From: Halichondria panicea
Lineage: Eukaryota; Porifera; Demospongiae; Suberitida; Halichondriidae
Direction: 5' to 3'
DNA: 64,000 bases
Assembly: GCF_963675165.1 (NCBI RefSeq)
Contig: NC_087380.1
Location: forward strand, 4,331,803-4,395,802
The notes below the pieces were generated by a model. It was not told where the DNA came from and did no database searches. It worked only from the letters and a program-made list of their open reading frames with translations. How positions within the stretch are numbered: position 1 is the first letter of the stretch; each line of letters starts with the position of its first letter. Position numbers and translations under genes: made by a program. Shown piece after piece: positions 1-64,000 of the stretch.

Positions 1-18
1 ATTCAAAGAGTCCCTCAC

Positions 19-3000
19 CTCTATAGTGAGTCTTGCGACCTCTTCGTCAGTGCTCACCATCTTCACAAGCTCGTGTCTGGTGTCTAGCCCCTCCCCCTCC
101 CCCAGTAGAGGCTCCTCGTCAGCTGCTGCACTCTGGGAGAGTGAAGAATGCTGGCGGGCGGAGATACGGGGAGCAAGGGGCAGGGTGCTCTGATGGTTGC
201 ACAGCAAAAACCTAGGGTAAAAATTGAGCGATAAATTTGAAGACAAACCTCACGAGTTCTATAACATGATATATTATAGGCACATTACATTAAATCACCT
301 ACTCCACAGTGAATAACAATGGAATTACATGTAAGGTTGTCACAGTACACAATAGGATGCTAGGCCATCAGAGAATATATGAGGAACAAGTGTGTATACA
401 TGTACAATGTACATGTACCACAGGCTGCAGGGTAATGTGTACCTTGCTAGGGAGAGGGCAATGGCATAGCAGTCCTGTCGTATGACCAGGTCCAGGTCAC
501 TGGGCAGAGCGTTCTTCTGCAGGACATTGATCACTGACTTGAGTCCACCACTTTCTAGGAAGGTACGTCTGAATATCTGTGTGATGGCGTCCTCAGTCTT
601 GTGAGTAGTTGGGATCAGGCGACTGCTCAACACCTACATGATAAACAACACAGGAAGAATTGTGAAGCCAATTGAACGATGAAATGCAAGTACATGTACT
701 AAAATAATACTGAGCCACATGTATTAGTAAATACAGTTACCGTATAGCGGGAAATTTTCGTGGAGTGCAAAATTTCGCGTTTTTCGAGGGCAGAGTAGTT
801 AACGCGAAAATTAAAACTGGGATAAACTCTCACGCACTAGTATTTCACATGCAAAGCTATTGGTGGGTGTGGTTTCCTGGCATTGAAACACGAATATTAG
901 AACGCATGAAAATTTCTGCTTAGGGCTCTGAAGCCGAATAGCGAAAATTTGCACCCGTGAAAATCCTTAAGGTTACATATTTTTGTGAATACTAATTTCT
1001 ACTATTTCTGAGAATGAGAGTAAACGCAAAAATTTGTACTCGCAGATAATTGGAAAATAACCACTTGCGAGAAATTAGAAACACTACGAATAACATTAAT
1101 TTCACAATAACTTGAGCAGGATTTAGCAGAATTTCATACCAGCAAATTGAGCTAACAGTGAAAACGCAAACAAATCTACCGGTGAAAACATGTCACCTTA
1201 AGGTATTTATAGGCATTGCTGCTTGTTTTACCTCGAGATTATAAAGCAGTTGAGTTGGTGATGTATTTGCTGGGCTGAAATAATTGCTGAGTGCAGCCTG
1301 AGGGGTGGTGGGTGTGGCATGATCCTCCGTAGCCCCCGCCCCCTCAAGCGGGGCATGTGTGAACACATCCATCATCTCTGATACACGATTATCCGTGGGT
1401 ATGAGCATTTGCAATCCTCTCACTGCCTTAGTAACTTCAGGATTGCCTAGGGTACAGAGGTGCTCTAGCTTGCTGAAAACCTCGGTCTGAGTGGCCATGA
1501 TGATTCCAGGAAGGAACTGCTCCTTCTCATGCATCGACTCTTGTCTCAGCTCGTTGCCCTCCTATGAAGAGGTAAAGAAATAATAATCATCATTACACTG
1601 TATGCTTTCACCTTTATTTTTTCTGTACTGCCCTCCATAATAAATGTATTTTAAAGGGGTACACCCCCCCCCCCCAAAGCAAGCTCGATAGTTAGGAGCA
1701 CATACATGTACATGTAATAAAACGAGTACATACAGTGACATCTACATGACTGATGTCCTGCTGGTACATCAGCATTGTCGTTGTTTAGACTTGCAACTAA
1801 CTTCACAACTTTTTTTAGCTGATTGCATTTGTAGGCACACTGTACAGTTGTACATGTACTGTAGTTCTCACCTCAGCCACCTTGCTGTAAGTGTTAGACA
1901 GATTGGACTGGACCTTGGTGGTGAGGACCTGATTATCGGTAAATCCCATTTGATGAACCAGTTTGTTATTGTCACTAGTGTCAAGCCATCGATCCTGTGT
2001 AGCCAGCTGTAGCTGCTCTACCGTAATGTTCAATTTGTGGGCAATCTTCTCTCTGATAGAGAGCATGCTTTCGTTGGAATGAACTTCCAGTGGGATCAGT
2101 AATAACTCATACGAGATTGAGAGGACAAGGGGATGTCCCAGAAATGTGGCTCCGTGGGGTGGGACAGCACGGGGGTAATGGTGGGACTCCTGAGGGAAAA
2201 AAGAGCTTTGTAAATACAAAAACATAGCCAGTGCAAACTACAACTGTAACATTACTAGGCTAGAAACACACCACTATGAGGTTGAGAAAAAAACCTTCTC
2301 TTTACACATTAACAACCAGAAACTATTGCATTCCTTCACCTCGACTGTTGTGATGTATCTCTGAGTGAGAATGAGGAGTCTCTGGATGGCTTGCAGCCTG
2401 AGGGAGAGGCTCATCCTGCCCACCCTTCCCGATCCCGTCTTTCCCTCTTCACAACCTGTCAGCTCCTCCAGACGCTTGAAGCACTCGTCAATGAATCGAC
2501 GATGGAGAGCAACTAAATCCTACCAGGGAGGATTTTAATGATTATTATTAGCATTATCCCTACATAATACGTAACAAATAAATTTGCATGTACTGTATAC
2601 GTATAAGGCCATTTCAAATGAGACTGTAGTTTCCCGTTCTCCACCCACATCCTATTAAAGCGTAAAGCGACCGCATTGATAGCCATTGTCATTACTTTTC
2701 TGAAATTAATTTCAAGCACGTTCTGTATTGAATTGTTTAATTGAAATTCACCGATGATGTCAATTTATAATGATAGTCATGGTAATGAATAACGCTTCCA
2801 CGCCTTTATTTACAGTGACCTAACAGCGTCAGTATGGTACCACTTTCAAGGAGCATTACATATACCAAATAGTAATAGTACCCTAAGTAGAACCACAATG
2901 GATATGGTTTCGGGTGTGCTGTCTGGCTTTGGTAATTATCCTACAACATTCCACGGTGGAATCCCCTCTTGAGCAATGCCAAATAAGGTCACGATAATTG

Positions 3001-6000
3001 TTGATCTATTGTACACGTGAGCAGGAGTGCATGAATGCACTCCTGACGTGAGGTATACGAGCATCAATTGATCAGAATCACCTCTGCTGTTAATACCATA
3101 TAATGGCTATAGAAGAATACAGTACACTGGGAGCAAACGCTTTCCGTAAGCACTACGATAAACTAGTGAAATCGATCCAAGAACCAGATCTGCCTGTGTT
3201 AGGAGCTAAGTTCTTCAGTCGTCAGATCATTTCTCAGGAAACAATGGAAATGGTAGGAAATGTGGCCACCTCAAGAACCGTCAGAGGGTCAAAACTGATA
3301 CTAGCTGTGATGGCTCACCTGGAAGTACATCCAGACAAGTTTGAGGTAGCCTTGGACGTCTTCAGAGAAGAGCTAGTGTACACAGAACTGGCTGATCTGA
3401 TCAAACAATCTTACGGTGAGCACATCTACCTACAATAGCCAATCTATCGAATGTCTGTACTATGCTATTATAACATAGAGTCTAGATAGTCTGATCTCCT
3501 TATGCAGCTAAATAATGTCCCTATACAGGTTTGTCTACTGATTCAACGAGAGTCCAAGCCACAACAGCTCTAAGTAAGTATGCCTCCTACCTGAGAAAAG
3601 TGTACCTCCGATCCAAGCTTCCAGCGAGAGGAAAATGGCCCCCTTCTCCATGTAAAAAGATAATTAAGTTGGCTGCCATCGAAAAAAAAGAGTTAATCGC
3701 AACAGGGAAGCTAATCAGACCCGAATCAGTCGATGAGTACATGATGAACAATAGCATGATGCCAATTTCAATGGAAGATCTTCTCCTAGAGAAAAACACG
3801 TCACCTCCCAAATTAGTCGTCGTTCAAGGGGTCCCAGGAATAGGCAAGTCGACTTTTGCATGGAAGATTTGTAGGAAGTGGGCTAAAGGGAAGATCTACC
3901 AGAAATATAAAGTTGTTGTTTTGTTGCGAATGCGGGACACAAGAGTGAGAGAGGCGCGAACACTGAGTGATGTATTCGGCTGTCTTAACCCACACGACAA
4001 AGAGCTTGCAGAAAGCACCGCCAACGAAGTTGCTAAAAATGGAGGCAAGGGTGTGTTGTTTCTGTTCGAAGGACTTGACGAGTTTCCTTCTACCCTCCTC
4101 CAAGATGAGCAGTCTTTGCTTGTAGAAATCCTCCAAGGCTTGTCCTTGCCTGAAGTAACTGTTCTACTAACGAGTAGGCCCTGGGCTGTGCAAAAGTTGG
4201 TCGAAAGTTGCGGAGAACAAATTTCACTAATAGTCGAGATTTTGGGTTTCACAAAAGAAGATATTATGAGGTACATATCATATGCTTTTGATGACGAGGA
4301 AAAGGCCGAATTTTTAGGGTACCTCCACTCTCACCCTCAACTTGAGTCCATCATGCACATCCCACTGAATGCTGCCTTTGTTGTTCAGATCTACAAGCAA
4401 TTCAAACGCTCCCAGCAAGTTGTTCCTCACACATTGACTCAACTCTATACAGCTCTCGTTAAAGGCCTTTTATTGCGTCACTTGAAGTCTAGCATGCCCG
4501 ATTTCCAGTTAATCACAATGGACAGCTTACCCGAGCCAATAAAATCTCAATTCCAGCAGCTATGCCAGCTAGCTTTCATGAGCTTCACCAAGCTAACTGT
4601 TCCAGTTACATTCACTGATTCAGAAGCAGCTATGTACGGGTGTTTTGATTCTCTTGGTCTCATGCAGTCCTCTGCCAATCTCTCAATTGACACTGGAACC
4701 ACTGTCACACACAGCTTTCTCCACTTCACAATTCAAGAGTTCCTCGCAGCTTACCATCTCTCTAAGGAACCAGAGCAAGTACGAGCACTGTTCGTGGAGG
4801 TTCACCAACAAGATCCTCAATTTGAAGTACTTATCAAATTTTTGATTGGTTTAAGCAATGGAGTTGTGTTATGGATGGCCGGTGTACTTAATTCAACACA
4901 TGTACAGTGGCTATACGAGTCACAATCACCCAAATATGTGTGTAAGTGTCTTGGAAATGGAGTAGTGTTATATGATTTGAAGGATCAAACACAATTTGAC
5001 CTACACGCATTGACGTACTGCATATGCCACAGCAATTGCAAATGGAAACTAGCAGTTGATATGTCTAAACTGACTACAGTGGTTTCTATTGACAACGAAA
5101 GATACACTGGGAAAATGTTGCAGCTACTCATTCATCGAGCATCATCATTTGGTTTGAAATTACTATTTTCACTTCCTAAGCAACTATTCTCAAGCTTATA
5201 CTATCTTTGGGTACAGGGAAATGATTGCTCATACTCTATTCTAGCAGATTTGATACAAGGAGGAATAATGGCACAATTAAAAATACTTTGCGTGTATGAG
5301 CTAAATTCTGCAAACATTCTTGAAATAACAAATGCTGTTGAAACATCATGCCGACACTTAACCAACCTCACACTTTGTAGCACTACCTTTGACCCATCCA
5401 ACATACTCCCACTTTGTGCATACATTAGTTCTCGTACAAAATTGTCAGCTCTTGTACTTTTCGAAAATTCTTTTGCTAGGAACAGTTTACAGATTCTAAT
5501 CAGTGCTATTCCCTGTTCAAAGTCCCTCACTACTCTCCAAGTGACAAACTGTAATGTATCTGCACCAGACATGGAAATGCTATCTGTTGCACTTTCTAAT
5601 TCAAGTGTACACACCCTCTATATTACGATCTGCTCATTGAATAATGACACAGTGGAAGCTCTAGTATGTGGATTGGAAAACAAGTCAAAACTTCGAAAAT
5701 TGAGCCTCTACGAAAACTGTATCGGTAAAGAAGGCGCAGTTGCCTTGTCCACAGCAGTTATTGAGAACATATCCTTGAAAACACTGAATGTTGTTGGTAA
5801 CGAAGCAATAGGAACTGAAGGAGCTATGACATTGATAAATGCATTAGAATATAATACATCTCTGGAAACATTGTATCTCCCCGCATCCTGTGAGCCAATT
5901 GAGTATCAATCGTTCCTAATGAAAGACATACGAAAAAGTAATAGGGTATCATTTCATGAAAGTGACCCGGATTACATGACTAGTATGTACATGTAGCTAG

Positions 6001-9000
6001 TGTTCTGTTTAAGTATGGCTACACATGTAGAGGCTATGATTATAACTGACAATGAAAGTCTACATGTACATGTATATTCATATGGTTCGTTATGTGAAGT
6101 CAAACTAGTGACCTAAAACTTAAGGTTAAGATGCAGTGTTTGCTCATAAATTATTATTCATGAGTTTTTATTTTTTGTTTTTGTGAGAAAGGAAGATATT
6201 GTTTCTATTATTTTATGTGTCTATACTGTTGTACTATACTCATAAGTAACTATTACAGTGCTTGCTAGCTATCAGTACGCTAACTAGATGGCAAAAAATT
6301 TACCACAAAGATCGTGTGGTCACTGCCGATTTTAGTCGTCAAATATTAGACAAAGAAAGACTCTAACAAGAACTAAACAGTGACCAACCAGCAGTATATG
6401 ATATTCCTGAGGGCGGCTCGAAGAGTTCTTGCTCCTATCTATCTACAAACTGAAGAAAAATGCCATAGTTTACTAGCTAGTCGGCTATTTTTCCATATTG
6501 GCAAAGAGCATGCAATATCTAGCATATAAAATGACAACTAGTGTATACAGTCAAGACAAGCTTGATTTACTACTGATAATTACTGCGTGGGCGAACACTG
6601 CATCGTAACCTTAAAAAAGGGGCAGTATGTGTTAGCACAGTTAATTATACAGCATTTTTAGCACAAGTCTAAAATGTTCTCCAATTGAGCACCAAGTAAT
6701 TTTTTTCTGGCACATAGGATATTAGAATAGAATTACAACACAGCCTGAAATCGAGGCTATACATTTACAATTGATCTAATTTTTGATCTATTTTACTTTA
6801 CGTTCTTACGCTAAGCGCCGCATTGACGCCTCTTAGAAAAAAGACGGCAGTAGTAGCTACAAGGAAATAATTATATCCTGATGTAAAACCCATTATGTGG
6901 CAGTACCTTCTTTAGTTTTTGGCTGAGTCCCTGGTAGCTGACTTGCAGTATGTTCTGAATGAGCTCATCAGCAATGCCAGTATCCCCAACCTCCAGAGCC
7001 GCCTGTTAGGGAGAGTACATAATGTGCTTATGTACGGTATAACGACATGTATGTATATCAATCCAGAGTAAAAATACATTAATTATAGTTAGTAATAATT
7101 ATTATCAATTTGTCACTCTGAACATGCTGAGAATGTGACTTACAGTCAAAACTAACTACAATGTACATGTACACTGACAGTACGTATTATAATGATAATC
7201 TGTAATCCAGTTTTTGGACACAACTGTACAAAATTGACTCACTCTCCAAATGTAGTCTATCCCAGTCAGTTCAGGGTTCTCCACCAGCTGTGGAAAAACA
7301 ACATCTGTCAACTATATACATGTACATGCACGTGTACATTGTAGAAATAAATGTACTGTACAAATTAATGTTTTGTATATACAGTGCACCCACCAGACTC
7401 TGATAAGAGGAGGTCATTCGCTTGAGCTTCTTCTCAAACAAGTTGATAGTTTCAAAAAAGTTCCTGAGGCAGTTGTAACCTGGTTTGTCCAGTTTATCTG
7501 GGTCAACCTTGAGCACACGTGTGTTGAACATTAGCACCTGGGTCTCGTGCTCCAGATCGCTCATCCCGTTGTCAAACCATTTGAATGCCAGCTGTCAAAG
7601 GGATACGTGCGTGTGTGTGTGTTGTGGGTTCTATTTACAGTGTACACTGTACAATGTATGTATCAGTCGATAAACAAAGTCTCAGAAACAAGATTCTACA
7701 TAAGTCAGTCACCCAAAATACAACAGTCAACACATCTCATAATTTATGACACTGGTCCATTGTGTATGCACACTGAACTCACAACGAACTATCAATAAGT
7801 CATTCATGTAACGTACAGCGTACTAACTGTATGCATGCACATACATTTATTATCCTCAAGTTTATCAACTGTAACAGGCACACGTAAGACCATTATGTAC
7901 ACCTGGCGTTTTCTGCCAGTTTATTCCCTTCACAATCATGTCCATGTACCACATACATGTACATTGCATCAAAAATATGGACACACAATGCAAAGCTGTC
8001 GCTGGTCCCATGCACACACTCACTGTTCTATCGGCTGGGCAAGTGTCTGGAGCACTTATGAGAGTGTCCCACACATCAATGGCTCTCTTGACAGGAAGGT
8101 ACAGGGCACCTTCTTGCAGCAGGAAGGCCATGAACTTGAGATGGATTTCAATACACTGCACATTAAAGTCAGTAGAAATACATGTACATATCTGTAGTTC
8201 AATTCCTGAATTCGTTCCACACACTACACCAATAGGCATGCAAGACAAGGATACTGTACATAGAATTTACAGGCAAGTACATGCATGTTCATCTAATACA
8301 ACTCTTAGTACATAATTATTGTACAGTAATAGGTAATACACAAAGATTCCACAAAAGGTGACATCACATCAGTTCCCAACGAAACAAACACACACACACA
8401 CACTGTACCTCTAAGTGGGTATACCGGCCATCAATGAGCGTGGTACCAGCTGGAGTGGGGTGGGGGAAAGGATTAAGAGTTGCTGAATGTCATGGCATTG
8501 GGGGAAATATTTACCAAGGGTTTCTTCATCCTGAGTGCAGTCCTGGACAGCTCGTGAGTGACACTTGATCAGGCTACCGGAGGTGAGTCTCAGGAGGTCG
8601 TACTGTTTCTGAAACTCTGCTATCTGGTGCTGGGAATGAATAAACATGATCTAGTTTGACCAGAGGTCCTGTGCAACACACACACACACATACACACACT
8701 GCTACACTGCTGCACTAGCACTACACCTGTTCATGCATGTACCTGATCTTTTTGACCATATCCAGTTCTGAAGAAGCCCTTGGCAAATCTGTGCAGCTGA
8801 CGGAAGGCGGACACAACCCACACACCCTGAGTAAACAATAATTATATTGATATGAATGGTACAAAAGTGTTCATGAACCTCATTACATCGTAGCAATCAT
8901 TACATCGTAGCAATGATTTGCAGCATTATTTGTTGGGGGGGAGCCGAAAAGGTCCAACTACATGTAGTCTACATGTAGAACAATTCTGTAGTGCAAATCA

Positions 9001-12000
9001 ATCTACATCACATGTAACTAGTAGAAGTACGTAGGAGGTTGGGTAATAGCCTAAGGGAATAATGATTATCAATTTTCAGTACTGCAAATTGAAACTGGGG
9101 TACGAAAAGGAGTCACCGTATCATAAAATTACCCGAAGCCTACCTTCCGTATGTCCTCTACACACTTATTGATGTAGGTCCTCTTCTCTGTCTCCTTGGT
9201 ATGGGTGGAGTCAATAAGGATTGAGGCGTGGCTTTCCAGTGCTAGCTCCACCATCTCACGGCTCAATTGGGGGAGGTGGGCCAGACGCCAGAGCAGATCT
9301 AGGATCTAGGGGAAGGGAGGAGAAAAGTTGAAGACGTGGAACCATCGATATATTATAAACTGTACATGGACGCGTTCTTTGTACACGGTGTATAATGCTG
9401 GTCAAGTATAGTTTAAGAAGCAAACATTATTCACAGTGTACATGTACTGTACATGTATACAATACGGTAATTTCCATAGTAACAAGGGCTTTACCAACAG
9501 TATCGTCATGTACATGTGCAGTTAGTTGGCACAGAATGGCCAGCACTGACCTTGGTGGCTGTCTTTCCCTGCCGATCATCTTTCCCAATCTTGCCAATGA
9601 GTTCAAGCAGCTTCTCTCTGTACCTGTCCGAGGCTGATTCCCAACTCTGTTGGTGGAGAATAAGACAACAAGGCTACTAAATAGTGTTCAATGGCTATAA
9701 AGCAGCACGTACATGACATGTATACACTACACTGCACGCTGGAGTATGTACAATGTACCTGCTGAATGAGTTGGAAGATGTGGTCCAGATGGGCAGGGCC
9801 AGACCTGGAAGCCGCTGCTGCCAGGATGCCATGGACATTTTCTACCTACAGAGCATACATGTACGTAAACAATAAACCCCTTAAAAGCTCCATTTACTTA
9901 CTACCATCAGAACAAAGTTCATGTTAAAATAACAAATCAGCTCAGGCGATCATCACATACATTCCCCTGCTCCCACACACCTGGACAGGGTTCTTGTCAA
10001 CCTGCATCTCCCACATGGTGGTCAGCTCGTCCACAGAGAGTTTGGGTCCAAGGAACTCAACAATGGACTTGAGCTTGTCACAGTACTGGGACTGGTGGAG
10101 GTTACCTGGACATAAGAAGGGCAGTAAAAGATACACTGTATGTATTACCTGATCAATGTATACGTACACTGTAATTGAGGGTACTCGCACAGCAAGCTAA
10201 GCTAAGTAGTACCCACGCCCTTGGTAGTACAGTGTACATGCATGTATACAATACGATACATGTACATGTACACTGTACAATTCATGCAGAGGTGACTGTG
10301 CCCACTGTACATCTACACACAATTGCTCATGAAATTCAGCCAAAAATAATCCATTCCAAACGTACACTGCTGCGTGCAGGTTTTGAAACATCTAGTGAGG
10401 GACGGCTATGCGGCTTAACTACATGTATATCGAACCATTTGAAGGATGTACGACACAGTACATGCACTGTATTTGTACACGTAGGTACACTAAATCTAAC
10501 TTGCTACATGCATTCGTGTTTCCATGTACGCGTATAACTAACCTCCCAGTGCTATAGAGAGCACTTTGTTCTCCACAAGCCAGTCAGCAATTCTGTCAGC
10601 CGGTATGGGACTACGAACACCACGAGCAGCTGCCTGGTATGGCTCATCAGTCAATCGAACCACTTCCTTTAAAGCATTCATCTTGGCATTGAAGTGAGCA
10701 ATGTTCAACATCCGTATAGTGGTCTCCAGACGAATGTTATCAATGGTGGTGACCATTTCCAACAAGTTGCAGCGTAGCAGGAGAGTTTTCAGAGACTTTA
10801 GGAGGTCTGAGACACAACCAACCTCTTTGTTTTTAAGGGAATCGTCGGTGAGGCTGTGAACAAACTTGATTGCTCTGACAATGCTCTTAGAGAGAAGAAC
10901 CTTGAGGAAGGTAGGGTTTATGTAGTCTTCACACACACTGAGCGGCAGGAAGAGGCCTGTCAGCTCCTAAGTGTGTGTGTATGTGTGAGGGGGGCACTTG
11001 GTTTAGAAGTTTACGGGCACTAGATATAGGTGCATCATATGACAGAAGTATGCACATTAATTTTGACAATAGCAAATCGTATAGTGCTGCACAAGGTACA
11101 AAGTTAGGGTGAATTTACAACTCGCAAACAATATTCTAGAGCCAAAAAAGGCTTGACAAAATTTACACTACACGTACATTTACATGCATGCACATGTAAC
11201 ATGTATACAAAACACGATCAAAATGTTTCCTATACAATATCAGTGAAGGGAGAGCTCAGAGACATCCAAGTTGGATCCACTCACCTGTAGTGTGATCTCT
11301 TCTGTGTTTTCAATGATGTCCCTAATAGCCTCCACTCCACCGTGTTGAGTAAACTAGCAGAATAAAGAAAGGCTGATTTGATCATCGTTTACAGCAGATA
11401 TCATTACCTAGCAATAAACACTTGTGCTGTACCGAGCTTACATGATATGCACGTGTGTGTGTGCATGTAGACATCACTTTAATACACACTCACAATGTTA
11501 AGGATATCCACGAGCCATCCCTTGGGGTCCTTGTGAGTGTGGAAGTTGGGCATGAGTGCAAAGATCCCATCCTCCCCTAGCACTCTCTTCCATCGACTTG
11601 GATCACTCCGCTTGTTCCTCATTTTCACATGGAAGTTGGCATCAGCATTGAACACCTGGGTGGGCGGGAGGTACATGTAGGTACACAGAGCATATTATAA
11701 CATTCGCCCTTTACCGATCCATCTGTGGCAAGTGTCAATTGCAACAGTGAAACCAGCAGTTATTCTATAAAACCATGCAGGAGTGCATGAATATTCATAC
11801 ACTCCTGATAGAACACTGGAATGATGAATACTAGCAAATACAATACTGGCCGGGACATAATTATCATAATTATGACAAGGAATATTTCATACCATTGCCA
11901 GTACGTCTAGCAGCACAACTGGAATGGGTGGCTGCTTTAGTCTCTCAGCTACCATCTCCATCAGTATCCGCAGCATGTCATAGATACCATCCATGATGGA

Positions 12001-15000
12001 TTGGTCCCATCGGAAAACTGCTTCATGGGTCACCAGCTGAGAGTAGAGAGGACGTAAATATCATGTTAACCGCACGTATTTGTACAGTATCACAGTAAGT
12101 ATTTGGGGCTTATATGTACATGTACATGGAATGTTAAGAAATCTAATGCAACAAACGCCTTGTCGTACCAAATCTAGCCAAGTGACTAGAAATTAACAAC
12201 CATGATTTGCTGAGTAAGTATATAGAGCTCCTAAGCTACTACTCATATGTTTGAGGAACAAAAAAATTATGGTCGCATGACTGGGATTTCTGATTAGGTT
12301 CACGCTTGTCGTACCTGCTCTGGCTTATATTAATCGGGTGATACTGTACATCTACACTGTAGATTTTAAGCAATACCCAAAATATAGTTATACCTTCTGG
12401 AATGAGTCGTACACAGTTCTCTCTAAGAACTTCTTGCAGTTCTCATCGCTCTCAGCCAAACCAGCACCTGGAAACACACACACATGTATGGGTGGAGAAT
12501 CCACTATAAAGCTGCAACTGTAATAACACTGTAGTGCTAGAAATTTATGCGTGATACAAACTAATGCTATTTACAGTATGCGAGTGCCTGCCCTATCGCA
12601 TAAATTTGCATCACACGATTATTTGACCTGCACAATATTCATTATACCTCGGTGCGCATGCGGAAGCGAGGTATACGGTAGTGTGTTTGTGTGTCTGTAG
12701 ACTATTTCAGCTGCTCAAGGATCAATGAAGTGCAAGTAAGAGTTTCTATATAGGCTTCTAGTCATGTTTTCTTGGTTTGCAATGGTTGGATTTGCAAAAT
12801 AAAGCTTCGTTCTTGAGTTATGCCTAGTTTTGCTTACTTGGAATGCCATTGCAGCCTTTTCAGAAGAGTCTGTAGCAAAATTTGTTCACCGAGTGTTGCT
12901 ACTCTACTTAGTAGTTAGCTCTGCACTAGAATGCTAGCTGCAGAGTGAGAAGAGAGCTGCAAGGCTCTGCTGACTTTCCATTAATTTTAGACTTGAACTT
13001 TTGGTATCAATCGTTTTTAACAACAATCATGGTCGATCATTACCCACTATTTGAGTTTTCCGCATGCAGCAAAATTATAAACAATGTGTGTATAAAAGCT
13101 AGCTATATGTTATTTTTATACCACACTTACGTCACCACAAATTGATCTCATTGGTCAACAGCTGTAGGATATATAGAATATTAGCATACAGCCCCAGGCA
13201 TGCACAGTTTTTCAAGTTGTTTTTTAGTTTTTTATTTGTTCAAGAAAGTAAGTAAAGAGAAAAGAGCCATGCTTGACGGTACTAAGACTCAAAGCGACGG
13301 CAGAAACACGGAAGGTGCTCTCCAACAAGATGGCTAAGCTTCCATGGGTCCATGGGCGCGGTTTAGATACATTTTATCCAAGAAGAGCTTGCAACTCCAG
13401 TAAGGGACGTCGAATGGTCAACGCTTGGACCAAGGAAGCTCTTGAGCATCTGTAGGAGTCAACATGTTGCTCAACTAGCTCTTTGACGGCTGCAAAATCC
13501 GGCATAGTCTTGTTCTTTTTTGCAGTCTGCATCGTGATTGAATTGTTGCTAGGGGGAGGTCCTTTTATAGTGCTGCGGTCACGTGGTATAAGTCAGATAT
13601 GCCACATCTACTCAGAGGATATGCACCCTATATATCCTCCGCTACTGTGGTTACTCCGAGGCGGAGCCGAGGGGTATGGGTGCATATCCTCCTCTTATAT
13701 CCTATACGTAGCTTTGGCACCTCCACCGAGGCATCAGCACTTGCAGTGCTTTCATTGAAATTACGTCGTTTAATCGAATAAGATTAATCGCTAATCTTTT
13801 TGTAGCCTTAAAATTAGCCACAACTATTTCTAGCACTACGGTACGTAAATCACCCTTGCATATCGCAAAATGTAGCATTAAAAGCAAAATTGTTCCCAAG
13901 ATAAGTACTATACATTGAGTGGAGGCCAAAATACCTACTTTTTTACATGTAGACACTGGAATACACTCGTGTTCGTAATTACGAACACGAGTGTATTCTA
14001 CAAATTTGTATATACATGTAGAACTGTACACTTTACATGTACATGTACATGTACCTACTCTGTCACAAGCAATAGATGTAAATTACGGATCACGCTACAG
14101 AAACACACCCTCTCTGATCATCTTGATGGTGGCCACCATACATATGGCCAGACTCTCATCTCTCTTGTACGGAATGGACCACTGGTCCGTGTGAACTCTG
14201 CCCTCAAGCTCGTAAAAATGGGTCAGAGGGAACTCAATGTTAGAGGTGGTTGCCTGATCGACGGCTGTCTCCTCTCCAGTGGGTGTGGTCTCTTCCTCGT
14301 TGCTAGGGGAAACTAGGGGAGGAGGCTGGTCCTCAGACATGTCCTGCCATTAAGAACACATGACAAACTCTTAATTCATATAATTATGTAGGAATTTAAT
14401 TTAGACTTTTAGCAATCGGACATGACTACTGTATCAGCATACTTACAGGTACAGTACATGTAGATGTACGTGAAATAATTATGTTACCGTATATCTTCTA
14501 ATTTATCGGACGGCAAAAAATAATTATTTTGGAAATTGTCCAGGTATAATTGGAACAGATTTTTATAGAGCATGCGAAGTGTCCAGAATAATTAGAACAA
14601 GCAAGCAGCTGCATGCGAGCTAGCTAAGTTTAATAGAACAGGGTACGACTGAATAGTTGCACTAGCTATCTAAAACTAGCTACTCAAAGCTATCCAACTG
14701 CAGCACTCTAAGTCTTACTTGCCGTCTATATATGAATGTAACTCAACTTTTCAAGGTATTGTCCGGATATTTGTAATATTAAAGTACTGGAGTGTCCGTT
14801 GTATTAGAACAACGAAAATTGCCCAAAAGAGTGTCCGGGTAATTAAAAGTGTCCGATAAATTAGAAGATATACGGTAATTATAATAATATACTCACCGAG
14901 ATGTCTCCCTGGTTGTCTTGGACTATATCCTCATAGCGTGGAGGGGGTCCCTCAGGCCGTGGTTGCTCAGGTGTGGGGAATTCCCTTAACTACAAGGAGT

Positions 15001-16870
15001 GGGAACATGGTACATGTACGTGTGCGAGGGGCACATTAAAAGGTGGGAATCATTTAACGATTATCCGGACGCTTGCACTGACATTCACATATACATGACA
15101 ATGTAATTTGTATTACTATCGCTCTAGTACATACGTATGAACTGTAGTTTCTCGCCCACGGGGGGGGGGGGGGAGGGGGTTATTTCTTAACTGAGGTTCT
15201 AGGGAGTTATTGTGCAGGGTTTGTGCAGGTGTTGAATCACGGGCGTTCAATCAAAAACAGGCACTTATAACACCTCAGCTTGAAACATTGTACGTTAAAG
15301 CACACAGGAGATAGGAGATAACAACAAGCATACTGTCAATCAACGTCTAGGACAGCACAAAGACATGAACATGCCATACTGCACTCATGCACAGTGAAGA
15401 CGAGAAGTGGTACATGTACATGTATAATTATGGTCTAAAATACTTAGTGATCAGTACTTGCAAGAACCAGACTCTATGATAGTTCAAACTCCACCCACCT
15501 CAACGTCTCCTGTGTAATTGCTATCTTCCTCAATATCCCTGAGGTTGTCCTCGTCCAGTGAGTAGCTAACAGTGGTTGAGTCACGATCAGAGTCGTCCGG
15601 GGTTCCGGGGTGAGTCTCAGTGTCACGCATGTCTACATCATGGCTGTCACCATCACGGCTAGTTGAAGGGGAGATACAGTGTACATGTATAGTGGTGGAT
15701 CGATGGTGCAGTAATGGGATACAACACACGTAATTTGGCTGCTAAAACAGGACACAGATGCTGCCCAGTATTGTAAACTTACTCCTTCACCCACGAGTCA
15801 TCCGAGTTGATGCGTTTATATGATTGTATATTGACATACTCGCTGTTGAGTATGGAGGGGTCAACTGGACTCTCTGGGAGCAGTAGCTGCACTGCCTCTT
15901 GCGGGTTGTTATTGCACTGGAGTAGGGCCTGTGTGCGTAAATGAATGTGTGGGGTGAGGGGGGAGGAGTGATGTACATGAGACAACCTCATACAGTAAAA
16001 ATAAAAGAAAAACACCGTGCGTCAACTTCGGGCACAGTGTCCCTACACACATTGTGTTTTATGTACATACCACAGTAGAACCTCCATTATCCGGTCTGGT
16101 AATTTTCTTTTTAAAAATGAGAGTGTCTTTTAAATGCGCATGGGCGTATATACAACCATGTGGCACTGCTGTTTATTAATAAGTGGGTGGATCAAGGCGT
16201 GGTTTATCTATTCGATTATCCGGCCTGCCTCTGAAACGAAGGTGTCCGGATAATCGAGGTTCCACTGTACATGTTACATGTAAACGTGTACAGTGCTCAC
16301 CGTCAATTTCATACACATCAAAACATTATTTGAAAGTACAGTACTGTACGTTATTTTATACTGTGCCTATCCCAAGTACGTACATTCAAGCTACGTGTAC
16401 AATTCAGAATATTTATTGTACACTCCTCATCTCAGCACTCCGTAGTGTGATACACATTTACACACACAAACCACCTCAAATTTCCTTCCTCCCACGGTGT
16501 ACATGTAGGTCCTTGGAGACCCCACCTAACTATAATTATTGTTGGGTGCTAAATGACCATAAGAAGGCTGTAAACTCTTAGCATCTCACATTATAATATA
16601 GGGTATCAAAATCACCAAGAAGTGAAAGGGTGATATAGATATTATCCAAGAAGTGTGTATAGGGGACACAGAGGAGTGAGAGATAGTGTGAGGGATAGTG
16701 TGGATAGTGTGGAAGAGCAGGGGATATTGGAATAGTACTGCTTGACAGTGGCGGTTATGAAACGCGTAACGGATTATACTCACTCGCCACACGATCACAC
16801 TTACCTCTCTGATCTGTCCCTCGTCCTGGGTGATCCCCATTGCCTTTATGGCCTCAATGGCCTCATCCAT
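19..16870 (-). CDS. USP24: USP24-like ubiquitin carboxyl-terminal hydrolase, N-terminal half (3' part off window)
   Basis: Deubiquitinase of the USP24 (C19) family. I joined 26 GT-AG exons in one unbroken frame: 16870-16805, 15928-15783, 15658-15499, 14989-14897, 14343-14109, 12467-12394, 12036-11893, 11655-11494, 11353-11285, 10966-10543, 10105-9981, 9845-9759, 9646-9551, 9305-9144, 8826-8743, 8629-8515, 8449-8409, 8155-8024, 7591-7394, 7287-7243, 7002-6907, 2519-2340, 2189-1872, 1561-1232, 633-443, 211-19. The product so far is about 1,322 residues; human USP24 is about 2,600. Residues 1-45 form a UBA-type helix bundle (MDEAIEAIKAMGI...EAVQLLL). Family-specific blocks include FPLTHFYELEGRV, DQWSIPYKRDES, GIYDMLRILMEMVAERLKQ and WLVENKVLSIAL. 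A ubiquitin-like fold lies near residues 1000-1080 (HSNESMLSIREKIA). The Cys/His catalytic domain must lie left of position 1. The start is the first ATG before the UBA; the frame upstream offers only a TTG. Alignment is to remembered human USP24; USP9X is the next closest but lacks this UBA start. Confidence 0.93.
739..1190. repeat. Dispersed repeat in USP24 intron (ACCGTATAGCG... type)
   Basis: This stretch starts with ACCGTATAGCGGGAAATTTT. Its second half (about 978-1188) is recognisably the same sequence as 36500-36690 in an intron of the adhesion GPCR, including ACTCGCAGATAATTGGAAAA and AAATCTACC. A related start occurs at 19461. It is non-coding and behaves like an old interspersed element. 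Confidence 0.6.
3022..3045. repeat. 24-bp hairpin flanked by 7-bp direct repeats
   Basis: CAGGAGTGCAT and its exact reverse complement are separated by 2 bp. The hairpin is flanked on both sides by ACGTGAG (3015-3021 and 3046-3052). It lies about 60 bp upstream of the NLR start codon. A close relative of the hairpin is at 11778-11807. Confidence 0.6.
3103..5996 (+). CDS. NLR-type receptor: death-fold-like domain, NACHT, LRRs
   Basis: Two exons, 3103-3415 and 3529-5996, spliced in phase (the GGT glycine codon spans the junction), give about 926 residues. Exon 1 (residues 1-104) is an all-helical segment resembling a CARD/death fold; the exact subfamily is uncertain. Exon 2 carries a NACHT ATPase: Walker A GVPGIGKST near residue 203, Walker B LFLFEGLDEFP near 280, and a TSRPW sensor near 318, followed by the winged-helix region with the HFTIQEFLAAYHL block typical of NLRs. 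Ribonuclease-inhibitor-type leucine-rich repeats run from about residue 700 to 900 (for example LRKLSLYENCIGKEGAVALS). Such proteins act as cytosolic sensors that oligomerise through NACHT; the ligand cannot be read from the sequence. The gene sits antisense within a USP24 intron. All motifs look intact. Confidence 0.88.
11778..11807. repeat. Short hairpin related to the one at 3022-3045
   Basis: CAGGAGTGCATGAATA is followed by TTCATACACTCCTG, an imperfect inverted repeat with the same CAGGAGTG ends as 3022-3045. It lies in a USP24 intron. No clear flanking direct repeat is visible. Confidence 0.45.
12468..14108 (-). other. USP24 intron (1.6 kb) filled with repeat DNA
   Basis: No conserved coding sequence is seen. 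The intron holds a hairpin-ended repeat beginning ACCTCGGTGCGCATGCGG near 12648, whose reverse complement-like partner GAAGCGAGGT follows within 20 bp. It also holds an isolated 60-codon open frame (13273-13455) without family resemblance, an inverted repeat around GGATATGCACCC / GGGTGCATATCC (13617-13690), and the 40-bp palindrome at 13959-13998. Confidence 0.6.
13959..13998. repeat. Perfect 40-bp palindrome
   Basis: GAATACACTCGTGTTCGT, then AATT, then the exact reverse complement of the first 18 bases. There is no spacer, so the whole 40 bp is self-complementary. It lies in a USP24 intron about 110 bp from the next exon. Confidence 0.9.
14485..14877. mobile_element. Non-autonomous TIR element (MITE), about 390 bp
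   Basis: The left end TACCGTATATCTTCTAATTT is matched by an inverted right end (AAATTAGAAGATATACGGTA), giving TIRs of about 28 bp. The interior repeats the words GTCC and AATTAGAAC in both orientations and has no open frame of note. It lies in a USP24 intron between 14344 and 14896. Superfamily is uncertain; a TA-type duplication would fit Tc1/mariner but cannot be proved here. Confidence 0.65.
16073..16267. mobile_element. Pogo/Tigger-like MITE, about 195 bp
   Basis: The ends CAGTAGAACCTCCATTATCC and GGATAATCGAGGTTCCACTG are inverted copies with few mismatches. The consensus CAGTRGAACCTCGATTATCCGG is the form known for pogo/Tigger DNA transposon termini. The interior is non-coding. It lies in the first USP24 intron. 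Confidence 0.65.
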
Positions 16871-17373
16871 TTCCCTCACAGACAAAGGTCAAAGGTTAAA
16901 CAAGTCAATCTGGTTCCCACATAAACCTGTCAAAAACATAAAATGTATATCGTAATAACACGTGTGTGAGTGTGTTCTGTGTCATGTCTTGCATGTCACA
17001 AGAAGAAACACCAGTATGCATAATAATTATGTTCTACCTCAAAATGTTCTTGTGAATAGTTTCTCTTGATCAAATACAAAGACAGGGTGCAGCAGCAATC
17101 TCATACAGAAGAGTGAGTGTTGAGTGTTATGATGTACGTAGACTCGAGTATACTGTACTACTATACCTCTTGTATCTATGCTTAGAGCCAGCTACTTTTT
17201 TACATGCACTGTAACTGTACCTAAAGCATCACATGATCCCTTGTGCGTTAACTGGAACCAGAAAGTGCGGTTGATTAGGAATAGGTACGTACAATTTTCA
17301 GCAAATTAATAACACCTAGAAACTACTAACTTTCTGTTCTCTGCATGCTCTGTATTGGTACAGCCTGCAGGCT
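16871..17373. promoter_or_regulatory. Divergent intergenic region / likely bidirectional promoter of USP24 and IFT25
   Basis: About 500 bp separates the USP24 start codon (minus strand, 16870) from the IFT25 start codon (plus strand, 17374). Neither side has an obvious TATA box at a sensible distance. The stretch is AT-rich with a few TACATG-type motifs. Both genes are broadly expressed in animals, so a shared promoter is a reasonable inference from the head-to-head arrangement, but no specific binding site is identifiable here. Confidence 0.5.
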
Positions 17374-18962
17374 ATGTCATCTACAGGAAATGTTGGCAGT
17401 TTTGTAGCTCTGTCTTCGTCAAACGATGACAGACACCCTCCTGAATGCATTTCAGACCGGTGAGTTGTGCATGCTTCATGTGCTTTTGCCACTAAGATTA
17501 TGGTTTAAAGAGTGCGAAGTTGGTTGTTGTAAAATTATTAATAATTATAGAGTCTACTCATTATTTGTCAATGTACACGTACAATGTTTGTTGTGTAACT
17601 ATAGCAACCCGGACACTTATTGGGCAACCACTGGGTTGTTTCCTCAAGAAGTGGTGATCACCTTACCTTCTCTCACCAACCTTACGGGTGTCACCATCAA
17701 GTCCACGAATGGTACATGCAGTGCACTGTATGCTAATTTAAAGTCAGTACATTATTGGTGCATTATGCGATTTACAGCTTTATATAGACCACGCCGCAAG
17801 TGCTGTAAAGTGCATAGTGCACGTTGCAAAGGTGGTGCCATGGAAATTTATGATGCAATTGAGAAAGAAGACATTTTTCCGTCTTGAAGAGTTGTTGATG
17901 CTAGCAAGCCTCATATCTCAAATGCTGCCCAAAAAATTTATGTTCACATGCAGAAAAAGTACGCTAACACTGCAAGTAAATTTTTTTGCACAAAAATCTT
18001 TTAAGTTGATCTACACAGCTTCAAGTTTACTGCAACCCGGACCATGGGCATGTTGCTCAGATTTGCTATCGCTTCCACGAGGCAGATGACCTCTCACGCT
18101 CTACTTTTCTTACCTAGACAATTCCGCCATCTGCACAGCAATGTCACAAAACCTTGTGGCCACGTATGAGATGGGCGTGGTTGTGACATTCCGGCAGCAT
18201 GCAAGAGGGGTTATTTGCCAAATATAAATATTCCCGCTATACGGTCATGATAGTGTGTCTGCACTTTACTGTACTGTGTATTCACAATGCAGTTCGAAAA
18301 CTGAGTCTTGAAAGAAGTAAGGAAAATGGGCCAACTGAGTTTCACCCTATAACTGATAAAGGTTGGCTTTCTTTGCAGTGTGTAATGTTCAGTGACATAC
18401 TTTTGGTGGTTGATTTCAGAGCTTGAGTCAAAGGAAGGACACCTTCAAGTTGAAGAGTTTAGGGTTAGTTTGAAACATAACTTGTGCTTTTTTGTTCACT
18501 TTGAGCTGTCAGCTTAGTGGTAGTTAGAATTACTGTATAGGTGATGTGACATTCTTGTGTTAGCACTGTACCAGGACACCGAGCATGTTATGCACATTAC
18601 CCCCCTTATGCTCATTATCTCCCATGGCAGCTCAAGAGTCCTGTTGAAACCAAGCACTTGAAACTGATTCTACAGGAGGGTTATGGACACTTTGCTTTTG
18701 TGTACTCTGTAAGTATGATAGCTTCATGATCATATATGTTACGCTTTATTGTCTGTCACGTCTTTTTACACAATTAGTGATATAATTCTATAATGACAAC
18801 AAATTACACATTCACAAATTACATTCATTGTCTGTCACGTCTTTTTACACTATTAGTAATAATTATAATCCTATTAATGACAACAAATTACATTCATATT
18901 TGTATCTGTATATACAGTACGTGGAGCCTCCCAAGGTAGTATTCAGAAACTGTCCTTTCTAG
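17374..18962 (+). CDS. HSPB11: IFT25 / HSPB11-like intraflagellar transport protein
   Basis: Six exons in one frame: 17374-17459, 17605-17711, 18293-18361, 18420-18463, 18631-18708, 18918-18962. They encode 142 residues, against 144 in human IFT25. The diagnostic segment is NPDTYWATTGLFPQE (human NPETFWTTTGMFPQE), preceded by HPPECISDR. Later exons give VRKLSLERSK, EGHLQVEEF and HLKLILQEGYGHFAFVYS, in the same order as human VQTLKIEKST, EGQLQNEEI and YLRFIIVSAFDHFASVHS. IFT25 is a jelly-roll (discoidin-like) subunit that pairs with IFT27 in the IFT-B complex of cilia. The short last exon is the least certain part. Long intron 17712-18292 has no other gene. Confidence 0.9.
18748..18895 (+). 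repeat. Two-copy tandem repeat in the last IFT25 intron
   Basis: Two adjacent copies of about 75-80 bp both begin ATTGTCTGTCACGTCTTTTT and end in ATGACAACAAATTACA. They are non-coding. Confidence 0.7.
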
Positions 18963-20052
18963 GGAGGTTAATACAGTGAACTCTCGGTGAAATTAAAGTC
19001 GATCTGCATCATTCCCATAATGATTTCATAGTGCTGTTGGTTATTAGGATCCTCGTACTGGTACAAGTGGCTTTGACGTAATTACCTGATTTGATATTTT
19101 CACTATGCAGTCATTTTCACTATGCAGTCATTTCCAATAGACCAGCTTCAGAATCATGAGAATTTGTGTGGACATAAGAAAGTTCCTTTTCTAGTGTGTA
19201 CTGAGGTATGTGCACATGTACTGTAGTAACTAGGTACAGTGAAACCTGTCTTCAAAAGTGACTGTAAACTGCAATCTAGATCTAGCACAGTATTAAACAC
19301 ATAATTTTTATATACACATTTTGGCTGTACTAGAGAAGGTGGCCTGATTATGAGTAACTTACAATGAAATCAATATCTCCTTATACATAGCAAACATTTC
19401 TCTGGTGTGGTCTTTAATCTCACAAGTTACAGTAATGGAGAATGCACTTTTCTCTGTATTACCGTATAGCGCGAAATTTTAGAGACACTTAAATTTCGTG
19501 GAATGGCCTCTAAAAGCATTTTGTTTGTGGGTTGACTGCTTACCCGAAGCATTCCCAGGCCACTCCTTAAATCTTTGCACATTATAGCAGATAATTAAAC
19601 AATTTTCGTGTAATTAATTTGGATTGCTAATCCACGAAAATGTCATGGTATACAGTAGGTTGCTTGAATTTTATTTGGATACCTTTCACTCAGTCGACAC
19701 CTATACCTGATTTGTGCTATTATTATACAATTCGATTCGAATTGACTGTGAAGAATGAATAATGTCAGCGTTCTCTTGGGTCCCTACATTATGATTATCA
19801 TACTCATTATTGGCAGAGGGAGTGCAGTGCGCCCAAACACAGGCGAAACCTTACACTTTACAACATGCCTCGATTTTAGCACCGTTTGTGGCACCTTATA
19901 AGAATCTGCGTGCAAAGAAGATTCCAAGGAACTAAAGCTAATTGCGTGATAGCTTCAGCTTGTATATAGATCCAAGCCAAGAAGACAGACCGCACCCTAA
20001 CGGTCCGACTATCATCAATTAACCATAATGATGTAATGCCATCAACATAATA
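18963..20052. other. Intergenic region downstream of IFT25
   Basis: No supportable gene. It contains a short TIR-like element at about 19461-19657 (ACCGTATAGCGCGAAATTTT at one end, an inverted AAAATGTCATGGTATACAGT at the other), related to the repeat at 739. The remainder is AT-rich unique-looking sequence leading into the tandem array. Confidence 0.6.
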
Positions 20053-22732
20053 ACTAGAGCACTAAAGTGCAAACCCTCGGCTGGTGACATGATTATAAAG
20101 AAACCAGAAGACTGATATAATGCAGTGCATATAGTGATGTTGTTATCATCATCATGCATGACTTGCACAGCAACTCAGGAGCAATAAAACTAAACCAGAC
20201 TGGAGGCATGCTGAAACATTTGAGAACAGGTAGTAGTACTATAAATATATGCACTGTGGATTAGGATCACAGCAAAGAAGCATGGAGTCTCAGAGAAGTA
20301 TGGCTCCAGGTCCTGCATGGATCCCAGTCAGCTAAAGCAAGCTTTCTGCTTTAGTGACCCTGTTCCAATATTGTTCCTGGTATATACAGCTTTCTACTTT
20401 AGTGACCCTGTTCCATTGTTTATGGACCTGGTACAGGATCACTTCAGTTATAAGTAACGCATGTGCAAGTTCTGTTCAAGCTACATTTTGCTCGCTTTTT
20501 ATTAGACAACGAAGCTTTAACACCGAAAGCTGCCACTATTAGAAGTACTGACTTGTTGTGTGGAGGCTACCCATGCTGTAAACGCAGTGCTAGAGCATCC
20601 AGGTAAGCAGACCCAGTCACAAGCTTCTTAGCTTTTGCTCGTTTTTATTTGACAACGAAGGTTTAACATCAAATTCTGCCACTATTAAAATTAATAACTT
20701 GTTGTATGAAGGCTATCCATGCTGTAAACGCAGTGCTGTGGCATCCAGGTGAGTAGATTCACCTGTCACAAACAAACAAACAAACAAACTAGAGCACTAA
20801 AGTGCAAACCCTCGGCTGGTGACATGATTATAAAGAAACCAGAAGACTGATATAATGCAGTGCATATAGTGATGTTGTTATCATCATCATGCATGACTTG
20901 CACAGCAACTCAGGAGCAATAAAACTAAACCAGACTGGAGGCATGCTGAAACATTTGAGAACAGGTAGTAGTACTATAAATATATGCACTGTGGATTAGG
21001 ATCACAGCAAAGAAGCATGGAGTCTCAGAGAAGTATGGCTCCAGGTCCTGCATGGATCCCAGTCAGCTAAAGCAAGCTTTCTGGTTTAGTGACCCTGTTC
21101 CAAAATTATTGTTCCTGGTATATACAGCTTTCTACTTTAGTGACCCTGTTCCATTGTTTCTGGACCTGGTACAGGATCACTTCAGTTATAAGTAACGCAT
21201 GTGCAAGTTCTGTTCAAGCTACATTTTGCTCGCTTTTATTAGACAACGAAGCTTTAACACCGAAAGCTGCCACTATTAGAAGTACTGACTTGTTGTGTGG
21301 AGGCTACCCATGCTGTAAACGCAGTGCTAGAGCATCCAGGTAAGCAGACCCAGTCACAAGCTTCTTAGCTTTTGCTCGTTTTTATTTGACAACAAAGGTT
21401 TAACATGAAATTCTGCCACTATTAAAATTAATAACTTGTTGTATGAAGGCTATCCATGCTGTAAACGCAGTGCCATGGCATGCAGGTGAGTAGACTCACA
21501 CATTACAAACAAACAAACAGACCAACGGACTACTATACCCGTGGCCGCCCACGCGCGCCTCGGGTAACTAGAGCACTAAAGTGCAAACCCTCGGCTGGTG
21601 ACATGATTATAAAGAAACCAGAAATATAATGCAGTGCATGTAGTGATGTTGTTATCATGTATGACTTGCACAGCAACTCAGGAGCAATAAAACTAAACCA
21701 GACTGGAGGCATGCTGAAACATTTGAGTACTATAGATATATGCACTGTGGATTAGGATCACAGTAAAGAAGCCTGGAGTCTCAGAGAAGTATGGCTCCAG
21801 GTTCTGCATGGAGTAGGATCCCAGTCAGCAGCAGGAGCTATAATTCAAGCTTCTACTTTAGTGTTCCATGTTCCTGGTATATACAGCTTTCTACTGTAGT
21901 GACCCTGTTCCATTGTTCTTGGTACAGGATCACTTCAGTTATAAGTAACGCATGTGCAAGTTCTGTTCAAGCTACATTTTGCTCGCTTTTATTAGACAAA
22001 GGAGCTTTAACACCGAAAGCTGCCACTATCAAAAGTACTAACTTGTTGTGTGGAGGCTACTCATGCTGTAAACGCAGTGCTAGAACATCCAGGTAAGCAG
22101 ACCTAGTCACAAGCTTATTCAAGCTTCTTAGCTTTTGCTCGACAAAGAAGCTTTAACATCAAAATCTGCCACTATTTAAATCAAGATATTGTTCTGTGAA
22201 GGCTACCTATGCTGCAAACGCAGCGCTATGGCATCCAGGTGAGTAGATATACTCGTGACAAACAGACAAACAAACAAACAAACTAGAGCACTAAAGTGCA
22301 AACCCTCGGCTGGTGACATGATTATAAAGAAACCAGAAGACTGATATAATGCAGTGCATATATAGTGATGTTGTTATCATCATCATGCCATGACTTGCAC
22401 AGCAACTCAGGACTAAACCAGACTCGACTGGAGGCATGCTGAAACATTTGAGAACAGGTAGTGGTACTATAGATAATATGCACTGTGGATTAGGATCACA
22501 GTAAAGAAGCCTGGAGTCTCAGAGAAGTATGGCTCCAGGTTCTGCATGGAGTAGGATCCCAGTCAGCAGCAGGAGCTATAATTCAAGCTTTTACTTTAGT
22601 GACCCTGTTCCATTGTTTCTGGTATATACAGCTTTCTACTTTAGTGACCCTGTTCCATCGTTTTCTTGGTACAGGATCACTTCAGTTATAAGTAACGCAT
22701 GTGCAAGTTCTGTTCAAGCTACATTTTGCTCG

Positions 22733-23243
22733 GATTGAAGAGTTAGAGGGATAGGAAACGGAGTGGTGCACGTGATGATTTTACATTGAATCTGCAGTGG
22801 AGCCTCGAAAATTATCCGCGCTACGCCCTATGAACGAGGCTATTAACACATTTTTGCCGGGTAACTCCCAAAGCTGTGTTTCCTCGAGACATCATCTCTT
22901 TCAGCAACTTATAACACGCCTAGTCCATGAGCCACGTGTAGTACTTGCTAATGACTGACCACACCCAGTAAAAAGAGACTTTCCAATAAAGTTATATGTT
23001 CCCAAGGCTGTTTTAGAGCTATTGGAACATGTAACGTGTAAGCGTGCTGGTTATGACTACTACAATAGGTATAGACCTTGAAATATAAGTGAGTTGCACG
23101 GACTAAGCACAGTTACTTGTAGTTTATTATGCACTGAGTGTAGAAATAGATATTGTTGTGATGGCCTCGATTAAACCGCAGCGTAGCGCGGATGTTACTC
23201 GAGATACCAACCGTTTCCTATCCCTCTAACTCTTCAATCTATG
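22733..23243. mobile_element. 0.5-kb TIR insertion within the fourth array unit
   Basis: It is bounded by GATTGAAGAGTTAGAGGGAT and its inverted copy (about 29 bp identical), the right TIR ending at 23239. The three sibling units have the uninterrupted site TTTTGCTCGCTTTT, so this is an insertion relative to them. Four extra bases (TATG) follow the right TIR and no clean target-site duplication is visible. The interior has no coding capacity. It is a non-autonomous DNA element of unknown superfamily. Confidence 0.75.
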
Positions 23244-23529
23244 CTTTTATTAGACAAAGGAGCTTTAACACCGAAAGCTGTCACTATCAAAAGTACTAAC
23301 TTGTTGTGTGGAGGCTACTCATGCTGTAAACGCAGTGCTAGAGCATCCAGGTAAGCAGACCTAGTCACAAGCTTATTCAAGCTTCTTAGCTTTTGCTCGA
23401 CAAAGAAGCTTTAACAGCAAAATCTGCCACTATTTAAATCAAGATATTGTTGTGTGAAGGCTATCCATGCTGTAAACGCAGTGATGTGGCATCCAGGTGA
23501 GTAGATATACCTGTGACAAACAAACAAAC

Positions 23530-23752
23530 AAACAAACAAACAGACCAACATACTACTATACCCGTGGCCGCCCACGCGCGCCTCGGGTAACAAACAAACC
23601 AACAGACTACTATACCCGTGGCCGCCCACGCGCCTCGGGTAACAAACAGACCAACATACTACTATACCCGTGGCCGCCCACGCGCGCCTCGGGTAACAAA
23701 CAAACCAAACGACTACTATAACCCGTGGCCGCCCACGCGCCTCGGGTTAATT
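23530..23752. repeat. GC-rich minisatellite, four units of about 55-60 bp
   Basis: Each unit reads approximately ACTACTATACCCGTGGCCGC followed by CCACGCG(CG)CCTCGGG and AACAAACA. The four copies differ in the CG/CGCG count. A single copy also occurs at 21529-21565 at the end of array unit 2. CCCG...CGGG ends could fold into a hairpin. The composition contrasts sharply with the AT-rich surroundings. Confidence 0.8.
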
Positions 23753-23942
23753 ATAGGTCAAGTATATGCATCTATACCTTGCTCTGAATATCTGTTTGCC
23801 ACATTAGCTGGGGGAATTCTCTTCCAATTGAAGTTTTAAAGTTGATGAAGATTCTCACTGTAAACACCCAAAAAGAGTTACATATTCAGACAAGAACATC
23901 CCTTTTAAGTGGCATGTGCTCCCAGCAGTGTTTCAGAGAATA

Positions 23943-23987
23943 TAGCCTCGATCCCAGGCCACAATGGAAGGCCTGTGAAGGAGGCTA
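23943..23987. mobile_element. Mini foldback element of the TAGCCTCG family, 45 bp
   Basis: It starts TAGCCTCGATCCCAGGCC and ends AAGGAGGCTA. The flanks CAGAGAATA and CAGAGCAAT(A) look like a slightly diverged 9-bp target duplication. Same family as 33282, 33437 and 40344. Confidence 0.55.
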
Positions 23988-24174
23988 CAGAGCAATACTA
24001 CAAGGTCTGGACAGTGTTATTTGTTATGTGCACATAACAAATAACACCATGGATGAAAAACATTTTGAAACCTATACGAAAGATGCTTACAGACTACAAA
24101 AGAATATTATCAAGATTGAATTCTTGTCAACTATACTTAGGTCACGCGCGCCTCAGGTAATTATTTAGAGTACA

Positions 24175-25690
24175 ACTAACATTGTAGTCAGAGTGCTTAT
24201 TGGCTGGAGTACGTATTGGTATACACATGAACTCCTGGTATACATAATTGCGAGTGCATAAATAGGAGTATCCGACACCCACGCACTGCAATAGCAAAAT
24301 AATGCACAAAGCTATGTTTTCTCATGGGAGCGTCATACTACGTAGCTATCATAACAATCGCCAGTACATGAATATACTTAGACACTAGTTGATAAGATCT
24401 ACATGGGAAGTACATGGGAAAAGTGCCTCAGAGCAGGTACATGTATACTATGGGACTTATAGTATACCTGCAAATTTACTTAGTATACCTAGTATTCCGT
24501 TGTCAAGTAATTGTATTGTAGTCAAGCGGTTTGCGCATGCGCACTAGTATCTAAATGAGTTAGACACTGTTTTGTCGGTGTCCATGTCCATGTGATTTAG
24601 AAGCCCTCAGCCACTTTAGTACCCTCGCTACGCTCGGGATACTAAATCAGTGCCTTTGGGCTTCTAAATCCCATAGACACCTCCAAACAGTGTCTAACTA
24701 TTATTTATAAAGTGAAAATCACCTGATATCAGGTGTGTTGTAATGAGTGTGTGGTTAATACTTACACATGGTTGTAGCTACTGTAGAAACCAATTACAAT
24801 AGTGCCATTTTTAAAATGTCAAGTATTCAGCCAGTTCCTAGATGTGGCCTCTCCCTGCAAAGATAGAACAGTTTAAACATGAGTCAAAATACATATATGT
24901 GAAATATTGCTAAACACAGGCAAACTCACTGCCAATCTTTATACGTAAAACCTGCTGGTTTTACTACTAAATGTAGCAGTTTGCTTGTTAAAGCCTAGCC
25001 TCGATCTCAGCCGCATTTTCTGAGGCCTTGTGAAGGAAGCTAGCTGAATCCGGCCGTGCCCAAAACATAAAAAGCCTGAGGTACTGTAAAAAGTCAAGTG
25101 CATGGGGCCACCTCTCTGATCCTGGAGCCACAGCCGATCTAGTCCAGGAAAAGTCAAAGCTTCCCCAGTTTCAGCTTTATCCATGCAGAAAGGGATCATA
25201 ATGTCACACAACACAATGGCATAAATAAACTGGATTGCTTTTTAGTAGAGACTACAACAAATATTGCCACTTGGGCTTCTTCTTGGTATAGTACTAGCTT
25301 GGTGGTGTTAATAATATTCTGCTCAACATAGTTCTGTATAATGCGCAAGCCACTTGTGGTTTGTGCTAATCAGACCTACCAGAGTTACATGTACCTCTAA
25401 ACAACAGTGTACACAACTACTATAAGTGTTTGTGATATCACCCTGAGAAAGTATGGAGTGGAATATGCGTGGGTGTCTGGACACTCGTATTCATGCACTC
25501 CTGACAATTGCATTTGACAATAGTTTAAACTACTACCTCATCTCTGACCTCATATTAGATAAGGCTACATGGATATACACTCGTTGCATGATCTATATTG
25601 CTACTCCAAGAGAAAGAAAGTTTTAGTCCATATATATATATATAGATTTAACGACTGGAATTAATTATAGCTAGAGTCTAACAAATTGTC
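24175..25690. other. Intergenic region with foldback DNA
   Basis: No gene supported. It holds an imperfect foldback at about 24559-24693 (AGTTAGACACTGTTTT at one end, AAACAGTGTCTAACT at the other, with an inner GATTTAGAAGCCC / GGGCTTCTAAATC pair). It also holds a degenerate TAGCCTCG element at 24996-25042 and, at 25634-25645, a TATATA run about 45 bp before the next start codon that could serve as a TATA element. Confidence 0.55.
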
Positions 25691-28600
25691 ATGATTGTGA
25701 GTGTTTTGCTTATTGTACTGGCTACTCTAGCTGGTTCAACCACCTCTGTACACTATCGCATAGTCCCTGTCAACGCCACTTCCTTGTGTAAGGGCTACCC
25801 CAATGGAACCTGCTTCACTCTAAAGCAACTTTCCTCCGAAATTAATGCTACTGGAAATAGAAACATTACGATAAGTTTCCTTCCCAGAGAGCACCTTCTC
25901 GACTGGAAAATGAGTTTTGTTACCAGTGAAATGAATACTATGTCAAAAACACACAATGGGTTAATAAATACTGTCACCCTTAATAGTGAACAACTGGACA
26001 ACACCTCCAGTAATCCTGTTAAAATCATGTGTACTCTTCCAAATGCTGGAATCTCTGCTGCAGGCTTACACACATTCACTGTACAAGGACTGATGATTTA
26101 CGGATGTAAGAGAGACACATATGGTGGGGCTATCTCTGTTACAGGAGGAAATGTGTTTATCACTGAGACTCACTTCATAAATAATCATGTGATGTCAGAA
26201 TATAATGAGGGATCAGGAGGCGCAATATACTTAAGCAATGCAAACGTTATGATATTGAACAGTGTTTTCACCAACAACACAGCTTTTGCTATGACCTTGA
26301 TTGGGAATGTTAACTCAATGTCATGTAAATTTAAACATTTTAGTGTGTTTGGTGGTGGGGCAATCAACCTACTGACTAGCAATGTTTTGATTCATGGTTG
26401 TGATTTTGATAGTAATAGAGCAAAATGTGGTGGTGCATTAATCATCAACAGTCTTGGATCACATACCAACATAAGCAACACAACATTCAGAGGAAATTAT
26501 GCCGAACAAGGAGGTGCCATTTACAACTACAATGTGAGAATACCCACTAACATTGTTGGCACTTCATTCATCAATAATAGTGCGAGTAGTGGAGGAGCTA
26601 TTTTTACTTTAGCACAGCTACAGAGTAAAGACTAGTCTCGCGAGCAGACTTGTCCTAGAGGGAACGTCTGGTAACTATTGCAGCAATTCCATGGCACTGA
26701 GGAATGTAGTCACATGCAAGATATTTGTTAATTAACCAAATTCACATGTAGACAAATATTTTCATTCGCAGCTAGCTAGCTCTTGCTTGGTCTGAGCTCC
26801 TTGTACCGAGTCAACACTAAAATTAGCCTTTAATTTGCTAGAGTCAATAATCCTTCTTTTCACGTTCATTTTATGCTATAATAGGAAAATATACGGGGTG
26901 TTACCTGCCCACTATGATGTGAACAAATCTGATTGGCGCTGCCAACATTCTGGCAGGGGTTCACAGAATTGCTGCAATAGTGACCAGACGTTCCCTCCCT
27001 CCCACATCTGCTCACGAGACTAAGTAAAGACAGCGTGTATGAGAATAATACAGCAAAACATGGAGGGGCGATGTATATCACTATATTCAGTGTAACAGAC
27101 ATTCAAGTGTCATTTTTCAACAGCACATTGTTCTGTAGCAACACCGCTGAATTTGGGGGAACCATCAAAATGATTTCTGGTACTATCCGTTTTCAGCCAT
27201 ATTCCGAAACATTTATTACTCAGAACAATGCTATTTATGGTGGTGGAATATACCTTGAGCAAAGCATTTTAGTCGGAACAAAATTGGAAATAAAACACAA
27301 CAGAGCAAACAATGCCGGAGGTGGAATCTATGCTTTCGCTAGTGTTATTGAAATTGTTGATTGTTATTGTTACAACAATCAGATTTGTATGACACACATT
27401 TCACACAACCAGGCAAATAATGGAGGTGGTGCTTACCTAACTGCTTCAAGTGTTCGACTATTACAAAGTTTAATAACTATTGAGAATAACGTTGCCAGTC
27501 AATATGGTGGAGGTATTTATCTAGAAGAAAACTCAAAGATGATTTCATATGCAGTAAACTTGAATGGTAGATCTACATTGCATTTCGTTTTAAATATCAC
27601 CAGTAACAAGGCTCTGAGAGGAGGAGGTGTGTACGTGTCTGACAGTACTAATGAGCTGATTTGTGAAGGCATTCATTCATTGCGTTCTTCGGAAGTAAAT
27701 CTCAGTTCAAAGCAATGTTTTTTTCAAAGCATCCTGTTTGTACCTCAGTCGAGTTACTTCCTCAGTATAACATTTTCTAATAACAGCGCAACTGAGACTG
27801 GCAGTGACATTTATGGTGGACTTCTGGACAGGTGTACTATCAGCCCTCTGGCTCAAATAGTTTCAGCAAATCACGAGTACAAAATTAATGGCATTTTATA
27901 CCTACAGGGTATTGGAGGATTTGATTGGGCTCAAACAAAAGTAGTCTCTCGAGTTCCATGCCTTGGAAACGTAACTCATGGAGTTGTTACCAATGTATCA
28001 GAATTTTATAACCACATCTCCTCAGACCCGGTTAGAACCTGTTTCTGTGTAAACAATGCTTTAAACTGTAGCTACATACATCCCACCATCTACAAAAAGA
28101 AAGGAATGAGATTCACACTGAATATTGTTGCAGTAGACCAGATTGGCATACCAGTAAATGCCAAACTCATTAGCTCACTCCACTCAGAGAATAAAGGAAT
28201 CGGGACCCGGAGACTCAAAGAAGGTCAACAGCATAGAGACATAGAGGGTCACTGCACAGAGCTCGAGTACAATGTTTTCTCGTATGAGAGTTCAGCTGTA
28301 TTAGAACTATATGCTGATGATCCTTGTGCAAATCAAGGGATATCCAAGAAAAATGTAAATATCACATTCATACTGTGTACATGTCCAATTGGATTGGAAG
28401 AAAAGGTTGAAGACCCTATTGATTGCTCATGTGTCTGTGCTACTAAATTAAAACTATTTATCAGCAACTGTTCACAAGAGAACGAAACTATTCAAATCAA
28501 TTCCAATGTGTGGATCGAGAGTATTAGCTGCTCTAATTCTACCACATACTTGGATGACACTAATTCCACCTTCTGTTATGTCACCCATGACTGCCCATTT

Positions 28601-30049
28601 GACTACTGCTTGCCAAAACCAGCCATCATCCGTCTGAATAATACTGATACACAGTGTGACTTTGACAGAACTGGAAGACTTTGTGGTGAATGTCCACAGG
28701 GACTCAGTTTAGTATTTGCCAGCTCAAGATGTCAACAATGCTCCAACTACTCCTTATTCCTGCTCTTGCCCTTTACTCTAGCTGGCATTGCATTGGTAGC
28801 ATTCATTATGCTACTCAATATGACAGTTGCAACAGGGACCATTCACGGGCTTATCTTTTATGCTAACGTTCTAGCAGCAAATCGTTCAATTTTTTTACCA
28901 TTCAACAAACCAAACTTTCTTACTGTCTTTATATCATGGTTGAATCTCGACTTAGGAATTGAGACTTGTTTTTATGATGGAATGAACTCGTACGAAAAAG
29001 TGTTGCTACAAATTGTTTTCCCAGCCTATTTGTTTTTTTTAATAATCGTTATCATGGTGTTGTGTAACTGCTTCCAAAGAATAGCACATCTGCTCAGCAA
29101 AAGGAACACCGAAGCTACACTCTATACTCTCACGTTACTTTCTTACTCTAAACTGGTTCGGATTATCATCTCAGCCCTCCAATTGAACTATTCCGAAGGC
29201 GAGCGCATATTTTGGCTATATGATGCATATGTACCATACTTCAGGGCTAGTCATGTCCCACGATTTCTAGTAGCTTTTTTCATTATCATTCTTGGCTCTA
29301 TCTACACCACATTGCTCCTTTTTGGTCAGTTGTTGCAATTTTTCTCTGAGCACCGAGTTATGAAATGGACAACTAACATTCACTACATTTATTTTATGAA
29401 AGCACATCATGCTCCTTTCTCAGACAAGCATCGCTATTGGGTGGGACTGTTGCTGCTTGCTAGGCTGGTTCACTACCTCATATCAGCTTTCTCTAATAAC
29501 TCTATCATTGTACTCTCGGTTTCAACGATGACGGTGTTGCTGCTATTTCATAAATTAGCATGCAAGCATATTTACAGTGCTTGGTCTGTTGACCTTTTGG
29601 AAATAGTTTTTATGCTCAATTTAACAATTCTTTCTACTTCAACCTTTTTCATTAGGGAGACGAGTCATTCTTCAGACAATCAAAAAGTGTTGGCCCTTGT
29701 GTCAATGTCAACATCGTTTATCGTTTTCCTAGGTATTGTACTCTACCATATGCTAGACACATGTGGAGTGAAGTCAAGCAAGCTATCTCAAGTAGTACTA
29801 GCAGTACTTCGAAAACGCCAACACTACCTGCCAATCCCAATCACAGAGATAGATGGAGATATAACAGATGAAAGTGACCCTGCTCATTATGTCAACCCAA
29901 TAATCAGATCTGCCATGCCTGCTGATCAGCTGAGAGAGCCAGCCCTTGATGTCCTGACTCCCGTGCAGCCAGAAGACTACAATACACCTGCTACTCCAAC
30001 ACTACGTAGAGAGAAGCTCACATTCTCTGAAATTGAAATCAGTTCCTAG
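25691..30049 (+). pseudogene. Beta-helix (Pmp-like GGA-repeat) multi-pass membrane protein, interrupted by a TIR element
   Basis: Intronless reading frame in two parts, 25691-26632 and 27032-30049, in the same phase once the 390-bp insertion (with one target copy) is discounted: about 1,319 codons. It begins with a signal peptide (MIVSVLLIVLATLAGSTTSV). Residues about 135-570 carry repeated GGAI/GGGI...FxNN motifs (for example SGGAIYLSNANVMILNSVF), the hallmark of right-handed beta-helix, Chlamydia-Pmp-type repeats, with many N-glycosylation sequons. A Cys-rich stretch follows (about 760-885, CGECPQGLSL...CQQC), then about eight hydrophobic helices (889-1235) and a cytoplasmic tail. The family is probably a cell-surface receptor or adhesin; the ligand is unknown. 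As it stands, TAG, the first codon of the element, stops translation after 314 residues. No other disabling change is seen, so the insertion looks recent and may be polymorphic. Confidence 0.8.
26633..27022. mobile_element. 390-bp TIR element (Mutator-like MITE) with 9-bp target duplication
   Basis: AGTAAAGAC occurs immediately before (26624-26632) and after (27023-27031). The termini are TAGTCTCGCGAGCAGA and, inverted, TAGTCTCGTGAGCAGA. The inverted similarity extends about 60 bp inward (GGGAACGTCTGG, CTATTGCAGCAATTC). The interior lacks a transposase. A 9-bp duplication is characteristic of Mutator-type transposases; assignment to that superfamily is an inference. Confidence 0.9.
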
Positions 30050-30811
30050 GAAAGTGTGATGTAACACATGATAAATTATGAGTACATAATATTTTTGGAC
30101 GGAGTGTGTTTTGTGTTCACTGTATGTTTTTACACTGTATATAGTGATTCAATTTGCGATGTGGTTTGGTATTAAAACAATTTCTACAGCATATGCGATA
30201 ATAATAACTAGAGCAATATAGTGCTAACCCTCGATGTGGTTGTATAAAAGTAGAGATAGACGTCTATAAGTAACGTCCAATAAAAATATAGGTGAATATC
30301 ATCCACAGCTAGAGCAAATGCTTTGGGAACAGCATATTGCTGGTTATGCACTGAGGAAAAGCTATACCAAGTGTCACAAATTCGCATGAATATAGCATGT
30401 GCTCTGTATATAGTGCTCATGCACAAGTTTATCTGGCACAACTGCTACTGTATAGTGTCAAATTTTCGAGGATTGCGGATTGCTTAAAATGAACATTTTC
30501 ACAGATTTTAAGATAGCCCTGAGTACGACAATATCATGTGCTAGACCACGGAATTTCGATCAACTTGCAGCGAATACTGACATTGCAATTTCTGGTAATG
30601 TGTACTATGTTAATGTGTATATATACTCGATTGAATTCCTATTACTACATGTATAGTCCAGCACGTGATGTTGTTGTACCTCCTCTGGCGCTGTCACAGG
30701 TGCCGTCCCCCCTGAAATTGGTTTAGGGGGACCAATTCTGGCATAAAAATTCACCTGGACCAGTTTTGTAAAATTGGTCTGCCAAAGTTTTAACACAGAG
30801 ATTCTACTTAC

Positions 30812-31227
30812 GGGGTGCTGTTTGAGTTAAAACACTATGTGTAAAATGCATGTTTAAATGTAAATGAACATCCACTTCACTGTATCAGTCTCTCGATTTA
30901 GGAGGTCCCATTTTGCTAAATGGGTGTCCCAATTTACTAATTGTCGTCCAGATTAATGTCCCCACGCTGGAATCTTAGAGATTGCCCATGGCAATCTGCC
31001 AAGTTAAAGAATACGAATAAAGAATATAGTTATAGAATACGGCTGCTGTAACACACAGCGCCGAAGATATTAATCTGGATCGACAACGATATAGACTCTA
31101 GTAAATCATGAAACCAATAATTTAGTAAACATGAGGCCAATTAGTAAATCGGGATACCGATAGAGTGAATTGCATTTCATGTAATAATGCATGTGCATGT
31201 AATTCAATAATACACAAACGGCACCCC
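30812..31227. mobile_element. TIR element, about 416 bp
   Basis: The left end GGGGTGCTGTTTGAGTT and right end CAAACGGCACCCC are inverted relatives. Inside, GTCGTCCAGATTAATGTC pairs loosely with ATTAATCTGGATCGACAAC, so much of the element can fold back on itself. Non-coding. No clear target duplication. Confidence 0.55.
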
Positions 31228-31824
31228 ATGTCTACATAATTAATTTTACATGAAAGTATATAGTGAGCAAATAGTGAGCAATATGCCCTTCAATATCTTG
31301 TTGGATTGTAGATAGATAGATATAATATAGTGTCAATGTAATTAAGGCTACATAAGTACTGTTAGTTTTGTGGACTATATAGCTAATGAATGCTGTGAGC
31401 TGGCTATATAATATGTATTGGCTCATTATAAGCCACTTCACATGCATGTCCTTGTTTAATACGAAACTTTTCGTCGCAATGTGGTGTGACTTATCAGGAT
31501 GTAAATAGATCTAGGTCTACACGTTGAATACGTTAGTATACAGCCCTGATTTTTGTAAATCAACTCTGCATGACAATTTTATGTTCATATGAATACATAT
31601 TTGCAATCCCGTTTGTGTGTTATGTACGAAAGTTCCTGTTTGCATGCGTAGATCTACTTGAATTGCTTCCAGTAAACACTGATAAGTGCATTCCAGAGTG
31701 GAAGTTCTGTAATGGAACTAGCTGGGCTTCCATAACTTATTTTGGCTTTCCACTGATATGGTAACTCATTATGATGACTTAGATACCTGTTGAATAGCTA
31801 GCCAGGCTGGAATGCACATTGTAT

Positions 31825-33235
31825 CAGTGGCGTAGGAAGCACGGGTGCTCAGGGTGCTGGAGCACCCCCTTATCTCAAGCTACCTTACCTACTTGTTCCA
31901 TGAAGTTCAGAACAGCTAGCTAGCTTGATATAGCAGCTAGCTAGCTAGCTAGAAGTCAAGCTAGTGGCTAGCTATACTAGCATAGTTACGTACACAGTAC
32001 AAAGGTCAGCTAGATGAACCACACGTAGATATCTCTTATAAAGAGAAAGCACATTGCGAATGCAACATTAACAAGCGCTAGCAAGTCTCCTCTCATTTTT
32101 GACATCAATGGTAAGCTTCCATGAACAGCTACTAAAGAGGGTAGCTAGACTATAGATCAAGTTTAATTGGATCCTAAAATAGACATGCTGTCTAACTGCC
32201 GAACGTTCGTTTTCCTCACTGCGAAGATTGAAACATTCCTCCGAAGTAGACTGGAAACCACGCCCCTTTCTTTAGGGAAAGAGACTGGCCAGGTGACTAT
32301 CAACGACTCGTCTTCATTGCGTACTGAATTTTGCGGAAGTGGTTCAGGGAAAAGGGTGTGGTCACCAGTGTTGCAGTTTAGTATACTTTGGCTAGATCTA
32401 CTGCTGTCAGTACTCTAGCAAGCTAGCTAGCTAGCTCAGCCACCTACCAAACTTCATTTCAATCACAAGTTAACTGCTGCAAAACTATGTCCAAGTCTGG
32501 AGCTAGCTGTCACCTGGATGTACCTAGTTCTTGTCCTGTCTGTGGCAATGATACCGCTGTAAAATAGAAACTCAAATGTTGCTGGCAATAGGGCAAAGCA
32601 AAGGGACTTTCCATAAACCAGTTGGCAGAGAGACAAATATATCTCTGCATCTCTGCTACTTCTGTCTGTTATTTTTGCAGTGGCCTTGTAGCTATCCAGG
32701 TTATAGCAACTTTAGAATTGCTTCATTGGAGAAGTACTGATAGACAACTTATATCCAAAAAGCTAGCTAAGTAGACATAAAATTTATACTGCAACTGTAC
32801 ATTAATACTCACATAAAATCAATTATAATAAAAATTTATGCTTAGTGTGCAATATTGTGGTTTAGATATCTCCCACGCATTCATGCACACACTACATTCC
32901 AAGCATTCCGTTGGGACGAGTAGTTGATAGTCACCTGGCCAGTCTCTTTCCCTAAAGAAAGGGGCGTGGTTTCCAGTCTACCTCCGAAGTACAATGACAC
33001 AATGCAATCTTTTTTTATTGGTATATTCATACCCACTTAGCAGATTCTAGTATATAGCAGAAAATTTAATCCAGGTAAACTCACGTAGAATAAATTTTGA
33101 TACTGATAATTTTATACCAAATTTGCTCAGAATTAATCTCCGGGAATGTAGAATGCCAAAATTTTCCGGGGACAAGCCCCCGGACCCCCAGATTTGTAAA
33201 GCACCCCCTTACAAAAACATCTTCCTACTCCTCTG
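31825..33235. mobile_element. Non-autonomous TIR element (hAT-like ends), 1.4 kb, 5-bp target duplication
   Basis: It starts CAGTGGCGTAGGAAG and ends CTTCCTACTCCTCTG (inverted). It is flanked by TGTAT on both sides (31820-31824, 33236-33240). Subterminal GGTGCTGGAGCACCCCCTTA and AAGCACCCCCTTAC are further related ends. An inner inverted repeat of about 70 bp (32243-32312 against 32915-32989, including AAACCACGCCCCTTTCTTTA) suggests a second element nested inside. No transposase frame is seen. Confidence 0.75.
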
Positions 33236-33281
33236 TGTATGACATTTCTCGAAGTGCTGAAATGTTTCTTTTATACATGCA

Positions 33282-33330
33282 TAGCCTCGAGACCAGGCCG
33301 ATTAAGTTAATCGGCCTGGATTCGAGGCTA
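33282..33330. mobile_element. Mini foldback element, 49 bp, with perfect 9-bp target duplication
   Basis: It starts TAGCCTCGAGACCAGGCCGA and ends GGCCTGGATTCGAGGCTA, so the element is little more than its two inverted ends. ATACATGCA flanks it on both sides (33273-33281, 33331-33339). Confidence 0.85.
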
Positions 33331-33436
33331 ATACATGCATGAACACTTTGCAAACTTGACACATTGAATGGCTGCTTTAGTGTCACATACATAACAGATA
33401 ACTAGCTATAATATAATTATTTTTCAATGCCAGCCT

Positions 33437-33531
33437 TAGCCTCGATCCCAGGCCGATCCGTCTCCAATTGAACGCTAGGTTGCTGACCTATAGCGTTCAA
33501 TTGGAGACGATTCGGCCTGGGATCGAGGCTA
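33437..33531. mobile_element. Mini foldback element, 95 bp, with perfect 9-bp target duplication
   Basis: It starts TAGCCTCGATCCCAGGCCGA and ends with the inverted copy. Near-perfect arms of about 45 bp (including GTCTCCAATTGAACGCTA) surround a loop of a few bases. TGCCAGCCT flanks both sides (33428-33436, 33532-33540). Confidence 0.88.
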
Positions 33532-33935
33532 TGCCAGCCTTAGCAGTTTTACATGATCTCACAAACCAATTAAGAGCTCTAATTATATCAGCTGTATTGT
33601 GGATATAAAGGACATGCACGGAGCAATTAAATTCATCACATTCGTAGATCAAGATATTTCTTTTTTCGAAAGTTTAATATATAGATGCATTTTAAGGGCA
33701 GAAGCTTAGCATGCACTAGCACTATCAAGGGCTTATTAATTCGGAGGTTCCACTGATTGTGTGGAGGAGTTTTGTGTGTTTCCTTTTAGCCCACGCTCAT
33801 TAGCTAGAGGTTAGCTTCCTTATACCATTAATTATGCAGCCATATAAATGCATTATAGACTATAAGTAGATCATCTTTCAGTAATTTACCTCTGTAAATC
33901 TGGCTACAATCTATAATAGTATATCTCTATGTACC

Positions 33936-36900
33936 ATGAATCAAGCTAGACCTATTGCAGCAGTTGTGCTTTTAACCCTTCATCTCAGCAGTATTAGAGC
34001 AGAGTTACCAAGCTCCTGTCTTACTGCAATCACTTCATCCAACTCTGTGGATTGCTGTCGAATGCAACCATTCCTGTATGTTCCCTATTCTGTTACTAGT
34101 AATTTTAATGGAAATTTGAATGCATGTGTGCAAAAAGATCTACATATGTACAATGTTTAGTGTTGTGCATGTGGCCCATCAAAAACTGGCTAGTTTACTG
34201 CCAAAATTAATTAATTGATAACAAGTTGTTTGCAACCCTCTGCTTGCAACCATGCATAGCTCTGTCCTGTTATATATTTAATTTTAACCACTTATTTGAT
34301 CATCTGAGTACATTATTATGCTATATATGCAGGGAGATTTCATTCACCTTGAACTTTGAATGTAATGTATCTCAATACCTTGACCAAGGAATAAGGCTTG
34401 AAATACGCCGGTCAGCTGGGAACTCTAATTGGCAGCCAGTTCGATTTTATGCAGTGAATACAAACGAGACTGCTGGGTCAGTTGTGAGACGTATCGAAAA
34501 TAACATGGTTGTTGCAGATGCCTTGCTATACTCTAGCAATTTTCCTTTAGAAGTGATAGCGGGTAATCAGTCTGTGTCCATTCGGGAATATATTTGTGAT
34601 TCAGCATTTACTGAGGAGAATGTGAGTGTGAGGTGGCTGCAGAGATACAGTGAGGTTCCTGTTGTAGAAGAAGCAGCATGGTCACTGGACGATGTAGTAC
34701 TTACTGTGTGGAATGGTGACTGTCGGCGTGAGGTCCTTAGAAACAGTTTCAATCAAAATAATCTGTGAGTGAGTTTCTATTAATATTAATGGTAGCTATA
34801 TATAATGTCGATCTATTTCAAATGCAGGTCTGCAGTTTATGATGTTCATGCTGGTATTGTAGAAATACCAACATGTGATGTAACTGGAAATAGCCAGCTC
34901 TATTTCAGTGTAATCGAAGAACACCCAACTACTTCACGACGATCACTAACTCTTTTAGATGTCTATGTTATGGGCGAGTGTCCAAGTGTTGACTTAGTTA
35001 CTGGTGAGGGCTCAAGTACAGCACAGAATGTCAAAAGGAGAGTACTTTTTGTTGCATGTAGGTGTGTGTGATACCAGTGGTTGTGATGTGGATACTACTG
35101 TTTGCTCCTTGGGCAGTATCAATTGCACTGGCTGCAATATTGGGTATCAGTTACTTGCCAAAACCACAATAGGGGCATGCCATGGTGAGTTATACCATTC
35201 ATTTGTCTTCTGTTTTTGTATGCAAGTAATTGTTTATACTGATTCACCACAAACCATCTCTGTTAGAAATATCATAGTAGTGTGCTTTCTCTTACCGTTA
35301 ATGTGAATTAGGAGTGTTTACCCACGCTGTTTTGAAAGAGTACACGTGTATACATGCATGCACCATATCACATATACACCTGCTTAAACAGGAATGTTTA
35401 AAGACATCCAAAGTAATATAATCCCCCTTGGGGATACATTAACGTGTCTTGTCATTAAATGTTTATTTATGGTAGCTTATTGTGAAGAGCTCCCCAATAT
35501 AACCCGTCGAAGTATCACATACAATAGTGATTATTCTATGGGTAACATACACCTGTACCGTTAATGGATACAATTTGGTTGGAAATGAGACTCGGACATG
35601 TGAGGTTCCAGGTGGATGGTCAGGATCAGAACCTGTTTGTGAACTAACTATTCTATTCTTTTCTGGAAGACCCTAATTTTTGAGTATTGCTTTGATAGTA
35701 CAATAATTACAATAGGGATTACGATAATATAGTTGCAGTTGATTGTGGTGAGCCTTCGTTTATATCTAATGGGACAAAATCAGAGGCACATAGCAGTACA
35801 TTGCTCGGAACCATTGTAACCTATAGCTGCAATAAGAGGTTATGAATTGATTGGTCTGCGATAATCTCTTGTCAAACAAAATAATAGAAACCAGAGCAGT
35901 CCACTATGCAGCTACCTACTATGTTAAACTTTCATCAATGTAATCTATAGATCTCAGATAGCTATAGTTAATGACCGTTGCGAGTGCTCTATACAAGAAA
36001 CGGTAGAGTACGAGCGTAAATGCTGGTTTGTATATATCCTATATACTACTCATGCAGCTTTTGTCTCACTCTTGCAGCTATAGCTCTCTAGTGTAGAGTT
36101 AACTGCTAAATAGAACAGTAATTCCTTCGAACAGATTTTACCACCCCAGAGATACCTAGCTACTTAGAGCTGTCGTGTAGCAAACTGAAAGCTCTATCGC
36201 TCTGCAGACCAGAATAGAAGAGGCCACGCTGCATGCATAGCCAATCTGGGATTAAATCTTGAGTCGAAAATGCAACTTGGACAACTGCAAACTTTTAATT
36301 AGTGTTGTATACCCAATCACTATGCTATACCCACTACTGTGCTATAAAGCCTATAATAATATTATGTGTAGGCGTCATTATTTTAGCAATGTGGTTGGCT
36401 TCATATACACTACAGCGTAAGCAAACAGTTTTGTGGTATAGCACTGTGGTTGTCATAATTATAGCAACGTGGTTACCACAGCTGTATACTACTTTAAGAG
36501 GTGAAATAATTATTTTCGCGGGTAATTAATTTCTGCTATTTCTGCAAATTTGAACTCGCAGATAATTGGAAAATGCAATAAAACCACTTGCAAGCAATTA
36601 ATTAGAAACGCTATGATTAATTTCACAACTTGAGCAGCTTTTAGCAGAATTTAATGCCAGCAAAATGAACAAATCTACCAGTCCTGTGAAAATAATTATT
36701 ATATCACACTTAGCTAGCACCAACAAATGTTTTAATGTGCATGAGGTCGAGGTTACGTAATGCACTCGCTTGCGTATTAAAATACGTTGGCTAGCGATTT
36801 GTATTACAAAAGAAGCTGAAAACCCTGTTCAATCACATTTTGTTGCTTACTTCATTAGGTGTTGTATTGGATCCAGTTTTTGATCGAAATGTGAGCTACT

Positions 36901-39586
36901 ATTGTCACGTTTGGTTAGTACATAGATTTGAGTTCTTTCAGGTTACTGAGGACAACTATGCGGACATAGCGGCTGAGATATCTTCGTTTTCCACAGATTC
37001 TCTTGACAATGCCACACTTCAAACAACTGAACTTTTGAAGAATATTTCGAAAGTGTTCAATGATATAGCAGAGCTTGTCAAGTTACTCCCCTCATCTAGT
37101 GATATCCATCCCTTAGTACGTCAAATTTCGGCACACTAAATACTGTTAAAATTTACTGTACATGCAGGTGGTTGAAAGGATGGCTTCAACACTGAACTCT
37201 CTGATACAATGGAATCACAGATTACTTGAAGTGGAATCCACCTCCATGTAAAGTTAACATCTTACTTTTAAATGTGAATTTTAACCAGTCTTTAAAAGTA
37301 TAGCATTCTTCAATCATACGAGCTTGTTGCTTCTCTCTACGCTCAGCAACGCAACTATACTCTAATTTTGGATGAAGTCACTATTGTCACTGAAGTGGTG
37401 AGTGTATTTGCAGTCTTAATTGCAATATTTATTTTGTATATAGAGGGAAACAAATGAGTTTAGGAGGACTGGAAGCATGTTTGATTTCACAAACAGCAGT
37501 AAGCAGCTATTAAATATTACACTCGTATAGTTCTTATAATTATCGATTTTAGCTGACGTCACGTCTACAATCTCTCTACCCCGTCAATTGTTCGATAACA
37601 TACCTAGTAGTTGGCCAGCTGTTGGTATTTTGTATACACTCTATGAGAACCCCACCTTATTTCCTATACGTAACGATGACAATGAAAACTCAAGTACATT
37701 GAGGAGTACTGTTGCCACTCCTGTGCTTGCGGCAACTGTTGGCTCAAGTCTAAACTTTGCGGAAATTCACCCTCCAATAGTGATTACCTTAATCCCAAAA
37801 GAACAATCTGAAAATATCACAGTAAGTCTGCAGTCAATTGCTTATATACACATAGAATTATATGATTCATTGCATACACTCAGATAAGGGAAGGCTCAGA
37901 GAAATGTGTTTCCTGGGACTTTAGCTCCAACCGCTGGGTAACCGACGGCTGTGTTACTGTCAGAAATGAGACAACTAATGTAGTTGAATGTCAATGCACT
38001 CACCTCACAAACTTCGCTGTTCTTATTGTGAGTGCATTACAGTAATGCTGCTTCACCATCAGATTGATTGTATATAATTATTGGTGCAGGATATTTGTTC
38101 GAGAGCTCAAGACTGCGAAAATGATCCATTGGCAGACATCATTCTCTCTGCAACTACCTACGCTGGTGTAGTGCTGTCATGCATTGGAATCATCTTCACT
38201 GTTATCACTCTTGTTGCATTCAAGTCAGTCCACATAAGTATGGATTTTCATTGTACAAAGTCACGCTTACTCGAAGATAGCTTAAATTATTGCGTGCAAT
38301 GTGTTTATAATATAATTTTGACTATTTTTCAGGGATCTTCGGTCACGGGACAACACCAAGCACCACATACAGCTCTGTATTGCCATTTTTTGCCTCCTGG
38401 TAGTATTCGTTGCTGGCATTGATCAAACTAAACCTTATGCTGGCTGTGTGGTGGTTTCTGTTCTGATCCATTACTTCTCCCTGGTGGCTGTCATGTGGAT
38501 GGGAGCAGAGGCCGTGCTAATCTTCAAGAAGATTGTAATTATATTCGGGGAAATCACCACGTCGTACATCATAGTTGTCTCTCTCATCTGTTGGTGTGAG
38601 TGTAACCCCTCATTTCTACGATATAAGATACATATAAGTATCGTTCTGGTTGTGTAAACATGTTGGTCCTTTATTCATGCACGCAGTGATTCCTCTGATT
38701 CCTGTGCTGCTTGTGCTCATCATTGACATGGCTAATGGAACTGATACGAAATCAGATCTAATTGTCAACAGATACGAACATGGAGTGGAGAGTGTTACTG
38801 GGTTGTAAGTTGTGATCTATTGAGGACAGAGCTTGCATTTAATTACAATATAATATTATACATTATACGCTTAATGCAAGAAAATAAAGATGCTATTGTT
38901 GTAAGCATCTGTATTTATCTCTGCATCCTTGCATTTGTTTTTGTTACAGCTGTTTCCTGAAAGATAGTGGTGTGTTTTTTGGAGCATTTCTTGCACCAAT
39001 TCTTATGGTTTTGCTTTTAAATGTGGTTATTTTTATCTGGGTCACTGTGATTGTGGTCAGGAGTACGAAAGACAAATTGAAAAGGACTAATGAGGACTTA
39101 AGCTCACGAGTCGTGATTAGAATAATTATCAGCCTTCTTGGAATCACATCTTTATTTGGGATTACCTGGCTGTTTGCTGCATTGACGATCACAATTTCCG
39201 GTAACAATGTGTTGAGAACTATTGTGCAAGCTCTTTTTGTTGTATCTGGAACATTTCAAGGTTTTTTTCTGTTTCTTTTTTTCTGTGTGCTTGATCAGAA
39301 AGCTCGAGGAGCTTGGAGAGAGGCGTTTGTTTCCTGCATGCAAATAACTAAGCAGAGCTACAGACGAGACTCAAGTAGCTTGATTGGCGTATCTTCAAAG
39401 AAGACGGACACTTTTACCTTTGATCAAAATTCGAACTATTCTACCGATATGAAGAAGGAAGATATGAAGAATAATTTTTCTAAGCTCAAATATGATTCTG
39501 TGAATGGTAATGCTTCGACTGACCTGAATGAGTATCACAAAACTAGAGTGATAATTACGGTTGTGGAAGATCATGGAACTGCATGA
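33936..39586 (+). CDS. Adhesion G-protein-coupled receptor (GAIN/GPS + 7TM)
   Basis: Fourteen phase-consistent exons: 33936-34147, 34333-34764, 34828-35003, 35062-35184, 36859-37115, 37168-37247, 37304-37397, 37444-37498, 37553-37821, 37884-38027, 38090-38223, 38333-38595, 38687-38804, 38950-39586; 997 residues. A signal peptide starts MNQARPIAAVVLLTLHLSS. The N-terminal ectodomain is unrecognised; then comes a Cys-rich EGF-like exon (CDTSGCDVDTTVC...NCTGC) and a GAIN region. The GPS motif has the expected residues (CVSWDF...W...GC...CQCTHLTNFAVL), with the predicted autoproteolysis at HL/T near residue 607. Seven hydrophobic helices follow (about 630-890), including the family-B2 segments HHIQLCIAIFCLLVVFVAGI and FGITWLFAALTI. 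The tail is Ser/Thr-rich. Such receptors couple adhesion to G-protein signalling. Two CCP-like exons in the intron 35185-36858 are decayed and excluded. Confidence 0.88.
35476..35645 (+). pseudogene. Decayed CCP/sushi exon inside the adhesion GPCR gene
   Basis: After an AG acceptor in phase 1 it reads AYCEELPNITRRSITYNSDY, and later, in another frame, VTYTCTVNGYNLVGNETRTC and GGWSGSEPVC, a complete CCP pattern. A single-base deletion at the GGG near 35541 breaks the frame and no GT donor follows the last cysteine. The exon is phase 1-1, so skipping leaves the receptor frame intact. Confidence 0.75.
35739..35880 (+). pseudogene. Second decayed CCP/sushi exon of the adhesion GPCR
   Basis: It reads VDCGEPSFISNGTKSEAHSS then GTIVTYSCNK, followed by a frame change to GYELIGLR and another to ISCQT. 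At least two frame breaks and a stop are visible and no clear donor is found. Also phase 1 at its acceptor. Confidence 0.7.
36500..36690. repeat. Second copy of the dispersed repeat seen at 978-1188
   Basis: It shares words such as ACTCGCAGATAATTGGAAAA, TTAGCAGAATTT, CCAGCAAA and AACAAATCTACC in the same order and spacing. It lies in the intron preceding the adhesion GPCR exon at 36859. Confidence 0.6.
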
Positions 39587-40136
39587 ATAAATGGAAATGA
39601 AATTGATGTTATGCCTGTGCTCTGTTAGTTAGTAGATTAGTATAGACTATCCCATTCCCTTATGAGTTCAAGGCTATTATGTGTCATGTTATGTTTCTGT
39701 TAGATCTCTACATGTTTAAATTGGCACTGTACAAAAAATAATGAAGCGAGTCCCTACCTATTTTTGTGTTGACTCAGCAGGTATTTTATGCACCGTCGCG
39801 TCAATGATCTAGTATGCTATTCATTTTCTTATATCACAGGATATAGCTAGATCTAGGCATTATTACTACTGTGGGGTATAGTTGGGCGTGGCCCGACCGT
39901 CCTGACAGGAGGTCGGGTTGCAAGCCTATCTGGGATTTGTTCTAAGCGCCCTATCAGATTGCAGCATTTTTCACGTGATTGGTTACACTTCTGTTTGCAT
40001 CCAGAGGAAGTACAACATCCGCGTGTCTTTAACACACACCTCTACTATCTATGCTAAAACATAACCCCCCCCCTGAAAGGCTGAGGGGTTAATCCCCTAG
40101 GCGGGGATGCCCATTCAGATGAACAATGCTCTTGAA

Positions 40137-40450
40137 CAGTGGCGTAGCCAGGATTTTGGGAAGGGCAGGGCTCAAATTATTTGAGCAGGGCCAGAGCGTA
40201 ACACCTAAAAAAAAGTCATAACTTTTCCTCACTGAGCAGTCAGCATGCATTAGTTGGCCCTGCCCACATTTCCATTCAATGACATCATTCTAGTAACTGC
40301 ACGCAGAATACATGGACAGATCGCGGTAATTCAAGTGTTGATATAGCCTCGATTCCAGGCCTTGAGAAGGAGGCTAGTGTTGATAAAGCACAAAAGGGGG
40401 GGGGGGGGGGGGCTCTAGCCCCTCAGCCCCCCCCCCTGCCTACGCCACTG
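40137..40450. mobile_element. TIR element, 314 bp, hAT-like ends, 5-bp target duplication
   Basis: The ends CAGTGGCGTAGCCAGG and GCCTACGCCACTG are inverted copies, flanked by TTGAA at 40132-40136 and 40451-40455. The same CAGTGGCGTAG terminus bounds the 1.4-kb element at 31825. A poly-G tract lies near the right end. It contains the 33-bp foldback at 40344. Confidence 0.78.
40344..40376. mobile_element. 33-bp foldback element with perfect 9-bp target duplication, nested
   Basis: It starts TAGCCTCGATTCCAGGCC and ends AGGAGGCTA. GTGTTGATA flanks both sides (40335-40343, 40377-40385). It is the shortest member seen, with almost nothing but its termini. Confidence 0.82.
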
Positions 40451-41407
40451 TTGAACCCCAACCAATATCATTTACGCTATTTGGTTTGCATATATATTAG
40501 CAGTAATTCTGCATGAACGATATACTCGTAGAATTATACCCGATACTGCGACACAACTTATAGGCCCTGATAAATTATGTTTTTTTTCACCCATTATTCT
40601 ATTCTTTAATTCTTGAAAAATGTGCTTATTATTCTCATAAAAAATCCGATTATTCTCTGATTTTTCCCCAAAAATGTGACATAACAAATTAAGACGTAGA
40701 AATAAACACAACACACAACTGACTCAAGACATAATTAATATATCGTGTTATCTCGTTAAATTGAACTGATCCATAATTAGGCATTCCTAAAAGGGCGGCT
40801 GATTAAATATTCACCTTTAGCCATTTTTTGCCATGTTATGCAAAACTTAATGTAATGATCTTTACCAAAAATGGACATTGAAAAATGGCCAACAAGTTGA
40901 TTTTCACGTGAGAAAACGCTCTATACACAATAGCTAGCTGATACATGGTACATGGTATAGATACATGTCTGATGTAGGTCTAGTATCAGTAATTTTTGTA
41001 AAGACAGACCCTTCGCACCACCTCTACTCTTGTTTCTTCTTTTCCGCTATGTCCATTTACTCCATATGTTTCATACCATCTCACTCTTAATTGTTGTTTC
41101 ACCATTTCCCAGGCCGCACGGTAGAAGTGAAAGCAATCCTTGAGATCTGCAACGTCTTGGTCTACAAAGAGTCTGGTATCTATTGTCGTTCACTTCTAAT
41201 TTCTGGATTTTTTACCCATGTTCCAGTGCATCATTACTGTGTGGCTTGTGCTACAGTACATATTTTTATCTTCAAATTTTGAGTGGAGTTCTGCTGGGGC
41301 TATTGGGACTGATCTAGCATTGTCCTTGGGACCGAGGCTATAGGACAAATCTGACTCAGTGCTCTGCCTCATAAGTGAAGAGGCGAACACCTGAGAAGGC
41401 AGAATGT

Positions 41408-41640
41408 TCTTTCACAATAATGATTATTTTTGTGCAATAAAACAATGTTTGCTGTATTCATTTTTAGTCTTACAACATGTTGGGATGAGCACATTAATTT
41501 TAATACCCTTCATGGATCTTTCACAATAATGATTGTTTTTGTGCAATAAAACAATGTTTGCTGTATTAATTAATTTCAATTACTCTTTTAGTTACAACAT
41601 GTTGGGATGAGCATATTAATTTTAATACCCTGCATGGATC
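41408..41640 (+). repeat. Two-copy tandem repeat, about 110-120 bp
   Basis: Both copies contain TTCACAATAATGATT, GTGCAATAAAACAATGTTTG and CAACATGTTGGGATGAGCA and end near CATGGATCT. Non-coding. Confidence 0.8.
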
Positions 41641-41820
41641 TAAATGCATGCACTAGTATCACGGACAAAAATTAGACAGCTATATATACACATGTAGTCT
41701 GTGGCTAATAGCTCGGGGGCAAAATCAAGAGCGCTATAGGTCTTGCAGCATTTCCGCAGGCATTTCCGTGTGCTCTACCCTCCGTCTGATGCCCACCTGG
41801 GCAAATGTGTACTCTCTGAG

Positions 41821-41878
41821 TAGACTCGCCAGCCAGCCCTTCCTAGATCCTCGGGGGTAGGGCTGGCTGGCAAGTCTA
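41821..41878. mobile_element. 58-bp foldback element, TAGACTCG ends, 9-bp target duplication (8/9)
   Basis: It starts TAGACTCGCCAGCCAGCCC and ends GGGCTGGCTGGCAAGTCTA. It is flanked by CTCTCTGAG (41812-41820) and CTCTCTGAT (41879-41887). The interior GGCTGGCTGG arms differ from the TAGCCTCG group, but termini and target length agree. Confidence 0.78.
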
Positions 41879-42566
41879 CTCTCTGATGTGTAGATCTATC
41901 TACTCATGATTTTACAGTGGTCTGCACAACAGTTATCCAGGCATATAGCAAAACCACAATTATCCTTTTAAGGTGGCCAGCTATGAATTCATTATGCATG
42001 CATGGCTTCTAGGAGGCTGACTTCTTTCATACAAGCTTGGAATGCTGTTAAAGGTCTATTACACAAATGTACTTTTTGGACCTTAGCCCTTACGTCTTCT
42101 CCCTAACCAAAACTGCACTAAAATCTAGCAATTTTGAGCACTGCGGAGGATGTTTAGATATGTAAGCAACATCGAACCTTGCATATCTATAGATGTTGTG
42201 ACAAAATCCAAACCTTAACCGGAAAGCCGAAACCGTTGGTCTTTTCTCTCCCTAACCATGCAATTACCCACTATAACAATTGTACTTTTCTATTAATCAC
42301 CACAAACCCATGCACCACCTTTTTTCTTAGAAATGTTCCATATTTAAAGTACACACATTATCTGTTGTGGTATTCCAATTATTATGATATTCATAGCTGA
42401 CTACCTTAAAAAGAAAACTGTGGTTTTACTATTGACTGTTGCCTTAATTTGCTCTGGACAACTGCTGTACGTATTTCTAAATTTACCTGTGCAAAGCAGT
42501 TATAATTAATGTGCATCTAGATCTAGATCTAGCTAGCTTGTAGCGATTGCACATATTTGTTGAAAT

Positions 42567-45500
42567 ATGTGGCATTCATCTTGTGCAAAGCTATCTGTTC
42601 TTGTGATACTTCGTTTATTTAGTGGTATCACTGGTCAAGGTGAGTAGCACACAAAATCGCACAATCTAGATCTAGCTTGATCCTCCCCATCTTTGATCAG
42701 CTAATACAGTCAGATCAATGCAGTCACACTTTACATTTCATTTTCTACAGTTTTGCCAGTGGTGACGCCATCTGAACAATTTGTCCAGAATGGAGGTGGA
42801 CCCCTCACTGTGAGCTGCAACACTGCAAGTCTTGCAACTGAGGATCAAGTACAATGGATAAAACTCAATAGTGCTGACTTAGAAGCTTTCCAGATGGCAA
42901 GTTCTACTGAGTGCGTTTCAGCGATGTCTAGTGGTAGCGGTGATGGTGACAAAGGAAGCAGTGGCTCTGGCTCTGGCACTGGCACTGGCTCTCCGCCCAA
43001 CAGCAGCGGATTTGGGACTTCACTTGGATCGAGCAGCAGATCTGGGAGTATGCTCGGCTCTGGTTCTGGCTCTGTCACAAACTCTACTGCTTCACCGGTT
43101 CTGCCCTCCTTTTTGGCAAATGGTTCAGTAGTTACTATGGGGAGTAATTTGACTTTCAATTCCACACATTTTGGAGATGAGGGATACTATGTGTGTGTTG
43201 TATCTCTTCCTGATAGGATTTGCTACTCTGAAAATTTCAGCCTAACAGGTATGTCACAGTATAAAGTTGTCTTGCATTTAGAACCTAAGAAGATAGTATA
43301 TCATCACTCCCCTCTCTACACCTTTTCTTGTTAGTGCATAGTCAGTCAGCATAAAATTATTGCCTTACTTGATTGTGTTACTGAGTGTAATAGATTGCGT
43401 AATACCATGCATACATAAAGAGAAGGACACAATCCCAATGAAAAATCATAAGCCTTGCCAGGTTTTTGTTTTGTGTACCCTCGTCGATGCCCCATACCAT
43501 CTTCCTTAGTATTACTTTGATGGAAGGAGAGTGCTTATATAGTATATCACTATAATTTGTCAACTATGTAATCACTCGTATAATTATTTGTATAGAGCTT
43601 CTAATTTACCCTACCTGGCCTCTATATCATAGCAACTTTTAACTTCCATAAAACTTCCAACCCTATAGAGCACATTCCTCATGCATAAACTCCCTTGCCT
43701 CGAATGTTATTACAGTACTACCAAAAAGAAGTATGTGCATGCATATGCCATATGGAGCTATAGGTAAAGACAAGAAAAGGGTGGGGCCTCACTGCATGGA
43801 CATGAGCTATAAGCTTAGCACAAGCTGTGTCATACGCATAATTAACAATTAAGCTTATCTTTCCTTTTTTCGAGGCTGCATGGTAACTAGTATATTCAAG
43901 GTGAGGTAGCAAGCTAGAACACTTATTGTCACATACTGTCACTTATATTCCCTACGTTAGGATTTATGGTAATGTAAACATCCCTGGCCTTGGAGGTTTT
44001 ACTGCCATATTTTCTGATGCAGTGGACAATAGCTTAGTCAATGTAATAATTATGACCACATTGTTTAGTTTCGCCTGGTGACCACCTGTCTGTGCGTGGT
44101 AGATGAGGATGTCAACCTCACTTGCTCTGCTCGTGGTGTAGGCTTACGAATTACCGTTTACGAATTACTGTAGATTTTTGAATTCCTGTTTGCATGATTG
44201 CTTTTATTGTGTACTTATGAATGCTAGTCTTGATTGAGCAACTTGTATTGGTTGTTCTTTCTATAATGACTTCTGGTGAAGTAATGGGTTTTAACTTACA
44301 TAAACACCCAGCTGAGCACATTCCTCATAAACTCTCCAGATTAATTGCCTCGAGCACACACTCATTTTAGTGAAACTAGATCACTGTACATGGCAAGGGC
44401 AAGACAGATGGGTGGGGCTCGGTAGACACCAGGAAAGGTAGAACAATGGGGCTTGCACAAGCTTATAGTCTTTGTAGACAGTGTATTTATTTATATAGAT
44501 GACTATAACCAAGGTGAGGTAGCTGGGGTAGCAAGCATTTTTCTTTCTCGTAGGTACACTTATTGCACACTTATTGTCTCTACATTAGAATTTATGGCAA
44601 CGTAAACCATTCTTTTGCCTTGAGGCTTGCCCTCGGCGTCGAAGGTCAAACTGCAATAAATTCTATGCAGTGGACACTCTCATTTTAACATGTAAATAAC
44701 CACAATATCTATTCTTTAGTTTCCCCTGGTGACCTATCTGTGAATGCTACACCCTTCAACGTGGTAAATTTCAATGAGGATGTCAACCTCACTTGCTCTG
44801 CTCGTGGTGGACCCAATAATGTGTACCAATGGCTGAGAAATGGAATGAACACTACTATAAGGAGTCAACCTACACTATCTCTCTCTCTAGTTGATGCTAG
44901 TGATGGAGGGGAGTACACCTGTGTTGTCAGCAACGCTGCCGGCATTAGCAACGCTAGTCTCACACTGTACATTCGACCATACATTGTAACTCATCCACAA
45001 CAAATACTAGCAACTGTCCCAGAATCAGTTTCATTTACTTGCAAGGCTTTGGGATTCCCTGCACCTAACTATCGATGGGACAAGATTGGTGATCCCGGGT
45101 TTAAACGCTTTACACAAAATCTCACCTTCAATCCTGTCAATTTTGGTAATGAAGGATTATACCAATGTGTTGTTTCAATCATGGTGGACATGATCAATTA
45201 CACTGCAGAGTCTAATCAAGGAGAATTGATATGTGAGTATTATGTAACAGTTTGTGAAGCTTGCGAAGTACTGTAGGTTTGGAATCTGTGCATGTTGCTT
45301 TTGATAATGTATGGTGTACGCACAAGCTTATCTTTCTAGTTTTTAAGATCGAGTTATATCCAAGGTGATTTACGTAGCTGGGGTAACAAGCATTCTTTTT
45401 TCTCATAGATACACTTACTGAACACTTATTGTCTCTACATTAGAATTTATGGCAACATAAACCATTCTTTTGCCTTGAGGCTTGCACTCGGCGTCGAAGG

Positions 45501-48500
45501 TCAAACTGCAATAAATTCTTTGCAGTGGACACTCTCATTTTAACATGTAAATAACCACAATATCTATTCTTTAGTTTCCCCTGGTGACCTATCTGTGAAT
45601 GCTACACCCTTCAACGTGGTAAATTTCGATAAGGATGTCAATCTCACTTGCTCTGCTCGTGGTGGACCCAATAATGTGTACCAATGGCTGAGAAATGGAA
45701 TGAACACTACTGTAGGGAGTCAACCCACACTATCTCTCTCTCTAGTTGATGCTAGTGATGGAGGGGAGTACACCTGTGTTGTCAGCAACGCTGCCGGCAT
45801 TAGCAACGCTAGTCTTACACTGTACATTCGACCATACATTGTAACTCATCCACAACAAATACTAGCAACTGTCCCAGAATCAGTTTCATTTACTTGCAAG
45901 GCTTTGGGATTCCCTGCACTTAACTATCGATGGGACAAGATTGGTGATCCCGGGTTTAAACGCTTTACACAAAATCTCACCTTCAATCCTGTCAATTTTG
46001 GTAATGAAGGATTATACCAATGTGTTGTTTCAATCATGGTGGACATGATCAATTACACTGCAAAGTCTAATCAAGGAGAATTGATATGTGAGTGTTATGT
46101 AACTGTTTGTGAAGCTTACAAAGTACTGTAGGTTTGGAATCCTTCAGTTTTGTGCATGTTGTTTTTGATAATGCATGGTGTACTTAGTGTATGGATTCTG
46201 TTTCTTTAGAATGTTATAGTCTTGATTGATAATTATGTCTATAATTATAGTGACTCCTGGTGAAGTAATGATTGACGCAAGTCCATCTAATGTTGGTGTG
46301 CTGAATGAAAATGTCACACTAAATTGCTCTGCAAGTGGTGGAACTGATAACCTCCAGTGGCAAAGAAACGGAATCAATCTTCCTGGAGAAATGCAGTCTA
46401 CACTACTTCTCACTTCAGTTAATGCTAGTGATGGAGGAGAGTACACTTGTGTTGTCGGTAATGCAGCTGGTAATGGCAGTACCAATTTCACTCTCTACAT
46501 TCATCCATATTTTGTGACTAATCCACAACGTCAGCTACTTCGAACTGTGGCTAGCAGTGCAACATTCACTTGTGAAGCTTCTGCGTTCCCTGCACCTGAC
46601 TATCGTTGGGACAAAATTGGAGATGTGGGGTTCGATAATCTTGACCGCTTTAGACAAAACTTCTCCTTTAATCCTATTGCTTTTGGCAATGAAGGCAACT
46701 ACGTATGTGTTGCTTCAATCATTGTGGACAATATCAACTACACGGCAGAATCTAAACCAGGAGAGCTCATTTGTAAGTTCAATAGCATTTTAGCTATGAA
46801 CTTTTAAGAGTATACATAAATGCATCCATTTAATTGCAGTATCACCTGAGACTAGTGTGTCTGTCACACCTAGTATGTCTAGAACAGTTCAAAGAGATAC
46901 TCAAACGTTCACCTGCTCTGCCATGGGTGGTCCTGGAAACATGTTCTCATGGAGGAGACTGTACGATAACGAAATTGTGGGGGACATGTCTAATCTAACT
47001 GTGAATGTGAGTGGAGCCACAGACGGTGGGCAGTACAAGTGTGAAGTCACCAACATAGCAGGCAGTGATTCTGATAATACTACTGTATACGGTGAGTGTT
47101 AAATGAAACGTTTCACTTATATAGGTATGGTCTATGTTTTTAACTGTTCGTCCATCTACAGTTGGTCCGATCATTGACACTCCCCCTTTATCTAAGAATG
47201 TGAGCATCTCTGAATCATCCACTTTCACCTGTTCGGCCAGTGGATTTCCAGTACCTACCATCATCTGGGTCCACAACGGAACACAGGTGAGCTAACTATA
47301 CATCATCAATTTGTCTTGCATGGTTGCGTGATTCTTCAGAATCGGGATGATGAGAATCGCACTACTGTGTTATGTACCATGGGAGACAGATCTGTGACCA
47401 GCACCCTCACCATCAACATGGCTATGGTTAATGACTCTGGGGAGTACGTCTGCAATGCTAGTAGTCCAAACTATGACACTGTGTCAACGGACCCTGTCAT
47501 TTTATTGGTACAAGGTAACCCACCCAATGTTTATCAGTGCAAGTGTTTCACAACTATATTCACAACAGTTCCCCCTGGACTGAACTGAGTAACCATCTAG
47601 TCATGAATCTGTTCTCTGTATCAAATGTTGTGACTATACTTTATATGTGAGAATCCTCAGGCCTGTGAATTTGATTGCTTAAGGATGAGGCCAAACTGTT
47701 TTGAATGATTGCGAGAGGAATTCTATAGATAGTAAATGCATGCTTCCTTAAGGTATATAAAAAATGTTGTTTATCTTTTGGTGTCAGTGCCTGTTCAAGG
47801 AAGTATTCAATACTACAGATGTTAGGTTATGCTCTAAATTCACAGTTTATGTTTGTATACACATTCAATTTCAGCAACTCCCGAAAGACCACAGAATGTG
47901 ACAGCTGTAGAAGTGACAACAAATAGTGTGATATTGGAGTGGGTGGAGCCTCATGACAATAATGCCCCCATCCGTGATTACAAAGTCTCCTACACCAGAC
48001 CATCTTTTCTTGGAGGGACTGCCATGACTATCAACAGCACAGTGGAGACTGTAAACATCACTGGACTACACCCTGGAGCCGCTTACGTCTTCAAAGTGGT
48101 TGCTTTCAATGACATCGGGGAAAGTCCATCTGGTAACGTCATGGTCACTACTGTGAAAACAGGTATGCCATCTTACTTATAAGCAACAAGATACTTCAAC
48201 GCACTGCAGATAGATCTATTGTAACCTAGCTGTCAAGTTACATCTAGCATTACGTTCACAGTCCCAACAAACCCTCCTGAGAATGTAATGATCACTGTGC
48301 TATCATTCACTGAGATCCAAGTGAACTGGACTGAAGTTCCCATGGTGCATCGAAATGGAATAATTACCACATATGAAGTGATGTACGAACCACTGATGAC
48401 GTTTGATATACTCACTGCAGCCAGAGTGAACACTACAAATGTTTCTACTGTTCTTACTGGACTGGAAGAGAATTTAGAGTACAATGTTTCCGTGAGAGCT

Positions 48501-51500
48501 TATACAAGTGTGGGCCCTGGACCTTATAGCCCAGAGGATATGGAAATTACTTTTGAAGATGGTCGGTCGATAATGATTAAAATTAATAATAATAATAATG
48601 TGCTTTTTAATTCAATACAGCTCCTGCTAGTCCACCTCAGAATGTGACGGCTACTGTGTTGTCTTCTACTGAGATCCAAGTGAACTGGACTGAAGTTGCT
48701 GAGATAGACCAGAATGGAATCATCACTGAATATGAAGTCATGTATGAGCCACTAATGACATTTGGTGTGCTCAATAGAACAACAATAAGAACAATGAAGT
48801 TGTTTACTGTTCTCTATGAGCTTGAAGAGTATGTGGAGTACAACATATCAGTTAGAGCATACACATATGTGGGACCAGGACCTTACAGTGTCGGTATTAT
48901 AAACATAACATTTGAAGATTGTGAGTAAAATTAACTAGGGCATATTAAATTTTAATTTAACACTTGCACTTTCACTATAATTGTTATTATGCAGTGCCAA
49001 GTTCTTCACCTAATAATGTCAGTGCTACGGCAGTGTCTTCCACTGAGATCAGTGTGATGTGGCAAGAAGTTGCAGCAATTGACCGAAATGGAAACATCAC
49101 TCAGTATGAAATAACATACAATGGAGAGTTTGAGCAAAGTAATGTCACTGATGGAAATGCACGAAGTTTCATTATTACTGGATTGGATGAGTTTGCAAAC
49201 TACAGTATCTCGGTGAGAGCTTACACCAGTGTGGGACCTGGACCTTACAGCCCATTTGCATTGGAAACTATACATGGAGATAGTAAGTTGAGAATGGGCT
49301 ATCGTTTGAATTGCACCAATACACCCCATGTATAGAGTAGACTATGTTCTGGTAGGAAATTCCTTAGCGTAATGAATTTGCCAATTTTTTTAGTTTCCCC
49401 TGGTGACCTATCTGTGAATGCCACACCCTTCAACGTGGTAAATTTCGATAAGGATGTCAATCTCACTTGCTCTGCTCGTGGTGGACCCAATAATGTGTAC
49501 CAATGGCTGAGAAATGGAATGAACACTACTATAGGGAGTCAACCCACACTATCTCTCTCTCTAGTTGATGCTAGTGATGGAGGCGAGTACACCTGTGTTG
49601 TCAGCAACGCTGCCGGCATTAGCAACGCTAGTCTCACACTGTACATTCAACCATACATTGTATCTCATCCACAACAAATACTAGCAACTGTCCCAGGATC
49701 AGTTTCATTTACTTGCGAGGCTTTGGGATTCCCTGCACCTAACTATCGATGGGACAAGATTGGTGATCCTGAGTTTAAACGCTTTACACAAAATCTCACC
49801 TTCAATCCTGTCAATTTTGGTAATGAAGGATTATACCAATGTGTTGCTTCAATCATGGTGGACATGATCAATTACACTGCAAAGTCTAATCAAGGAGAAT
49901 TGATATGTGAGTCTTATGTAACTGTTTGTGAAGCTTACAAAGTACTGTAGGTTTGGAATCCTTCAGTTCTGTGCATGTTGCTTTTTTGATAATGCATGGT
50001 GTACTTAGTGCATGGATTCTGTTTCTTTAGAATGTTATATATAGTCTTGATTGATAATTATGTCTATAATTATAGTGACTCCTGGTGAAGTAATGATTGA
50101 CGCAAGTCCATCTAATGTTGGTGTGCTGAATGAAAATGTCACACTAAATTGCTCTACAAGTGGTGGAACTGATAACCTCCAGTGGCAAAGAAACGGAATC
50201 AATCTTCCTGGAGAAATGCAGTCTACACTACTTCTCACTTCAGTTAATGCTAGTGATGGAGGAGAGTACACTTGTGTTGTCGGTAATGCAGCTGGTAATG
50301 GCAGTACCAATTTCACTCTCTACATTCATCCATATTTTGTGACTAATCCACAACGTCAGCTACTTCGAACTGTGGCTAGCAGTGCAACATTCACTTGTGA
50401 AGCTTCTGCGTTCCCTGCACCTGACTATCGTTGGGACAAAATTGGAGATGTGGGGTTCGATAATCTTGACCGCTTTAGACAAAACTTCTCCTTTAATCCT
50501 ATTGCTTTTGGCAATGAAGGCAACTACGTATGTGTTGCTTCAATCATTGTGGACAATATCAACTACACGGCAGAATCTAAACCAGGAGAGCTCATTTGTA
50601 AGTTCAATAGCATTTTAGCTATGAACTTTTAAGAGTATACATAAATGCATCCATTTAATTGCAGTATCACCTGAGACTAGTGTGTCTGTCACACCTAGTA
50701 TGTCTAGAACAGTTCAAAGAGATACTCAAACGTTCACCTGCTCTGCCATGGGTGGTCCTGGAAACATGTTCTCATGGAGGAAACTGTACGATAACGAAAT
50801 TGTGGGGGACATGTCTAATCTAACTGTGAATGTGAGTGGAGCCACAGACGGTGGGCAGTACAAGTGTGAAGTCACCAACATAGCAGGCAGTGATTCTGAT
50901 AATACTACTGTATACGGTGAGTGTTAAATGAAACGTTTCACTTATATAGGTATGGTCTATGTTTTTAACTGTTCGTCCATCTACAGTTGGTCCGATCATT
51001 GACACTCCCCCTTTATCTAAGAATGTGAGCATCTCTGAATCATCCACTTTCACCTGTTCGGCCAGTGGATTTCCAGTACCTACCATCATCTGGGTCCACA
51101 ACGGAACACAGGTGAGCTAACTATACATCATCAATTTGTCTTGCATGGTTGCGTGATTCTTCAGAATCGGGATGATGAGAATCGCACTACTGTGTTATGT
51201 ACCATGGGAGACAGATCTGTGACCAGCACCCTCACCATCAACATGGCTATGGTTAATGACTCTGGGGAGTACGTCTGCAATGCTAGTAGTCCAAACTATG
51301 ACACTGTGTCAACGGACCCTGTCATTTTATTGGTACAAGGTAACCCACCCAATGTTTATCAGTGCAAGTGTTTCACAACTATATTCACAACAGTTCCCCC
51401 TGGACTGAACTGAGTAACCATCTAGTCATGAATCTGTTCTCTGTATCAAATGTTGTGACTATACTTTATATGTGAGAATCCTCAGGCCTGTGAGTTTGAT

Positions 51501-54500
51501 TGCTTAAGGATGAGGCCAAACTGTTTTGAATGATTGCGAGAGGAATTCTATAGATAGTAAATGCATGCTTCCTTAAGGTATATAAAAAATGTTGTTTATC
51601 TTTTGGTGTCAGTGCCTGTTCAAGGAAGTATTCAATACTACAGATGTTAGGTTATGCTCTAAATTCACAGTTTATGTTTGTATACACATTCAATTTCAGC
51701 AACTCCCGAAAGACCACAGAATGTGACAGCTGTAGAAGTGACAACAAATAGTGTGATATTGGAGTGGGTGGAGCCTCATGACAATAATGCCCCCATCCGT
51801 GATTACAAAGTCTCCTACACCAGACCATCTTTTCTTGGAGGGACTGCCATGACTATCAACAGCACAGTGGAGACTGTAAACATCACTGGACTACACCCTG
51901 GAGCCGCTTACGTCTTCAAAGTGGTTGCTTTCAATGACATCGGGGAAAGTCCATCTGGTAACGTCATGGTCACTACTGTGAAAACAGGTATGCCATCTTA
52001 CTTATAAGCAACAAGATACTTCAACGCACTGCAGATAGATCTATTGTAACCTAGCTGTCAAGTTACATCTAGCATTACGTTCACAGTCCCAACAAACCCT
52101 CCTGAGAATGTAATGATCACTGTGCTATCATCCACTGAGATCCAAGTGAACTGGACTGAAGTTCCCATGATGCATCGAAATGGAATAATTACCACATATG
52201 AAGTGATGTACGAACCACTGATGACGTTTGATATACTCACTGCAGCCAGAGTGAACACTACAAATGTTTCTACTGTTCTTACTGGACTGGAAGAGAATTT
52301 AGAGTACAATGTTTCCGTGAGAGCTTATACAAGTGTGGGCCCTGGACCTTATAGCCCAGAGGATATGGAAATTACTTTTGAAGATGGTCGGTCGATAATG
52401 ATTAAAATTAATAATAATAATAATGTGCTTTTTAATTCAATACAGCTCCTGCTAGTCCACCTCAGAATGTGACGGCTACTGTGTTGTCTTCTACTGAGAT
52501 CCAAGTGAACTGGACTGAAGTTGCTGAGATAGACCAGAATGGAATCATCACTGAATATGAAGTCATGTATGAGCCACTAATGACATTTGGTGTGCTCAAT
52601 AGAACAACAATAAGAACAATGAAGTTGTTTACTGTTCTCTATGAGCTTGAAGAGTATGTGGAGTACAACATATCAGTTAGAGCATACACATATGTGGGAC
52701 CAGGACCTTACAGTGTCGGTATTATAAACATAACATTTGAAGATTGTGAGTAAAATTAACTAGGACATATTAAATTTTAATTTAACACTTGCACTTTCAC
52801 TATAATTGTTATTATGCAGTGCCAAGTTCTTCACCTAATAATGTCAGTGCTACGGCAGTGTCTTCCACTGAGATCAGTGTGATGTGGCAAGAAGTTGCAG
52901 CAATTGACCGAAATGGAAACATCACTCAGTATGAAATAACATACAATGGAGAGTTTGAGCAAAGTAATGTCACTGATGGAAATGCACGAAGTTTCATTAT
53001 TACTGGATTGGATGAGTTTGCAAACTACAGTATCTCGGTGAGAGCTTACACCAGTGTGGGACCTGGACCTTACAGCCCATTTGCATTGGAAACTATACAT
53101 GGAGATAGTAAGTTGAGAATGGGCTATCGTTTGAATTGCACCAATACACCCCATGTATAGAGTAGACTATGTTCTGGTAGGAAATTCCTTAGCGTAATGA
53201 ATTTGCCAATTTTTTTAGTTTCCCCTGGTGACCTATCTGTGAATGCCACACCCTTCAACGTGGTAAATTTCGATAAGGATGTCAATCTCACTTGCTCTGC
53301 TCGTGGTGGACCCAATAATGTGTACCAATGGCTGAGAAATGGAATGAACACTACTATAGGGAGTCAACCCACACTATCTCTCTCTCTAGTTGATGCTAGT
53401 GATGGAGGCGAGTACACCTGTGTTGTCAGCAACGCTGCCGGCATTAGCAACGCTAGTCTCACACTGTACATTCAACCATACATTGTATCTCATCCACAAC
53501 AAATACTAGCAACTGTCCCAGGATCAGTTTCATTTACTTGCGAGGCTTTGGGATTCCCTGCACCTAACTATCGATGGGACAAGATTGGTGATCCTGAGTT
53601 TAAACGCTTTACACAAAATCTCACCTTCAATCCTGTCAATTTTGGTAATGAAGGATTATACCAATGTGTTGCTTCAATCATGGTGGACATGATCAATTAC
53701 ACTGCAAAGTCTAATCAAGGAGAATTGATATGTGAGTCTTATGTAACTGTTTGTGAAGCTTACAAAGTACTGTAGGTTTGGAATCCTTCAGTTCTGTGCA
53801 TGTTGCTTTTTTGATAATGCATGGTGTACTTAGTGCATGGATTCTGTTTCTTTAGAATGTTATAGTCTTGATTGATAATTATGTCTATAATTATAGTGAC
53901 TCCTGGTGAAGTAATGATTGACGCAAGTCCATCTAATGTTGGTGTGCTGAATGAAAATGTCACACTAAATTGCTCTGCAAGTGGTGGAATTGATAACCTC
54001 CAGTGGCAAAGAAACGGAATCAATCTTCCTAGAGAAATGCAGTCTACACTACTTCTCACTTCAGTTAATGCTAGTGATGGAGGAGAGTACACTTGTGTTG
54101 TCGGTAATGCAGCTGGTAATGGCAGTACCAATTTCACTCTCTACATTCATCCATACATTGTGGCTAATCCACAACGTCAGCTACTTCGAACTGTGGCTAG
54201 CAGTGCAACATTCACCTGTGAAGCTTCTGCGTTCCCTGCACCTGACTATCGTTGGGACAAAGTTGGAGATGTGGGGTTCGATAATCTTGACCGCTTTAGA
54301 CAAAACTTCTCCTTTAATCCTATTGCTTTTGGTAATGAAGGCAACTACATATGTGTTGCTTCGATCATTGTGGACAATATCAACTACACGGCAGAATCTA
54401 AACCAGGAGAGCTTATTTGTAAGTTTAATAGCATTTTAGCTAAACGTTAAGAGCATACATGAATGCATCCAATCATTCTCGTTTAATTGCAGTATCACCT

Positions 54501-57500
54501 GAGACTAGTGTGTCTATCACACCTAGTATGTCTAGAACAGTTCAAGGAGACACTCAGAAGTTCACCTGCTCTGCCATGGGTGGTCCTGGAAACATTTTCT
54601 CATGGAGGAGACTGTACGATAACAAAATTGTGGGGGACATGTCTAATCTAGCTGTGAATGTGAGTGGAGCCACAGACGGTGGGCAGTACAAGTGTGAAGT
54701 CACCAACATAGCAGGCAGTGATTCTGATAATACTACTGTATACGGTGAGTGTTAAACGAAACGTTTCACCTATAGGTATGTTCTATGTTTTTAACTGTTC
54801 GTCCATCTACAGTTGGTCCGATCATTAACACTCCCCCTTTATCTGTGAATGTGAGCATCTCTGAATTATCCACTTTCACCTGTTTGGCCAGTGGATTTCC
54901 AGTACCTACCATCATCTGGGTCCACAATGGAACACAGGTGAGCTAACTGATTCATTGGTACATCATCAATTTGTCTTGCATGGTGCATGTGATTCTTCAG
55001 AATCGGGATGATGAGAATCGCACTACTGTGTTATGTACCATGGGAGACAGATCTGTGACCAGCACCCTCACCATCAACATGGCTATGGTTAATGATTCTG
55101 GGGAGTACGTCTGCAATGCTAGTAGTCCAAACTATGACACTGTGTCAACGGACCCTGTCATTTTATTAGTACAAGGTAACCCACCCAATGTTTATCAGTG
55201 CAAGTGTTTCACAACTATTCACAACAGTTCCCCCTGGAACTGACTAACAGTTCCATCAACAAGAATTCATTGCAATTAATCAGCCACTAGGGCTAGCTGT
55301 TAGTGTACACATGAACCATCTCTATATCACATGTTGTGACTATACTTGGTATGTGAGAATCCTCAGGCCTATGAATTTGATTTGCTTAAGGAAGAGGCCA
55401 AACTGATTGCGAGAGGAGTTCTATAGAGAGTAATTGCATGCTTCCTTAGGATATATAACAAATGTTGTTTATCTTTTGGTGTCAGTGCCTGTTCAAGGAA
55501 GTATTCAATACTACAGATGTTAGGTTATGCTCTTGTACAAATTCACAGTTTGTGTTTGTATACATTCAATTTCAGCAACTCCCGAAAGACCACAGAATGT
55601 GACAGCTGTAGAAGTGACAACAACTAGTGTGATATTGGAGTGGGTGGAGCCTCATGACAACAATGCCCCCATCCGTGGTTACAAAGTCTCCTACACCAGA
55701 CCATCTTTTCTTGGAGGGACTGCCATGACTATCAACAGCACAGTGGAGACTGTAACCATCACTGGACTACACCCTGGAGCCGCTTACGTCTTCAAAGTGG
55801 TTGCTTTCAATGACATCGGAGAAAGTCCATCTGATAACGTCATGGTCACTACTGTGGAAACAGGTATGCCATCTTACTTATAAGCAACAAGGCACTTCAA
55901 CGCACTGCAGATAGATCTAGTGTAACCTAGCTGTCAAGTTACATAAAATAAATCTAAAGTAACAGGAAATACTTCATTACGTTCACAGTCCCAACAAACC
56001 CTCCTGAGAATGTAATGATCACTGTGCTATCATCCACTGAGATCCAAGTGAACTGGACTGAAGTTCCTATGATGCATCGAAATGGAATAATTACCACATA
56101 TGAAGTGATGTACGAACCACTGATGACGTTTGATGTACTCACTGCAGCCAGAGTGAACATTACAAATGTTTCTTCTGTTCTTACTGGACTGGAAGAGAAT
56201 TTAGAGTACAATGTTTCCGTGAGAGCTTATACAAGTGTGGGCCCTGGACCTTATAGCCCAGAGGATATGGAAATTACTTTTAAAGATGGTCGGTCGATAA
56301 TGATTAAAATTAATAATAATAATAATGTGCTTTTTAATTCAATGCAGCTCCTGCTAGTCCACCTCAGAATGTGACGGCTACTGTGTTGTCCTCTACTGAA
56401 ATCCAAGTGAACTGGACTGAAGTTTCTGAGATATATCAGAATGGAATCATCACTGAATATGACGTCATGTATGAGCCACTAATGACATTTGGTGTGCTCA
56501 ATAGAACAACAATAAGAACAATGAACTTGTTTACTGTTCTCTATGAGCTTGAAGAGTATGTGGAGTACAACATATCAGTTAGAGCATACACATGTGTGGG
56601 ACCAGGACCCTACAGTGTCGGAACTATGAACATAACATTTGAAGATGGTGAGTTAAAATTAACTATGGACACATTTAAATTTAACAATTGCACTTTCACT
56701 ATTATTGCAGTGCCAAGTTCTTCACCTAGTAATGTCAGTGCTACGGCAGTGTCTTCCACTGAGATCAGTGTGATGTGGCAAGAAGTTGCAGCAATTGACC
56801 AAAATGGAAACATCACTCAGTATGAAATAACGTACAATAGAGAGTTTGAGAATCAAAGTAACTTCACTGATGGAAACGCACGAAGTTTCATTATCACTGG
56901 ATTGGACGAGTTTGCAAACTACAGTATCTCGGTGAGAGCTTACACCAGTGTGGGACCTGGACCCTATAGTCCAATTGCAGTGGAAGCTACTGACGAAGAT
57001 AGTAAGTTGAGAATGGGCTATCGTTTACCCCATGTGTTTTGTAGTAAATACTGCAATGTTATGGTCACTGAGTGTACAGAGTAGACTATGGGGTCAGGTA
57101 GGCAGTTCCTTGAATAATTTTTATGTTCAGGAGCTAAATTTTGGCGTGTGCGTTGTAAGTCAATATGCTTCATGGATCCATAGGGATTGATAGCTTTTGC
57201 AGCTCAATTATTTGCTAAAAGGATCATTGGTGCAGCGACGTTCTAATAAATTCATCACACTCGGAGCTAGACTCGTCACCAGTTAATGTCTGAAAAATAG
57301 GCCAGCAAGTGATTGTATAATAATCACTCAAATATTCACTAAAGAAACCGAATTTCGGAGAAAATATCACTAAAAGGTGTACGTTACAGTACGTATATGG
57401 ATGCTTACTCCGTAAAAGCTCGAAGAAACACTTGTTCTAGGTAAGTACATGCTCGTGTATGGCAGGTGCTGCCCTTTGTGTTTGATTACAGGTTATGCTT

Positions 57501-60500
57501 CTTTCAACAACAAGAGTGCCCCAAAAATACCACTCTTGTCTATTGTCCTCATGTTAGGTCCTGGTCAAATCGGACTATCATGGCTGCTGTTTTAACCCTT
57601 TCTTGCATGTGGATGCTCTGCCTGACCAGCATCCTAAAGACTACCACCTACACTTGACAGCGCGGGGGATCCATAGGCAGGGTGTCATACAAGGGTGGGG
57701 GGAAAGGGGAGATTTCCCCCTAAAATTTGCATTCAGGTACTAGTTGGGGTACGTACATACTGGCAATTTTACATACTAACAAGGTATTGAAATAACAGTT
57801 GACCTTTTTTTAGCAACATTTTCTAGTTATTTTTTCTTATTTCCCCCTCTACTTCAAAATCCTGTATGACACCCTGAATTAGGGATCCCAGGGTGCCACG
57901 GATCCCCCTTTCAGTCTACATATGTAGCTATTATGCATGGCTTTACTGTAGCCTCGATCCCAGGCCGCACTTCCCACTTCACTTAGGGAAGTAGGCCTGG
58001 TATCGACTGCTTGCGCATGCGCTAATATCCCCCCGGTATCTGGGGGCTTTGGATAACATTGTATATGCTCAGTAAAACTATGATATATCACAACAAACGA
58101 AAGTGGATTGAAGGAAGTAGATAGACAGTTCTATTGAAGGTTTCTAGCCCATAAAAAATTTTTTGTCACGAAGAACAAATTCTTTACTGTATAACGCAGA
58201 TATGTTACAAGATTCTATATCTGTGTTATACAGTAAAGAATTTGTTCTTCGTGACAAAAAAATTTTTAAGAGGCATTTGCTGTAGATCAATTATTGAGCA
58301 TGTTTCATGTATAGGGATGTTTACAAGTCTTCATACGTTTTATTTTACAGCTAGGGCTTACACTTTTAGTTCATGCGTACGATGACATTAAATTATATAT
58401 CGGTAATACTTGAAATTTAAAGATGCTGCCAAACATACTTTGTAGTTTATTCTAGAGGTAAACATTTTTAGAATGCATAATTATTTGGCTCCAAACAAAT
58501 GCCCTCTTAATGCAGCTCCTGCCAGTCCTCCTCAGAATGTGATGACTACTGTGTTATCTTCCACTGAGATTCTGGTCAATTGGACTGAAGTTCCTGAGAT
58601 AGACCAGAATGGATTGATCGTTACATATGAAGTAATGTATGACCCGCTAATGACGTTCAATGGGATGCTCAGTAGAATCACAGTCAACACAACAAATTTG
58701 TCCATCACTCTCAACAACCTACAAGAGTACGTAGAGTATAACATCTCAGTGAGAGCGTACACCAATGTGGGACCTGGACCTTACAGTGTGGGGATTATCA
58801 ATAGGACACTTGAGAATGGTGAGTTCATTAGTGTAACTATGATAAGGTGATTATGATAATATTCCATATACGTAGCTCCTTCTGGTTCACCAACAATTGA
58901 TAATGTTATGTCACTGTCACCCACGGAGATCCAAGTTACATGGATTGCAATTCCTGAAATAGAACAGAATGGAGTCATCACTCGTTATGAAGTGTTGTAC
59001 AGGAGTACTTTAGATTTCACTATCGGAAGTGTTTCCACTATGGATGGAGATACATTCACTGCAAACATTACCGAGCTGGAAGAGTCCGTTGTGTACAATA
59101 TAACTGTGAGAGCTTACACCGTGGTTGGACCCGGACCCTTCAGTGAAGTAGCCATGGAAAGGACAGGAGGGGCAGGTGAGTGTCGCCATTGAGTGTAGTT
59201 AAGAAATATTAATGGTAAGATGTAATGATTTTGTAACATTCTACAGCTCCTGCTAGTCCACCTCAGAATGTGACGGCCACTGTGTTGTCCTCTACTGAGA
59301 TTCAAGTGAACTGGACTGAAGTTGCTGAGATAGACCAGAGTGGAATTATCACTCAATACGAAGTCATGTATGAGCCACTGATGACATTTGGTGTGCTCAA
59401 TACAGCAACAATAAGAATGATGAACTTGTTTACTGTTCTCTTTGGGCTGGAAGAGTATGTGGAGTACAACATCTCAGTGAGAGCTTACACTAATGACGGA
59501 GCTGGACCCTACAGTGTGGGTGTTGTCAGGAGAACATTTGAGGATGGTAGGTTAACAGTCTAACTAACACTTGTACTATTATTGCCTGTTTCCTCCTGTC
59601 TAACTATGCAGTGCCAAGTTCTCCACCTAATGATGTCAATACCATTTCTGTATCCTCCACTGTGATCGGAGTGACATGGGAAGAAGTTTCAGGAATTGAC
59701 CAGAACGGAAACATCACTATGTATGAAGTGATGTACAACGGAGAGTTTGATCTCATGAATCAAAGTAACTTCGCTGATGGAAACATACAAAATTTCACTA
59801 TCACTGGATTAGACGAGTTTTCTGACTACAATATCTCAGTGAGAGCTTACACCAGTGTGGGACCTGGTCCTTACAGTCGAGCAGAGATGGAAATGACAAA
59901 GGAGGACGGTGAGGTTTATTTATTTTAATCACTTGTGTGAATTATGTTAAGTTTTGCTGTGTACAGTTCCAACAAGTCCAACTCAGAATGTGACAGCTTC
60001 TGTGCTGTCTTCCACTGAAATCCAAGTGAACTGGACAGAAATTCCTGAAATAGAACAGAATGGAATCATCATTGAATACGAAGTCATGTATGAACCACAA
60101 ATGACCTTTAATGACATGCTTACTACAACAGCAGTCAACACTACAAACATGTTCGTAACTCTGACTGGTCTGCAAGAGTATGTGGTGTACAACATCTCGG
60201 TGAGAGCTTACACCAATGTTGGACCAGGACCTTTCAGTGTAGAGATTGATAGGGAAACTCTGGAAGACGGTTAGATAGATAGTGTAAACCAATTGATTAT
60301 ATTCATTTCCACTCTACAGTGCCTGGCTCTTCTCCCAGGAACCTCCAAGTGATAGCAACAGGACCTACCTCTCTCAATGTTTCATGGGAGCCACCAGTAG
60401 AGATGGACATCAATGGTGTTCTCACCAACTACACAATCGAATACTACATAACTAAAGAGGAAAACAGTCCTCATGACGTTGTGGTGGTCTCTAGTGCAAC

Positions 60501-63500
60501 ATTTACTATTTTACTAGAAAATCTCAACTTCACTATCTATAATGTATCTGTCTCGGCTAACACAGTGATAGGCAGAGGTCCTATAACTGAGAGGACTCAA
60601 CGTACCGACGAAAATGGTACGTTCTACTAATTATTTGCCCAAATGTGCCTATTTAGATTATGAATAATTTCAGTTCCTGGTGAGGCTCCTCAAAATATTG
60701 CTGTGAACAGCGAATCGTCGACTAGTATAAGAGTCGAATGGGACCCTCCACGAGAAGATTTTCAGTTCGGGATCATTCGATCCTATATTGTGCTGTACAG
60801 AGTCACGGAAACAGGCTCAGCAATGGTGATGAATGTGGTCAATCGCTCACTGATTATTGAGAGCTTGATGGAATTCACCAACTACTCTGTGGAGGTTGCA
60901 GCTGTGACAGTGGGAGAAGGACCTTACAGTGATCCTGTCACTGTGGTAACAGATCAAGACAGTAAGTTATTTTTGATGCTCATAATAATTTTATCTTTAC
61001 CCCTCCAGTTCCTGGAGTTGTCGCCCGGCCACCAGATAATCAATCCGTACTATCACCTTTCTCGGCCAATGTTTCCTGGACTCCACCTGTTGACCCAAAT
61101 GGTATCATCACTCAGTACACTGTAAACTATTTCATTGTGTCCAATGATACAATGAGCACCCGGAGACGAAGGCAGGCCCCAGTGCCAACTGTCATTGATC
61201 CCGTTTGTGTGGTTGGAGGTATGGAGAACATCAATAGGAACATCAATGTTACTGGGGAACGTACTTTTGCCATTTTGGAAAACCTCAGTGAGTACTATTA
61301 GTATTGTGCACGTAAGGTGATGCACTATTTCTATAGCTCCATACTCTGTGTACGAGTTCAGAGTGCAAGCAGAGACTTCTATAGGGCCTGGAAACTTTTC
61401 TCTGCCGAGGTTATTTTCTACACCTGAACATTGTGAGTTCTTCTCCTAGCAATTCGTCTTATTACCATGTTCGTATTTACAGTACCGACTGAGCCAAGAA
61501 GTCTGTCAGTCCAGACACTTAGCTCTACCTCTTTTGAAGTCACCTGGGAGTCACCTCGGTGCAACTTTGGGGACCGTACTGGCTACAATGTAAGAATGCA
61601 GTATGGTCATCTTGCTAAAATACGAGTATGTACATAGGTATAGCGTTCTCATGTACAAATACAGTTTTTGCTGATTGGTAACTTAATTTTATGTACAGGT
61701 TTCACATGATCCGATACTGGGCAACTTTGATCCATTGGGAACTGTTGGGACCCTGAGCAATCCATTCATCCAGAGTGACTCTAATGCAGGCAGTGTTATC
61801 ATTACAGGACTCTCTCCCTTCACCGACTACACTGTCAGCATATGTGCATTGACCTCTGCTGGATGTGGCAACATCTCTTCAAACACTGCTCAAACCAATG
61901 AAGATGGTACGTCATCACTCGATGCTGTAAATATATTTATTTCCATCTGTTTTTGTCTACATTTAGCACCTGAGCCGGTATCCAGTCTGGATATCACATC
62001 AACCCGTAGAGATGGCAGCAGCAACAGAATTACTATTATGGTCACCTGGATGAGACCGTCAGAGAGAAATGGACCATACAGATACATGCTAAACTACACT
62101 GCTGAGCAGTCCTCTCCTTACCCCGTTACTAGGGGTATTAGCACTGCTAGCAGTTCCATTAACTTGGCAGGAGATAGTCAGAGCTACTCTGTGCCTATCA
62201 TTGACAGTGTCCCATTTGCTGACTTTACTGTGAGCTTGTATGCTTACAATATCGGGAGAGGAGTTGGGTTTAGAAGTACTGTGATGTTTCTTACAGAAAA
62301 GACTACATCAATTGGTGAGTAGACTACATTAAGTCAGTTGGAAGATGTATCATTATTTACTTTCGTGTTTACAGAACCTACTAGTGTTTTAAACCTTGTT
62401 GGTACAACCACAAGCCACCAATCGTTTCTGGTCAATTGGGATGTTCCACAATTTCCGAACTCTGAAATAATTAACTATATTATCTACTATACAATAGCAA
62501 GTGCTATCCAAAATTTCCCTATCAATGATAGTGGATACACTTTTGTCAATCAGATCACTGACACGACTTATGATGTAATGAACCTTGATCCGTTCACCAA
62601 CTACACTGTTCATGTTAGAGCAATTGGCAACCCGAACCTGCAAGGTTCGGTTGTGGAGGAAATACTTGTACGAACCAATATCACCAATCCTTCAGCCGTT
62701 GTGAACCTAACAGTAGAAGCTAATTTATCTACAGAAATTATAGTCACATGGAACCCTCCCACTAAACCTAATGGTCCGATCTCACACTACGTAGTGTACT
62801 ATACAAAAGGTAGCACTCCTCAAACAGGAACTATCTCTAGTTCCGGGTATGCACAGCTGACGACAACGGGAACAATGGTCAGCATTCGACAACTTGACCC
62901 TTTCACATACTACCAAATTCATGTTCAACCATTTGTGACCGAGATTCCATATGTACTTGAAGGCACAATAGGCACAGAGATTGTGATGAGGACGTTTTCA
63001 GGTAAACTGCCACATTGCTCACTTCTTTATTATACTCTCGAGATAGTCGTACGAGGAATACGGGTAAAGTGTTTATCATTACCTTCGTATAACACTCTTC
63101 ACTAATACAAACATGCCTCAGTATAAGCATTGGGGTACGTGCTTGTGGGATTGTTAAAAGGATTGCTTGTTCTTCCCTTTGCAGCTTCATGCCCTGTCCT
63201 TATACTTATAAACGGAATGATCATGTACAGTTCAGCTGCTATTCCCCCACTGGAAGGAACTGTGGCTATACATGTCTGTGATGAGGGATATGTATTATTA
63301 GGAGGAACTACAAAAACATGCCAGTCCAATGGAACATGGAGTGGAGGGGAAATTGCTTGCAACCGTGAGTTGATTGATTCCAACTCTTATGACTGGCGGT
63401 GTTTATTTTTATAGTGTACAATTATACAGTTCTCTCCTGTGGTCCCCCTCCCTCTATTCCTAATGGAATTCCAGATAATCCTACCAGCACAATCGTTGGA

Positions 63501-64000
63501 GTTACAGTAAGGTATAGTTGTCATGCAGGATTTATTCACCTTGGTTCAATGATCACTTGCTTAACCACTGGGTCTTGGAGCGAACTACCGTCTTGTCAGG
63601 GTGAGTCCTTTCAAACTCATAGAGAGACGTGTGCACAAACTAGAAACCATACAATGATACACATGCACACGCACAGTCCCTCCCCCAGTCTACCTTTCTC
63701 TGTCCTCCACAAACTACTTGACTGGACTTACAGAGATAGACATATCTTCCGTGAGAGAGAACAACCTTGTTTGTCACACAGACCTTGCTGCTTGTTGCCG
63801 ACAGTTGGACTCAGGAGTGGATGGTGGTATGGGACAGTGGTACTATCCAAACGGTTCATCTATTGGTGAAGGAGAGTTGCGTGTGAGCAGAGGTCAGATG
63901 ACCGTCAGTTTGAGTGCCATGACCAGTGCTCAGGCTCCGAGTGGCCTCTACTGCTGTGTAGTGCTCACAAGTGTGGGAGTACTGGCTTCATGTGTCCATA
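42567..64000 (+). CDS. Giant Ig / fibronectin-III / CCP receptor-like gene (3' end off window)
   Basis: Exon 1 (42567-42639) encodes a signal peptide (MWHSSCAKLSVLVILRLFSG). Exon 2 (42751-43248) is an Ig domain with a Ser-Gly-rich insert. Ig exon A1 is 44720-45232, followed by three tandem units (45575-49282, 49394-53107, 53219-57001), each with six Ig and four FN3 domains. FN3 exons continue at 58516-58818, 58876-59175, 59247-59546, 59612-59908, 59967-60269, 60320-60616, 60674-60961, 61009-61287 with 61337-61432, 61483-61589 with 61699-61906, 61967-62314 and 62375-63001 (two domains). CCP domains are at 63185-63364 and 63430-63600. An Ig-like exon from 63689 (CCRQLD...GQWYYPNG...SGLYCCVV) runs off the edge. 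Nearly all domain borders are phase 1, so units can be duplicated or skipped in frame. Ig domains keep the Cys...Trp...DxGxYxC pattern. It is a cell-surface recognition or adhesion protein. A downstream kinase or phosphatase domain is possible but not visible. Treating it as one gene across 57002-58515 rests on matching splice phase. Confidence 0.82.
42895..43110 (+). other. Ser-Gly-rich insert in the first Ig domain
   Basis: Between the first conserved strands (VSCNTASL...QVQWIK) and the YYVCVV strand the exon encodes about 70 residues dominated by Ser, Gly and Thr (GSSGSGSGTGTGSPPNSSG). Serine-glycine repeats are classic glycosaminoglycan or O-glycan acceptor sites, so a proteoglycan-like stalk is possible. 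Confidence 0.6.
44069..44139 (+). pseudogene. Truncated relic of an Ig 'A' exon
   Basis: It follows an AG acceptor and reads like the start of the A exons (TTTCGCCTGGTGACC..., GATGAGGATGTCAACCTCAC, TTGCTCTGCTCGTGGTG). It lacks about 25 internal bases, has a stop, and breaks off after the first cysteine strand. The 45 bp preceding it are also A-like (GCAGTGGACA...). Confidence 0.75.
45575..49282 (+). repeat. Tandem Ig/FN3 unit 1
   Basis: Exons: A2 45575-46087 (two Ig), B1 46251-46772 (two Ig), C1 46840-47091 (one Ig), D1 47162-47286 with 47340-47514 (one Ig over two exons), FN3 47875-48162, 48262-48561, 48621-48920, 48995-49282. The intron sequences, including the about 360-bp gap before the first FN3, are part of the repeated unit. 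Confidence 0.88.
49394..53107 (+). repeat. Tandem Ig/FN3 unit 2 (near-identical to unit 1)
   Basis: Exons: A3 49394-49906, B2 50076-50597, C2 50665-50916, D2 50987-51111 with 51165-51339, FN3 51700-51987, 52087-52386, 52446-52745, 52820-53107. From B through the last FN3, and on into the next A exon, the offset to the previous copy is exactly 3,825 bp with only a handful of substitutions visible, introns included. Confidence 0.88.
53219..57001 (+). repeat. Tandem Ig/FN3 unit 3 (more diverged)
   Basis: Exons: A4 53219-53731 (protein identical to A3), B3 53897-54418, C3 54493-54744, D3 54813-54937 with 55001-55175, FN3 55576-55863, 55989-56288, 56348-56647, 56711-57001. From B3 onward it carries many more substitutions and small indels against units 1 and 2 (for example extra intron sequence near 55250-55300), but no frame breaks. 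Confidence 0.87.
57678..57876. mobile_element. TIR element, about 200 bp
   Basis: It starts CAGGGTGTCATACAAGGG and ends ATCCTGTATGACACCCTG (inverted). TTTCCCCCT words occur near both ends. No clear target duplication and no coding capacity. Confidence 0.6.
57949..58010. mobile_element. Degenerate TAGCCTCG foldback element
   Basis: The left end TAGCCTCGATCCCAGGCC matches the family exactly. The right end GGCCTGGTATCGACTGC is partly eroded. An inner ACTTCCC / GGGAAGT pair is retained. No target duplication can be recognised. Confidence 0.55.
58153..58267. repeat. Long hairpin, about 50-bp arms, 13-bp loop
   Basis: The left arm includes TTTTGTCACGAAGAACAAAT and CTTTACTGTATAACGCAGAT. The right arm is its inverted copy with one or two mismatches and one extra A. 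The loop is about GTTACAAGATTCT. It lies in an intron of the Ig/FN3 gene. Confidence 0.85.

Follow-up and report, generated by a model that had tools for sequence, protein, structure and literature searches.

How hairpin elements as short as 33 bp came to stand between 9-bp direct repeats is the question raised by the window analysed here, a 64-kb stretch of genomic DNA. The first-pass annotation had described three main copies, of 49, 95 and 33 bp, which have TAGCCTCG ends and are each flanked by a perfect 9-bp duplication, as well as a fourth copy with a duplication matching at eight of nine bases. All four were verified at the positions listed in Table 1, and the observation of hairpin elements with 9-bp target-site duplications (TSDs) is real. 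When the window was scanned for an exact k-base direct repeat around a 10-bp TIR (at most one mismatch, 25–400 bp), four cases were found at k = 9, of which three were TAGNCTCG elements (26633, 33282 and 33437), and the same scan of the 64-kb window found no TAGNCTCG elements at k = 4–8 or 10–12. The 33-bp copy fell outside this strict result because its TIR is too uneven for the filter; it turned up in a looser listing of the window, alongside unrelated candidates. The family of the 95-bp element is made up mostly of inverted repeat, with two arms flanking a short centre, as in foldback elements.

Two longer non-autonomous elements, of 390 and 734 bp, lie in the same window and were absent from the first-pass annotation. 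Both have dispersed relatives in the genome, those of the 390-bp element showing 80–92% identity in the 40 that were scored out of 106 candidates. A reading of this element as a spliced, introner-like insertion was set aside, as the AG and the GT of its duplication share one base (judged by eye). At two loci tried as long elements of the 734-bp type (L155 and L157), a second end matching in its duplication was not found. Among the places previously called older copies, those at 23943 and 24996 are indeed mini-relics, whereas the one at 57949 is a partial longer element and not a mini-element; a search downstream of it found no right end.

Table 1. Elements and relics of the family in the 64-kb window (positions are those of the window).
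Feature	Position	Strand	Ends and structure	Flanking repeats
45-bp relic	23943–23987	+	asymmetric right end GGAGGCTA	decayed, CAGAGAATA / CAGAGCAATA at best (by eye)
47-bp relic	24996–25042	+		none visible
390-bp non-autonomous element	26633–27022	+	TAGTCTCG ends	TSD AGTAAAGAC at 26624–26632 and 27023–27031
734-bp non-autonomous element	32247–32980	+	TAGACTGG ends; 66-bp TIRs	TSD CCTCCGAAG at 32238–32246 and 32981–32989
49-bp foldback element	33282–33330	.	TAGCCTCG ends	TSD ATACATGCA at 33273–33281 and 33331–33339
95-bp foldback element	33437–33531	.	TAGCCTCG ends	TSD TGCCAGCCT at 33428–33436 and 33532–33540
33-bp element	40344–40376	+	TAGCCTCG ends	TSD GTGTTGATA at 40335–40343 and 40377–40385
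58-bp foldback	41821–41878	.	TAGACTCG ends	CTCTCTGAG / CTCTCTGAT, 8/9 match
5' part of 572-bp-type element	57949–58125	+	outer box, stuffer, inner box; 78% over 134 bp	

Frames matching NACHT and fibronectin III, read among the sequences analysed, suit an animal genome. Genome-wide, the pattern TAGCCTCG-N(15–45)-CGAGGCTA occurred at 1013 places, with none in a backwards control. The number of insertions is lower than this, because some of the places represent one insertion carried within a larger repeat, as exemplified by 50-bp copies whose flanks are near-identical (CATCGTTCGCGCTC/CTCGCGCTCATGCC, apart from a few base changes). The flanks were analyzed in a non-random sample of 112 loci, comprising 40 places from the listing of this pattern, all in the first 3.3 Mb of C1, together with 36 loci from another listing, 20 of 26 further places, five of six sites and 11 asymmetric loci; L037, beyond those 20 of 26 places, and L035, the sixth of the six sites, were counted within the first 40. 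Eight loci without an end pair were dropped, and the remaining 104, with elements of up to 232 bp, were merged by like flanks into 76 distinct sites. Asymmetric places on the minus strand, including L101 (33 bp, 9/9 match) and L146 (flanked by a 10-bp repeat, as judged by eye), were left outside the count, as were the copies in the window. An exact 9-bp repeat was present at 48 of the 76 sites and an exact 10-bp repeat at one, while exact flanking repeats of 4–8, 11 or 12 bp were found at none of the 76; the flanks matched at eight or more of nine bases at 54 sites and at seven or fewer at 22. In 5700 mismatched flank pairs, a 9/9 match was seen in three and an 8/9 match in none. The excess of 9-bp flanking repeats on which the first-pass annotation had made its reading depend is consequently present. 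The elements of this family were inserted with a duplication of 9 bp, rarely 10 bp, as found for the 8–11 bp (usually 9 bp) duplications that characterize MULEs, and the sampled sites displayed only a weak target preference.

The duplication around the 33-bp copy had earlier been taken to show that this element was inserted as a unit. That claim was not supported, because a TSD shows only that something with those ends inserted, and because the copy turned out to match a 572-bp element from which 539 bp are missing, with the junction at the 5-bp repeat AGGCC. It contains the first 18 and the last 20 bases of that element with a 5-bp overlap, and is thus its two ends with the middle gone; an insertion of the 33-bp copy as a unit is possible. 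All 36 places having the right end GGCCTTGAGAAGGAGGCTA were read, of which 14 were short (33–63 bp), 21 were long and one was unclassified. The 14 short places correspond to 13 sites with 12 different sequences, which points to loss of the interior. All five of the long places that were fetched in full had 569–577 bp and perfect TSDs, and for six of the 21 long places the parent sequence was read over 119–131 bp only. The longer types have the properties of MITEs, being short and dispersed, with TIRs and TSDs and no transposase (TSDs in 5/5 of the 572-bp type; dispersal of the 390- and 734-bp types). Amplification as a short form is supported for elements of about 570 bp, while at 33–47 bp both movement as a unit and recurrent deletion fit.

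The anatomy of the ends suggests how such deletions could recur. Long elements have, at one or both ends, an outer box TAGCCTCGAnnCCAGGCCG, then a stuffer that is specific to the family and, after it, an inner box (C)GGCCTGGTA in inverted orientation, an arrangement present in seven loci and in the left end of the MULE-encoding element described below. Each such end is therefore a hairpin in its own right, and on the left side the inner box directly repeats the outer box found on the right. Long parents are plentiful: with three mismatches allowed, 702 inner-box places were counted, against one in the control, and at least eight close inverted pairs occurred among the 100 exact arms listed, with arms having a mismatch falling outside that listing. 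The long non-autonomous derivatives read here had about 390 to 1105 bp. We consider it probable that the short elements are remnants, lacking the interior, of a MULE transposon family and of these longer non-autonomous derivatives. The interior may have been lost between the end repeats via slipped synthesis, annealing repair or interrupted gap repair, either in a resident copy or during repair of the donor gap. Such a loss would give one-stuffer or stuffer-less hairpins of 36–55 bp, other junctions would give two-stuffer palindromes of 58–103 bp, and the target duplication would persist as a trace of the longer element first inserted.

The ultra-short elements could alternatively be mobile themselves, if a MULE transposase were to bind both boxes of a 33–103 bp hairpin and move the whole unit, which we regard as rather unlikely. 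Such mobility would agree with a 47-mer found in seven identical copies, each at a different duplication (six of 9 bp and one of 10 bp), as well as with a second 47-mer sequence having six copies, three of them with perfect 9-bp TSDs, and with the perfect duplications seen even at sizes of 33–37 bp. However, the first 47-mer, the commonest of the 47-bp products, is what an 8-bp direct repeat would be expected to produce from a parent that is abundant; in L156 and L094 the repeat CGGCCTGG (GATTCAAGG on the left, GATTCCAGG on the right) predicts exactly this sequence, and the seven identical copies were thus rejected as proof of unit amplification. The many different sequences at the short sites of the 572-bp family also speak against unit mobility, and synapsis of ends lying within 50 bp of each other would call for a complex of an unusual kind. 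That units of 36–47 bp, approximately two transposase binding boxes placed back to back, were transposed as such is doubtful to a similar degree. Should the 47-mers indeed move as units they would, to our knowledge, rank with the shortest pieces of mobile DNA known.

Length change in place was also seen, with two copies of one insertion having near-identical flanks and lengths of 147 and 232 bp (L066 and L072), a change that could have run in either direction and that counts against unit mobility. Beyond this difference of 232 versus 147 bp, no site was seen to carry a long element in one copy and an ultra-short one in the other. Empty sites had been expected to end at the TAG/CTA borders, and did so in two cases. 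A 51-bp element with the TSD GTAGCAGGC is nested in one 572-bp copy (L107), with 13 other copies reading uninterrupted at that position, and a paralogue of the L116 site has a single CTGGATATC and no element, with 118 identities over 138 aligned columns and the gap in the alignment lying two bases outside the duplication.

The assignment to a Mutator-type transposase, previously based on duplication length, is now directly evidenced, because a longer element having matching ends and a MULE frame between them was found, an element of the kind that the first-pass annotation had proposed to look for. This MULE-encoding element of 7.85 kb (C1:11418385–11426235) has the 9-bp TSD CATTTGCGA on both sides and TIRs matching those of the family (a 63-bp piece at 95%; compare the 66-bp TIRs of the 734-bp element), and its left TIR is similar to the arm of the 95-bp element in the window. 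Its frames gave family-level matches to ALS2CR8 + MULE + ZSWIM RNaseH-like, SWIM and OTU, with PF10551 (E 9e-10) and PF21056 (8.2e-9) sharing one frame and SWIM (4.2e-5) in another. This is the one copy in which a MULE domain was found between the same ends, and it is imperfect, with a slightly damaged left end that reads TAAGCC and is interrupted by a nested 801-bp element, and a right TIR lacking 11 bases. In a second relative, on C6, this TIR recurs (89% over 64 bp) on the expected side, about 5 kb from transposase pieces. Closer protein relatives (C28 and C8) had no TIR match in the flanks read, apart from an isolated TAGCCTCG at L163:821, and none of the other MULE loci checked had a TAG-end pair with matching duplication enclosing a transposase. 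Two candidate sources of the ends were rejected, namely the MULE family of L043, which has its own TIR (CGCTGTGACTATTCTT) and 9-bp TSD and merely hosts a 36-bp mini-element, and a large repeat (L046/47/48/55) with ends lacking TAG.

These findings leave very little room for another superfamily with similar duplications, such as Merlin, hAT or P, moving the elements, with the MULE ends being coincidental. hAT elements can begin with TAG, and among 31 PF10551 places, with 17 loci fetched and three more covered by flanks only (C10, C8 and C6:4323049), a single one of the 17 (L049) led to an element with these TIRs and a TSD. Against such a reading stand the MULE frame enclosed by matching TIRs and a 9-bp duplication at C1, the relative at C6, and the complete lack of exact 8-bp repeats at the 76 sites compared with the 48 exact 9-bp repeats. 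Selection for hairpin motifs or structured RNA genes would agree with near-perfect palindromes and with two arms agreeing at one C/T site in 23 of 24 copies, but is hardly credible given the long parents, is refuted as origin by differing 9-bp duplications and empty sites, and is dispensable for the arm agreement, which follows from the matched TIRs of the parents (these also suffice in place of arm-to-arm conversion, which was rejected). Loss of the interior, in turn, has to contend with identical 47-mers that also fit transposition of short units, with the 22 of 76 sites matching below 8/9, with the imperfect C1 copy, with C28 and C8 lacking a TIR match, and with no site having been seen in both a long and an ultra-short form. 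Taken together, the elements are best read as a new family of MULEs whose relics, after interior deletion, are unusually short.

The family shows a degree of transposon shrinkage that is compatible with keeping the insertion mark, and hairpin ends carrying direct repeats to the opposite end give a concrete reason why loss of the middle would leave the ends alone, at recurring sizes. In repeat annotation these relics probably escape notice easily, and they would be predicted to spread transposase-binding boxes through the genome; in placozoans, one study places a Mutator TIR motif at chromatin-loop promoters (PMC12221973). In a narrow search of open-licence literature, MULE relics of 33–60 bp were undescribed at the level of titles and abstracts, and we claim no priority.

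Drosophila Foldback (FB) elements are likewise mostly inverted repeat and linked to a MULE-type transposase, but have long arms of tandem repeats, whereas the arms read here consist of boxes and a stuffer without tandem repeats. Some compound copies in the present material repeat an arm. According to one account, MULEs have target duplications of 8–11 bp (PMC6446971), and the present family resembles them in its 9-bp (occasionally 10-bp) duplication, its TIRs and the MULE transposase and SWIM frames within an element of these ends, but differs in having short composite TIRs that begin with TAG and consist of an outer box, a stuffer and an inverted inner box, and in the OTU protease frame inside the C1 element. 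The Tm1 Mutator/Foldback elements of root-knot nematodes, as far as the text consulted describes them, resemble this family in that their duplications are mostly of 9 bp, their TIRs are composite and vary in length, and both MITE-like and transposase-bearing groups are present, while the Tm1 elements sized there, at 1080 and 2593 bp, lie far above the 33–100 bp forms found here (PMC3169594). The MuTAnT MULE-MITEs of Medicago similarly combine many small non-autonomous copies with a putative autonomous MULE and 9-bp duplications, but range from about 200 bp to more than 1.6 kb and target TA microsatellites (PMC4486113), compared with sizes down to 33 bp and a weak target preference in the family described here.

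All four short foldback elements of the first-pass annotation, three with perfect 9-bp target-site duplications (TSDs) and one with an imperfect duplication, were found in the window where they had been claimed to lie, together with two longer elements of the same kind. When the window was scanned independently of the TAG motif, for exact direct repeats around a 10-bp terminal inverted repeat (TIR) with at most one mismatch, four structures had an exact 9-bp repeat, three of them being TAGNCTCG elements (of 390, 49 and 95 bp), and the same scan showed no repeat of 4–8 or 10–12 bp around any TAGNCTCG element. The 33-bp copy was picked up only in a looser listing because of its uneven TIR.

Foldback elements in the window
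Element	Position	Features
49 bp	33282–33330	perfect 9-bp duplication
95 bp	33437–33531	perfect 9-bp duplication
33 bp	40344–40376	perfect 9-bp duplication; TIR uneven
58 bp	start 41821	duplication 8/9
390 bp	26633–27022	ends TAGTCTCG; TSD AGTAAAGAC; same kind as short elements
734 bp	32247–32980	ends TAGACTGG; 66-bp TIRs; TSD CCTCCGAAG; same kind as short elements

The 390-bp element lies between two open frames (25691–26635, 314 aa; 27035–30049, 1004 aa) that both match Chlam_PMP repeats and share one reading frame. With its duplication it comprises 399 bases, it opens with TAG, the codon that terminates the 314-aa frame, and it looks like an insertion into a single long frame. The window also carried near-identical 350-bp stretches 3825 bp apart (48336–48685 and 52161–52510), probably belonging to a tandemly duplicated gene region, as well as fibronectin III frames (56371–57084 and 62338–63105), a short tandem array with a unit of about 53 bp (23570–23740; GCCCACGCGCCTCGGGTAACAAAC...) and an 821-aa frame matching NACHT and leucine-rich repeat (3531–5996).

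Searching the assembly (131,455,214 bases, 39 contigs; window at C4:4331803-4395802), we found TAGCCTCG-N(15-45)-CGAGGCTA at 1013 places (control 0), a figure that is no measure of insertions, since some places sit within copied repeats; the 50-bp class of the first sample was a single insertion within a repeat. Four samples gave 112 scored loci, eight of which lacked an end pair, and merging the other 104 by flank left 76 distinct sites. An exact 9-bp repeat was present at 48 of these, no two alike, and an exact 10-bp repeat at one, with exact repeats of any other length from 4 to 12 bp at none of the 76; the remaining flanks matched at eight of nine positions at 6 more sites and at seven or fewer at 22. 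Left and right flanks taken from different sites matched at nine positions in 3 of 5700 pairs and at eight in 0 of 5700, so that the expected excess of 9-bp repeats over chance was borne out. The perfect duplications had an apparent weak, about symmetric target preference in raw counts (G at position 1, 20/48; T at position 3, 20/48; A at position 7, 19/48; C at position 9, 19/48). In L044 (C17:4149000-4155500), 57-bp and 36-bp mini-elements are adjacent (1763–1864), with the 9-bp duplication GCAACTTCC in three copies, as if the first element's duplication had served as the target for the second.

Empty sites placed the element borders at TAG and CTA, as had been proposed, in both cases compared. 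In L107, a 51-bp element lies inside a copy of the 572-bp element, a long non-autonomous relative sharing the asymmetric right end of the 33-bp copy, and reads CAGTCA-GTAGCAGGC-(51 bp)-GTAGCAGGC-CTAATTG; the insertion point was intact in 13 other copies of this type read. For L116, a copy of the 572-bp type, a paralogous empty site was found 7.3 kb away, which aligned to the joined flanks with 118 identities in 138 columns and a single CTGGATATC, a 4-base gap lying 2 bases outside CTGGATATC.

The MULE (Mutator-like element) domain PF10551 matched at 31 places in the genome. At C1:11423725-11425116, a 464-aa frame matched ALS2CR8, MULE and ZSWIM RNaseH-like models, and later frames at this locus matched SWIM and an OTU protease. 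The right terminus of the element, TAGCCTCGATTCGTCTCCAATTGAACGCTAGGTCGC..., is the arm of the 95-bp family minus 11 bases, and the left terminus lies 7.85 kb away, with the 9-bp flank CATTTGCGA at each side. The left end reads TAAGCCTCGATCC, followed by an 801-bp nested insertion of the TAGACTCG type with its own 9-bp duplication (CCTCGATCC) and then ...CCCAGGCTGATCCGTCTCCAATTGAACGCTAGGTCGCC; the TIR pieces have 95% identity over 63 bp. A longer transposon with the same ends and a MULE transposase frame, as the first-pass annotation had suggested seeking, was thus found. On C6, a TAGCCTCG terminus of a second relative carries a C1-type TIR (89% over 64 bp) and the flank AAAGGCAGG, about 5 kb from the C6 transposase pieces; the opposite end of this relative could not be located, and the flanks read of two closer protein relatives (C28, C8) gave no TIR match and one bare TAGCCTCG (L163:821). 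Based on the C1 element and its C6 relative, the short-element family was filed as MULE, judging from sequence, an assignment made from family-level domain matches in a transposase search that covered the MULE domain alone. The OTU-type cysteine protease frame (within C1:11418385-11426235) lies downstream of the transposase.

A separate MULE family, with TIR CGCTGTGACTATTCTT, was seen in L043 (908–4589; 9-bp TSD TAAACTTTA), L041, L042 and L044. An identical 36-bp TAGCC mini-element is present in L041, L043 and L044 and is broken by another insertion in L042. By eye, a foldback in L042 (4400–5400) with TACGGTGGCCC ends and an apparent 6-bp repeat, ATCCCA, lies within a TAGCC mini-element and encloses a further one, giving three nested layers.

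The right end of the 33-bp element, GGCCTTGAGAAGGAGGCTA, occurred at 36 exact places in the genome, which when all were read comprised 14 ultra-short copies (13 sites, L147 being the same as L148), 21 long copies and one unclassifiable (L098). The 13 ultra-short sites carried 12 different sequences, of 33 (twice: window, L101), 37, 41, 42, 45, 46, 47, 48, 49, 52, 52 and 63 bp, with a perfect 9-bp repeat at 10 of the 13, a 10-bp repeat at L146 and no flanking repeat at L147/148 (3/9) or L151 (6/9). Five long copies fetched in full were each 569–577 bp, all with a perfect duplication; in the first batch, the 14 long places agreed with the parent to the end of the stretch read, L107 slightly less, only 119–131 bp being read at six long places. 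Sizes between 63 bp and the long forms were absent among the right-end places read. Aligned to the 572-bp element, the 33-bp form joins the parent's first 18 bases to its last 20, with 5 in common, and is by this alignment the parent minus the middle. Four other derivatives were compared with the same element, giving three junctions that share 0, 1 and 3 bases and a fourth case (L103) with 6 bases unaccounted for.

At the ends of the long elements, an outer box TAGCCTCGAnnCCAGGCCG is followed by a family-dependent stuffer and then by the inner box (C)GGCCTGGTA in inverted orientation. This layout spans 37–39 bp in the L093 (572-bp), L044, L094, L119 and L156 types, 62–63 bp in the C6 element and the 1105-bp L156 element, and 54 bp at window 57949; the 572-bp element has it at its left end only. 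Because the inner box is inverted relative to the outer one, the left inner box is a direct repeat of the right outer box. That repeat is CGGCCTGG in the 576-bp L156 element (TSD CCTCTGGAC) and its L094 relative, and a deletion across it would yield TAGCCTCGATTCAAGGCCGATTAAAATACGGCCTGGAATCGAGGCTA, the reverse complement of the commonest 47-mer, of which identical copies stand at seven sites, each with a different duplication. A second 47-mer was identical at six sites, with a perfect 9-bp duplication at three, and no long parent having both outer boxes of this type turned up in the loci read. For the 47-bp core, 21 of 26 listed places were read, 15 having a perfect 9- or 10-bp duplication. Long ends carrying the L156/L094 stuffer occurred at 436 places (at most one mismatch; two expected per element), the inner box of the MULE's own family at 702 (at most three mismatches; control 1), and at least eight close inverted arm pairs of that family were present among 100 listed of 649 arm places (exact matches, C1). 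Long parents are therefore abundant enough that interior loss could explain the relics, which is no proof of such loss. Among the matches listed, four pairs of inverted inner boxes were 1199–1211 bp apart (on C1, e.g. 13999314-14000546, 14190009-14191229 and 14513136-14514368), which suggests that the MULE's own family includes non-autonomous elements of roughly 1.3 kb as a class.

L066 and L072 represent a single insertion in two copies; their flanks are nearly identical, but their elements, of 147 versus 232 bp, differ by whole hairpin pieces. L061, L070, L090 and also L072 hold one and a half hairpins within one duplication pair; from these cases, element length appears to change after insertion, by slippage or similar. 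Together with the junctions and the anatomy of the parents, this in-place change favors interior loss from long parents as the most likely, and in our judgment probable, origin of the ultra-short elements, over true transposition of 33–47 bp units as such, which we consider rather improbable. With interior loss, a long element having MULE ends would insert, making the duplication, and slippage or gap repair between the boxes may remove the interior; that elements with MULE ends did insert is itself documented here.

No earlier description of MULE relics shorter than 60 bp was found in the open-licence literature using narrow terms and, as far as can be told, the novel points are the family itself, its ends of TAG box, stuffer and box, and how prevalent such relics are. 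Already known from earlier reports (PMC6446971, PMC4486113, PMC3169594) are MULEs with duplications of 8–11 bp, MULE-MITEs, and families of the Mutator/foldback kind that have 9-bp duplications.
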